Assembly (NCBI GenBank): GCA_945915475.1
Contig: CAMEFI010000023.1
Coordinates: 1-50,786 of the forward strand
Source of the DNA: an uncultured Clostridium sp.
GTDB lineage: Bacteria > Bacillota > Clostridia > Lachnospirales > Lachnospiraceae
Direction: 5' to 3'
DNA: 50,786 bases
A model generated the notes under the pieces. The model worked only from the letters and a program-made list of their open reading frames with translations. It searched no databases and had not been told where the DNA came from. Each line of letters begins with the position of its first letter. Positions within the stretch are counted from its first letter, which is position 1. Shown here piece after piece: positions 1 to 50,786 of the stretch. A program made the position numbers and the translations under genes.

Positions 1-49
1 TCAGATTCATTAAAATTTGTCCGAAAAAGTGTCTTAATTTATGAGACCA

Positions 50-2179
50 TTATAATATATCGTAACTTGCATCAATATCATATTTTTCTAAAAGTTTATG
101 TAGCAAAGACTTTTTATTTTTTCCCGCAGAAATCGAAAGATACGCATATAGATCACCATTCAAACAATGCAGTTCCTCTTCCTTTTCATTTTGACCAACC
201 TGCAAATCCACATCACATGCACATCCTAAACCAATCTGAACATCTGCTATTGCCAAAATATCTTCATCCAGCCATGTTAACATAGCTTCTGCCTCTGGTC
301 CCATTCGATATGAGGCCTCGTCGGTTTTCTTTACATCAATATTCAATGTATCTATTGGACTTATATTATGGTTTCCATTTACGTTAATTCCGTTTTCTGA
401 AGTAATATCAAACGAGAGCTCTGCCTTGCCCTCCAAGTTGAATGTTAAATACATCGTTAACACAACTTCAAATCCGTTATCAAGTGGTACTGTTTTATCA
501 AATAATTTAATTCGTTCACTCGTCTCTCCGGATACATTGACGGAAAGAGAGAGATCATTACACACAGATAATTTTAAAGAACTGATTCCTTCCTTTGTAC
601 CTTTAAAGTCGTAAAGAACTTTAGGATTGGACAATATTCCCGTAAATGTAACATTCCCTTCTTTTTTTTCAATCTTCTTTTTTCCAGAAAGAGAAACAGG
701 AATATCGATGGATCCCTCTGCGTCTGAATTCATATCTATACTTTCTTCTGTTACCTCTTCCTTATAATCCGTTATGGTAACTCCCTCTGCAGGTATCAGT
801 TCGCCTTCCGAACTGCTTCCACTCATATGAAAAGAATCAAAAACATCAGCCAGTGATTCGATTGGAGCTGCAGTTATTACAGTATTCTGATCTCCAGACT
901 CAACGGATATTACCTTACATGCAAATCCGTTGGGATACGTATCATTTTCTGGAAAATATAATGTTTTTCCCGATTCAATTCCCAATTCGTCTACATTTAT
1001 AACAGGAATGGTTACTTTATATCCCTTATCCGTTTTCTCTACCAGATAATTTGTAATATCCCTAATCTCATCCTTGATTACATTATCTGTATAAACAACT
1101 TCTGCAATTTTTTCACCTGATATTGTATTATCCGATTTAAGTCGTAAAACTGCTTCTAATAATGCTTTTCCATCGGTCTTATCAAGTCCCTTTTCTCCAT
1201 TAAAGAAACCCTCTTGTAGAGATATCATTCCTTCTGTAACGGCAATCTGATCCAATGCGGGATACTTTAAAGCCTGTACATCCGCACAATTTAAAGAAAC
1301 AGTATTACTTTCAATAAATCCCAAGCCTCTGACTGCCGTTACTGCACCAAATTCTCTGGAAGCCGCTTTTTGGGGGTTAAACAACTGTACACTACCATCT
1401 TTTTCTTCCGGTTTTAAAATACCGTGCTGCACAGCTGTTTCAACAATTAAACTTTCTTCTTCTGTCGCCAAATCACTATAGGTATATAATGAATTTTGAT
1501 TATCATCCACTGCAACATTATCTTTTGTTAAGTACTCTATACCTAATTGATTTAGCAATTCCTTAATCCACTCAAGTCTGGTATAGCCTGTTGTTTCTTC
1601 TGTTGCCGGATTGTTCGTTTCCGGATTTTTACTGTTATCCTCTGTAGTTTTTTCCGCTGTACTTCCTTGTTGTTCTGTCGTTGTTTTTTCCATTGTCACT
1701 TCTGTTGGTTTCCTCGTATCATCTCCATTTTCAGTAGACGTTTTCTCTGTATTACCAGGTTGTTCCGTCACATTTTCTGTTGAAGAATTTGCCGTTTTTA
1801 CCCTGACACCAATTTTTTTACTAATTTTCTTTCCCTTTTTATTTTTTTCCTTCGTTGTTACTGTAACAAACGTCCTACCTTCCTTCACCCCAATAATTGT
1901 TATACTATTTTTTGGGGCTGAATAGCTTACTTTAGCAATTTTCTTATTCTTGCTCTTGACTGTAACGCTTTTTTTCGCTTTATTCACCACCTTAACAGTG
2001 GGTTTTACAATAATTCTTTTCCCCTTTTCAATAGTTACATTTTTCTTTACCGTTAAGGATTTTACATACTTCTTTGCTGCCGCTTCCGTTTGTACGGATA
2101 CCCCTGGGGTAACTAGAACCAAGGATAAAATCATCGTACATACCATAAGCCATGTCATAAAATTTTTTACTCTCTTCAT
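50..2179 (-). CDS. Secreted SLH-like surface protein with Thr-rich linker
   Basis: A 709-residue exported protein. The first ~33 residues are a signal peptide (basic MKRVK start, hydrophobic core, cut near TEA/AAKK). Residues ~40-130 are Lys-rich and beta-like and resemble bacterial Ig-like group 2 repeats. A Thr/Glu-rich linker (~130-200) follows, then a segment starting TRLEWIKELL and continuing ETAVQHGIL...FNP...SREFGA, which reads like an S-layer-homology unit. The remaining ~450 residues are unassigned. The start is supported by GGAGG seven bases before the ATG. It stands alone on the minus strand, divergent from the LytTR-FHA gene. Probably a cell-surface protein; ligand unknown. Confidence 0.75.
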   Translation of the reverse strand: MKRVKNFMTWLMVCTMILSLVLVTPGVSVQTEAAAKKYVKSLTVKKNVTIEKGKRIIVKPTVKVVNKAKKSVTVKSKNKKIAKVSYSAPKNSITIIGVKEGRTFVTVTTKEKNKKGKKISKKIGVRVKTANSSTENVTEQPGNTEKTSTENGDDTRKPTEVTMEKTTTEQQGSTAEKTTEDNSKNPETNNPATEETTGYTRLEWIKELLNQLGIEYLTKDNVAVDDNQNSLYTYSDLATEEESLIVETAVQHGILKPEEKDGSVQLFNPQKAASREFGAVTAVRGLGFIESNTVSLNCADVQALKYPALDQIAVTEGMISLQEGFFNGEKGLDKTDGKALLEAVLRLKSDNTISGEKIAEVVYTDNVIKDEIRDITNYLVEKTDKGYKVTIPVINVDELGIESGKTLYFPENDTYPNGFACKVISVESGDQNTVITAAPIESLADVFDSFHMSGSSSEGELIPAEGVTITDYKEEVTEESIDMNSDAEGSIDIPVSLSGKKKIEKKEGNVTFTGILSNPKVLYDFKGTKEGISSLKLSVCNDLSLSVNVSGETSERIKLFDKTVPLDNGFEVVLTMYLTFNLEGKAELSFDITSENGINVNGNHNISPIDTLNIDVKKTDEASYRMGPEAEAMLTWLDEDILAIADVQIGLGCACDVDLQVGQNEKEEELHCLNGDLYAYLSISAGKNKKSLLHKLLEKYDIDASYDIL

Positions 2180-2486
2180 TCATCTTCCTCCATAAAAATT
2201 TATCATTTTTAATACTATTATTTTTTCTTTTCCATCCCTTAAGCTATGGGAATAACGCTCCTTTTCTTAACTCCTCATATTTTGTTTTCTCACTCTCAAC
2301 ACTCGCATTGTAGCACACTTCCATTTTGTAATCTTTAGTATTGTAAGAAATGCCACCTTGTTTGTATTTTTTACTTTTTCTGACATTTTATGTCATTTTC
2401 TAGCCATTCCTTACAAAATTTGATATACTACAAATTATGATATTGACCTCCGACAGGGTAATCAGGAAAGAAGAGGATGGATTGTA
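2180..2486 (+). promoter_or_regulatory. Divergent intergenic region with palindrome and -10 for the LytTR-FHA gene
   Basis: A 307-base gap between divergent genes. It holds a TATACT -10 candidate at 2424-2429 (plus) without a good -35, as expected for an activated promoter. A perfect inverted repeat TGACAT-TTT-ATGTCA lies at 2381-2395. The similar words ACATTTTATG (2383) and CCATTCCTTAC (2404) start 21 bases apart, which resembles LytTR box spacing, so autoregulation is possible. No terminator or RNA gene is visible. Confidence 0.35.
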
Positions 2487-3281
2487 ATGGAACAAAAGCA
2501 ATATATTTCCAACCATACAGGGTATACGGAAAAAGCAGACAACTTATATATTACGATTCAGGGAATGCAATATTCGATTCCCCTAAAAGACATTCTCTAT
2601 TTTGAGAGCAATTTACGGAAGGTGATTATACATACAACATCTAAGCACTATGAATATTATGAGAAATTAGATACCTTAGAGCAACTGCTCCAGGATAAAG
2701 GCTTTATACGGTGTCACCAAAGCTATCTGGTAGCAGTGACCCACATCACTTCCTATTCAGATACCAGTTTATCATTTGATGACCGAACAATCCCGATTAG
2801 CAGAAGCCGGTTAGAATATATACGGCATATCCTGCAGGATAGCAATGTGAAATATTGCCAGCCGGCAGCAACCGAGCATAAACCCAGCAAAAATTCTTCC
2901 CTGTCAGCTTCTACAACTTTTTCTTCGGACGCCACAAGCCTTTCTCCGAAAGAAGAAGAGGAAGATACAACCCAGGGTGTCATCACATGCATCGAAGGCC
3001 TGTATAAGGAATCCACGATCTGGCTGCAACCGAACAAACCGGTCATCATCGGCCGCACCATCCATTCAGCAGATGTGGTCATTAATCTTCCACGGGTGAG
3101 CCGGGTTCACTGTGAGATTACCTATCACCAGGATTCCAATACCTATGAGATTATCGATTATTCTGCTAACGGCACTTACATCAACCGGGAATTTCGTCTT
3201 GCACCAAAGGTTCCTTATATGCTTCCTCCCGGTACTGTATTAAGTTTTGGCGATCAGACAACCCTTTATGAATTAGGCTAG
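2487..3281 (+). CDS. LytTR-FHA fusion transcriptional regulator
   Basis: A 264-residue cytoplasmic protein with no membrane segment. Residues ~18-118 form a LytTR DNA-binding domain (YFESNLRKVIIHT, GFIRCHQSYLV, PISRSR). A Ser/Thr/Glu-rich linker (~125-160) leads to a canonical FHA domain (~180-262) with GR at 189-190, the SRxH core at 205-208 and NGTYIN at ~228. FHA domains bind phosphothreonine, so this regulator could be steered by the Ser/Thr kinase two genes downstream; that link is inference. LytTR domains usually sit behind a receiver domain, which is absent. The next gene starts 11 bases after the stop. Confidence 0.85.
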   Translation: MEQKQYISNHTGYTEKADNLYITIQGMQYSIPLKDILYFESNLRKVIIHTTSKHYEYYEKLDTLEQLLQDKGFIRCHQSYLVAVTHITSYSDTSLSFDDRTIPISRSRLEYIRHILQDSNVKYCQPAATEHKPSKNSSLSASTTFSSDATSLSPKEEEEDTTQGVITCIEGLYKESTIWLQPNKPVIIGRTIHSADVVINLPRVSRVHCEITYHQDSNTYEIIDYSANGTYINREFRLAPKVPYMLPPGTVLSFGDQTTLYELG

Positions 3282-3292
3282 GAGACAGGATT

Positions 3293-3811
3293 ATGAAATT
3301 AACAAAATGTGAAAATAATCATTTTTTTGATGCTGACAAATTCCGCATATGTCCTCACTGTACGCATATTCCCAAAGTGGAGCATACCACAGACATATAC
3401 GGGAAAACACAGGATACCATAGATACCGAGATTCCGGACGAGCAGATGTTATTACAGTACAAAGCTTCCAATTGCCAACATACAACCGGATGGCTTGTAT
3501 GCACCGAAGGTGCCACCAGAGGCGAGAGCTATCCTTTATATGAAGGCACGAACCATATCGGACGGGAATCCCATATGGATATTGCACTTTATGAGTCAAG
3601 AGAGGTATTACCGGAAGATCACGCTCTAATCATTTATGACAGCAAGACCTATCGTTTCCGCATTGAGCCAACATTTTCCCAACATGCAAATGTTGTTTTA
3701 AACGGAATGATTATTGTAGATCCACAACCGCTCCACAATTATGATACGATTGTACTCGGCGACACCACGTTCCAGTTTATTGCCTTTTGTAACGAGGAAC
3801 ACCACTGGTAG
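3293..3811 (+). CDS. FHA-domain protein with N-terminal zinc-knuckle-like motif
   Basis: A 172-residue soluble protein. Cys6, His10, Cys20 and Cys23 (the last pair as CPHC) could form a small zinc site. A linker leads to an FHA-like domain (~60-168) with GRE at the first loop and a NGMII strand. The usual SRxH signature is replaced by LPEDH, so phosphothreonine binding may be weakened or altered. GGAGACAGG precedes the ATG. Same operon as the LytTR-FHA gene; likely a partner or adaptor of the downstream kinase. Confidence 0.75.
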   Translation: MKLTKCENNHFFDADKFRICPHCTHIPKVEHTTDIYGKTQDTIDTEIPDEQMLLQYKASNCQHTTGWLVCTEGATRGESYPLYEGTNHIGRESHMDIALYESREVLPEDHALIIYDSKTYRFRIEPTFSQHANVVLNGMIIVDPQPLHNYDTIVLGDTTFQFIAFCNEEHHW

Positions 3812-3856
3812 CTTTATCATGTACATAAAATGATGTGAGCTTCCACAACATTATTA

Positions 3857-3865
3857 TGATATAAT
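3857..3865 (+). promoter_or_regulatory. Extended -10 promoter of the Ser/Thr kinase gene
   Basis: TGATATAAT matches the extended -10 form TGnTATAAT, about 47 bases before the preferred kinase start. No good -35 is seen. It suggests the kinase can be transcribed separately from the two FHA genes, which end 46 bases earlier without a clear terminator. Confidence 0.45.
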
Positions 3866-3911
3866 TTACTACAGGAAAAAATATAGAGATTCAGTAAACA
3901 TGAGGTCACAT

Positions 3912-5231
3912 ATGAAACACGACAACAACGACGGCTTCCGCACACTTCCTGTCGGAACCATACTGGAAAACAACTACAAGATTCTTTCTGTTCTAGGTGA
4001 TGGTGGATTCGGCATCACATACAGAGGCTTTGATCTTCTTAAAAACAGAGAAGTTGCCATCAAAGAATATTATCCTCACGAATATGCGTACCGGGCCATG
4101 TCTTCTGACGAAAACAACCGGTGTTATACCATTTATCCATTGCAATCCGCACAGAAGCCATTCGAGAAGGGCAAAGCACACTTTCTCAGAGAAGCCACGG
4201 TTCTTAAGAACTTAGAACAGCTTCCATCCATCGTTACGGTTCTTGATATTCTGAAAACAAACGGCACCATCTATATTGTCATGGAATATATCGAAGGCAT
4301 CACTCTGCAAAAATACATACAGGACAATGGGGCGCTCTCTTATGAGGAATTACTTCCCATGATACTACCCATCATAAAAGACCTGCAGCAGATTCATGAA
4401 AGCGGTCTGATTCATCGCGATATTAGCCCGGACAACCTGATTCTCGGTATGGATAACCGTCTTCATCTCATTGATTTCGGTTCCTCCACCCATTTCTATC
4501 ATACAGGAAAAACCTCAACCACCGTATTTCTCAAATCCGGATATGCACCACCGGAACAGTATTTAGAAAACGGCAAACAGGGACCATGGATTGATGTATA
4601 TGGACTTTGTGCCACTATGTACATGGCTCTTACCAGAATCCAGCCACCGGATTCCCTGAACCGCCTGCAGACAGAGAAACTGCCTTCTCTGACATCAAAT
4701 AGTGATATTCCTAAAAATGCTGCAATGGTTATTGAAAAGGGAATGGCTTTAAAGATTGCTGACCGTTATCCATCTATGGCTGCTCTATACCAGGCACTTA
4801 CCAGACATACATCCGGTCATGGATTCCGTAAATGGCATTCTCTGATTGCAGTATGTGTTATAGGAATTCTTTTATTTGCTGCGTATCTGATATTACAATT
4901 AAGACAGACTGATGGCGCAGGAATCGTCCACACTACACCTTCCACAATGACTACCGAAACATCTCAGTCCGTATCTACCGAAGCACCATCCACTGCCAAG
5001 GCATCCACGGCCGGGACTTCTTCCGAATCCGGCAAGACTACGGAAGCTTCCGACAGCAAAGGCTCTACACCCGAAGGTTCCACTGAAAACAAACTGCCTC
5101 ACAAGGATTCATCCGAAAAAGATTCTGCCAAACCGAACCAGGCAACCGAAACTCCATCCACTACCGGGGAAACGTACAAAGTGGAACCCATTGAAGAAGA
5201 CGATTATCAGGTGCTTCCGTTAGAAGAATAG
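3912..5231 (+). CDS. Membrane-anchored Ser/Thr protein kinase (PknB-like, no PASTA)
   Basis: A 439-residue eukaryotic-type kinase. The catalytic domain (~10-290) shows the glycine loop GDGGFGITYRG, the VAIKEYYP lysine, the catalytic loop HRDISPDN, the LIDFG metal site and an APPEQY substrate motif. One transmembrane helix (WHSLIAVCVIGILLFAAYLI, ~308-328) leads to a Ser/Thr/Glu-rich outer tail with no PASTA repeats. The ATG at 3912 has GAGGT five bases upstream; an in-frame ATG at 3900 has no ribosome site and overlaps that motif, so 3912 is chosen. It lies beside two FHA proteins, the natural readers of its phosphorylation. Likely target: those FHA proteins (inference). Confidence 0.88.
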   Translation: MKHDNNDGFRTLPVGTILENNYKILSVLGDGGFGITYRGFDLLKNREVAIKEYYPHEYAYRAMSSDENNRCYTIYPLQSAQKPFEKGKAHFLREATVLKNLEQLPSIVTVLDILKTNGTIYIVMEYIEGITLQKYIQDNGALSYEELLPMILPIIKDLQQIHESGLIHRDISPDNLILGMDNRLHLIDFGSSTHFYHTGKTSTTVFLKSGYAPPEQYLENGKQGPWIDVYGLCATMYMALTRIQPPDSLNRLQTEKLPSLTSNSDIPKNAAMVIEKGMALKIADRYPSMAALYQALTRHTSGHGFRKWHSLIAVCVIGILLFAAYLILQLRQTDGAGIVHTTPSTMTTETSQSVSTEAPSTAKASTAGTSSESGKTTEASDSKGSTPEGSTENKLPHKDSSEKDSAKPNQATETPSTTGETYKVEPIEEDDYQVLPLEE

Positions 5232-5260
5232 AGAATAAAGTAATTCCGTTCTCTTAACAT

Positions 5261-5292
5261 AAAAAAATCTACCCTTTCAGGGTAGATTTTTT
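5261..5292. terminator. Bidirectional rho-independent terminator
   Basis: The stem ATCTACCCT / AGGGTAGAT with a TTC loop is flanked by A-run and T-run, so it can stop the kinase transcript (plus) and the tRNA transcript (minus). Confidence 0.9.
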
Positions 5293-5294
5293 CA

Positions 5295-5381
5295 TGCCGG
5301 CGACCGGAATCGAACCGGTACGGGAGTATAAGTCCCGCAGGATTTTAAGTCCTGTGCGTCTGCCAGTTCCGCCACGCCGGC
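5295..5381 (-). tRNA. tRNA-Leu (anticodon UAA)
   Basis: An 87-base cloverleaf: acceptor GCCGGCG/CGCCGGC with discriminator A, anticodon loop CTTAAAA (UAA), a long variable arm typical of class II tRNA, and T-loop TTCGATT. No CCA is encoded. The tRNA-Tyr gene lies four bases upstream on the same strand. Confidence 0.95.
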
Positions 5382-5385
5382 AAAC

Positions 5386-5467
5386 TGGATGGAGGTGGAT
5401 TCGAACCACCGAAGCAATATGCAGCAGATTTACAGTCTGTCCCCTTTGGCCACTCGGGAATCCATCC
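5386..5467 (-). tRNA. tRNA-Tyr (anticodon GUA)
   Basis: An 82-base cloverleaf: acceptor GGATGGA/TCCATCC with discriminator A, anticodon loop CTGTAAA (GUA), class II variable arm and T-loop TTCGAAT. Probably co-transcribed with the adjacent tRNA-Leu. Confidence 0.95.
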
Positions 5468-5548
5468 ATTTTTCACTGACAATTAGACATTATACTGCAA
5501 AATCAGAGAGATTGCAAGAATCTTTTTAACGCATTTTCTATACCCGTC

Positions 5549-7657
5549 TTACCCTTCTGCCTTCAATATAATTGCAGATATTTTAGGCACCTGAACAACC
5601 AATTGATTATTCTCCACCTGGTAAAATGCAGGTTCTAATACATATCCTTCTTCTCCCGTGAGCATTAAACGCCGAAGCTTATCTCCATTGACCATCCCAA
5701 GACGATCTACATTAAGACTTAACTGGACCTCCTCATAATTGTTATTCATGATGATTACCATCTTGTCCTTCCTGTCAAATCTTCCGTATGCCACCACCTT
5801 ATGTGATCCATGCAAAAACATGACAGAACCACGTTTTAACACTTCATTTTCTTTGTGAATTCGGATAATATCACGGTGGAAAAGAATTAAATCTCTGTCC
5901 TCCCGTCCCCAGGGATATCCCCGACGGTTATCCGGATCCGTCCAACCGCAAAGTCCTGCTTCATCTCCATAATATATGGTCGGTGCTCCCGGCCATGTCA
6001 TCTGGAATACCACAGCCTCACGAAGCACTCCCTTATTGACATTCTCATCTGCCGCCTCCGGACCTAACGTATGGGTACGTCCAACCCGGCGGTTGGTTCT
6101 CGTCAGGAAACGGGAATGATCATGATTAGACAGTTCATTCATTGCTACTTCCAACGACTGCTCATGAAACCGGCTCATATGATGTCGCATGGAACCGATA
6201 AATGCATCCGGATTTCCAAGAAGATCCCCACGGAATTCATCAGAATGCTTCTCTACACCTGTCAAAAACCAGGTGATTGGCTCCATAAAAGCATCATAGT
6301 TCATAACAGTATCCCATTGATCACCCTGCAACCAGTTATAAGGGTCTCCATAATGCTCCGCTAAAATAATCGCATTGGGATTCGCTTCTTTCACTACTTT
6401 TCGGAAATCCTGCCAGAACTTATGATTGAATTCCTCCGAATGTCCTAAATCAGCTGCCACATCCAGTCTCCAACCATCTACATTAAATGGAGGCGAAACC
6501 CACTTCTTACCAATTCTCATAATATAATCATATAAGGATTCAGAGCCTTCGTAATTTAACTTTGGCAATGTATCATGTCCCCACCATCCATCATAACTTG
6601 CATTGTAAGGCCATGCATTTTCATCATAAAATTTGAAGAAGCTCCTATATGGGCTGTCTGCAGAAGGATATGCACCTTTCTCATATCCTTCCTGATTCTC
6701 ATAGATCAATTCTCTATCCAGCCACTTATTAAAAGAACCGCAATGATTGAATACTCCATCTAAAATGATCTTCATCCCACGGCGATGGATCTCCTCCACC
6801 AGCTTACAAAACAGCTCATTACTGGCTTCTAAGTTCTCCTTATTCGTCACACGGTCAATATACCGGGTGGAATTCTTGTTCAAATTATCTCCATCTGCCA
6901 GACAGTTCCCCTCATCCTTAACAATCCGCCCGAAGTGTGGATCCACATAATCATAATCCTGAATGTCATACTTATGATTAGATGGAGACACAAAGATTGG
7001 ATTCAGATAGATAACCTCTATTCCCAGATCCTGCAGATAATCCAGTTTGTTCATAACCCCCTGCAAATCTCCACCATAAAAACACCGTACATCCATGGCG
7101 TCCGGATATTTGTTCCAGTCCGTAATTCTCCTGGTATAATCGCCAATATAACAATATTCGTTATCTAGCACATCATTACTTGGATCGCCATTGCAGAACC
7201 GGTCCACATATATCTGATAGAAGACCGCCCCTTTAGCCCAATCCGGTGTTGTAAATCCAGGCATAATGCAAAAATTATAGTTATGATTGATATCCAGCTG
7301 CACTCCTAACTTATTATAATAACAGGTTGCATTACCTGATGTGATCTCAAAATAATATTCTGTTCTTTTCTCAGCAAGTGCCGGAAGTGTAACTTCATAA
7401 TAATCAAATGCCTGGTCGCGCTCCCCCACTGTCATCACATACCGCTCGCCATCACAAATCAAATAAACTTCATCCACATTATACTTTGCCGTCCGAAATT
7501 TAATCTTCACCTGATCTCCCGGCATCGGTTCTGCCGGAATTCGATATTCTTTCGTTCCATCACTGAACAACGCATCTGTACGTATTGCCGGCTTATTTTG
7601 AAAAGCATAGGTCTGAACTTTTTGTGCTTTTGAAAAATTCTTGAACGAGTAACCCAT
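5549..7657 (-). CDS. GH13 alpha-glucan hydrolase (neopullulanase/cyclomaltodextrinase type)
   Basis: A 702-residue cytoplasmic glycoside hydrolase with no signal peptide. An N-terminal beta domain (~1-140) precedes the barrel starting FYQIYVDRF. Conserved GH13 regions are seen: DGVFNHCG (I), GWRLDVAAD (II, nucleophile Asp), ILAEHYGD (III, acid/base Glu) and NHDHSRF (IV, transition-state Asp). The beta domain suits the maltodextrin-degrading branch; exact bond preference cannot be read. The ATG at 7657 has GGAGG five bases upstream. An in-frame ATG at 7699 has no ribosome site and would place a 22-bp palindrome inside the gene, so 7657 is preferred. Single gene with its own promoter. Confidence 0.85.
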   Translation of the reverse strand: MGYSFKNFSKAQKVQTYAFQNKPAIRTDALFSDGTKEYRIPAEPMPGDQVKIKFRTAKYNVDEVYLICDGERYVMTVGERDQAFDYYEVTLPALAEKRTEYYFEITSGNATCYYNKLGVQLDINHNYNFCIMPGFTTPDWAKGAVFYQIYVDRFCNGDPSNDVLDNEYCYIGDYTRRITDWNKYPDAMDVRCFYGGDLQGVMNKLDYLQDLGIEVIYLNPIFVSPSNHKYDIQDYDYVDPHFGRIVKDEGNCLADGDNLNKNSTRYIDRVTNKENLEASNELFCKLVEEIHRRGMKIILDGVFNHCGSFNKWLDRELIYENQEGYEKGAYPSADSPYRSFFKFYDENAWPYNASYDGWWGHDTLPKLNYEGSESLYDYIMRIGKKWVSPPFNVDGWRLDVAADLGHSEEFNHKFWQDFRKVVKEANPNAIILAEHYGDPYNWLQGDQWDTVMNYDAFMEPITWFLTGVEKHSDEFRGDLLGNPDAFIGSMRHHMSRFHEQSLEVAMNELSNHDHSRFLTRTNRRVGRTHTLGPEAADENVNKGVLREAVVFQMTWPGAPTIYYGDEAGLCGWTDPDNRRGYPWGREDRDLILFHRDIIRIHKENEVLKRGSVMFLHGSHKVVAYGRFDRKDKMVIIMNNNYEEVQLSLNVDRLGMVNGDKLRRLMLTGEEGYVLEPAFYQVENNQLVVQVPKISAIILKAEG

Positions 7658-7670
7658 ATCTTCCTCCACT

Positions 7671-7692
7671 ATGACAGATTGCAATCTGTCAT
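7671..7692. promoter_or_regulatory. 22-bp perfect palindrome before the GH13 gene
   Basis: The half site ATGACAGATTG is followed immediately by its reverse complement. It lies between the promoter (7727-7755) and the ribosome site, roughly +28 to +50 of the transcript. A repressor roadblock site fits best; an RNA hairpin without loop is less likely. Confidence 0.5.
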
Positions 7693-7726
7693 TATCCATT
7701 CTTTACAAAAAAATTCTATCTTTCTC

Positions 7727-7755
7727 ATTTTACCCCATTCCCTCAAATATAGCAA
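7727..7755 (-). promoter_or_regulatory. Sigma-A promoter of the GH13 gene
   Basis: TTGCTA and TAAAAT separated by 17 bases on the minus strand, about 60 bases upstream of the preferred start. Confidence 0.6.
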
Positions 7756-7766
7756 CGAAAAAGTAA

Positions 7767-7796
7767 AAAGGACAGCCAACGCTCGACTGTCCTTTT
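7767..7796 (-). terminator. Terminator at the end of the spoIIE-tilS-hpt-ftsH transcript
   Basis: The stem AAAAGGACAG / CTGTCCTTTT with an 11-base loop is followed on the minus strand by TTTTTACTTTTTC. It is the first strong hairpin after ftsH, although 235 bases beyond its stop. Confidence 0.7.
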
Positions 7797-8031
7797 CTGG
7801 AGAAGGTATTTTTTTGTTACTTATGGGGTGTAGCAAAAAAACTATATAATGTATTGGGGGGGTTACAAGTATTATTATACGTATTTTGTCTCGAAAGTGT
7901 TCACAAACAATTATTTATTTTAGGAAATCTTTTGTGCAATTCGCTAAATCTCTTTGTACACAATACCTAAAAGCACCCTATTTTTGTTGATATTGTTTAT
8001 TTTCCCTCTTTCTTCGAGACATTTTTAACAA
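7797..8031 (-). other. Non-coding stretch after ftsH
   Basis: No open frame or clear fold. A promoter-like pair TTGTAA / TATAGT with a 16-base spacer lies at 7841-7868 (minus) and would give a very short RNA ending at the 7767 hairpin; this is weak. Otherwise only AT-rich sequence is visible. Confidence 0.3.
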
Positions 8032-9888
8032 TTACGGGGTTACAACCTCCGGATCCACAAACAAAGCTTCAAACTCTTCCTGGTCAATCCGCTCTTTCTC
8101 TAACAATAATGCAGCACATTTATGCAAAATAGCAACATTCTCTTCCAGTAGCCTTCTCGCATCTGCATAACATTCATCAATAATCCGTTTTACCTCTTTG
8201 TCAATTGCAGCCGCAGTCTGTTCGCCAAGCATTCTTTGATGACCGATATCTCTTCCTACAAAGGTCTCTTCTTCATTATCTGTTTCATAATTAATGAGTC
8301 CTAACTCATCCGACATACCATATTTTACAACCATTGCCCTTGCTGCTGCGGTGGCCTGCTTAATATCCTGGGATGCTCCGGTTGTAATATCGTCCATGAT
8401 CATCTCTTCTGCAATACGGCCGCCAAGACTTACCTTAATATCCTGCAGAATCTTACCCTTGGTATTAAATACATTATCATTTTCCGGCAGAGGCATGGTA
8501 TAACCTGCAGCGCCCTGTCCGGTAGGAATGATGGAAACCGCATACACCGGACCTACCCCTTCTAATACGTGGAAAAGAATGGCATGACCGGATTCATGAT
8601 ATGCCGTAATCCTGCGCTCTTTCTCCGGAACGACACGGGATTTTCTCTCCGTACCAATTCCCACCTTGATAAAGGACTTATCCACATCCTCTTTGATAAT
8701 ATACTTTCGATTATCCTTCGCTGCATTGATGGCTGCCTCATTCATCAGATTCTCAAGATCCGCACCGGCAAAGCCTGCTGTTGTTCTTGCAATCTCATGA
8801 ATATCCACATCTTCACTAAGAGGCTTATTCTTTGTATGAATCTTAAGAATATCCTCTCTTCCCTTCACATCCGGTTTGCCCACTGCAATCTTACGATCAA
8901 AACGACCCGGACGAAGAATTGCAGGATCTAAGATATCTACACGGTTTGTTGCTGCCATGACTATAATTCCCTCGTTGACAGAAAACCCATCCATCTCTAC
9001 AAGCATCTGATTCAGTGTCTGTTCTCTCTCATCATGACCACCGCCAAGACCGGAACCTCTTCTACGTGCCACTGCATCAATCTCGTCAATAAATACAATA
9101 CACGGCGCATTCTTCTTGGCATCCGCAAACAGATCCCGGACACGGGACGCTCCGACACCCACAAACATTTCCACAAAATCAGAACCGGAAATGGTAAAGA
9201 ACGGTACATGCGCCTCTCCTGCAACGGCCTTTGCAAGCAGGGTCTTACCGGTTCCCGGAGGACCTACTAACAAGATACCCTTTGGAATTCTGGCACCTAA
9301 TTCAATATATTTGTTCGGATGCTTAAGAAAATCTACAATCTCCTCCAAGTCTTCTTTCTCTTCCTTAAGGCCGGCAACCTCATTAAATGTAATCTTATTA
9401 TCGCTGTCCGTTGTCATCTTGGCCCGGCTCTTCCCAAAATTCATCATAGAGCCGCCACCGTTTCCGGCATTCTGCATTCCGGCAAACATCATCACAACAA
9501 CAATCATTGCCACTAACCCCAGCACGTAAGGAAGCATCTTTTCTAACATACTTGGGCGAACCACATCGCTCATCTCAAATCCAACATTCACATCATTGTC
9601 TTCTGACAAGGTATTGTATAACTGTTGAAATTCCTTCACATCAGTTACGTAAAAACGCACCAGGCTCCGGTTCTTCATGGTAAGTTCAACCGTACCAGTG
9701 GGAACCTCTGCATTCTGTTGTACATAAACAGAAGCAATATTGCCCTCCTTAAAGTCCTTAGAGAACTCTGTCTCCGTGTAACTCAAATCCACGTTCTGAT
9801 TCCCACCCTGTAGTAAATAGAACACACCAAATATCAATGCGAACAACACTACATAAGAAACCAGACTTCTTTTCAAGTTTCTGTTCAT
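8032..9888 (-). CDS. ftsH: ATP-dependent zinc metalloprotease FtsH
   Basis: A 618-residue membrane AAA+ protease that degrades misassembled membrane and some soluble proteins. Two transmembrane helices (~10-27 and ~120-140) flank a small outer domain. The AAA module shows Walker A GPPGTGKT, Walker B IVFIDEID and the second region of homology ending LRPGRFDR. The zinc site is HESGH. Length is near the family norm. AAGGAG precedes the ATG. It closes the spoIIE-tilS-hpt-ftsH order known from Bacillus. Confidence 0.97.
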
Positions 9889-9908
9889 TCTCGTTAATCT
9901 CCTTTATA

Positions 9909-10433
9909 TCACTCTTGCACAACCACACCAATATACGGAAGATTTCGATGTCGCTGTGCATAGTCAAGACCATATCCCACCACAAACTTGTCTTCAATCT
10001 CAAATCCACAGTAGTCGGTCTCTACCTCCGCCGTTCGTCTATCCGGCTTATCTAACAATGTTATGATCTTAAGGCTTTCCGGATTCCTTGCCCCCAGCAG
10101 TTTCTTAAGGTGAAACAAAGTATTGCCGGAATCCACAATATCCTCCACAATCAGCACATTCTTACCTTCAATATCTTCATCTAATTCTTTCTTGACTGTA
10201 ATATTGCCTGCTGAAACCATTCCATCACCATAAGAAGAAACGGACATAAAATCCATCGTTACCGGAACCGTTATTCTCTTTGCAAGTTCACAGGCAAAGA
10301 AAACACTTCCTTTCAAAATAATGACTAAATGAAGTTCCTTACCTGCATAATCCCTGTTAATCTGATTGGCCAGCTCACATATCCGGGCATCTACTTTTTC
10401 CTCTGAGATCATTTCTTCAACATGATAGTTCAT
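9909..10433 (-). CDS. hpt: Hypoxanthine phosphoribosyltransferase
   Basis: A 174-residue purine-salvage enzyme making IMP or GMP from hypoxanthine or guanine and PRPP. The PRPP loop VLIVEDIVDSGNTL is intact and the late GYGLDYAQRHRNLPYIG segment is typical. Two ATG codons are adjacent (10436 and 10433); AAGGAG lies three and six bases before them, so the second is slightly favoured. The start overlaps the end of tilS, implying translational coupling; ftsH follows 20 bases after the stop. Confidence 0.95.
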   Translation of the reverse strand: MNYHVEEMISEEKVDARICELANQINRDYAGKELHLVIILKGSVFFACELAKRITVPVTMDFMSVSSYGDGMVSAGNITVKKELDEDIEGKNVLIVEDIVDSGNTLFHLKKLLGARNPESLKIITLLDKPDRRTAEVETDYCGFEIEDKFVVGYGLDYAQRHRNLPYIGVVVQE

Positions 10434-11907
10434 CATTAACTCCTTCGCATCTCAACTCTAATATATATTGTGTATCCTCGCATACCCGATATCCTTCACT
10501 ACTGCGACCACCTATCACCCACAATATATCATTCCCACAAGCGATCACCGGTGTACTTTCTCTCATATGTGCCGGTATCTTTGCATCGATAAAATACCGT
10601 CTCAGTCTCTTCCGGTTTCCCTCCTGATCTATGGTTAAATAGTCATTTTCCATAGGATTTCGAATATGCAACGTATTCTTTATTGTATCACAAGCAAAGA
10701 ATTTCGTATAGTTATTTTTTGAATTTCTAATGTTATTTATAAAATTCTCCCGGTCCACCGGATTCATTTTGGTAAAATCCAGTATTCTGGCATATAAATA
10801 CTGTCCCTCCGCTATACAAATCCTTTGTTCTTTGCCGGACATCAAACCTGATATTGCAATCTCCGACATATATGTCACCGGTGTATCTTCTGTTTTCCCC
10901 TTTTGAAAGCTTTTCCCAATTATAAGATTTTCATACGAAACATATGCATACATATCATATGGCAGGCTGCATTTTCTTCCGCTCTGATTCTTTAACAGTT
11001 CATACAGATTCCGGACATGTACTGCCGAGATATCCTTTCTGTGCCCGCAAATTACGCAAAGTAATTCATATAGAACCTCCCTACCGAGTACCGGCTGCTG
11101 CTTCAATAAATGTTCCCGGTTGAGGATTCGTTCCCCCCGTGCATTCTCCCGGACATTCTGTAACAGATATTCTTTTACCATCTGTTTGAAAAAGCACTCG
11201 TACTCAGACATATTTTGCGCAAAAGACGCAATATGCATAACCGCCTGGTCATTTACTGTCTCTAATTCCGGAAGCACCCGGTTGCGGATTCGGTTTCTTG
11301 CATAGTCACTTCCCGCATTCGTGGTATCCTCCTGCCAGTCCACCTTTTTTTCCTGTAAATACTGCGTAAGCTCCTTCTTCCGGCAACAAAGAAATGGACG
11401 GATAATCCAAAGATTGTTTCCATCCGGCAGTTTTTCCCAGGCATTTACCGGTTGCATCCCCCTCACTCCGGACAATCCGGATCCTCTCACCAGGTGGAAA
11501 AGCACAGTCTCAGCCTGATCATCCATATGATGTGCCACCGCTAATTTATTTGCATTTACCTGCCCGGCCACCTCATAAAAATGCCGGTAGCGGCATACTC
11601 TCCCCACCTCTTCTTCCGACATCTTCTGTTGCTTTGCAAGTGCCGGAATATCCTCATAAAAAACAGAACAAGGCAGGTTAAATTGTGCACACAATTGCTG
11701 TACATACCGGACGTCCTCATCCGCTTCTTTTCGAATCCCATGATGGACATGCACCACAAAAAGACGAAGCTGCCACTGTTCTTTTAGTTCCGCCAACAAC
11801 ATAAGCAGTGCAACCGAATCTGCTCCACCCGATACTCCAAGCACAATCCGGTCCCCCTGCTCTATCATATGCTGTTCTTCCATATACGTTCGTACTTTAT
11901 CCGTCAT
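10417..11907 (-). CDS. tilS: tRNA(Ile)-lysidine synthetase
   Basis: A 496-residue ATP-dependent enzyme that converts the wobble cytidine of tRNA-Ile(CAU) to lysidine so it reads AUA. The N-terminal PP-loop VLGVSGGADSVALL is intact, with HHMDDQAETVLFHLVRGSGL downstream. The C-terminal part is the longer tRNA-binding extension of Firmicute enzymes. GGGAGAA precedes the ATG. It starts 36 bases after spoIIE and overlaps hpt. Confidence 0.95.
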   Translation of the reverse strand: MTDKVRTYMEEQHMIEQGDRIVLGVSGGADSVALLMLLAELKEQWQLRLFVVHVHHGIRKEADEDVRYVQQLCAQFNLPCSVFYEDIPALAKQQKMSEEEVGRVCRYRHFYEVAGQVNANKLAVAHHMDDQAETVLFHLVRGSGLSGVRGMQPVNAWEKLPDGNNLWIIRPFLCCRKKELTQYLQEKKVDWQEDTTNAGSDYARNRIRNRVLPELETVNDQAVMHIASFAQNMSEYECFFKQMVKEYLLQNVRENARGERILNREHLLKQQPVLGREVLYELLCVICGHRKDISAVHVRNLYELLKNQSGRKCSLPYDMYAYVSYENLIIGKSFQKGKTEDTPVTYMSEIAISGLMSGKEQRICIAEGQYLYARILDFTKMNPVDRENFINNIRNSKNNYTKFFACDTIKNTLHIRNPMENDYLTIDQEGNRKRLRRYFIDAKIPAHMRESTPVIACGNDILWVIGGRSSEGYRVCEDTQYILELRCEGVNDELSC

Positions 11908-11943
11908 GTTCTTCTCCCTGCATGTCGTCCTTGGTATTCCTTC

Positions 11944-14040
11944 TCACCGTTCCCACACTCCTGCAACTAATATCGTACTATCATCCCGCATCTGTCCCCT
12001 TTGCATGGATGTAATCTCTTCCATGATCAATTCTGCCATTTTCTGTGCATTATTGGTATGCATATGCACAATCAGATCTGCAAGATATGTCTCTTTATTC
12101 TCAAATACAATGCCATCTAACACACCATCACTTACCATCACAATCATATCTCCATGATAAAGCTTTCTTTCACAGGTGTCAAATTCCACCTGTTCTAAAA
12201 TCCCCACCGGCAGGGATGTAGAACGAATATACTCCACCTGCTCCCCCCGGCGGATAAAGGTTGTAGATGCTCCCAGCTTCACAAAATCCGTCATTCCGGT
12301 GTAAAGATCTAATACCGTCAAATCCAACGTTGAGCTTGCGCTGCCATCATCCAGAAAGCTAATAAAGGAATTCAAAAGTTCGATTGCCAGTTTTCTGCTA
12401 AATCCCGCCGACAGAAGCTGTTCTAACAAATCCACCACCTGCGCACTTTTTACATTAGCAGCTTCCCCACTCCCCATTCCATCTGAGATCATCATAACTG
12501 CCTTACCATTTTCCAGGCGAATAACGGAGAAATTATCTCCGCAATGCTCCTCCCCCTTCCGGTTGCAGCGCATAATTCCGGTGGTTAACATATACCCTGC
12601 CTTCTCCGTAAACGTAAAGGTGCTAATTCTTCTTCCCACCGCATCTTCCCCCCGGTTAAGGCATACCATATCCTTACCGGTAACAGTTTTTAATGCCTGT
12701 GCCAGTCTCTTTCCGGTCACCACCTTCTCCCGGTCAAGATAACAGCTGAGATACACCTTCAATCGGTTATTTGCATCCTTTACCATAACTGCTTTTGTTA
12801 CAATGACTCCCATTCTGGCAAAACGGTTCATGACTCTTCCCTCAAATAATTCCACCTGCAATGATCGTTCTGTAAGCGTTCCCGGAAATGCCTGAATCAC
12901 TTCACCAATTTCTCCCAGCTGTCGGATAAAATTTCTTCGCAGCTCCACTAAACGGTTACTCTGGGATTCCACCGCATTTAAAAGGGATATACCATCTCCA
13001 CTTAAGTACATGTTACTAAGGTCGGAGGGTAACTCCTGCTTATGTTCCTCTTCATGTATCTCTAACATTTTTTCCATTGCCAGAAATGCCTGTCCAAAAT
13101 TAATTATCTGCTCTTTATTTGCCTCCTGAATCAGGATATCCTGGGACAACTGTGTCACATTCTCCCGCCTCTCCGGAACCCTCTTTAACCGCACTGCAGG
13201 AGTCAACAAAAAAGCCACCAGCACTGTTAATGCTCCTATCAGCATCGTCGGCTCTAATAATGCACGCTCATAGAGTATTCCTATCAGCAGATAGCTCGCA
13301 AGATAGGATAACAGCACCCCCGGCTTTCCCAGTTCCCGCATAATGACAACAAGGCTCGCTATCAGAATCATCACTGCAAGATAGGACACTTCCCCCTCAC
13401 AAAATGCCAGAACAAGCCCGGTAACACTTCCTGTTGCAATTCCGATGCTGCCATCAAACCGATACGTATTGTAAAGAAGCAGATATCCGCAAAGAACAAA
13501 TAAAAGAGGCACCGGACTGTCTATAGCCGGACATCCAAACAATGCGGTTGCCATCAGCACAAAGATACCCACAAACCTTTTATTATCTGCAAACATACGA
13601 CTTGTCCCTGTCTGCAATGCCAATAATCCCTGTTCAAAAATAAGCACCATACAGCCACAAAGAATTCCCTCCAGCAATGTATAGATAACACTGATCTCCC
13701 TGCCTGTTACCAGAAACTGATACGGCATACTGACTGCCCACAGAATTCCTCCGCTAGCCAAGGCTATCTGATAATTATTGGAAAAGATCTTTTGGCGATC
13801 GGTACCCTTCAACAGTATTAACAAAAAAGTGAGCGCCAGGGCATATCTCAACATGGCCGTTCCGTCCAGTCTGCTTGCCACTCCCAGCATTAGCGCAATA
13901 AATATCCCCATAGAACTTCGTTCCTGCAAATATGCCCCCATAAAGAAAGGCACAACAAAAGGATACATCCCAAGCAGGCAGCAGCGTGCTACCAGAAACG
14001 CAAGGATATGTATCCCTAAATATTCTATCTTATACCGCAT
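11944..14040 (-). CDS. spoIIE: Stage II sporulation protein E, membrane PP2C phosphatase
   Basis: A 698-residue protein. The first ~300 residues contain about ten membrane helices; the last ~220 form a PP2C-type phosphatase (SDGMGSGEAAN and VSDGVLDG metal-site motifs). SpoIIE dephosphorylates SpoIIAA to release sigma-F in the forespore and helps place the polar septum. It is shorter than the ~830-residue Bacillus protein, mostly before the phosphatase. GGAGGG precedes the ATG. It heads the spoIIE-tilS-hpt-ftsH run behind a Spo0A-type promoter. Confidence 0.95.
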   Translation of the reverse strand: MRYKIEYLGIHILAFLVARCCLLGMYPFVVPFFMGAYLQERSSMGIFIALMLGVASRLDGTAMLRYALALTFLLILLKGTDRQKIFSNNYQIALASGGILWAVSMPYQFLVTGREISVIYTLLEGILCGCMVLIFEQGLLALQTGTSRMFADNKRFVGIFVLMATALFGCPAIDSPVPLLFVLCGYLLLYNTYRFDGSIGIATGSVTGLVLAFCEGEVSYLAVMILIASLVVIMRELGKPGVLLSYLASYLLIGILYERALLEPTMLIGALTVLVAFLLTPAVRLKRVPERRENVTQLSQDILIQEANKEQIINFGQAFLAMEKMLEIHEEEHKQELPSDLSNMYLSGDGISLLNAVESQSNRLVELRRNFIRQLGEIGEVIQAFPGTLTERSLQVELFEGRVMNRFARMGVIVTKAVMVKDANNRLKVYLSCYLDREKVVTGKRLAQALKTVTGKDMVCLNRGEDAVGRRISTFTFTEKAGYMLTTGIMRCNRKGEEHCGDNFSVIRLENGKAVMMISDGMGSGEAANVKSAQVVDLLEQLLSAGFSRKLAIELLNSFISFLDDGSASSTLDLTVLDLYTGMTDFVKLGASTTFIRRGEQVEYIRSTSLPVGILEQVEFDTCERKLYHGDMIVMVSDGVLDGIVFENKETYLADLIVHMHTNNAQKMAELIMEEITSMQRGQMRDDSTILVAGVWER

Positions 14041-14074
14041 ATGGCATCCCTCCCACTATCTCAAAGTGGGATAG

Positions 14075-14107
14075 AGTATAGCAGATATCTCGTACATATT
14101 CTGTCAA
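14075..14107 (-). promoter_or_regulatory. Spo0A-type sigma-A promoter of spoIIE (21-bp spacer)
   Basis: TTGACA at 14102-14107 and TATACT at 14075-14080 are separated by 21 bases, too long for ordinary sigma-A use but the hallmark of Spo0A-activated spoIIE/spoIIG promoters. A near-match to a 0A box, TGTCGGAA (14131-14138), lies upstream of the -35. Confidence 0.75.
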
Positions 14108-14174
14108 TTTGCCACGAACCGGCCCGCAACTTCCGACAGATTCTTCCCATGTACTGCCAAACTACACTATTATA

Positions 14175-14477
14175 TCATTTATTATCCGGCTCGATCAGAA
14201 TCTCATCCGGGTAAACCAGTCCAAGCTTATTCTTGGCAATATCCTCCATATACTTCTTCGTCTGCATATATTTCTCTAATGCCTCTAAATCCTTAGTTCT
14301 CTGTTCCTCATCCTCAATCTGGCTCTCCAAAACCTCCTGTTTCTTGGAAAGTTCTTTACTTTCCTTCTTAAGGGATGCGGAATAAACACCGATGCAGATG
14401 ACAAACACCATCACCACAAATGCAATAAACGGAAGTCCTTTTTTTATTCTCTTTTTTCTCTTACGACGTCTGCTCAT
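14175..14477 (-). CDS. divIC: Septum formation initiator, DivIC/FtsB family
   Basis: A 100-residue bitopic protein: Arg/Lys-rich cytoplasmic start, one membrane helix (~14-35), an outer coiled coil (~36-80, EELSKKQEVLESQIEDEEQ-like) and the tail LGLVYPDEILI. DivIC works with FtsL and DivIB in the division complex. AGGTGAG precedes the ATG. It lies between yabQ and spoIIE as in Bacillus. Confidence 0.9.
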   Translation of the reverse strand: MSRRRKRKKRIKKGLPFIAFVVMVFVICIGVYSASLKKESKELSKKQEVLESQIEDEEQRTKDLEALEKYMQTKKYMEDIAKNKLGLVYPDEILIEPDNK

Positions 14478-14496
14478 ATTCTCACCTGTTTCTTAA

Positions 14497-14919
14497 TCAT
14501 CTACTCTTTACTGCTATTTTAACCTCTTCCAGTGCTTTTTTCAATGCCTTTATAACAGACTTCTTCAAAGACCGGAATGGTTTCATTCCCACTGTCAGCG
14601 CCTTTCGCCAATAGGGTACCCATTTACCGGCGATAAATAATATCAGCCTGCTTAGTGTTAATGTGTAAAACAATACACCCAAAAACATACCAAAGAAAGC
14701 ATATCCTCTTAACGCACCTCTGTTATAGTAAAACAATGTCCGAAAGACCATCCATGCCGTAAACATCCAGAATACCAGATCTTCTATATCCACCACAATC
14801 TCCTTGTGACGGAACATCATCCGGAAAATACGCACTCCATCATACACAAATGCAAGCAACATTCCCAGTAACAGACAGACAACAAATAGTTCTGTCTCTT
14901 CGTAGATTAAATCAGCCAT
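14497..14919 (-). CDS. yabQ: Spore cortex biosynthesis protein YabQ
   Basis: A 140-residue membrane protein with about four helices and a basic C-terminus. Position after yabP and before divIC, size and the FVYDGVRIFRMMFRH segment fit YabQ, needed for cortex formation. Starts nine bases after the yabP stop; AAGGGGG precedes the ATG. Confidence 0.9.
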   Translation of the reverse strand: MADLIYEETELFVVCLLLGMLLAFVYDGVRIFRMMFRHKEIVVDIEDLVFWMFTAWMVFRTLFYYNRGALRGYAFFGMFLGVLFYTLTLSRLILFIAGKWVPYWRKALTVGMKPFRSLKKSVIKALKKALEEVKIAVKSR

Positions 14920-14928
14920 CCATCCCCC

Positions 14929-15213
14929 TTACTTAAACAGGCGGTTGAACAACCCATTTTCCCCCTTTATTCCCGGTTTCAGATCCGAATATGTAAAGGA
15001 ATCTACCCTGCCATCCACTTCTACCTCTCCCTTTTCCAGAGTCAGTTTCGTTACATTTAACTCCGTACCCTTAATCAAAAGTACTCCCTGTTCCGTCTCC
15101 AACAATACCTCATTGGGATCAAAGGAAATGACAGCATTGACTCCCGTAATCAAGCCTGCACCCCGGTTATTCAGTGTAATCTTGTGGGATTTTCCACTTC
15201 TTACCTCTTCCAT
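14929..15213 (-). CDS. yabP: Sporulation protein YabP
   Basis: A 94-residue soluble beta-rich protein beginning SHKITLNNRGAGLITGV and containing FDPNEVLLETEQG, typical of the YabP/YqfC family linked to spore coat or cortex assembly. GGAGGG precedes the ATG. Sits between rqcP and yabQ. Confidence 0.92.
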   Translation of the reverse strand: MEEVRSGKSHKITLNNRGAGLITGVNAVISFDPNEVLLETEQGVLLIKGTELNVTKLTLEKGEVEVDGRVDSFTYSDLKPGIKGENGLFNRLFK

Positions 15214-15286
15214 ACCGTGTCCACCCTCCTGTCTGACTTTACTTGATGTATTCTATGTCAGACAGTGGATAAAAATGCATATCTTC

Positions 15287-15538
15287 CTACAGATATTTGA
15301 ACATATCCTTTGCATCCTCTTTCTTTGTAGACTCCACAATGGCCGTAACCTCAACAGATACATTCTTATTGCCAAATTCAATGTCTATCCGGTCTCCTAC
15401 CTTTACATCCGTTGATGCTTTTGCCACCCGGCTATTCACCATAACACGTCCCGCATCACAGGCATCATTTGCAACGGTTCTTCTCTTAATCAGACGAGAA
15501 ACCTTTAAATATTTGTCTAATCGCATATTTCCCTCCAA
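15287..15538 (-). CDS. rqcP: S4-domain RNA-binding protein RqcP (YabO)
   Basis: An 83-residue protein that is almost entirely one S4 domain (MRLDKYLKVSRLIKRRTVANDACDAG). Family members act with RqcH on stalled 50S subunits in ribosome quality control. GGAGGG precedes the ATG. First gene of the yabO-yabP-yabQ-divIC order; the HU terminator ends just upstream. Confidence 0.92.
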   Translation of the reverse strand: MEGNMRLDKYLKVSRLIKRRTVANDACDAGRVMVNSRVAKASTDVKVGDRIDIEFGNKNVSVEVTAIVESTKKEDAKDMFKYL

Positions 15539-15549
15539 AAATGAAATAA

Positions 15550-15571
15550 GGCTGTTGCATATGCAACAGCC
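15550..15571 (-). terminator. Terminator after the HU gene
   Basis: A perfect 22-base palindrome (GGCTGTTGCAT and its reverse complement) followed on the minus strand by TTATTTCATTTTT. It separates hup from rqcP. Confidence 0.75.
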
Positions 15572-15597
15572 CTCATCATTCTAATAACAAATCGAAA

Positions 15598-15873
15598 TTA
15601 TTTGTTAACAACATCCTTTAAAGCCTTACCAGCTTTGAACTTAGGTGCCTTAGAAGCTGCAATCTTCATTGTCTCGCCAGTTCTAGGATTTCTACCCTCT
15701 CTTGCTGGTCTCTCAGATACTTCGAATGTACCAAAACCAACTAACTGGATCTTCTCACCCTTTGTTAACTCTTCTGCTACAACATCTGTGAAAGCCTTTA
15801 ATGCCTTCTCAGCATCTTTCTTAGATAATTCTGTCTTCTCAGCAATAGCTGCAACTAATTCTGTTTTGTTCAT
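15598..15873 (-). CDS. hup: HU family DNA-binding protein
   Basis: A 91-residue histone-like protein starting MNKTELVAAIAEKTELSKKDAEKAL, with the DNA-clamping beta arm around GRNPRTGETMKIAASKAPKF. It bends and packs the nucleoid as a dimer. GAGGAGG precedes the ATG; a near-consensus promoter and a single-gene terminator suggest strong monocistronic expression. Confidence 0.97.
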   Translation of the reverse strand: MNKTELVAAIAEKTELSKKDAEKALKAFTDVVAEELTKGEKIQLVGFGTFEVSERPAREGRNPRTGETMKIAASKAPKFKAGKALKDVVNK

Positions 15874-15949
15874 AGGAATAGTTCCTCCTCTTAAATATTA
15901 TATAGTATTTCTTTGTTTCCCTGCCTAAAAGAGGCAAGTCCTAGTAGTA

Positions 15950-15978
15950 GTTATACTCGTTTGCCCCCTGTTTGTCAA
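15950..15978 (-). promoter_or_regulatory. Sigma-A promoter of hup
   Basis: TTGACA, 17-base spacer, TATAAC on the minus strand, about 77 bases before the ATG. The rest of the 15874-16187 gap is AT-rich, with no open frame or clear hairpin. Confidence 0.85.
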
Positions 15979-16187
15979 GCAAATAGCCATATTCTTCGTT
16001 TTTTTGTACAAATTAGTAGAATTTTCCTGGGTGTTTCCTTGTAAAATCTATATATTTTGCCTTTTGTCTTTATGTTTTTTCAACAAATTGCAGCATCTTT
16101 TATGTGAATTATTAACAATTTTCTTTTTCTTTCCTTGTCGTCATATTGCTTGGTTTTTCGCACTTTTTTAGGGATTTCGTAAAATTT

Positions 16188-16736
16188 CTAACCTTCCATC
16201 TGTTTCCCAAGGAAATTTGCAGCAATAATTGCCGCTTTTTGCTCTGTTTCCGTCAAGGGGTTCCTATTATCTTTGCTGAGTACAATGACAGCTCCAATGG
16301 CATCTCCTTCGCTGATAATGGTCTGCACAATCTGTCCTTCATACAGATCATCGCCCTCTCCGGTAATCTGAATATATTTCTTGTCTCCTTTTCTCGCCAT
16401 AATAGCTTCGCGGTCATTAATGGCCTCCTCTAACTGCTTATGGAGTGACTTTCCAAGCAACTCTTTCTTGGGCATTCCTGACACCGCAATCACCTGATCT
16501 CTGTCTGTCACGCAAACCGGGCATCCAAGAATCTGTGCTGTTGCATCTACATATTCCTGTGCAAAAATTGCAAGTTCCCCAATTGGAGAATATTTTTTTA
16601 GGATAATTTCTCCATCTTTATCGGTAAATATTTCCAAAGGGTCTCCTTCCCTGATCCGCAAGGTTCTTCGGATTTCCTTTGGAACCACAATTCTCCCTAA
16701 TTCATCTATTCTTCGTACAATTCCTGTTGCTTTCAT
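16188..16736 (-). CDS. spoVT: Stage V sporulation regulator SpoVT
   Basis: A 182-residue transcription factor. The N-terminal AbrB swapped-hairpin domain (MKATGIVRRIDELGRIVVPKE) binds DNA and the C-terminal ~120 residues form a GAF-like domain. SpoVT tunes sigma-G-dependent forespore genes. AGGAGG precedes the ATG, and a sigma-G-like promoter lies just upstream. Confidence 0.95.
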   Translation of the reverse strand: MKATGIVRRIDELGRIVVPKEIRRTLRIREGDPLEIFTDKDGEIILKKYSPIGELAIFAQEYVDATAQILGCPVCVTDRDQVIAVSGMPKKELLGKSLHKQLEEAINDREAIMARKGDKKYIQITGEGDDLYEGQIVQTIISEGDAIGAVIVLSKDNRNPLTETEQKAAIIAANFLGKQMEG

Positions 16737-16776
16737 ACAAAAATTCCTCCTGAAACAAATTTTTCCTTAATGAGGG

Positions 16777-16805
16777 TAGTATTTGTATTCAAAGGAAATT
16801 TATGC
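16777..16805 (-). promoter_or_regulatory. Sigma-G-like promoter of spoVT
   Basis: GCATA and AATACTA are separated by 17 bases on the minus strand, fitting the forespore sigma-G pattern. The -35 overlaps the stop region of the MATE gene. Confidence 0.45.
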
Positions 16806-18167
16806 ATATGTTTTTATTCGGTATTCCGGACGCGATAATTCTTTCCAAACCATAATTCCACATACAATTGCTGCCATCAGATCTGCTACCGGTCCGGCAT
16901 ACATGATTCCGTCAATCCCCATCAATAACGGAAAAATAACAATGAGCGGAAGCAAAAACAGAATTTGTCTTGTCAACGCCAGGAAGCTTCCCCGTTTCGG
17001 CTTACCAATTGATGTAAAAAAATTTGAGCTGATGGGCTGTAAAAAATTAACAAATGTAAAGAAAAGAAATACATGAAAATAACTTGTCGCAAAAGAATAA
17101 TACGTCTCCGATCCATCTCCAAAGATAGAAATAATCTGTCTTGGGAACATCTGAAAAACAATAAATGCAACCACTGCCAACAAAGCACCCCATCCAATCG
17201 CCTTGAAATATGCTTCCCGCACTCTCTTATACTTCTTTGCCCCATAGTTAAAGCTTGCAATAGGCTGTAATCCCTGTGAAATTCCAATAACAAAGGACAT
17301 AAAGACCATATTTACCTTTGTAATAATTCCCGCACATGCAATGGGAATGGATTCTCCATAAACAGACATGGAACCGTAATATTTCAAAGACTTATTCATA
17401 ACAATCTGCACAATCATCATCGCAATCTGGTTGCTACATGGTGCCATGCCCAATGCTGCAATTCGACTGACATTTTCTGCTTTCACAAGGAAATGCTTCC
17501 GCTGAAGTTTCACTGTTTTACAATGTGCCAGATACCAGATGACAAGACCACCGGACACATACTGACCCATAATCGTAGCAAATGCGGCTCCTGACATTCC
17601 CCAGTTAAGTCCAAATACAAAGACAGCATCCAAAATGGTATTGATAATGGCACCACTCAGATTGCAAAGCATTGTAATCCTGGGTCTGCCATCCGCACGG
17701 ATCAAATGCCCACCACCCGTTGCAAGAGTAAGCATAGGAAATCCCAATGCCGTAATCCGCGTATATTCTTTTGCATAGCTTAACACGTCCTCTGGTGAGC
17801 CAAAAAATCGAAGCATTGGTTCCAAAAATACCTCTGCAGCCACACATAATACCAATCCACATAAGAATAGCAACGCTGCTGCGTTACCAAGGAATCCCAC
17901 AGCTTTCTTCTCATCGCCGCTTCCCATGGCAATATTAAATGCCGACGCACCACCAATACCCAACAGTAAAGAGATGGCCAGACAGGATGTCGATAGCGGA
18001 AACGCAATATTGGTTGCAGCATTTCCCAGCTCTCCTATCTTCTGTCCAATAAAGAACTGATCTACTATATTATAAAGCGAACCAACTAACATCGAAATAA
18101 CACTGGGTATCGCAAATGACCGCAGTAATTTATTAATTCGTTCATATCCTAATGGATTCTCATTCAT
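16800..18167 (-). CDS. MATE family efflux transporter
   Basis: A 455-residue membrane protein with about twelve helices in two six-helix halves, beginning NPLGYERINKLLRSFAIPSV. MATE proteins export drugs or metabolites using Na+ or H+; substrate unknown. The ATG at 18167 overlaps the stop of the preceding acyltransferase gene as ATGA, strong evidence for coupling; a longer frame to 18230 would run through the end of that gene. The stop lies next to the spoVT promoter. Confidence 0.9.
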   Translation of the reverse strand: MNENPLGYERINKLLRSFAIPSVISMLVGSLYNIVDQFFIGQKIGELGNAATNIAFPLSTSCLAISLLLGIGGASAFNIAMGSGDEKKAVGFLGNAAALLFLCGLVLCVAAEVFLEPMLRFFGSPEDVLSYAKEYTRITALGFPMLTLATGGGHLIRADGRPRITMLCNLSGAIINTILDAVFVFGLNWGMSGAAFATIMGQYVSGGLVIWYLAHCKTVKLQRKHFLVKAENVSRIAALGMAPCSNQIAMMIVQIVMNKSLKYYGSMSVYGESIPIACAGIITKVNMVFMSFVIGISQGLQPIASFNYGAKKYKRVREAYFKAIGWGALLAVVAFIVFQMFPRQIISIFGDGSETYYSFATSYFHVFLFFTFVNFLQPISSNFFTSIGKPKRGSFLALTRQILFLLPLIVIFPLLMGIDGIMYAGPVADLMAAIVCGIMVWKELSRPEYRIKTYA

Positions 18168-19204
18168 GCAATCTTTCCCTCTTTCTTCTTGTTTACCACA
18201 CTGCGCAGACTGCCGCATATCCTGTCCCATATCACGGAAAATAGCAATGATGTCGCAAAAATCCCCACTGTATATAATGGAATACCAATAAATGCACTCA
18301 TTTCTCTAGGATGTAATTCTAACTTCACAATATCAAGGAATAGAATATGACATAAATATATTGTAAAAGAATGTTTTGCAAGAAAGGAAAGCACCTTCTT
18401 CATACGTTCCTTCAACATATATTTCCCATTTTTTGAGGCATCATAAAAGATTAGACAGGAAGCAACCGCAATCAACACATTTCTATACTCAAAGAAATCC
18501 TCATTGTGTTCACCGGCTTCCATGGTTCTCAAATACGTTGCACCAATAACAATTGCTACACATAGTAACGCCCCCAAAAAACAAACCCACCTCGGAATAA
18601 CAACTTTTTTCAAAGTATGACTGATAATATATCCCATCATAAAGTAACCAAGATAACAGGAACTTCCTACTAACGGAATCTCATAAGTAATTTCCATATC
18701 CGAAAGTGCAATCACATAATCCAAAGCCATGAAACCAAACCACAGAATTACAAAATAGCGCATTAAAAGATCCGGCATATTCTTAAGCATACACTGCAAA
18801 AACGGGAGTGCCACATACATGCCGAGAATTGCATACAGAAACCACAGATGCTTCTTTACCGGTTCCTCAAATATCAGCGAAAAATCATACCCTTTCTCCC
18901 GATATACCAAATTCCAAACATAATAAATTCCACTCCAAAGCACCAGTACACACAGGGTATTCCATGCCCTTTTAATACTTTTTTTAATAAGCAGCACTTC
19001 CGGCAGCAACAAAAAACCACTAATCATAAAGAACAATGGTACCGCCAGCCGGCATACACCATTTACAATGATAGAAAATATATATGATGCATGACTAATC
19101 TCTCCGTATCCTCTGCTATAGTAATTTGTCACATGAATACATACCACCATCACACATGCAAGGACACGGAGAAACTCCATATTATAATTCTTCTCTCTTT
19201 TCAC
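18164..19204 (-). CDS. Acyltransferase family 3 membrane protein
   Basis: A 346-residue protein with about ten helices. MEFLRVLACVMVVCIHVTNY carries the family's Arg and catalytic His, and FFMISGFLLL follows. These proteins O-acylate glycans, peptidoglycan or lipids at the membrane. The start is GTG with AAGGAGG seven bases upstream. It follows the 925-residue fusion gene by 54 bases and overlaps the MATE gene by four. Confidence 0.88.
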   Translation of the reverse strand: MKREKNYNMEFLRVLACVMVVCIHVTNYYSRGYGEISHASYIFSIIVNGVCRLAVPLFFMISGFLLLPEVLLIKKSIKRAWNTLCVLVLWSGIYYVWNLVYREKGYDFSLIFEEPVKKHLWFLYAILGMYVALPFLQCMLKNMPDLLMRYFVILWFGFMALDYVIALSDMEITYEIPLVGSSCYLGYFMMGYIISHTLKKVVIPRWVCFLGALLCVAIVIGATYLRTMEAGEHNEDFFEYRNVLIAVASCLIFYDASKNGKYMLKERMKKVLSFLAKHSFTIYLCHILFLDIVKLELHPREMSAFIGIPLYTVGIFATSLLFSVIWDRICGSLRSVVNKKKEGKIA

Positions 19205-19258
19205 AGAGATGCCTCCTTTATTCTATTTTCAACATATATCTCTTTCCTTACTCCTATA

Positions 19259-22036
19259 TTACTCTTTTACCGCGCCTAATACAATCTGGGAAACAATTCC
19301 TTTTGAAAATAAAATAAAAACTACCGCTGACGGAATCGTTGCAAAAAGTAACATAACAAAAGTTGCCGGATTGGCGCTTGCACCCTTATTCCCTGCCATA
19401 TTTCTTAAATAAATAGCAATAGTCTTAAGTTCCCTCTCTTGCAATATCATAGTCTGTGTCAGGGAATTATTCCAGGAAGTAACAAAGGTAAATATAATCT
19501 GCAAGGATACCGCAGGCTTAATAGCCGGTAAAATAATGCGATTAAATATACCATATTCTGAACAGCCATCAATTCTTCCCGCCTCTGCAATCTCATCGAG
19601 ATGAAGTGTCCGCAGATACATCCGCATAAAAAATACAGTAGACGGCGTTGCAATTGCCGGAACAATTAACGGCAAAAAATTGTTGATGAGTCCAAGCTTA
19701 AACATCAGATTATAGAATCCTATTACACTCACCACTGGAGAAATGGCAAGTGTTGCAATAATGAAACTCCACAGTATCTTTTTGCCTTTAAATTGGAACA
19801 GTTCAAATCCATATGCAGTCATTGCTCCAAAATAGGTTGCCAACAGGCAACTTGATCCTGCAATGACAACAGAATTCCATATAGCTCTTAAAACCGAATC
19901 ATTTGACGTAGTATCATAACTTAAGAAACCTCTCGCATTATCCATAAAATGACCTTCCGGAACAAAGGATAATCCATGTACCAGACTATAAGACGTCCGG
20001 GTAGCATTGATAAACAGAATATAGATGGGTAACACCGTTACAAACGCAATCAAAATAGCTATACTCTCCCGCCATAAATACCGGATTGCATAGTTCGGAT
20101 GTCTCTTTACATACTGCATCAACTTCTTTCCCTTATGCCCCATATCCTTGCAAAATTTCTTTATCTTAGGCAATATCATCGATCTTACATACGGTCGATG
20201 AAGGACAAGGCACAACAGTCTCTGATCCACAGAATGAAGAATCGTTGCTGCAACAACGGAACTGATGAATACTACCAGAATATACATACCGCTTCCTGTG
20301 ATAAAAGTAAAATTCTGCAGAAAAATATTATGAATCAGATATAACTCCAATGAAATCTTACCCAAAAAATCTAATACCTCATTCTTACATCTCACCTTCA
20401 TGCCAATCAAAAGCACCAATAAGAGGAAACTCATAATAAATGGGATCTGCACAAACAAACTCCGAAACTTATCCCCATACATTGGATTATCCGATGTCTC
20501 TGTCCAATATCCATAATGAGTCAACGTATATATTGTAAGTTTATATAACAACGCAAATGATACAACTGCAAATGAAAGTGCAATCACATAATATTTCTTA
20601 AGGAATTGCATAATCGGCTTTTGATAACAACTTACCAACATTCCCACGAAGAATATCATAGTTGCATTATACCACCACTCCCCCTGAAACCAGTAATTTC
20701 CATGCCCAGACATCAGACTTCCAATTACGAATCCCGCGAGAAAAAATCCCATTACAAGAACTGCCACATTCTCCTTCTTAAGATAGCGAAAACAAATATA
20801 AAACACTGTATAGAGTACTGCAATCTCAACAATATACCACATCTGTGTGTTTAATAAAAGGAATCCGGTAATCCAGCCAATCCATTGTCCCAGGGATACC
20901 TGCGGATGTTTCAAACATTCTACAATCAAAAACATGAGGTTACAGACATAAAACGGAATCAAAATAGTAGAAAGACGTTTCTTAAAAAATCCATTCAAAT
21001 AATTCTTTTTCTTATGATAACTGGTCATGAGGCCGTATCCGGAAAAGAAGAAGAAAGCTCCCACAAAACAGATACCAAAATTCTCTAAAATACCAAAAAC
21101 GCCCGCCTGTTCACTACCGATCTGTTGGACCAGATGATGCATGACGATAAGTAGTGCAAAGAATCCCAACAAACTTTTTGAGCAAGAAAGCTCTAATATT
21201 TCTTCATTCCATGTCTTTTCCTCTTTTGCAATCTCCATATTAGACAGCAGAATGTACAATAATGGAATAAGAAATATCCATGATTCAAAAGTAAAATTCT
21301 TAATCATGCTCCACAGATTATCCTCATCGGTTATCTGCTCTCTATCTACAGTCGCATCTCCCACCATAAAATCATTTAAAGATTCCATAACATATTCTTC
21401 CAGATTGGAAAAATACGCGTCTCTTCCTTGCTCTATCTCACTCATGTAATAATAACTGAAGCGGATAAATCTTCCATTCACCACCGTACAACAATCCATT
21501 GTTGTGTCATATTCTTTGTACTTTTTTGCGGAACGCAAGTATTTTGCTACCGCAAAAGATCCCTTCTCATTCTCCAGCAAATAGCATTCTACATCACTAT
21601 CCATCTTATACTCTTCATCCTGTCCAGATATAATATACTGATGCACAACATCCATAAACGCCTTTTTTTGTGCTTCTGTTGCATCCGCCAGATTGTCAAT
21701 TCCTTTCCATTGCTCTATCGGAATCGTATCTGCATATACCTCTAATGTATACAAATATCCTTCCTGAACCGCCGCAAACTGCATATTATATTTTTCCAGC
21801 TGTCCTCGAATACCCTGATTGCCAGTATCCCGAAAGAAACGTTTCCACATCTTCGGTGTACTGAAACTGCAATCACACTCATTCAAATACGTAATCGCAT
21901 TTTTCGAATCCATTACTGTCGTCCCCAGTTCTGAACGCTCTTCTGTCATTCGTCTTCCTGTCAATTCCACCGATAAAGCAATCAAAATCACAATTGCCAG
22001 AAAACTTCCCACTCTCCATTGCATAACCCTCTTCAT
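19259..22036 (-). CDS. Acyltransferase-3 / MalG-type ABC permease fusion protein
   Basis: A single 925-residue frame. Helix ~8-26, then an outer domain (~27-248) with several Cys. An acyltransferase-3 domain spans ~285-605 (IVMHHLVQQ with the likely catalytic His, FFSGYGLMTSY). A basic linker (~620-650) leads to a full sugar-ABC inner-membrane permease (~655-925), with NSVVIAGSS and the ATPase-coupling EAA loop EIAEAGRIDGCSEYGIFNRI at ~816-835. No ABC ATPase, partner permease or binding protein lies nearby. GGGGGAG precedes the ATG. It heads a minus-strand operon with a second acyltransferase and a MATE transporter. Export or modification of an acylated glycan is plausible but unproven. Confidence 0.8.
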   Translation of the reverse strand: MKRVMQWRVGSFLAIVILIALSVELTGRRMTEERSELGTTVMDSKNAITYLNECDCSFSTPKMWKRFFRDTGNQGIRGQLEKYNMQFAAVQEGYLYTLEVYADTIPIEQWKGIDNLADATEAQKKAFMDVVHQYIISGQDEEYKMDSDVECYLLENEKGSFAVAKYLRSAKKYKEYDTTMDCCTVVNGRFIRFSYYYMSEIEQGRDAYFSNLEEYVMESLNDFMVGDATVDREQITDEDNLWSMIKNFTFESWIFLIPLLYILLSNMEIAKEEKTWNEEILELSCSKSLLGFFALLIVMHHLVQQIGSEQAGVFGILENFGICFVGAFFFFSGYGLMTSYHKKKNYLNGFFKKRLSTILIPFYVCNLMFLIVECLKHPQVSLGQWIGWITGFLLLNTQMWYIVEIAVLYTVFYICFRYLKKENVAVLVMGFFLAGFVIGSLMSGHGNYWFQGEWWYNATMIFFVGMLVSCYQKPIMQFLKKYYVIALSFAVVSFALLYKLTIYTLTHYGYWTETSDNPMYGDKFRSLFVQIPFIMSFLLLVLLIGMKVRCKNEVLDFLGKISLELYLIHNIFLQNFTFITGSGMYILVVFISSVVAATILHSVDQRLLCLVLHRPYVRSMILPKIKKFCKDMGHKGKKLMQYVKRHPNYAIRYLWRESIAILIAFVTVLPIYILFINATRTSYSLVHGLSFVPEGHFMDNARGFLSYDTTSNDSVLRAIWNSVVIAGSSCLLATYFGAMTAYGFELFQFKGKKILWSFIIATLAISPVVSVIGFYNLMFKLGLINNFLPLIVPAIATPSTVFFMRMYLRTLHLDEIAEAGRIDGCSEYGIFNRIILPAIKPAVSLQIIFTFVTSWNNSLTQTMILQERELKTIAIYLRNMAGNKGASANPATFVMLLFATIPSAVVFILFSKGIVSQIVLGAVKE

Positions 22037-22091
22037 GTAAAAACTCCCCCCATTTTCTTATATCTCATCACATTATAATACAAACTTTTTT

Positions 22092-22877
22092 TCATTTTCT
22101 GCGTTCCAATTTTGCAGCCCGTAGCATATAACTTGTATTATTTACCATCCAGATCACACACACGCAGAGTATCGGATAAATGCCGGTCTTAAAGATAAAC
22201 ATCCCTACAAATGAAAGAATACAAACCACAATACATGTAATATTGGTATCCTTAAATGCCTTATAAGCCGCTTTGTAAGCCATCATTTTCTGTGCCTCAT
22301 CGCAGCTTGCCAGCCAGACTTCATTGAATTTGAAATCAAAGACATTGCCCTGCTTTTCCGGATTTAAATGCTTTTCCATGTCCACAATTCCTTTTGGAAT
22401 CAGCATACCGGCTGCAAGAACCACAAAAAACAACACACAATCTGCAATAATAACAACCATTTCATAACCGCCATTCTTCCCATAGAAGTTAAACTCTGCT
22501 ATACAGATAATACAGGCAAAAAAGAAAATATTTGCAATCTGCATTATATTGGAAAGAATCATAGGAAAATTCATCTTCTCTTCTAAGGTATCCCACAAAT
22601 CATCATCCTCCGAATTATCCTGCAGCTTCTGATACATCTTTTTGCAGGACAAAAAGAGAACACATACTGCAATCAGGGAAAACACAGCCAGCACCAGATA
22701 AAGCGGCGGCACAGCTTTCGTTAAGCTGCTTTTTACAGCGTTCAACATGGTATCCAGACCTCCGCTTTTCTCACCCTTTGCCACCAGTCTTCCTACCATA
22801 TATCCTGCACCATATAACACTACCATAACCGCAATAAAGGTAATATATATTTTCTTGTTGTTTTCCTTATTCTTCAT
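22092..22877 (-). CDS. DUF3169-type membrane protein
   Basis: A 261-residue protein with about six helices and a mid-section motif FKFNEVWLASCDEAQKMMAYKAAY, fitting the DUF3169 family usually paired with a small XRE regulator. Function unknown. The ATG at 22877 follows GAGG and overlaps the XRE gene's end by 11 bases; longer frames lack a ribosome site. Confidence 0.75.
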   Translation of the reverse strand: MKNKENNKKIYITFIAVMVVLYGAGYMVGRLVAKGEKSGGLDTMLNAVKSSLTKAVPPLYLVLAVFSLIAVCVLFLSCKKMYQKLQDNSEDDDLWDTLEEKMNFPMILSNIMQIANIFFFACIICIAEFNFYGKNGGYEMVVIIADCVLFFVVLAAGMLIPKGIVDMEKHLNPEKQGNVFDFKFNEVWLASCDEAQKMMAYKAAYKAFKDTNITCIVVCILSFVGMFIFKTGIYPILCVCVIWMVNNTSYMLRAAKLERRK

Positions 22878-23085
22878 TTTCCTCACCCTCCACATATTCA
22901 AAAATATCTTCTACATTACAATCGCATGCCTTAGCAAGTTTCAATGCCAGCGTCACCGACGGCGAATAATCTCCCCTCTCAATCTGGCTGATGGTCTGTC
23001 TGGATGTCTGGACTAATCTGCCCATCTCCTGCTGATTCACACCAAGCCTTGCCCGGTATTCCTTTAAGTGATTAGTTAGCGGCAT
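22867..23085 (-). CDS. Small XRE-family repressor
   Basis: A 72-residue helix-turn-helix protein (LKEYRARLGVNQQEMGRLVQ...SRQTISQIERGDYSPS), the short single-domain type often beside DUF3169 proteins. GGTGGAAG precedes the ATG at 23085; the longer frame to 23112 is inside the upstream gene without a ribosome site. It overlaps both neighbours, so the three genes are coupled. Probable regulator of the TGACAAG-box promoter (inference). Confidence 0.88.
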   Translation of the reverse strand: MPLTNHLKEYRARLGVNQQEMGRLVQTSRQTISQIERGDYSPSVTLALKLAKACDCNVEDIFEYVEGEENEE

Positions 23086-23743
23086 CTTCTTCCACCCCAC
23101 TTTTCTGGACAAAATCCAATGTATCTATCTCTGTGCCACTTGCCGTTGCAACACTAATGCCACCCCACATACATGCATACATGAGCCCAAAGCTGAGTCC
23201 CATAGGTATGCTGTCAAAGATAATCCATCCCATGACAAACCCCATGACATAGCCCACAACATATCCCCAGGCACCGCTCTTTGGTTTCTGCAGATTTTTA
23301 CGGTACATCAGTTCTTCGTTCCATTCCACGCCTGCCACCTGTACCCACTCAATCTGATCTTTTAAATCAAATCTTATATCCTTTTCAATCTTTTCCTTAT
23401 ACTCATCCAAGTCCTCTATGCAAATTGCTTTCTTAAACTGCAATGCAGCGGTGCTGTCCCCATACCAGAATTTTTCAAAATCAAATTCTTTATCTCCCAA
23501 TTTTACACCAGAATCCTTTTTTACAAAATAGTCCTCCCGCCTTTCAAAGAGATAGACACCCACCAGCTCTTTCTTTTCGTAAATGCCATATACCCGTCCA
23601 TTTTTCTCCAAGGTGGCAGCAATTTCTTGCTTTAACTCCTCTACGTCTGTGATATCCGAAAGCCTTTTTCCAAACTCCGGCCTATTCAATCTCTTTTGAT
23701 TCACTGTATGGGTATTGAACTGTTTTACTGTACTAATCATCAT
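23072..23743 (-). CDS. Unrecognised membrane protein of the XRE/DUF3169 cassette
   Basis: A 223-residue protein of no recognised family. The N-terminal ~150 residues are soluble and mixed alpha/beta, with a GVYLFERREDYF segment that loosely recalls an acetyltransferase-like fold. Two hydrophobic Gly/Met-rich helices follow (~155-200). The ATG at 23743 has AAGGAG nine bases upstream. An in-frame ATG at 23797 would lie within the operator repeats and only about five bases from the predicted transcript start, so it is rejected. First gene of a three-gene overlapping operon. Confidence 0.6.
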   Translation of the reverse strand: MMISTVKQFNTHTVNQKRLNRPEFGKRLSDITDVEELKQEIAATLEKNGRVYGIYEKKELVGVYLFERREDYFVKKDSGVKLGDKEFDFEKFWYGDSTAALQFKKAICIEDLDEYKEKIEKDIRFDLKDQIEWVQVAGVEWNEELMYRKNLQKPKSGAWGYVVGYVMGFVMGWIIFDSIPMGLSFGLMYACMWGGISVATASGTEIDTLDFVQKSGVEEDAAN

Positions 23744-23768
23744 AGTTCCATTCTCCTTTTCAACCATT

Positions 23769-23863
23769 CTTGTCATTTTGACAACTTTTCTTGTCATCTT
23801 ATGATAAAGTTATACCATATGACAAGTATTCTTGTCAACACTTTTTTGACAAGTTTGTTTGTC
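23769..23863. promoter_or_regulatory. Array of CTTGTCA/TGACAAG operator boxes
   Basis: At least six boxes in both orientations: 23769-23776, 23778-23784, 23790-23797, 23820-23826, 23831-23837 and 23847-23853, with a weaker one at 23857-23863. The pair at 23820-23837 is a perfect 7-bp inverted repeat with a 4-base gap and covers the -35. Likely operator of the adjacent XRE protein. Confidence 0.65.
23809..23838 (-). promoter_or_regulatory. Promoter of the XRE/DUF3169 cassette
   Basis: TTGACA (23833-23838) and TATAAC (23809-23814) with an 18-base spacer on the minus strand. The -35 lies inside the inverted repeat, fitting direct repression. Confidence 0.75.
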
Positions 23864-23869
23864 ACTTTC

Positions 23870-25048
23870 TCAATTCTTTGTCAGCATTCTCTTGTAACTC
23901 AAATCAATTGCAAATGCACCCAACGGAGCGGTCAGCACAATTGCCAGAACTGCTACCGTAAGAACCGTATCTCCACATGCAAATCCAAGAGATAACGGAA
24001 CACCCCCAATTGCAGCCTGTACTGTTGCTTTGGGCATATAAGCCATCATCGCAAACAACCGTTCTCTCCCCTTTAACTTTGTTCCCAGGAGACACACATA
24101 TACACCAAGCATCCGAAATAACAGCGCTCCTGCAATAAGGATAAGTGCCTTCAAACCAACTTTTCCCAGATAACTAATATTCACAGTTGCACCAACCAAT
24201 ACAAACAAAAAGACCTCTGCTGCCACCCACAGTTTTCCATACTTTACTGCCAGCCTCTTTGCTACATTCTCCCTTTTCTTTTGCAGTCCTATTCCGATAA
24301 ACATAATCGCAATGAGTGCAGAAAATGTGACAGGTGTTGTCAATACATCCTCTGCCACCACAAGCAGTAAAGATATACTAAGAATAATAAGCACCTTCAC
24401 CGTATCTCTTATATGTACTCTCTGAAAGAAGAATGCCAACAGTACACCTGACAATATTCCTATCCCTATTCCAAGAAGAATGGACACTGGTATATTAATA
24501 AAACGAATCACGGACGCTCCTTCTCCCTGCATCATTCCCACAAAGGTCGAAAATAGTACGATAACATATACATCATCCACAGAAGCACCAGCTAATATCA
24601 ACTGTGGAATTCCTTCTTTGGTTCCATACCCCTCTTCCATCAGCCTAACCATTCTTGGCACAACTACTGCCGGAGATACTGCAGCCAGAACAGCGCCCAT
24701 AATTGCCGCCTCTAAAACGGTCACTCCCATAAGTCTCGGTGCAATCAAAATCATTCCTATCAATTCAAATGATGCGGGAACAAAGCACATGAGAATCGCC
24801 GGTCTTCCTATTTTCTTTAATCCAGACAGATCTAATCCCAGTCCGGCTCTGGTCAGAATAATAACCAGCGCAATCTTCCGTAACTCCGCTGATATGCCTA
24901 ATATGCTTGAATCTATCAGATTCAGCACATACGGACCAAGAACAATCCCCGTAATCAGCATTCCCAACAAACTCGGAAGCTTAACTTTCTGACATATCCA
25001 TCCCATAGACATGCCGACAATCAAAATTAAAGAAATACTCAGTAACAT
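23870..25048 (-). CDS. Cation:proton antiporter (Na+/H+ exchanger family)
   Basis: A 392-residue membrane protein with about twelve helices, containing GLGLDLSGLKK, AAVSPAVVVPRMV and the buried ASVDDVYVIVLF acid pair typical of CPA-type exchangers. No C-terminal regulatory domain. The ATG at 25048 has AAGGAG seven bases upstream; a TTG one codon earlier is possible but less likely. It follows the MerR gene by 36 bases and may share its transcript. Confidence 0.85.
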   Translation of the reverse strand: MLLSISLILIVGMSMGWICQKVKLPSLLGMLITGIVLGPYVLNLIDSSILGISAELRKIALVIILTRAGLGLDLSGLKKIGRPAILMCFVPASFELIGMILIAPRLMGVTVLEAAIMGAVLAAVSPAVVVPRMVRLMEEGYGTKEGIPQLILAGASVDDVYVIVLFSTFVGMMQGEGASVIRFINIPVSILLGIGIGILSGVLLAFFFQRVHIRDTVKVLIILSISLLLVVAEDVLTTPVTFSALIAIMFIGIGLQKKRENVAKRLAVKYGKLWVAAEVFLFVLVGATVNISYLGKVGLKALILIAGALLFRMLGVYVCLLGTKLKGRERLFAMMAYMPKATVQAAIGGVPLSLGFACGDTVLTVAVLAIVLTAPLGAFAIDLSYKRMLTKN

Positions 25049-25084
25049 CAAAATTCTCCTTTCACTGCTTTGTCCCGCAAAATT

Positions 25085-25939
25085 CTATGCTATGGGAATC
25101 TGTATCTCCGTAAGCCCGTCCATCTCTGTTTTTTTATCCCATACACCATCTATATAGGACTCTCGGATATTTCCACAAATCTCATATCCATTTTCTTCTA
25201 CATACTGAAGCAGTATTGTGTAAGATTTATGTAAAGTATCATAAGAACCCTTGTGGAAAATGCAGGCAGCCTTAGAAATCTCCGGCAACACCTGAAACGT
25301 TACTTTATCAGAATCTTCCTTCTTCTCCGTTACCGCCTCGCAGATTTCAACCAGAATATCCTCTTCCTTAAATCCCGGCTCTAAATAATGCGTAAAGCAA
25401 TACTCCGGAGTGGCACATACACATCCAAGCCGTTCCATCTCCTTTCCTATTTCCGGCATAAGGGAAAACAATGAATCATAAGACGTAATCCTTCTTTCCA
25501 TGGAGCACACAATTACTTCCGGTATTTTCTTAACTAGAACCGGTGCGGATAAGTCTACGTTCTCCTTTGTCAGATAACTTTCCACCTCTGCTAATTCTGC
25601 CGTCAGTCGTGCAATCTCTTTTAATATGTCTTGTTTTTTTCGCTGCAGCAGATTTTTCTCTTCTTCGCCGTTAATAATGCTACGGATATCTTCTATGGAA
25701 AATCCCATATTTTTTAGTGCCAGAATCCGGTGCAGATCTGCAATCTGTCCAGCCTCATAATAACGGTATCCATTTTCTTCATCCACATACACCGGCTTTA
25801 ACAGATTCTGTTCGTCATAGTAACGAAGTGTCTTAATGGTAATGCGATTCATATTTGCAAACATTCCAATCCTGTATAATCTAGGCTGTTCTTTGATGTC
25901 AAAGGATTTATGCTGCTGTTTCATTCTCAAATGCTTCAT
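25085..25939 (-). CDS. MerR-family regulator with GyrI-like effector domain
   Basis: A 284-residue regulator. After a ~20-residue basic extension comes a MerR winged helix (YRIGMFANMNRITIKTLRYYDEQNLLKP), then a coiled coil (~110-135) and a C-terminal GyrI-like ligand domain (~145-284). This BmrR-like arrangement usually senses hydrophobic cations or drugs. AAGGAGG precedes the ATG. A MerR-type operator lies 40-60 bases upstream, suggesting autoregulation, and the antiporter downstream may be its target. Confidence 0.9.
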   Translation of the reverse strand: MKHLRMKQQHKSFDIKEQPRLYRIGMFANMNRITIKTLRYYDEQNLLKPVYVDEENGYRYYEAGQIADLHRILALKNMGFSIEDIRSIINGEEEKNLLQRKKQDILKEIARLTAELAEVESYLTKENVDLSAPVLVKKIPEVIVCSMERRITSYDSLFSLMPEIGKEMERLGCVCATPEYCFTHYLEPGFKEEDILVEICEAVTEKKEDSDKVTFQVLPEISKAACIFHKGSYDTLHKSYTILLQYVEENGYEICGNIRESYIDGVWDKKTEMDGLTEIQIPIA

Positions 25940-25968
25940 AATATTTCCTCCTTTTTCTTGATGAGGCT

Positions 25969-25999
25969 ATGCTATAACCTCCCCTAAGGGACGAGTCAA
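25969..25999 (-). promoter_or_regulatory. MerR-type promoter/operator
   Basis: TTGACT (25994-25999) with either TATAGC at 17 bases or TAGCAT at 19 bases. Between them is an imperfect inverted repeat with core CCCTTAGGG, the usual MerR placement in the spacer. Confidence 0.5.
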
Positions 26000-26016
26000 G
26001 AAGAAATATCCATGTT

Positions 26017-26878
26017 TTATTCAGACTCCACTGTTATTCTGTTCCGCCCGTTGTTCTTTGAAATATATAACTGCTCATCGGCACGGCGAATCCGTTCCTC
26101 CAATACCAAATCTTCATTGAAACGAGAAATATATGCTCCAAAACTAAGCGTGACATATTCGTGTACCGCACCCATTCCAGAACGAAGCTGCAGTGCCTGT
26201 ATATTTTCTGACATCCGCTGATACATGGTATCCAGTGTATCTGCAAGATGATATCCCGCAAGAACAATCAGAAATTCCTCACCTCCAAAACGGATCAGTT
26301 CACAAAAGGGTTCATCACTTGGAAAACTTTTCTTCATTGCCTACGTAACTTTTGCCAGACATTCATCCCCCTTAAGGTAGGAATAAGTATCGTTATAATT
26401 CTTAAAATTATCAATATCACACATCACAAGACAGATTTCGCAATTATCCTTCAGCCATTTCTCCCGGTTTGTTTCAAAGATACGATACAACTTTGTACGA
26501 TTACCAACCTTCGTAAGCGGATCTGTAATGGTTATCTCCATCAGCTCCTGATTTGCTTTTTTCAACTCCCTCTGTGTAATACGAAAACGCAGATAAATGG
26601 TCCGGTTAAAGAAAAAGAACAACCCCAAAATACAGTCCTTCAAATATGATATTCAAAATAGAAATTGGAAAATTCAGATAATAGAAATCGGCTTTGATGT
26701 CCCCCAAAATAAATACAACCGCAAAAATAAACCCTAATGCCGCCATAGCTGGCAATCGGTCATAATTATCATCAATAAAGCTGACAGTTATTCTCTTCAT
26801 ATCCTTGCGGTCTAAATTTGGAAAATGCTTTTCAGCAAAAGAAAGTCAATGTATATCATCTTTATATTTTGTTTTCAT
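26017..26878 (-). pseudogene. Diguanylate cyclase (GGDEF) pseudogene with three lesions
   Basis: The minus strand encodes a short N-terminus, two membrane helices (MAALGFIFAVVFILGDI and the next hydrophobic run), a coiled linker and a GGDEF domain with active-site RFGGEEF. It is broken by an in-frame TGA at 26846-26848 (after DDIH), a frameshift in the TTCTTTTTCTTT run near 26606-26643, and an in-frame TAG at 26341-26343 between GDECLAKVT and AMKKSFPSD. The reconstructed start (26878) is 11 bases after the surE stop. It would have made c-di-GMP. Confidence 0.85.
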
Positions 26879-26888
26879 TCAATAATCC

Positions 26889-27602
26889 CTACGAAATATT
26901 TGTAGCGATTCCAACAGAAACATAATGATCAAATATGGCTTTCAAATCTGTGCCTTCCGAAGCCTCATAATTCCGAATCCCCTCTACCATATAAGATATT
27001 CTTCCTTCCGAAACCACGGTCTCATGATACCGGTCCTTATAAAACTCATCTGTGGATACCGTTCTGTCCCACAGTATTCCATTACACTCTTCTAAGGTGT
27101 AGCCGGGAAAATTAACATTCCAAATCTGATTGATTGCAAGTGGCTTGTTTAATAACTCACCCATGATTTCCTTCAAATAACGATCTGTAACCTCGTGCAT
27201 CTCACTGGCATCTTCCGAAAATGCAATGGTGTGAATTTTTTGAAATGCTGCTTCAAATGCCGCACCTGCGGTAGCAGAATACTGTAAATCCGAAGCAGTA
27301 TTATATCCATAATTAATTCCAGCAAAAACATGGTCCGGTTTTCCTGGTACGATATTCAATACGCCGATTCTCACACAATCCGCAGGTTGTCCATCGCAGG
27401 CAAATGCATGAACTCCCGGCACAGGGAAATCCACTTTCCAGCATTCTATACTATGTCGTAATGTAATTCCATGAGACATTGCACTTCTCTGGTTATCCGG
27501 AGCTACTACCCACACTTCGCCAAATTCCACCGCTGTCTTTGCAAGACGGACAATGCCATCTGCATCGATTCCGTCATCATTTGTAATCAATATCTTTCTC
27601 AT
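26889..27602 (-). CDS. surE: 5'-nucleotidase SurE
   Basis: A 237-residue metal-dependent phosphatase of nucleoside monophosphates. The N-terminus KILITNDDGIDADGI holds the metal-binding Asp pair; VVAPDNQRSAMSHGITL and GINYGYNTASDLQYSATAGAA are family motifs. GGAGG precedes the ATG. A wrecked GGDEF gene follows directly, suggesting a former operon. Confidence 0.93.
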   Translation of the reverse strand: MRKILITNDDGIDADGIVRLAKTAVEFGEVWVVAPDNQRSAMSHGITLRHSIECWKVDFPVPGVHAFACDGQPADCVRIGVLNIVPGKPDHVFAGINYGYNTASDLQYSATAGAAFEAAFQKIHTIAFSEDASEMHEVTDRYLKEIMGELLNKPLAINQIWNVNFPGYTLEECNGILWDRTVSTDEFYKDRYHETVVSEGRISYMVEGIRNYEASEGTDLKAIFDHYVSVGIATNIS

Positions 27603-27677
27603 TTGAATTATCCTCCGTTAGAATTATGCTATTTTCAACTCTACTGACAAATTCCGATTTGCAACTCACAACACAAC

Positions 27678-28907
27678 TTAAAATTTTTCTTCCCGCATCA
27701 TATAGTCCATAATATTTACATGCTCTATTCCGTTGCGCTTTTGTAATAAATAATCGGTAGTGACAACATATTTTTTGTAATTATCTCTAATGGACTCAAG
27801 GACACGATATTCTCGTTCTTCTGTTTCTTTACTAAGAGCAATTGTATATGCAACTTGAATGTACGAATAGTTAAGTTCCTTATCTCTTAATATAAAATCA
27901 CATTCTAATTTTCCAATTCGACCAACACTAACAGCATAGTCCAAACTTCTTGCATAAAAATAAACCATATTCTCCAAAGTCGGTCCATAATTTATTCTGT
28001 TATCTGTATTTAATGCAAAATAAAAACTAAGATCTGCAAGATAGTATTTCTTCTCACCTGACAAAGCACGTTTAGATTTCATATCAAACCGGTTACATTC
28101 GTAAAGGATTTTTGCATCAACTAATATCTGAATATACCTTGATACCGTACTTCTTCCAATGGCAATTCCATTTTTTCTAAGTGCTTGATGTAAACTGTTG
28201 ATACTTGTTGTTGCCCCGAAATTATTGATAATAAAATTTCGGACAATTTCAAAGCTTGCTATGTCCTTTATTTTCACTCTGCGGCGTATATCCTTCTCAA
28301 ATATTTCTCTCACTACTTCATCTACATAAGTCCTTTTCGCAGCCATCTCTTCAATCTGTACTGTTCTAGGGAAGCCACCTTCAAGAATGTACTGATTTAA
28401 TTCAATCATGAGGTTGGAATTTATCGCCTTATGATAGAACTCTTTCATATGCACGTATTCTTCAAAACTTAATGTATATACTTCAAACTCTATATAACGA
28501 CCGGTGAGCTTCGTTACCAACTCGCCACTCAGCATATAGAAATTTGAACCTGTAATAAAGATAGACACCCCTCCATCTGTTCTAAAACCATTTAATACTT
28601 CTTCAAACCCTTTTACATTTTGGACTTCATCAATAAACAAATAATGAATTCCATTCCCCTTCAGTTTTGAATCTATCAATTTTTCCAATTTATCTGCTGT
28701 TTTGATTTTGTTATAAGCCCGCGAGTCCAAATCAATATATATTATATTTTCATCTTTTACCCCTTTTTCGCTAATCTCATCTGCAATAATCTCCATAAGG
28801 CTTGACTTACCGCATCTTCGAACACCAGATATAACCTTTATCAAATCGCATGCATCATAGAAAGGTCTTATTTTTTTTAAATATTTTTCACGTTTATATA
28901 ACTCCAT
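27678..28907 (-). CDS. AAA ATPase with DUF4143 C-terminal domain
   Basis: A 409-residue protein. Walker A GVRRCGKSS, Walker B LFIDEVQNV and sensor FITGSNFYML define the ATPase (~20-200). A winged-helix part and a DUF4143 domain with a nuclease-like LECDFILRDK...SYIQVAY stretch follow. Family role unsettled; members are often found in accessory or decaying regions. The ribosome site is weak (AAAGGA, 14 bases before the ATG). Confidence 0.8.
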   Translation of the reverse strand: MELYKREKYLKKIRPFYDACDLIKVISGVRRCGKSSLMEIIADEISEKGVKDENIIYIDLDSRAYNKIKTADKLEKLIDSKLKGNGIHYLFIDEVQNVKGFEEVLNGFRTDGGVSIFITGSNFYMLSGELVTKLTGRYIEFEVYTLSFEEYVHMKEFYHKAINSNLMIELNQYILEGGFPRTVQIEEMAAKRTYVDEVVREIFEKDIRRRVKIKDIASFEIVRNFIINNFGATTSINSLHQALRKNGIAIGRSTVSRYIQILVDAKILYECNRFDMKSKRALSGEKKYYLADLSFYFALNTDNRINYGPTLENMVYFYARSLDYAVSVGRIGKLECDFILRDKELNYSYIQVAYTIALSKETEEREYRVLESIRDNYKKYVVTTDYLLQKRNGIEHVNIMDYMMREEKF

Positions 28908-28955
28908 GCTGATTTCAAATTCCTTTGCACCAAAATTTTTAATATTATGATGTGA

Positions 28956-29141
28956 GTGTCAAAAGTAATTTTGCCACTCACTGATATAACGAATTGCTTC
29001 GTTGTGTTGCAACTTTCGCAATTCTTAAAACATTCGGAATCCGCTAATTTACTACGTAAATTGCTACTTCCTCATGTTTTTGCGTGTCATAAAGTCAAAA
29101 AGCTTTTTCTGCAAGCAGAAAGCTTTTTGGACTTTTGACAC
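28956..29141. repeat. Candidate 186-bp non-coding element with 11-bp terminal inverted repeats
   Basis: Ends are GTGTCAAAAGT (28956-28966) and its exact complement (29131-29141). Inside are nested inverted repeats: GAATTGC/GCAATTC (28991-29024), AATTTAC/GTAAATT (29046-29062) and a terminator-like hairpin (29097-29128). No open frame. MITE-like or a structured dispersed repeat; a second copy is not in the window. The remaining bases to 29280 show nothing. Confidence 0.45.
29097..29128. terminator. Strong hairpin with A/T flanks
   Basis: The stem AAAAAGCTTTTTCTGC pairs with GCAGAAAGCTTTTT around an AA loop. It is suited to end the oxidoreductase transcript on the minus strand, and is symmetrical enough to act both ways. 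Confidence 0.65.
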
Positions 29142-29280
29142 CTATATCATATTATTATATCCGCTCAGAAAAGAAAAATCCATAGTTATCATTGCAATTA
29201 TTTTATTTTTCTCAAAAATTGCAACAATAACTGTGGGTTATTTTTACCTTATGAATATACAGCTGAATTGTAATCATTAT

Positions 29281-30255
29281 TTAATGACATACAGATAAAT
29301 ACATAATCCCCCACTGCTGTCTCAAATCATCCATGATATTCATAATAAATAAAGTTTCAGAAAGCGGCATTGATTCGCTTTCCAATTTTCCCTGCCGAAT
29401 CATATCCATACTTTCCATAATCTCATATTCATAACCGGTAATTTGAGCCGGTACATCCATATGTTTCACCAAATTATCATTACAATCAAATACATCCAGA
29501 GCCTTTGGATTATTAATATTATCTACAACGATATACCCCTTTTCACCATAAAAAATTCCCTTTCGGTCGGAACGACCATACATGCTGTGAGTAGAAACCG
29601 CCATTTTTCCGTCAGGATATTTTACAGTAATGGTTTCCTGACCATCCACACCGGTTTCCGTCATGACCACAGAAGATTCTATATTCGTGAAATTCTTACC
29701 AAAATGCATAATGATAAAATTAAGTCCATAAACACCCAAGTCAAGAAGTGCACCACCTGCAAGCTCCGGCCTAATCAGACGTTCCTTATCTGAAATTGGA
29801 TAACACAAATTGCAGGTAACCGTTTTAATTTCTCCGATAATACCGGACCTAAGCAATTCATCAATCATCTTTCTTGAAGGCATATATCAGGTCCAGATTG
29901 CCTCCCCGAGATAGACTCTCTTTTCAGATGCCAAGGCAATGATTTCTTCTGTCTGTTTGCTGTTAAATGTAAATGCCTTCTCGCAAAGCACATTTTTTCC
30001 ATGTTCAATGCATAACTTCATATGCTCAAAATGATGGGAATGCGGCGTTGCTACATAAATCAAATCAATATTATCATCGGAAACAAGCTCCTCATAGCTG
30101 CCATAAGCTGTAATTACTCCAAATTCTTCAGCAAAAGCCTGTGCTTTCTCATAGTTTCTGGAACCAATAGCATATAATGTTGCATCCTTCATTTCATTTA
30201 TGGTTCGTGCCATTACCTTTGCAATCCCACCGGCACCAAGAATTCCAATATTCAC
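29281..30255 (-). pseudogene. Gfo/Idh/MocA oxidoreductase split by one in-frame TGA
   Basis: The N-terminal part (GTG at 30255 behind GAGGAGG) has the Rossmann motif GILGAGGIAKVMART and the NAD-sugar dehydrogenase segment CEKAFTFN. The frame stops at TGA (29887-29889) after GEAIWT and continues without any shift as YMPSRKMIDELL to 29281. The family has Arg or a similar residue at that point (EAxWTRF), so CGA to TGA is the simplest cause. Restored length ~323 residues. The C-terminal part has the substrate-domain motif GGALLDLGVYGL. Confidence 0.85.
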
Positions 30256-30306
30256 ATTGCATCCTCCTCATTCTCGATTTTATGAACATCTCCTACTTTT
30301 TACTAT

Positions 30307-30335
30307 AGAATAATACGAATCCATTGCAGAATCAA
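30307..30335 (-). promoter_or_regulatory. Promoter of the oxidoreductase pseudogene
   Basis: TTGATT, 17-base spacer, TATTCT on the minus strand, about 50 bases before the GTG. Confidence 0.4.
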
Positions 30336-30360
30336 TATATTTGTAATAATCCAGCAGCAT

Positions 30361-30609
30361 TCAATTATCAAATCGTATTCTGTCAATGAGAGAATCTTTT
30401 TTTACAGATTTTCCGATTGTAAAAATCATAATGATCTGAACAACTACAAGCACTGCAATCATAATCAAGGTCGCTGTCAGCGGATAATGATAATTCCTGA
30501 TGTTGAACATTCTATGATCTTTTGCCCATATAAAGACCGGATATCCTGCCACACTACCCCCTCCTACCGCAACAATCAGGGTTCCAATAGTACTGCCACA
30601 CCCCTTTAG
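30361..30609 (-). pseudogene. C-terminal remnant of an FtsX-like ABC permease
   Basis: An open minus frame of ~82 codons without a proper start. Its end, NYHYPLTATLIMIAVLVVVQ...GKSVKKDSLIDRIRFDN, matches the last helix and tail usual in Lachnospiraceae MacB/FtsX-type permeases. A stop at 30610-30612 cuts it off upstream. Most of the gene is gone; no ATPase is nearby. Confidence 0.5.
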
Positions 30610-30619
30610 TTATTCCTAA

Positions 30620-32125
30620 TCAATTCCATTTTTCAACTGCATCGTTATAATATTCCATCAATACAGGCTTTGTGAGCCGGTTAATCTCTACCTCTTTGTC
30701 CATTTCATCTTTTCCGAAACAAAAAAGTGCCGAAACATTTTCCGGTGTCAAATATTTTGTTTCCACATCAAATGTCAAATTATCCTTAAGCTCGCTTTTA
30801 CATGCCATATTAAAGCCCCAATCACCGAAAGCCGGAACCTGTAAATGATATGGTTTTACAAAAAAGCCTTCACTCTCTATCGTCTGATTGATACACCAGA
30901 ATGCCTTTGTTGCATAATATGGACTTGTGGACTGTACCACCATCACTCCGGTATCCTTTAACCGGTTACCACACATTCTGTAAAACACGTTAGAATATAA
31001 TTTATTGAGGGATTCACAGTTAGGATCAGGCAAATCCACGATAATTAAATCGTACTGTTCCTGAGATTGCTCCAGATATTCATAAGCATCTTCATTATGT
31101 ACAGTTAGCTTATCCGATTGAAGACTATCTTGATTGATAGACGCAATATTTTCATTTGTGGAACAAATTCGAATCATTTCCGCATCCAAATCGACCAAAT
31201 CAATCTTTTTCACATCCTCGTATTTCAAGACTTCACGAACTGCAAGTCCGTCTCCCCCTCCAAGAATCAACACATCGTCCCGATTTGAAAGTTCGCTCAT
31301 GGGAATATGAACCAGTGCCTCGTGATAGCGATATTCGTCCACTGTGGAAAACTGACAATTCCCATCAATATAAAGACGCACATCATCTCTATGCTTTGTA
31401 ACCACAATCTTCTGATATTCCGTCTGCTCCATATAGATAACATGATCTCTGTAAAGGCCACCTTCAATCATCTCCGAAACATTGTCTGCAAACACAATTC
31501 CAATCATCATACAGGCAGCAAGTATTACTGCCAGAACACGGCAAACCTTAATACGTGCCACACGTTCTCCAAAACGCCACAAAATAAGCATGGCAGCAAT
31601 AATATTCAAAAGTCCACAAAGAAATGATGTAGCAAAATATCCCAACTTCGGCAGCAACAGAAGCGGAAAAGCAATTGCTCCCAGCAATCCTCCGATATAA
31701 TCAAAGCTGAAAATGGAAGAAAGTGTCACGGACAAGTTATTTTCATCTGCTTCAATAATTCTCGTCATAATCGGTATCTCCGCTCCTGCTAACGTACCGA
31801 TAAGAATAATTTCTATATACATCACCACTGCATAATTCGAAATATAAATATTAGACAAGAAAAGTAAAAGGGAGCTTACGCCCCCAATTACGCCTATGCT
31901 TAACTCTATGGTTATAAATATTGGAAACAGATTTTTCTGAAAGAACTTGGATATATAGGAGCCAAAACCAAGTGCTGCCATGTATAATCCAATTGTAATG
32001 GAATACTGCAAGGTACTGTTTCCCAAAAGATAGGAGCTAACTGCACTGATAATTAATTCATAACACATGGAACAGCCAGAAATAATCAGCGTTGTCAACA
32101 TCAAAAGTCTATACTTCTTACTCAT
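30620..32125 (-). CDS. speE: Membrane-anchored polyamine aminopropyltransferase (spermidine synthase-like)
   Basis: A 501-residue protein. About seven helices occupy residues ~5-215; the rest is a spermidine-synthase fold. VDEYRYHEALVHIPM, the nucleotide loop VLILGGGDGLAVREV, VDLDAEM, NEDAYEYL and VDLPDPN are visible; the last replaces the DSTDP of soluble SpeE, as in the large membrane subfamily. It should move an aminopropyl group from decarboxylated SAM to an amine acceptor at the membrane. AAAGGA precedes the ATG. Last gene of the operon with speD, which supplies decarboxylated SAM. Confidence 0.85.
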   Translation of the reverse strand: MSKKYRLLMLTTLIISGCSMCYELIISAVSSYLLGNSTLQYSITIGLYMAALGFGSYISKFFQKNLFPIFITIELSIGVIGGVSSLLLFLSNIYISNYAVVMYIEIILIGTLAGAEIPIMTRIIEADENNLSVTLSSIFSFDYIGGLLGAIAFPLLLLPKLGYFATSFLCGLLNIIAAMLILWRFGERVARIKVCRVLAVILAACMMIGIVFADNVSEMIEGGLYRDHVIYMEQTEYQKIVVTKHRDDVRLYIDGNCQFSTVDEYRYHEALVHIPMSELSNRDDVLILGGGDGLAVREVLKYEDVKKIDLVDLDAEMIRICSTNENIASINQDSLQSDKLTVHNEDAYEYLEQSQEQYDLIIVDLPDPNCESLNKLYSNVFYRMCGNRLKDTGVMVVQSTSPYYATKAFWCINQTIESEGFFVKPYHLQVPAFGDWGFNMACKSELKDNLTFDVETKYLTPENVSALFCFGKDEMDKEVEINRLTKPVLMEYYNDAVEKWN

Positions 32126-32164
32126 ACTCTTTCCTTTTACCTAACTCTTTATCATTTTATTTTC

Positions 32165-32587
32165 TTACTGAATTACACCACTCACGATAAATGCGATTCC
32201 CAAGAAAATACCACACACCATGATACCTGCAGCTTCATTCTTCTCTTTCAAGGCAACATTAAAATTAAATTTCTTATTGACAATATCAATAACAAAATAA
32301 GCAAGAATAAAAGCCACAATACCAATAGCTGCATAAACCACCGTATCCAACACACCCTGCAAAAGCTCTGTTACTTCACCAATTTCCGTTGAAATAATAG
32401 CAGAACGAATCACATATCCCAGTCCTGCATAAATACCTGCTGATACCCATCCCACTGACTTATTACCTTCTCTGATTTCCTGTGGAAAATCAACCGGAAT
32501 AAGTAAATCGATAATAAAGTATCCCAACATCATCATAATAAGACCAACACAAAGATAAATCAGTGTTTCAATTGCTACCATTAACAT
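32165..32587 (-). CDS. DUF350 membrane protein (YjfL-like)
   Basis: A 140-residue protein of four helices arranged as two similar halves (each about MLGYFIIDLLIP.. / LAYFVIDIVNK..). This is the DUF350 pattern seen in E. coli YjfL, encoded near PspA-like and ATP-grasp genes. AAGGAG precedes the ATG. It sits between DUF4178 and the aminopropyltransferase; likely a membrane partner. Molecular role unknown. Confidence 0.85.
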   Translation of the reverse strand: MLMVAIETLIYLCVGLIMMMLGYFIIDLLIPVDFPQEIREGNKSVGWVSAGIYAGLGYVIRSAIISTEIGEVTELLQGVLDTVVYAAIGIVAFILAYFVIDIVNKKFNFNVALKEKNEAAGIMVCGIFLGIAFIVSGVIQ

Positions 32588-32619
32588 ATCTTTTTTCTCC
32601 TTTCACTCTAAACCTATAT

Positions 32620-33708
32620 TTATTTTCCACTACTCAATCCACCACCGGACGAATCCCTGTTATTCACACTTGACTGTCTGATGGAATTGGAATAAGAATC
32701 AAAATATCCATTTCCGATGTTATGAATAGTATCACCACTATACATGGAATATGCAGATGGTGAATTCTTGTAAGTCCCCGCATCTGAAGCATATCCGGAA
32801 CTGTAATAATGACTTCTGTACCAGTGACTATCTGCTAAAGAAGACCGATAAGGTTCATTGTCAGATGTGTAATTATATTTCCTGTCAGAAATTTGAACAT
32901 AGACCGTGTTACTGTCCCCCTCCGGGTGATATATAAGACAATATTCCTTCTTTGTCAGAATGGCAATTTCTGAATCTGTCTTATCATCCTTTTGGGTAAC
33001 AGATTCGGTATCTCCGTTAATTGCCCCAATAATATCCATGGCTACGTTATCCGTTGTCGATTGCAATGTATAATAATATACTGTCGCTTCCTGTTTTTCA
33101 TTTCCTGTTAAAGAGGTCTTATATGTATAACTTGATGACTGTTCCAAATATTTGCTGATTGCCCTGCGACTTTGTATACCAGAGCTGATAGAGCTTATCA
33201 TGGAACCACAGGAACTGAGAAAAAACATACAAAATACAAGAATCAAAATTGCTGCAGAAAAAGTGTTCTTCTGTTTCGGCGGCTCCTCAAATCCAACCTC
33301 TTGTATGTCGCTTAATTCTATATATTCCCCTTTGGAATACTCTGTTCCATCACTCCACATTTCAACGGAAAGTGTATGATCCTCTGATTCATCCTCGTAT
33401 TCCACAAAGGAAGCCCTTTCTCCCGGATCAACATCCACTGCACCGCCATATTTTCGGACAACCTGTGTTCCTTCATCTACCTTATGCCATTCCGGACCAA
33501 TATTTCCTCTGACATCATTTGCCGGCCACGAAATAGAATATTCCCGATAATGTTCATCACAGGAAAGCCATCGTTCCCCTTGTTTCGTCTGTAAGCGGTA
33601 CTCTGTCCATTCTTTTCCCAAATCTTGCAGATTTTCATACTGAATAAATCCAATTACCTTTGCCTCCAAACCATTAACATTCAGCAAGGTACCAATCCGA
33701 TAACTCAT
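32620..33708 (-). CDS. DUF4178 protein with one membrane helix
   Basis: A 362-residue protein. The N-terminal ~140 residues are a DUF4178 beta domain (IGTLLNVNGLEAKVIGF, YRLQTKQGERWLSCDEHY). A helix (~150-172, AAILILVFCMFFLSSCGS) is followed by an outer domain and a Ser/Tyr/Gly-rich, low-complexity tail. The ATG at 33708 has a run of AGGAGGGAGG directly upstream; the frame to 33732 is not needed. Between speD and DUF350 in the operon. Function unknown. Confidence 0.8.
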   Translation of the reverse strand: MSYRIGTLLNVNGLEAKVIGFIQYENLQDLGKEWTEYRLQTKQGERWLSCDEHYREYSISWPANDVRGNIGPEWHKVDEGTQVVRKYGGAVDVDPGERASFVEYEDESEDHTLSVEMWSDGTEYSKGEYIELSDIQEVGFEEPPKQKNTFSAAILILVFCMFFLSSCGSMISSISSGIQSRRAISKYLEQSSSYTYKTSLTGNEKQEATVYYYTLQSTTDNVAMDIIGAINGDTESVTQKDDKTDSEIAILTKKEYCLIYHPEGDSNTVYVQISDRKYNYTSDNEPYRSSLADSHWYRSHYYSSGYASDAGTYKNSPSAYSMYSGDTIHNIGNGYFDSYSNSIRQSSVNNRDSSGGGLSSGK

Positions 33709-33755
33709 ATCCTCCCTCCTTTTCATTATCAATTAACAATTGTGCTCTATTGAAC

Positions 33756-34097
33756 TTATTTCCCTGCACTTATATCCCGCTGCACTGTACGAATCTCAAC
33801 TCTTCCCGCACCAAACAACCTCTCAAGTTCCTGGGCAATACCATCCACCACCTCATCTTTACAGGAAAAAATATCAATTGCCGCATATTTGTATTCCGGC
33901 CATGTATGTACCGAAAAATGAGATGTGGATATTACCGCAAAATAAGTTACGCCAATAGGTTCAAATTTATGTATGCATTCTTCCACAATCTTTGCACCCA
34001 CAAATTTGATAGCCTGATGTGCAGCTTTCTTGATGGCATCCTTATCATCTATCATATCCGAACATTCATATAAATCTACAATCAATTGAATTGCCAT
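33756..34097 (-). CDS. speD: S-adenosylmethionine decarboxylase proenzyme
   Basis: A 113-residue class 1B proenzyme that self-cleaves to form a pyruvoyl cofactor. Ser59 (cleavage/pyruvoyl), His64 and Cys79 align with the known catalytic triad of the Thermotoga enzyme (S63, H68, C83). The residue before the cleavage Ser is Thr58 instead of the usual Glu. GGAGAAG precedes the ATG. It supplies decarboxylated SAM to the aminopropyltransferase encoded three genes downstream. Confidence 0.9.
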   Translation of the reverse strand: MAIQLIVDLYECSDMIDDKDAIKKAAHQAIKFVGAKIVEECIHKFEPIGVTYFAVISTSHFSVHTWPEYKYAAIDIFSCKDEVVDGIAQELERLFGAGRVEIRTVQRDISAGK

Positions 34098-34112
34098 TTC
34101 CGTCTTCTCCAG

Positions 34113-34445
34113 CTAATTCTTCTTTCTAAACAGACTTCCTGTAAGTTTATGGAGCATTCCATAATGCTTCTTCGACTCCGCTTTGTCTCCACCGCATTTG
34201 GTACAGCAAGAAATATCGCTGCGGTTGTATGCACCACAATACTCACATAACCAATCCGGTTCATTGGTGGTCTTCTCTTTTTCCTCCTGTGTCAAGGTTG
34301 CAGCCTCGAGATTGTCCGGTAGATAAAAGCAGGTTTCAATCCCTCTTGCCTTGCCACAGCTGGGACATGTATCAAATCTGGCTCGAATTCCCTTCCGGTC
34401 ACAATATACACAGTCCCACAAACCTTCTATTCTTCTCTCTTCCAT
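34113..34445 (-). CDS. Double zinc-finger protein (RanBP2-like)
   Basis: A 110-residue protein with two W-x-C-x2-C...C-x2-C fingers: GLWDCVYCDRKG...CPSCG (~8-32) and PDWLCEYCGAYN...CTKCG (~63-88), joined by an acidic linker. This looks like the RanBP2 zinc-finger fold, which binds RNA or protein. No clear ribosome site at the ATG. First gene of the polyamine operon, 15 bases before speD; probably an adaptor. The 34446-34587 stretch upstream is AT-rich and likely holds the promoter. Confidence 0.7.
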   Translation of the reverse strand: MEERRIEGLWDCVYCDRKGIRARFDTCPSCGKARGIETCFYLPDNLEAATLTQEEKEKTTNEPDWLCEYCGAYNRSDISCCTKCGGDKAESKKHYGMLHKLTGSLFRKKN

Positions 34446-34587
34446 CTGTTACAGTTGCGAATCCTTTCTCTTGATATAAATATATAATCCTATATATCGC
34501 AATGTCATAACTATGAATTACGTCTACAACACAATACATCACTTTTCGCTATTATTCGTACATCTTTAAGAAATCATATCATATAAT

Positions 34588-34719
34588 TTATATGACCACA
34601 AGCAGGAAAAATATAATTCTCCGGTACAAGAACACATCCACTTTCTCTCCCACTGCGATGCTCTTTTCATCCAGCCCTCTTTTGGCTACAATGATGTCAT
34701 CATTTACTAACTTTCCATC
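34588..34719 (-). pseudogene. Gene remnant ending exactly at the IS200 edge
   Basis: An open minus frame beginning at the IS boundary and reading DGKLVNDDIIVAKRGLDEK then SIAVGEKVDVFLYR before losing sense. The GEKVDVFLYR phrase resembles S1-type RNA-binding proteins such as CvfB. No start or upstream part remains on the other side of the element. Identity uncertain. Confidence 0.35.
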
Positions 34720-34774
34720 AACCACCGGTTGAACCGGTGGTTTGCTCCAGCCCTAGAAGGGCTTGTTACCGGCA
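34720..34774. repeat. 55-bp IS end identical to 50732-50786
   Basis: Both copies are identical for 55 bases and in the same orientation; sequence upstream of each differs. This fixes the IS right end at 34720. Confidence 0.9.
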
Positions 34775-34848
34775 CTGGAGTCTAAAGACTCATCGAAAAG
34801 TCCGCCAGCCGCAACATCATTCATCTGCTAAGCCCTAAAGGGCTTATT

Positions 34849-35319
34849 TTAGTTGCTTTGTTTTACTGGCTCACCCGTGAACGGGTCTATATACTCTTTC
34901 AGTGTCATTTGATCATATTCCAAATCTTCTTTTAATTGATTTTGAATATACTCTTGTATCTTTTTTGCATTTTTTCCAACTGTATCCACATAATAACCTC
35001 TGCACCAGAAATGTCGATTTCCATACTTGTATTTCAAATTTGCATGGCGTTCAAATATCATCAAGGTACTTTTTCCTTTCAAATATCCCACAAAACTTGA
35101 TACACTAATATTCGGTGGTATTTCCACCAACATATGCACGTGATCAGGGCATATTTCAGCTTCTACTATTTTTACTCCCTTTCTTTTGCATAGCATACTC
35201 AATATATTCGCTATATCCTGCTTCAATTGACCATATGCTATTTTTCTCCTAAATTTAGGTGCAAAAACAATATGATACTTGCAATTCCATTTGCTATGTG
35301 ATAAACTATTTATATCCAT
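34849..35319 (-). CDS. tnpA: IS200/IS605 transposase TnpA
   Basis: A 156-residue Y1 HUH single-strand transposase. The HUH motif is in CPDHVHMLVEIPP and the catalytic Tyr in RGYYVDTVGKN; YHIVFAPKFRRK is the typical start. Length is normal for an intact enzyme. AAGGAGG precedes the ATG. No tnpB is present, so it is of the IS200 type. Confidence 0.93.
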   Translation of the reverse strand: MDINSLSHSKWNCKYHIVFAPKFRRKIAYGQLKQDIANILSMLCKRKGVKIVEAEICPDHVHMLVEIPPNISVSSFVGYLKGKSTLMIFERHANLKYKYGNRHFWCRGYYVDTVGKNAKKIQEYIQNQLKEDLEYDQMTLKEYIDPFTGEPVKQSN

Positions 35320-35453
35320 TTGGATACCTCCTTTGATATATGTACGGTTGGCGAACCTGTACTTATTATATCACTGGAGGTTTTTCACTGTAAGCTAAAG
35401 CATCTGTGGACACACCTGCATAGCAGGTGGTTTATTTGTATTAGATACAAATA

Positions 35454-35483
35454 GAGATCACGAAAGAATCCTTTCATGATCTC
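35454..35483 (-). terminator. Terminator of the second DUF4143 ATPase gene
   Basis: The stem GAGATCA-x-GAAAG pairs with CTTTC-x-TGATCTC around AATC, followed on the minus strand by TATTTGTAT. It starts 13 bases after the gene's stop. Confidence 0.65.
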
Positions 35484-35496
35484 CTATATTAATCGA

Positions 35497-36792
35497 TTAA
35501 ATACAAAATGCTGCGTAAAGCGGAACTACTTTCTTATTGTCTTCAAAAGCGAAATTCTTAGAAGATAACTTGATCGCATATACTGGTTTGTAAGTATTCA
35601 TATATACATTCAAACTTTTCGCTCTTGTATTATCCGCTGACTTAACCTCAATCGGAATGATCTTCCCTTCCCGCTGAATCACAAAATCAACTTCTGCTCC
35701 ACGCTCCGACTCCCAATAATATGTGTGATATGCATTTGCAATTAATTGTGCATTCACATAATTCTCAGTCATACCACCCTTAAAATCATTTATCTCATCT
35801 ACCATATACAAGATATCATTTGCTGCCAAATCTTTCTTGGCACACAACAAGCCCAAATCTGACACATAGATTTTGAAAGCATCTATATCCCTGTAATTTT
35901 CCAACGGCTTCTTAATCTGTTCCACTCTGTATATCTTAGAAACAACCCCTGACAAACACAACCACTCTATTGCATTCTCAAATTCCGAAGCACGTCCCCC
36001 TTTCTTGATCAACTTATACTGGAAACGGGTATTCTTCTTTGAAAGCTGTACTGTAATGTTATCATATGCCAATCTTGTCTTCTTAATCTCATTGGTATTA
36101 TTGTACTTACTCATATCATTCAGATAACTTGCAAGAATCGTATCCTGTGTATGACGGATCAATACATAATCCTTCGTCTGTACATATTGCATGACACATT
36201 CCGGCATTCCTCCGACAACAAGATACTGCCGATACAGTTGCATTGCATGATCGTGCAATGCAGAAGGCATTGGTTCATTGGTGAGAAAATGCTTTCGGAT
36301 TCGTTCAACCAACTTCTCCTCCCCCATTGCAATCAGGAACTCCTCCATATCCATTGGATACATCGTTTTCATATCTACCTTTCCCACCGGAAATGAAAAC
36401 TGTGCCCGATTCACCGCTACTCCTAACAGACTTCCCGCTACAATAATATGATAGTCCGGCTCCTGTTCACAGAAATATTTCAAGGAAGTCAATGCCCGCT
36501 CGCACAATTGAACTTCATCTAACACGATCAATGTCTTTTCCCTGATGATCGTCTGCCCTGCAATATGTGACAAGATCGGAATCAGATAATTAGGACTGAT
36601 ATTCTCCTCAAATGTTTCACACAATTTAGGATTCGTTTCAAAATTAAAATATGCAACATTATCATAATGCGTCCTTCCAAACTCCAAAATGGAATATGTC
36701 TTACCAACCTGTCTTGCCCCTTGTATAATAAGCGGTTTACGATATGGGGTCTCTCTCCAATCCTCCAAGAAATTCATAATTTTTCTATACAT
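35497..36792 (-). CDS. AAA ATPase with DUF4143 domain
   Basis: A 431-residue protein opening with MYRKIMNFLEDWRETPYRKP. Walker A is QGARQVGKTYS, Walker B LIVLDEVQLCE and the sensor AGSLLGV. The C-terminal DUF4143 part contains ERGAEVDFVIQREGKIIPIEVKSA, a PD-(D/E)xK-like nuclease signature. It belongs to a different subgroup from the ATPase at 27678-28907. The ATG at 36792 is weakly supported by GGTGGTG; the frame to 36813 has no ribosome site. Confidence 0.82.
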   Translation of the reverse strand: MYRKIMNFLEDWRETPYRKPLIIQGARQVGKTYSILEFGRTHYDNVAYFNFETNPKLCETFEENISPNYLIPILSHIAGQTIIREKTLIVLDEVQLCERALTSLKYFCEQEPDYHIIVAGSLLGVAVNRAQFSFPVGKVDMKTMYPMDMEEFLIAMGEEKLVERIRKHFLTNEPMPSALHDHAMQLYRQYLVVGGMPECVMQYVQTKDYVLIRHTQDTILASYLNDMSKYNNTNEIKKTRLAYDNITVQLSKKNTRFQYKLIKKGGRASEFENAIEWLCLSGVVSKIYRVEQIKKPLENYRDIDAFKIYVSDLGLLCAKKDLAANDILYMVDEINDFKGGMTENYVNAQLIANAYHTYYWESERGAEVDFVIQREGKIIPIEVKSADNTRAKSLNVYMNTYKPVYAIKLSSKNFAFEDNKKVVPLYAAFCI

Positions 36793-36942
36793 AATGTCAC
36801 CACCCTGATCCATTTTCTTGTAGTATATAATATATTCATGTCAAATTCAACGTATTTTCATTCAAAAATTACACTAAAATGCACGAACTTTTCTTTCAAT
36901 CTAACATTATTCTACACTTATTACTTCTATCTTATTCTTCCC

Positions 36943-36971
36943 TTGCCCTCACTCCGCAATCGTGCTACACT
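36943..36971 (+). promoter_or_regulatory. Promoter of the DUF1295 gene
   Basis: TTGCCC, 17-base spacer, TACACT on the plus strand, about 30 bases before the ATG at 37003. Confidence 0.5.
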
Positions 36972-37002
36972 TGATTTTATCAATAAATACGAGGTGAATA
37001 AC

Positions 37003-37794
37003 ATGAATTTCTTAATTTTTCTTGCTGTTGCATTAGTGATCAGCTGCATCGGTTTCTACAAATATGTGTACTTTATATCCTTAGGCTACGGTTTCTCGAT
37101 TGCAGGAATCGGCATTGCCCTGCTCATTCTCTACCCGGAGCAGTTAACCGTTCCAACCATTCTTGCCTGCATCCTGTTTATTATCTACGGCTGCCGGCTT
37201 GGTGGATATCTTCTGGTGCGTGAGATCAGGAGTGCATCTTACCGAAGTACCATGAAACGTGAGATTAAGGACGGTTCCGATATGAAAATGATTGCAAAGG
37301 TAAGCATCTGGATCACCTGTGCATTACTCTACGTCTTAGAGGTATCGCCAGTATTCTTCCGCTTATACAACGGTGGCAAGACAGATGTTGTTACAATCGT
37401 CGGTATCGTGATCATGGCATGCGGTATTATATTAGAATCCACTGCTGACCTTCAGAAATCCAGAGCAAAGAAAAAGAACCCGAACCGCTTCTGCGATTCC
37501 GGGCTCTACAAAATCGTCCGTTGTCCGAATTACCTTGGGGAAGTATTGTTCTGGACCGGCGTTTTCGTATCCGGTGTAACAACTCTCACCGGAGCATTAC
37601 AATGGGTATGTGCACTCCTTGGCTGGGCCTGCATCGTCTACATCATGTTCGGCGGTGCCAGACGTCTGGAGATTCGGCAGAACAAGAACTATGGTTCCGA
37701 CCCGGAGTATCAGGCATATGTGCAGCATACCCCAATCCTGTTACCACTCATCCCACTTTATAGTGTCGAAAAGTATAAGTGGTTGATCGGATAA
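37003..37794 (+). CDS. DUF1295 membrane protein (steroid 5-alpha-reductase-like)
   Basis: A 263-residue protein with about seven helices. The C-terminal part CDSGLYKIVRCPNYLGEVLFWTGVF is the family signature near the cofactor site of steroid-reductase and isoprenylcysteine-methyltransferase-like enzymes. Substrate unknown. The ATG at 37003 has GAGGTG six bases upstream. The frame is open back to 36667, but that part overlaps the ATPase gene and the promoter and looks non-coding. Single gene. Confidence 0.82.
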   Translation: MNFLIFLAVALVISCIGFYKYVYFISLGYGFSIAGIGIALLILYPEQLTVPTILACILFIIYGCRLGGYLLVREIRSASYRSTMKREIKDGSDMKMIAKVSIWITCALLYVLEVSPVFFRLYNGGKTDVVTIVGIVIMACGIILESTADLQKSRAKKKNPNRFCDSGLYKIVRCPNYLGEVLFWTGVFVSGVTTLTGALQWVCALLGWACIVYIMFGGARRLEIRQNKNYGSDPEYQAYVQHTPILLPLIPLYSVEKYKWLIG

Positions 37795-37834
37795 TCTATT
37801 TTACTGTTTATATTTATTCGATAACGTAAATAAA

Positions 37835-41138
<3,304 letters not shown>

Positions 41139-41202
41139 ACTCTGTTCTCCTTTCGTCATTTCCTGATTACATAATTGCGAAACCGTCTATATTCTTAAGA
41201 TC

Positions 41203-41340
41203 GTTGCCCAAGTATAACAATACTATCGCAGGCACGCTCTCGCTACTCATCACTCGCAGCGGTACTAAGCTCGAAATAACCTCGCTAAGTACCGGCGGTT
41301 CTGAAGTACCTGCTTATAGTAACTGTTATACTTGCACAAC
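41203..41340. repeat. 138-bp long-hairpin element in the PTS leader
   Basis: The outer ~35 bases of each end are imperfect inverted repeats (GTTGCCCAAGTATAACAA vs GTTGTGCAAGTATAACAG), with a nested GGTACTAAGC / GCTAAGTACC pair inside. It has no open frame. It lies between the licT-type terminator and the PTS start, so it would be part of the 5' leader. Could be a dispersed repeat or a structured RNA. Confidence 0.55.
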
Positions 41341-41385
41341 ACTCCCTTCACTTCTATAAGTTCCGCAATTACTTTACCCGGAATT

Positions 41386-41445
41386 AAAAATGACCCGAAA
41401 CAGACACAATGTATGAAATTATACACACATCGTGTCGTTCGAGTC
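41386..41445 (-). terminator. Leader terminator before the PTS gene
   Basis: On the minus strand GACTCGAACGACAC pairs with GTGTCTGTTTCGGGTC through a long stem, followed by ATTTTTAATT. Its 5' arm overlaps the antiterminator element, so LicT binding would prevent termination. Confidence 0.8.
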
Positions 41446-41469
41446 ATGCCTAGTCGTACTAGTAACACC
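41441..41469 (-). promoter_or_regulatory. LicT/BglG ribonucleic antiterminator (RAT) before the PTS gene
   Basis: Minus-strand GGTGTTACTAG...CTAGGCATGACTC fits the RAT pattern GTTACTG-N-GCAGGCAAAACC. It lies right after the licT stop and overlaps the terminator arm. Confidence 0.75.
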
Positions 41470-41470
41470 T

Positions 41471-42304
41471 TTATGCTTTTTTACCTATACGGTTCAAATG
41501 TAATGTCAGATATAAGATCTCACCTCTGCTGATCTCCCAGTGATACGTCTGTTTCAGGAAGTCTGCGATCTTCAACGAACACTTATAATCTTCCGGACAG
41601 CTTACGATCACCGCCTCTGCGATTGTCTCATCAATATCTAACACTTCGCCCTTCATCTGGCGCTGCACGAAATACCGGATATGAGAGATGAACCTGCGGA
41701 TATCAAAATCATCCTCATCAAACTCTCTCTTATAGTATATCTTGCAGATATTCAAGATGTTCTGAATTATCTTTGTGCCTAGAATGGTGTTCTGCATTCC
41801 TTCCAAGTTAAGGTTCGCATTGATGAAATGCAATGCAATAAATGCTGCCTCCTGCTTTGGAATCTCGGTATTCAAATCCCGTTGCAGATCTTCTACCACT
41901 GTCATCGCATATCGATATTCCTTCGGATAGATCAATTTGATATCCCACTCTAATGGAGAAGCGAAATACACGCCTTCTTTCACACGTTCCAACATCATTC
42001 CCAGGTGATCTGATAAAGTTAATAGAATACTGTCATTACAATGGTATCCCAACTGCTGTTCCCCACGCTTGATAATATCGCTGGCCAGTTCGAGATTATC
42101 TAACGAGATACGTTCCAACAGACGGTTAAAGTCTTTGTGACCTTTCTCACCATCGAGGACAAAGAGTTTTTCCACACGACTTTCATTGACAAAACCGCCG
42201 GGTTTCAAACCAAATGCAACCCCGCTACCCATAACAACTGCTTCCTGCTTGTTGTCATCATAGACTAATGCCACATTATTGTTCAATGCTTTAATCAACT
42301 CCAT
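41471..42304 (-). CDS. licT: BglG/LicT-family transcription antiterminator
   Basis: A 277-residue RNA-binding regulator. The N-terminal ~55 residues are the co-antiterminator domain (MELIKALNNNVALVYDD), followed by two PRD domains with conserved His in SDHLG, ALHFINANL and TLHLNRIG contexts. PTS phosphorylation of these His residues sets activity by sugar flux. GAGGAGG precedes the ATG at 42304. RAT/terminator pairs lie both before this gene and before the PTS gene. Confidence 0.93.
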   Translation of the reverse strand: MELIKALNNNVALVYDDNKQEAVVMGSGVAFGLKPGGFVNESRVEKLFVLDGEKGHKDFNRLLERISLDNLELASDIIKRGEQQLGYHCNDSILLTLSDHLGMMLERVKEGVYFASPLEWDIKLIYPKEYRYAMTVVEDLQRDLNTEIPKQEAAFIALHFINANLNLEGMQNTILGTKIIQNILNICKIYYKREFDEDDFDIRRFISHIRYFVQRQMKGEVLDIDETIAEAVIVSCPEDYKCSLKIADFLKQTYHWEISRGEILYLTLHLNRIGKKA

Positions 42305-42373
42305 TGTTTCTGCCCTCCTCTCGTTCACCTGATTCTTTCATACATCCTCTCTCCCACCGGTTCAAGGATATAC

Positions 42374-42421
42374 AAAAAGGCATAACCAAAAAACGTATCA
42401 TTCTACGAATATGGTCATGCC
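42374..42421 (-). terminator. Leader terminator before licT
   Basis: Minus-strand GGCATGACC pairs with GGTTATGCC, with an inner CGTA/TACG stem, followed by TTTTTGT. The 5' arm overlaps the RAT element. Confidence 0.85.
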
Positions 42422-42440
42422 TGCTTTATCAGTAACACTC
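42413..42440 (-). promoter_or_regulatory. LicT/BglG RAT before licT
   Basis: Minus-strand TGTTACTGATAAAGCAGGCA followed by TGACC closely matches the RAT consensus. It indicates autoregulation of licT. Confidence 0.88.
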
Positions 42441-42448
42441 TAGATATG

Positions 42449-42477
42449 ATTATAGGGGAATTGCAGCAAAATGTCAA
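42449..42477 (-). promoter_or_regulatory. Consensus sigma-A promoter of the licT-PTS-bglA operon
   Basis: TTGACA, 17-base spacer, TATAAT on the minus strand; both boxes are perfect. Expression must then be limited by the leader terminator just downstream. Confidence 0.92.
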
Positions 42478-42486
42478 TCACTATTT

Positions 42487-43812
42487 TTACAACGGTCTTA
42501 TATAATGCAATGCATCAAACGGAAATACAATCGCAACACTATACACATCCTGCTCATGTTTTACTCTCATAATTCCGTTATATGCTCTTACCGACTTTTT
42601 CACATTATCAAGACCATATCCGTGAATAAAATCGATTTCGTCTAAATTCTGTACCACCTTATCATCCGGTCCGGGTACATAGGTATTTGCAATATATATG
42701 GCAAATGCATTGTTTTCCACCTGTTGTATCTTAAGCACGATCTTGGGATCAAGCTGTCCCTGACAGGCATTCAAAGCATTATCTAACAGATTCCCTAATA
42801 TGATCGCCAAATGATAATCACTAACCGGAACCCGTTGTGCCTCCACCTTCAGACTCGCAGTCAATTGAATTCCCTTAGATCTGGTCTGTAACATAAAATT
42901 GCTCACAAGTGCATCAATTGCCAGACATCCTGTATTCACTGTTGCATATCTTGATTCCAGATCTGCCATTGCTTCCTGTGTATATGCCGTGATCACATCA
43001 TATTCTTTCCTTTTCACACATTCATTAATACAGTTAAAATGTTTCTTCGTATCGTGCACGAAACTCCGGATATCCCGATAGGCTTCGCCTAATTGATCAT
43101 AACGCTGTTTCTGTCTTAGCAGCTGATCATCTAACATTTGATTCTTTTGTTCCAGCTCTTCTGCCTTTAACACATTCCCAAGCAATACATAATTCACCAC
43201 ATTGATTACAAAAAGAAAAAGCATCAGCGTGATATAAAATTGAGGATTGCTAACGATCATTTCAGAGCAGGGTGGCATAAGAAACAAAACACACGATAAT
43301 AAAGGAATTATTATTAGCAGCAACGAATACATCTTAGAATGCACTCTTTCCTTTCTCTTCCACACTGCTCGAAACAGCAAAACAGCTACTAACAAAATCA
43401 ATCCCTTCACATAACTTATCGCAACAAATGACCAGTCAGGCAGACGATCCATCTGATCTTTTACTCCGGTAATATGGCTTACCAGATAATATGAACCATC
43501 TTCAAAAACAAAACTAATTATCATAATACTTACTACTGCAAAGACTCTCTCTTGTAGTTTCAGCCTATAAAAATATGTTAATACAAAATATGTCACTATT
43601 GACAACAACGACCTTAGGTAAAATGCGCCCTGCGAAGTATTACCCAGCAAAAAATGTGTCATTATTCCATAAGCAATCTCTGTAACAATGCACCCCGTTA
43701 TAACCCATACGGAGCTTACATCCTGTCTCCGCTTATCATACAGTGTCTGATAATATATATACATTACTACTGCATCCAACACCCCTGTTATATAATCTAA
43801 TATTGTCAACAT
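42487..43812 (-). CDS. AgrC-like GHKL sensor histidine kinase
   Basis: A 441-residue membrane kinase. Six to seven helices (~1-215) form the peptide sensor; a coiled linker leads to the phospho-His in FVHDTKKHFNCINE, the N-box ILGNLLDNALNAC and the G-box GYGLDNVKKSV. This is the HPK10 type that reads cyclic peptides in Agr systems. AGGAGAA precedes the ATG. It follows the response regulator by 12 bases. Confidence 0.9.
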   Translation of the reverse strand: MLTILDYITGVLDAVVMYIYYQTLYDKRRQDVSSVWVITGCIVTEIAYGIMTHFLLGNTSQGAFYLRSLLSIVTYFVLTYFYRLKLQERVFAVVSIMIISFVFEDGSYYLVSHITGVKDQMDRLPDWSFVAISYVKGLILLVAVLLFRAVWKRKERVHSKMYSLLLIIIPLLSCVLFLMPPCSEMIVSNPQFYITLMLFLFVINVVNYVLLGNVLKAEELEQKNQMLDDQLLRQKQRYDQLGEAYRDIRSFVHDTKKHFNCINECVKRKEYDVITAYTQEAMADLESRYATVNTGCLAIDALVSNFMLQTRSKGIQLTASLKVEAQRVPVSDYHLAIILGNLLDNALNACQGQLDPKIVLKIQQVENNAFAIYIANTYVPGPDDKVVQNLDEIDFIHGYGLDNVKKSVRAYNGIMRVKHEQDVYSVAIVFPFDALHYIRPL

Positions 43813-43824
43813 ACATCCGTTCTC

Positions 43825-44556
43825 CTAATTCATCACAACCATCGTTTTCTCAAGGAATAGATCCTGTACCATCTTCACTCTTCTTCTGCTGATCGGAATT
43901 GTCATCCCATCCACCAGCCGTAGCCCCAACCGTTCCACTGCCACAACGTATTTCAGATTCACCAGATATCCCCTGCACGGAGAGATAAATGCATATGACT
44001 GCAAACTTGCCTCCCACTGTTGAATTGTTCCCTCCCCAGTTATTGTTTCATTTTGCAGTACATATTGTAAGATCGGCTTCTTATCTTTCAATGTCTTCAT
44101 ATATACAATATCTCTAACCTGGATTACCCGCTTCTCTCCATCTGTTTCAACAATCACTTTTGTAATACGGGAATGTTCATATCGATGCACAATATCCCGA
44201 AACAATTTCTCCATCTGTTCATATTGTATTGGCTTAACTAGAAACTGAAATGGCTGAACGTCAAAACTATCCTGCATATATTTCGGATAAGAAGTAACAA
44301 ACACAATAATAATGTCATCCTGCACATCTTCCCGTAACTTCTTTGCCACCTCTAAACCATCTATCTCCGGCATCTCAACATCCAATAACGCAATATGATA
44401 TGGATTCTTTTGATTGCTTTGCAGCAATTCCTTTCCATTCGTAAATGATTCGATCTCAAATTCTATATCTTTTTGCATCTGGTACCGTTCCATATATTGC
44501 TGCAATACCCAGATTACACTCTCTTCATCATCGCAGATTCCAACCCGTAGTTTCAT
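43825..44556 (-). CDS. AgrA-like response regulator (receiver-LytTR)
   Basis: A 243-residue regulator. The receiver (~1-120) has the acidic pair in GICDDEES, phospho-Asp in IALLDVEMPEIDG and Lys in FLVKPIQ. The LytTR domain (~140-240) contains SPCRGYLVNLKYV and PISRRRVKMV. It starts with an ATGA overlap on agrB. The paired boxes at 45208-45297 are its probable binding sites. Confidence 0.92.
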   Translation of the reverse strand: MKLRVGICDDEESVIWVLQQYMERYQMQKDIEFEIESFTNGKELLQSNQKNPYHIALLDVEMPEIDGLEVAKKLREDVQDDIIIVFVTSYPKYMQDSFDVQPFQFLVKPIQYEQMEKLFRDIVHRYEHSRITKVIVETDGEKRVIQVRDIVYMKTLKDKKPILQYVLQNETITGEGTIQQWEASLQSYAFISPCRGYLVNLKYVVAVERLGLRLVDGMTIPISRRRVKMVQDLFLEKTMVVMN

Positions 44557-45122
44557 AATCCCCTCCTGTTCTTCACAATTCCTGCAATCAGCCCTATTAA
44601 TTCAATTATAACACAGATACTGATTGCCGCATAATACAGATTCCACTCACAAAACCAGAACCAGACTTCCACCACACTCAATCCGACACACAATATAACA
44701 CATCTTCTATGTAACCGTTTTCTCTGTTCGGAGGAAAATCTCTTGTTCGGAGTATCCACCGGTGCTACCGCAAGTATCCCAATACAGCCTATCCCATATA
44801 AAATGATCCAAGTGACATGAAACCATGGGACTACATAAGGTGTGACATATAAAAAAATCCCAAATACTCCATAAGATAAGACACTACATATCTCCTTCGA
44901 ATCTGCGTGATAGCCTCCTGCAACAAAACGCAGTGTCATTGCCACCAACAGATAACATGCTGCAATTCCTAATCTTCCACACAATAACCCGATCAGGACA
45001 AGACTGCCGCTATACAGAATGCTTTCTATTATATAATCAAATATATATGCATATATGGCTTGTTCCTTTTCGTTTATTGTGTGATTCTGTACCAAAACCT
45101 GTGCGATCCAATTCCCTGACAT
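44553..45122 (-). CDS. agrB: AgrB-like autoinducer-processing membrane protease
   Basis: A 189-residue membrane protein with about five helices. The catalytic pair is intact: His and Cys seven residues apart in RFVAGGYHADSKEICSVLSY. AgrB cuts and cyclises the AgrD precursor to the autoinducing peptide. No agrD is seen before, inside or after this operon. AAAGGGAG precedes the ATG. First gene of agrB-regulator-kinase, reading away from the inverted-repeat control region. Confidence 0.92.
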   Translation of the reverse strand: MSGNWIAQVLVQNHTINEKEQAIYAYIFDYIIESILYSGSLVLIGLLCGRLGIAACYLLVAMTLRFVAGGYHADSKEICSVLSYGVFGIFLYVTPYVVPWFHVTWIILYGIGCIGILAVAPVDTPNKRFSSEQRKRLHRRCVILCVGLSVVEVWFWFCEWNLYYAAISICVIIELIGLIAGIVKNRRGL

Positions 45123-45169
45123 CTTTCTGCACTCCCTTTCCGCACTTTACTTACTATTTTATATTCTGT

Positions 45170-45335
45170 AGTATAACATAGATTATCTATGTACTCTGGT
45201 CTTTGGGGTAAGTGGTCGAAATACGGGGGGTGAACGGTCAAAAAGCATATTCATATTAAACATGTTACCGTTCACCCCCCGTATTTCGACCACTTACCCC
45301 AAAAATCGTTTTGAAAGGGTTCTTCATGTTATAAT
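45170..45335. promoter_or_regulatory. Symmetrical divergent promoters with LytTR-like box pairs
   Basis: Plus side: boxes ACCGTTCAC (45267) and ACCACTTAC (45289), 22 bases start to start, then 32 bases to TATAAT (45330-45335). Minus side: the same two boxes in mirror image (45208-45238), then exactly 32 bases to TATACT (45170-45175). Neither promoter has a good -35, as expected for activator-dependent promoters of the AgrA type. Confidence 0.8.
45202..45303. repeat. Perfect 37-bp inverted repeat between agrB and the peptide gene
   Basis: Arms 45202-45238 and 45267-45303 are exact reverse complements, separated by 28 AT-rich bases. They carry the regulator boxes plus C-runs. Not a terminator (no T-run placed for either gene). 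Confidence 0.95.
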
Positions 45336-45389
45336 TCACCCATAGATTTTAGACGAAATCTTACATTATAAGAAAAAGGAGGATTCATC

Positions 45390-45773
45390 ATGAAACTTAG
45401 GAAAAAAATTATGGGATTATCATTAATTGTGGCAATTGCAGCAACAAGTGTTACAACAGTCTTTGCAGCTACAGGATCTAATTCATTTGGAACATTGAGC
45501 AATGCTCACTCTAGTGCATCTACATCTTTTACTTCTACAGGCAAATCCAATTTAGCAGCACAATGGAGTGGTATGCCAGGTGGTGCAATATTATATGTTA
45601 CATGCCCTTCCAATGGATTGACACATACCATTGTCATAACCGGACCGAATGACTCTCCATCGTCAGCTAAGTATTCATCTACTCCCGGTTCAGGAGATAA
45701 AGTTCAGGTAAATGCTAGATTAGGCGGTGCAACCAACAGAACTAACGTAAGGGCAAGTGCATATGAATTCTAA
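45390..45773 (+). CDS. Small secreted Ser/Thr/Gly-rich protein, Agr-regulated
   Basis: A 127-residue precursor of no recognised family. Signal peptide ~1-26 (MKLRKKIMGLSLIVAIAA..., cut after VFA). The mature ~101 residues are Ser/Thr/Gly/Asn-rich, beta-like, with one Cys (72) and two Trp/Met-containing core strands. AGGAGG precedes the ATG, and the Agr-type promoter lies ~55 bases upstream. It is first in a cassette with immunity-like ABC genes, so a bacteriocin-like or signalling role is possible; nothing in the sequence proves it. Confidence 0.75.
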   Translation: MKLRKKIMGLSLIVAIAATSVTTVFAATGSNSFGTLSNAHSSASTSFTSTGKSNLAAQWSGMPGGAILYVTCPSNGLTHTIVITGPNDSPSSAKYSSTPGSGDKVQVNARLGGATNRTNVRASAYEF

Positions 45774-47070
45774 TAAGGGCTTATGCATATGTGCACTGCT
45801 TCTAACCCTGCTTTCGGTACCGGGCTGTGTCCCGGTACCGGAAGAGGTACGTAACAATGCCGGGCTGTATGAAAATCTAACAAATGAAGAGGATACGGAT
45901 ACCTCCAAACTATCGTATGTATCGCTCGCACAGCTGCAGGAGGAGGCACAGCAATGGAAGGGAAAAACTTATAACCAGATCGGGTTGCCGAATCAGATCA
46001 GCATCCCACCCTCCGATATGGCAGTGTTGGATATGGGGAATTTTGTGGATACCTATTCCCAATCGGAACGGCTGTTGCAATACTTTTTACCCGAGTATCT
46101 GACTGCTTCCGCAGAATATAAGGATGCCTTTCAGTCTACACAGCAACGATTCAAAGGCTGGGAATATGAAACATCGCAAGACTATAAGATATGGAATACC
46201 CCACCCACTGATAAATATGCTGATTCTCCCGATCGAAGGCTGGGAACAAATACGTATGGCCGCTTTTTCTATGCTAACGGTTGGGAGCCCACATTAGATC
46301 AACTGGATACAGATGTCGACCATATCAAGCGGGTAGCAGCATTCCATATCAGTAAGGAGGGAATCCCGGATCAGAGCTACTCCCTCTCCGGTCAGGAGGA
46401 ATCCGTGGCAGCTGCGGTTGCATATACAGAGACTACAGTGAATCAGTGGATGGAGGTTGTCTATGGACGAAAGGTCTATGACTACCGGGTAGACTGGCTC
46501 TTTGTGATATCCGACGGCAACCTCTGGTACTATTCCATGGTATTGAACCGAACATATAACGGTGTCCTCTTTGATGACGCTCCTGCTTATCCGAACGAGA
46601 CAGAGGAACTATATGACGAACAGGATTATCTGTATGGAAGCTATCCTTTGACCGTACAGATGTTCAAACCGGACACCATCGGCTTTCTCCGGGAAGCATA
46701 TTCCCTGCTTCCATCGGAGCAGCAGAAGGTGAATTCCTACCTGTCCTTAGCCTCAGCCATCCAGCTTGTCTCTTCGAAATTAGCGGCAAAGAATATGTTT
46801 TCCTTTGACAATGTATCGCTTTGCTATACCCTGCGGCAGGATATTCTGACGGATGTTGAGACCGGGCAGCGGAAGTATCCGTTTGGATGCGGATTAATTA
46901 ATTACGTTGATTCCACCGTTATCGCCAGACCGACCTGGGTATTTTCAATCGATAGGAGCCGAGTTCCGGAATATAACGATATGAACCGTCTAAACGGACG
47001 TAGCCTCACGGTACTGATTGATGCAATTGATGGAACTTTTCAATATTACACAGGAGATTGGGGAGAATGA
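45763..47070 (+). CDS. Agr-cassette lipoprotein of unknown function
   Basis: A 435-residue lipoprotein: lipobox LLSVPGC at ~16-22, then an outer domain rich in Trp and Tyr with no family recognised. The ATG at 45763 overlaps the peptide gene's end by 11 bases, with AAGGG upstream; a GTG at 45757 is an alternative. A 14-bp stem-loop sits in codons ~17-27. Stop overlaps the next gene as ATGA. An immunity or sensing role is inferred only from context. Confidence 0.75.
   Translation: MNSNKGLCICALLLTLLSVPGCVPVPEEVRNNAGLYENLTNEEDTDTSKLSYVSLAQLQEEAQQWKGKTYNQIGLPNQISIPPSDMAVLDMGNFVDTYSQSERLLQYFLPEYLTASAEYKDAFQSTQQRFKGWEYETSQDYKIWNTPPTDKYADSPDRRLGTNTYGRFFYANGWEPTLDQLDTDVDHIKRVAAFHISKEGIPDQSYSLSGQEESVAAAVAYTETTVNQWMEVVYGRKVYDYRVDWLFVISDGNLWYYSMVLNRTYNGVLFDDAPAYPNETEELYDEQDYLYGSYPLTVQMFKPDTIGFLREAYSLLPSEQQKVNSYLSLASAIQLVSSKLAAKNMFSFDNVSLCYTLRQDILTDVETGQRKYPFGCGLINYVDSTVIARPTWVFSIDRSRVPEYNDMNRLNGRSLTVLIDAIDGTFQYYTGDWGE
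45811..45844 (+). other. Strong stem-loop inside the lipoprotein start
   Basis: CTTTCGGTACCGGG pairs with CCCGGTACCGGAAG (one wobble) around CTGTGT. There is no T-run, so it is more likely an mRNA processing or stability element that sets more of the peptide than of downstream products. Confidence 0.5.
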
Positions 47071-47942
47071 TGAATAGAATGAAACAATGGTTGAACAGAG
47101 GCTGCAGGTACACAGGCGGTATACATATGCCGGGTATGATCCTCCTGATGGTCGTACTGCTTACCATGAAGAATTCCTTTATGACGACAGAAACGGAAAG
47201 AACCCTATTCTATGAGATCTTTAAGGAAGGCAAAGCTGCGTTTGAACAGGCAGGTCTGATTGGAACTGCCGTATTCCAGCTTACGGATATTGGCAATGTA
47301 AGTGACTGGCTTGTGATATTCTTTCCATTTATAGCCGGTTACTCCTTTGTCACAGTTCTCTGTGATGATTTTCAATCTGGTTTTGTACGACTTGCAGCCG
47401 TACGGATGGGAAGTCGGCGCTATCTGCGCCGGATGTTCCGTTGCGGAATACTGGCTATTCTGGTAATCGGTATTACGGCACTGCTCCTGTTTGGCATCTT
47501 CTGCAGGGTAACATGCTTATCCATACATGACCTGCCGCACGAAGAGGCCGCAATGCTGTATAAAGCGATCTGGCGGAAGACATACGCCGGTACTTCTGAT
47601 CCGACTATATGGAATTATATCTATCCGTTGCTGCGTAATAACTTGGTGATCCTCTTTGTTATGCTGTTAGAGGGGTTGATCTCTTTCCTGCTTGCCGCAG
47701 CCACAAAGAACAAATATTTTTCTCTGTTTGTGCCCTGTATGGTGTTATATATATTGGTGAAGACGGCAGACTCCCTAGTTGAAAGAGGATTCGGATGGGC
47801 AGAATATCTGTCACCGGCTGCATGGTTTGTACATACGCCGACATTGATTGTGGTGCTCAGTCTTTCCATATTCATCGTAGTGGCAGCCGAGGAAGCTTTT
47901 GTAAGAATATTAGATAGGGGGGTGGATTGCCTTGCATATTAA
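47067..47942 (+). CDS. Membrane protein, probable ABC-2-type permease 1
   Basis: A 291-residue protein with about six helices and a large loop after the first (~35-75), the layout of BcrB/LanE-like permeases. No signature motif. Starts on the ATGA overlap (47067) or the next ATG (47070), both after GGGGAG. Overlaps the next permease gene. Confidence 0.65.
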   Translation: MMNRMKQWLNRGCRYTGGIHMPGMILLMVVLLTMKNSFMTTETERTLFYEIFKEGKAAFEQAGLIGTAVFQLTDIGNVSDWLVIFFPFIAGYSFVTVLCDDFQSGFVRLAAVRMGSRRYLRRMFRCGILAILVIGITALLLFGIFCRVTCLSIHDLPHEEAAMLYKAIWRKTYAGTSDPTIWNYIYPLLRNNLVILFVMLLEGLISFLLAAATKNKYFSLFVPCMVLYILVKTADSLVERGFGWAEYLSPAAWFVHTPTLIVVLSLSIFIVVAAEEAFVRILDRGVDCLAY

Positions 47943-48807
47943 AAGAACGCGAAGACATAGGATTCGAAATATTATACGCCTAAACTGGACGGAATTTGTA
48001 AGGAGCCCTAAGCTCTACCTGATCCTATTCTCCTATATATGTATCGTGGAACGCAGTCTGCTCCCTATGCTCCGGTTATCTGACCAGATTGGAGAGGCAC
48101 TGAATATTGTTGAACCCTTCATTGCATTTTGTAACTCCAAATGGGAAGCACTGCTGATCCCATTAACATATCTGGTTATCTTCTGCGATTATCCCCGATC
48201 CAATTCACATTACACATATACGATCGTAAGAGCCGGACGTGCAAACTGGATCTGGGGAAATTGTCTGTTTGCCATGCTGGTGTCTACTGTATACATGGGC
48301 AGTATCTTTGTTATGTCGCTAATCGTGTGCCAGAAGCAAAGCTTTGTATTCAACGGCTGGAGCCTGTATACCAGAAAGATGAAATACTACTATAATACAC
48401 AGCTTATGGCATTCGGAGAGGATAAAGTATTAGATGCAGGGCTGTACATGCATTATAGTCCGTATGAAGCATTAGGCTATACATTACTGTTAAATATATT
48501 AATGGGACTTACCATATCCGGTATCTTTTTGTTATGCAACGTATTACAGAAGCATAATCTTGGCATGATATGCAACGTATTATTGCTGGTTGGCGGTTGG
48601 ATCACAAATCAGTTTCTTGGAAATATCATGTGGATCTTTCCCTATGCAAACTGTAAGCTCGGATGGCACCACAAATACATATTACGGGAGACAATATTAA
48701 CAGATGGTTATTCCGTGGCATATTTTGTAATTCTGATATTGATCCTGTATGGCTTCCTGTTTTGGAAGATCCGCAGGACGCCAATCTATGTATCGGACAA
48801 TCTGTAG
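47932..48807 (+). CDS. Membrane protein, probable ABC-2-type permease 2
   Basis: A 291-residue protein with about six helices and a basic N-terminus (HIKRTRRHRIRNIIRLNW). Similar size and layout to the preceding gene, so a heterodimeric permease is likely. Start is TTG at 47932 with GGTGG six bases upstream, inside the end of the previous gene. The ATPase gene follows 12 bases after the stop. Confidence 0.65.
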   Translation: MHIKRTRRHRIRNIIRLNWTEFVRSPKLYLILFSYICIVERSLLPMLRLSDQIGEALNIVEPFIAFCNSKWEALLIPLTYLVIFCDYPRSNSHYTYTIVRAGRANWIWGNCLFAMLVSTVYMGSIFVMSLIVCQKQSFVFNGWSLYTRKMKYYYNTQLMAFGEDKVLDAGLYMHYSPYEALGYTLLLNILMGLTISGIFLLCNVLQKHNLGMICNVLLLVGGWITNQFLGNIMWIFPYANCKLGWHHKYILRETILTDGYSVAYFVILILILYGFLFWKIRRTPIYVSDNL

Positions 48808-48819
48808 GAGGACAAGACG

Positions 48820-49470
48820 ATGGAGGAAAAAGTATACGCAGTAGAATTACATGAAGTGGGACTCACGATTGACAAGCAGGAGTTGTTGAAGGATATTTCC
48901 CTGAATCTTGATTATGGAAAGATATATGGCATTATCGGACGCAACGGTTCCGGCAAGACGCTGCTGTTCAAATGTATTGCCGGATTCATCCTGCCAACAC
49001 ACGGAGATATCGAAGTGATTGGAGAACAGATCGGACAGGACACCGATTTTTCGGGACATATGGGCGTTATCATTGAAACACCGGGATTCATACCTCACTA
49101 TTCCGCATATAAGAATCTGAAGATTTTAGCTGACATTTCAGGCGGGGTGAAGAAAGAACGTATCATAGAGTGTATTCGCATGGTGGGTCTGGACGAAAAA
49201 GAGCGCAAACCTGTGAAGAAATATTCTCTTGGCATGCGACAACGACTAGGCTTAGCGCAGGCAATCATGGAAGACCCACATGTACTTGTATTAGATGAAC
49301 CGATGAACGGACTAGACAAACAAGGAGTAGAGGATATCCGCCATCTTTTGCTCGAACTGAAAAAGCAGGACAAAACCATTCTCATCGCATCCCATAATGC
49401 AGAAGATATCCGTCTCTTGTGTGATGAGGTCTATGAAATGGATGCAGGCATGCTGACAAAAATAAAGTAA
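48820..49470 (+). CDS. ABC transporter ATP-binding protein (BcrA/LanF-like)
   Basis: A 216-residue ATPase. Walker A GRNGSGKTLLFK, signature YSLGMRQRLGLAQ, Walker B VLVLDEPMNGLD and the switch His in IASHNAED are all present. The short single-domain form and SLGM signature match the bacitracin/lantibiotic immunity type of exporter. It should energise the two membrane proteins upstream. Confidence 0.92.
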   Translation: MEEKVYAVELHEVGLTIDKQELLKDISLNLDYGKIYGIIGRNGSGKTLLFKCIAGFILPTHGDIEVIGEQIGQDTDFSGHMGVIIETPGFIPHYSAYKNLKILADISGGVKKERIIECIRMVGLDEKERKPVKKYSLGMRQRLGLAQAIMEDPHVLVLDEPMNGLDKQGVEDIRHLLLELKKQDKTILIASHNAEDIRLLCDEVYEMDAGMLTKIK

Positions 49471-49487
49471 ACAGGAGGGCTTATGGT

Positions 49488-50711
49488 ATGAAACGCTATG
49501 TCATGGGAATTACAATGTGTCTGATACTTATATTCGTAACCACCGGATGTGGGAATCGGTTATCTTATGATGAACATACTATTGTATTAGGGGTTCTATC
49601 CGGCGGTGGTCAATCCATTGAAGAAGCTGTTGCCACATATAACCATTCCCACAATGATTATCAGATTGTTCTGAAGGATTACGGGAGCAAGGACAATGCG
49701 ATTGACAAGATGATTACGGATCTTATGACCGGCTCTACACCGGATATTATCTTTCTGAATACACTTCCCATTGAACAATATGTGGAAAAGGGCTTGTTAG
49801 AAGACTTAACACCATATATGGAGCAGGATCCGGACTGTTCGGTAGAGGATCTCATACCGAATGTATATGATAACATGAGAATAAACGATGGTCTATATTT
49901 TACCTCACCAGGGTTTGCTGTATTTACAATCGGGGCAGGACAGAGTGTAGTCGGAAATCATAGCGGATATACCATTACGGAATTTAATGATCTATTAGAG
50001 ACGCAGAAGAATAAGGATATCCAGCCATTCTATAGTACATACAAGGGACATCTTCTGTCCACCCTATGCTGCTATAATCTTGGTGATTATATCGACTGGA
50101 ATACCGGAACCTGCTCCTTCGACGGAGAAGAATTCCGGACAATTCTTCAATTGTGTAATGAATGGGGCGAAAATGATCTCACGGATTATGAGGAAGAAGA
50201 ACCCGAATTAGTATCCTCCGGCAGAGAATTGTTTGTCCTAACAGAGGCAGACCTCAGAAATATGGAATATAACCGGGAGATGTTTCAGGAGGAGATCTGC
50301 TATATTGGATATCCCTGTGCAGACCGCCAAGGAAATTATATGAAATTCAGCACAATGCTTGGTATGAATACCAAGTCAGAGAAAAAGGATGCTGCTTGGT
50401 CTTTTCTGCGCATGTTTATGACACAGGCATTTCAGAAGGATAATATCTTCTGCGACTGGCCAAGCAGATCCGACTGCTATGAGCAAAAGCTTGCTGACGC
50501 GGTTGCAGATACCCCTGAATATGCACAAGATGTACCTATATTACGACAGATAATAGAAAACACTCATAAGAGAGATCAAACAGAGGATGCTTTGATGGAT
50601 GAGATCATCTGGGATGAAGCCGAAAAATACTTCCAGGGTAAAAAGACCTTAGACGAAACGGTAGCTATCATCCAGAAACGCTGTCAAACATATGTAAACG
50701 AACATCGATAG
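49488..50711 (+). CDS. Extracellular solute-binding lipoprotein (family 1)
   Basis: A 407-residue lipoprotein: lipobox VTTGC at ~17-21, then a sugar-type binding protein (TIVLGVLSGGGQSIEEAVATYN, LMTGSTPDIIFLN, EDLTPYMEQD). No importer permeases are encoded nearby, so it may catch a ligand for the exporter-like complex or act as a sensor. AGGAGG precedes the ATG. Last gene of the cassette; 20 bases later an IS200 end begins. Confidence 0.88.
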   Translation: MKRYVMGITMCLILIFVTTGCGNRLSYDEHTIVLGVLSGGGQSIEEAVATYNHSHNDYQIVLKDYGSKDNAIDKMITDLMTGSTPDIIFLNTLPIEQYVEKGLLEDLTPYMEQDPDCSVEDLIPNVYDNMRINDGLYFTSPGFAVFTIGAGQSVVGNHSGYTITEFNDLLETQKNKDIQPFYSTYKGHLLSTLCCYNLGDYIDWNTGTCSFDGEEFRTILQLCNEWGENDLTDYEEEEPELVSSGRELFVLTEADLRNMEYNREMFQEEICYIGYPCADRQGNYMKFSTMLGMNTKSEKKDAAWSFLRMFMTQAFQKDNIFCDWPSRSDCYEQKLADAVADTPEYAQDVPILRQIIENTHKRDQTEDALMDEIIWDEAEKYFQGKKTLDETVAIIQKRCQTYVNEHR

Positions 50712-50731
50712 TATATCTGTGATCGAATCAG

Positions 50732-50786
50732 AACCACCGGTTGAACCGGTGGTTTGCTCCAGCCCTAGAAGGGCTTGTTACCGGCA
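50732..50786 (-). mobile_element. End of a second IS200/IS605-family copy
   Basis: The final 55 bases are identical to 34720-34774, including both end hairpins, and in the same orientation. The rest of the element lies beyond the window. Confidence 0.85.

Follow-up and report, generated by a model that had tools for sequence, protein, structure and literature searches.

We describe a mirrored promoter architecture that recurs in agr-type loci of gut Clostridia: two pairs of LytTR-type boxes point outward from a common center, each at a set distance from its own −10 element, and the two pairs keep a shared helical phase across the dyad. Our starting point was one contig of an uncultured Clostridium, the whole 50,786-nucleotide stretch that we call the window. 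On sequence evidence, the region at 45170–45335 is probably an Agr-type LytTR quorum-sensing control region in which each arm acts as an AgrA-type operator. The mirror layout is found repeatedly among these loci, and it looks new.

The center of the region is a 37-bp inverted repeat between agrB and a secreted-peptide gene, with arms at 45202–45238 and 45267–45303 that are complementary at 37/37 positions and lie on either side of a 28-nt spacer (45239–45266). The original prediction had claimed this perfect repeat, two 9-base LytTR-like boxes 22 bases apart in each arm, and 32 bases to the −10 on both sides, and our measurements bore out all three. Read from the center outward, each arm consists of ACCGTTCAC, 13 bp, and ACCACTTAC, two LytTR-type 9-mers with a period of 22. 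The right arm, the proposed operator of the secreted-peptide operon (plus strand), carries these boxes at 45267–45275 and 45289–45297. The left arm, the proposed operator of the agrB–regulator–kinase operon (minus strand), carries their mirror copies at 45238–45230 and 45216–45208. No second exact inverted repeat of at least 15 bp (arm starts up to 600 bp apart) exists in the window, where the runner-up is 14 bp. With up to three mismatches allowed, a degenerate box-pair pattern occurs twice in the window, at the two operator sites and each time without mismatch; the chance mean is 0.35, with two or more occurrences in 4 of 100 shuffles. The 34-nt arm has no further copy in its own genome at up to three mismatches.

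On either side, 32 nt separate the second box from an extended −10, TGTTATACT for the agrB operon (45170–45178, minus strand) and TGTTATAAT for the peptide operon (45327–45335, plus strand). The hexamers, TATACT at 45175–45170 and TATAAT at 45330–45335, each have a TG one base upstream, and the predicted starts are ∼45163 and ∼45342, respectively. Best −35 matches at spacings of 15–19 reach only 2/6 for the agrB operon and 3/6 for the peptide operon, and on average the mirror loci described below likewise show no −35 clearly above chance (mean 3.32/6 over 34 arms vs. 3.02 in shuffles). Together with these weak −35s, the right-hand box pair is centered (45282) at −60 from its predicted start, a placement mirrored on the opposite side. 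The two ∼9-bp direct repeats are 13 bp apart in both arms, within the 11–13 bp range given in the available excerpts of a study of LytTR systems (PMC6193735). The promoter sequences flanking the arms show little likeness to each other, except for an 8-base match at and before the −10.

The genes on the left are those of an agr locus. On the minus strand, agrB (44553–45122) encodes a 189-aa protein (AgrB PF04647, E 3e-30) whose H72 and C79 fall in invariant columns of a six-sequence alignment; we take them to be the protease histidine and cysteine. It is accompanied on that strand by a response regulator with a LytTR DNA-binding domain (43825–44556; PF00072 3.9e-17, PF04397 7.7e-12), the proposed ligand of all four boxes, and by an AgrC-like GHKL sensor kinase (42487–43812; PF14501 6.2e-14; NF046015 1.7e-6, far under its cut-off). 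Three components of a complete agrBDCA locus are therefore present, and agrD is absent from the ORFs of the locus, an absence that the original prediction did not mention. The plus-strand operon on the right begins with a secreted 127-aa peptide (45390–45773; signal peptide recognized by eye) and continues with a lipoprotein-like protein (45757–47070), two membrane proteins assigned by eye (47058–47942 and 47932–48807), an ABC ATPase (48820–49470), and a solute-binding protein (49488–50711).

The 127-aa peptide has no Pfam or PHROGs match and only NCBIfam matches far under cut-off. The genome-contig database scan found no relatives, phmmer found no homologue at E<1 among the ORFs of the agr-type loci collected here, and the best chain among solved structures had E 2.2; aligned with three other cluster peptides, it is 21–25% identical. 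We name no peptide family for it. Elsewhere in the window, a LytTR domain (PF04397, 3.2e-22) is fused to an FHA domain (PF00498, 4.1e-16) at 2487–3281 (plus strand), and a Ser/Thr protein kinase (PF00069, 3.6e-33) is encoded downstream at 3900–5231 (plus strand); the fusion is possibly a LytTR regulator under Ser/Thr phosphorylation. A single 925-aa frame at 19259–22036 (minus strand) joins acyltransferase (PF01757) and ABC permease (PF00528) domains.

By analogy with the AgrA and LytTR families, the kinase would phosphorylate the regulator, and the phosphorylated regulator would bind both arms, each of them two 9-bp half-sites in direct repeat centered at about −60. It would then bring polymerase to both promoters, each of which has an extended −10 and no clear −35. 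Binding to both arms would make the agrB–regulator–kinase operon self-inducing, a positive feedback, and would co-induce the peptide/ABC operon.

It is useful to compare this arrangement with known systems, here as they appear in the available parts of the cited papers. In the Staphylococcus aureus agr P2–P3 region, divergent promoters with suboptimal core elements likewise each have a LytTR direct-repeat pair, the AgrA operators being centered near −60, and P2, like the left-hand promoter here, drives the agr genes themselves (PMC4227749). There, however, SarA binds between the pairs and P3 makes RNAIII (PMC4227749), whereas the window has 28 bp between its pairs, identical arms, a divergent operon for a secreted peptide, and no agrD. 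The pln system of Lactobacillus plantarum (PlnC/PlnD) also has 9-bp tandem repeats, with a 12-bp spacer and on the same helix face, at bacteriocin operons, but its phasing is within one pair and that of the window is between two mirrored pairs (PMC2714321). In the streptococcal sil system (SilA), P3/P4 and P5/P6 are divergent; a LytTR repeat pair at each of P3 and P4, in the silE–blpM intergenic region and controlling bacteriocin-like genes, resembles our layout, but the intergenic segment is 286 bp and one of the pairs can be lost without effect on the other promoter (PMC2766830). The LytTR Regulatory Systems HdrRM and BrsRM share a repeat spacer of mostly 12 bp (a minority being 11 or 13), repeats ∼10 bp upstream of the −35, autoregulation, and a putative extended −10 at hdrRM. 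They differ in having one pair per promoter, and the words "inverted" and "divergent" are absent from the accessible text (PMC6193735).

The same symmetry was then sought in related genomes, and the mirrored quartet of boxes was found at 27 distinct loci. A genus search with the regulator covered 26 genomes, 25 of which matched at 1e-10; most of the matches listed are 22–33% identical. A 99% identical regulator lies on contig C4 of genome G397 (RUG10817, a metagenome-assembled Lachnospiraceae; CACWQE010000004.1). The regulator matched 3 of 392 order-level and 10 of 397 family-level genomes. A scan of genome contigs with a regulator alignment (A5) gave 80 loci, and a scan of viral contigs gave one distant relative and no accepted quartet.

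Mirror loci were collected in two ways. The first scan, of 154 loci (many overlapping), required a box-pair period of 20–22 and a −10 at 30–35 nt, and it yielded 17 distinct mirror loci, the window included; its box matrix was trained on 28 boxes, among them those of the window and some from the same loci, and the gap between the pairs had no part in the training. The second search dispensed with the matrix and used mutual box similarity, a period of 20–22, and a −10 at 31–33 nt. It regained 13 of the 15 first-set loci that it covered, with the same gap after a register shift by eye (L070 and L102 differed), and it added ten, for a total of 27 distinct divergent agr-type mirror loci. This matrix-free scan gave a result for 72 of the 80 loci, 33 of them above their six shuffles (L075 by way of a run of N, later skipped). 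Its follow-up compared 12 picked loci and 33 others with 15 shuffles each, where about three would be expected above their shuffles by chance; 18 were, and with L111, L152, and L153 repeating other loci, 15 were new. The set of ten leaves out L061, L037, L038, L019, and L056, whose four boxes have a negative box-matrix score; this filter was applied post hoc. L148 (gap 7, in phase) was not counted, its score being below its shuffles.

Accepted quartets occur in 25 of the 80 regulator-linked loci, and 15 of these 25 records are titled Lachnospiraceae. As a control, block shuffling (one shuffle at each of six thresholds) produced no mirror pairs, against 11–19 in the real sequence; it comprised 160 loci and 1.16 Mb, overlapping loci included. 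The 34 arms of the first 17 mirror loci place the −10 at 32 nt (23 arms), 33 nt (9), or 31 nt (2), where 30–35 was allowed. When 26–39 was allowed, 15 of the 16 pairs above the 99% shuffle level were at 32–33, and the remaining one overlaps a better pair at L041. The ranges for period and −10 distance are built into the scans. Two further observations concern the relatives. Both agr clusters of RUG10817 have an extra LytTR promoter with this geometry, placed between agrD and the peptide gene (L067 at 4096 and L079 at 3974, both minus strand). Among genus relatives, agr clusters look worn while their mirror operators persist: at L040 no agrB match adjoins the regulator, and at L044 agrB is in two pieces.

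This survey changes how the geometry of the window should be read. The original prediction held that equal geometry on both sides is unlikely by chance and that it suggests one regulator switching on both transcripts. Arm identity is indeed far beyond chance, but the equal −10 spacing is to be expected, since all 34 arms have 31–33 nt. One regulator for both transcripts is still the natural reading of an Agr-type cluster with paired repeats on both sides. The equal geometry itself follows from a general LytTR/AgrA promoter rule and hence is no evidence of special coupling. Likewise, perfect symmetry is unusual, with perfect arms at 1 of 17 loci, but the mirror layout itself recurs.

Phasing between the arms, which the original prediction could not have seen, provides better evidence for coupling. 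Inner-box gaps in the first 17 loci are −2, 6, 7, 8, 8, 8, 9, 16, 17, 17, 18, 19, 19, 20, 28, 28, and 39 bp, and in the second ten 62, 6, −2, 19, 6, −2, 17, 7, 8, and 7 bp. They fall into classes of −2, 6–9, 16–20, 28, 39, and 62 bp. Among periods of 4–40, the best for the first set is 10.25–10.5; at 10.5, R is 0.815 (Rayleigh p ∼1.2e-5, n = 17). When L092 (orthologue of L090) and L032 (orthologue of L031) are dropped, n is 15 and a jitter test gives p 3e-5, or 1e-4 when the period may vary from 8 to 13. The second set of ten loci lies within 2 bp of the first-set phase (V-test p 1.1e-4). Without the post hoc matrix filter, the V-test on the 15 new loci gives p 3.5e-4; L037 and L038 are out of phase, and 13 of the 15 are within 2.1 bp of it. 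Collapsing 28 entries (L111 included) at 80, 60, 50, and 45% regulator identity left 25, 22, 20, and 14 clusters; the respective p values are 1.4e-7, 1.5e-6, 7.5e-6, and 4e-4, and R is 0.79–0.75. A second matrix, made from 18 hand-picked boxes at sites without a listed mirror partner, gave R 0.82, 0.82, and 0.80 (n 12, 9, and 7; p 3e-4, 2e-3, and 0.011). Because the phasing survives the collapse by regulator identity, shared descent alone is a poor explanation for it.

The resulting rule is a gap of 7.6 + n × 10.5 bp, to within ∼2 bp. The window, with its gap of 28, deviates by −0.57 bp; it is one of the 17 phase-fixing loci, and without it R is 0.79 (n = 14). Its subfamily neighbors L031 and L041 have a gap of 8, so the window has about two extra helical turns. 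Our literature searches, which covered open-licence PMC papers, turned up no description of phasing between two mirrored LytTR pairs.

The fixed helical phase across the dyad leads us to propose, tentatively and as somewhat short of an even chance, that operators and regulators form a single cooperative assembly, in which up to four regulator protomers on two operators would serve both promoters. LytTR regulators bind direct repeats, and direct repeats have no two-fold symmetry. Regulators on opposite arms might touch each other or a common partner; for example, four protomers on one helix face might meet across the central dyad through two-fold symmetric receiver contacts, which direct repeats alone leave unsatisfied, and so fire both transcripts together. 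Against the explanation as a whole, 55 of the 80 regulator-linked loci lack an accepted mirror quartet, and in G397, the closest relative, most of the palindrome is absent and yet the genes are retained.

The strongest competing explanation is that two ordinary, independent AgrA-type promoters lie back to back, their phasing reflecting avoidance of clashes, another local constraint, or shared descent. Each arm by itself fits the LytTR promoter rule, and loci with a single detected pair occur (L016 and L021). In the available portions of the sil study, P3 is active without the other repeat pair (PMC2766830); removal of a pair there leaves the other promoter unaffected, so coupling is no rule of LytTR systems. 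However, the phasing outlasts the collapse by regulator identity and is seen in six classes of gap, the smallest −2 and the largest 62 bp, and avoidance of clashes explains poorly why the phase is kept at gaps of 28, 39, and 62, although these gaps account for only 2, 1, and 1 of the 27 loci. We consider independent promoters a serious possibility, but a somewhat doubtful one.

A separate question is why the arms of the window are perfect. At 31/31 positions alike they are the only such case among the 17 mirror loci, the next best being 26/30. A period of 21 is found in 31 of 34 arms, and the window is the only locus with 22, which it has in both arms. More generally, where both arms have period 21 (14 loci), linkers are more alike within a locus (8.36/12) than between loci (6.43/12; p 5e-5). 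Boxes at 14 loci behave in the same way (13.6/18 vs. 10.9/18; 0 of 20,000 permutations). Likeness between the arms of one locus thus extends past the boxes, with exceptions: linker agreement is just 6/12 at L031 and 5/12 at L032. Template switching homogenizes near-palindromic arms, according to the available parts of two reports (PMC8604942, PMC7202029). Perfect arms with a common 22-nt period fit recent arm-to-arm copying, and we think that the perfect identity is best explained by such copying within an already mirrored operator, with replication template switching at the near-palindrome as the proposed route. Selection by a single regulator could be an alternative source of arm likeness within a locus.

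The surroundings of the palindrome also have a history. Window positions 35445–45217, a 9.8-kb segment, are 98.6–99.3% identical to the G397/RUG10817 contig, whereas the other shared segments that were compared are 76–80% identical. The segment was therefore probably transferred recently, unless a metagenome binning error is responsible. High identity ends at 45217, within the left arm. The RUG10817 assembly lacks window bases 45218–45322 (105 bp, most of the palindrome) and resumes just before the right-hand −10; this absence is possibly an artifact, since hairpins can drop out in assembly or amplification. Beyond that −10 the RUG10817 leader is 81% identical to near the start codon and is followed by agrD and a different peptide operon. 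With the break in identity inside the palindrome and a different operon beyond it, the control region is also the joint of an exchange of output operons. Elsewhere in RUG10817, ∼22 kb (C4 ∼13272–35438) lie between segments that are ∼130 bp apart on contig C7 of the window genome, as if the insert were a mobile island.

These facts raise the possibility that one operator was recently duplicated in inverted orientation during the swap of the peptide operon, with no older mirror at this site. The odd period of 22 common to both arms would fit, as would a 98.6–99.3% segment that stops in the left arm beside a right-hand leader of just 81% identity. Against this, the subfamily relatives L031 and L041 are already mirrored, and the promoter regions beyond the arms are unlike except around the −10, so that a duplicated operator would have needed to insert at precisely the correct distance from another −10. 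We judge inverted duplication unlikely and prefer copying between arms that were already mirrored.

Very improbable, finally, is that the palindrome has a structural role, be it as a cruciform, as a hairpin or terminator of a transcript, or as a DNA inversion site: it folds strongly as single-stranded DNA (−47.2 kcal/mol, z −14.3 vs. shuffles), but it is upstream of both predicted starts and so part of neither mRNA, a terminator scan of 43500–46500 (loops of 3–8 only) was empty, and other mirror loci are imperfect while boxes, −10 distance, and phase recur, which implies that the recurring feature is not pairing. A terminator or hairpin RNA was accordingly dropped as a candidate, given this upstream position and, by eye, no T run after either arm. 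No evidence of site-specific inversion at the palindrome was found in the assembled sequence.

The missing agrD bears on what the locus might sense. G397 carries agrD at the corresponding promoter, the one that the 127-aa peptide gene occupies in the window. An agrD profile match adjoins the mirror region in 16 of 28 clustered entries (27 distinct loci); the window and 11 other mirror entries, some of them short contigs or stretches, have none. The window's own genome contains three further AgrB genes, each with an adjoining AgrD-like match, of which one passes the TIGR04223 cut-off and two fall short of it. A search of this genome with TIGR04223 and AgrD alignment A2 found matches beside those three agrB genes and only weak ones elsewhere. 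When the whole genome was queried with aligned AgrD sequences of the relatives' type, the best match had an E of 0.025 and fell at a different agr locus. The contig ends (50786) 75 bases past the operon's final gene and does not show what follows, and with the genome rated 97.9% complete, agrD could sit in unassembled sequence. With its own agrD absent from the assembly, the kinase may listen to a signal made by neighbors. The near-identity of the locus to that of the RUG10817 species suggests that this signal is the peptide of that species.

Overall, the layout provides a rule (box, 21 nt from start to start, box, 32 nt, TGnTAnnnT, mirrored in helical phase) with which peptide operons under agr control can be located in gut bacteria; the copy without agrD is a candidate for signal eavesdropping. 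The mirrored agr promoters of these gut Clostridia could be one bidirectional switch, which in this organism would have lost its own agrD, gained a different output, and may hear its neighbors; we offer this picture with some reserve, as a conjecture less than evenly likely. If it is true, a phase-locked mirror pair would show how receiver dimers could still pair symmetrically on direct-repeat sites, and how a single signal can switch on two operons together.
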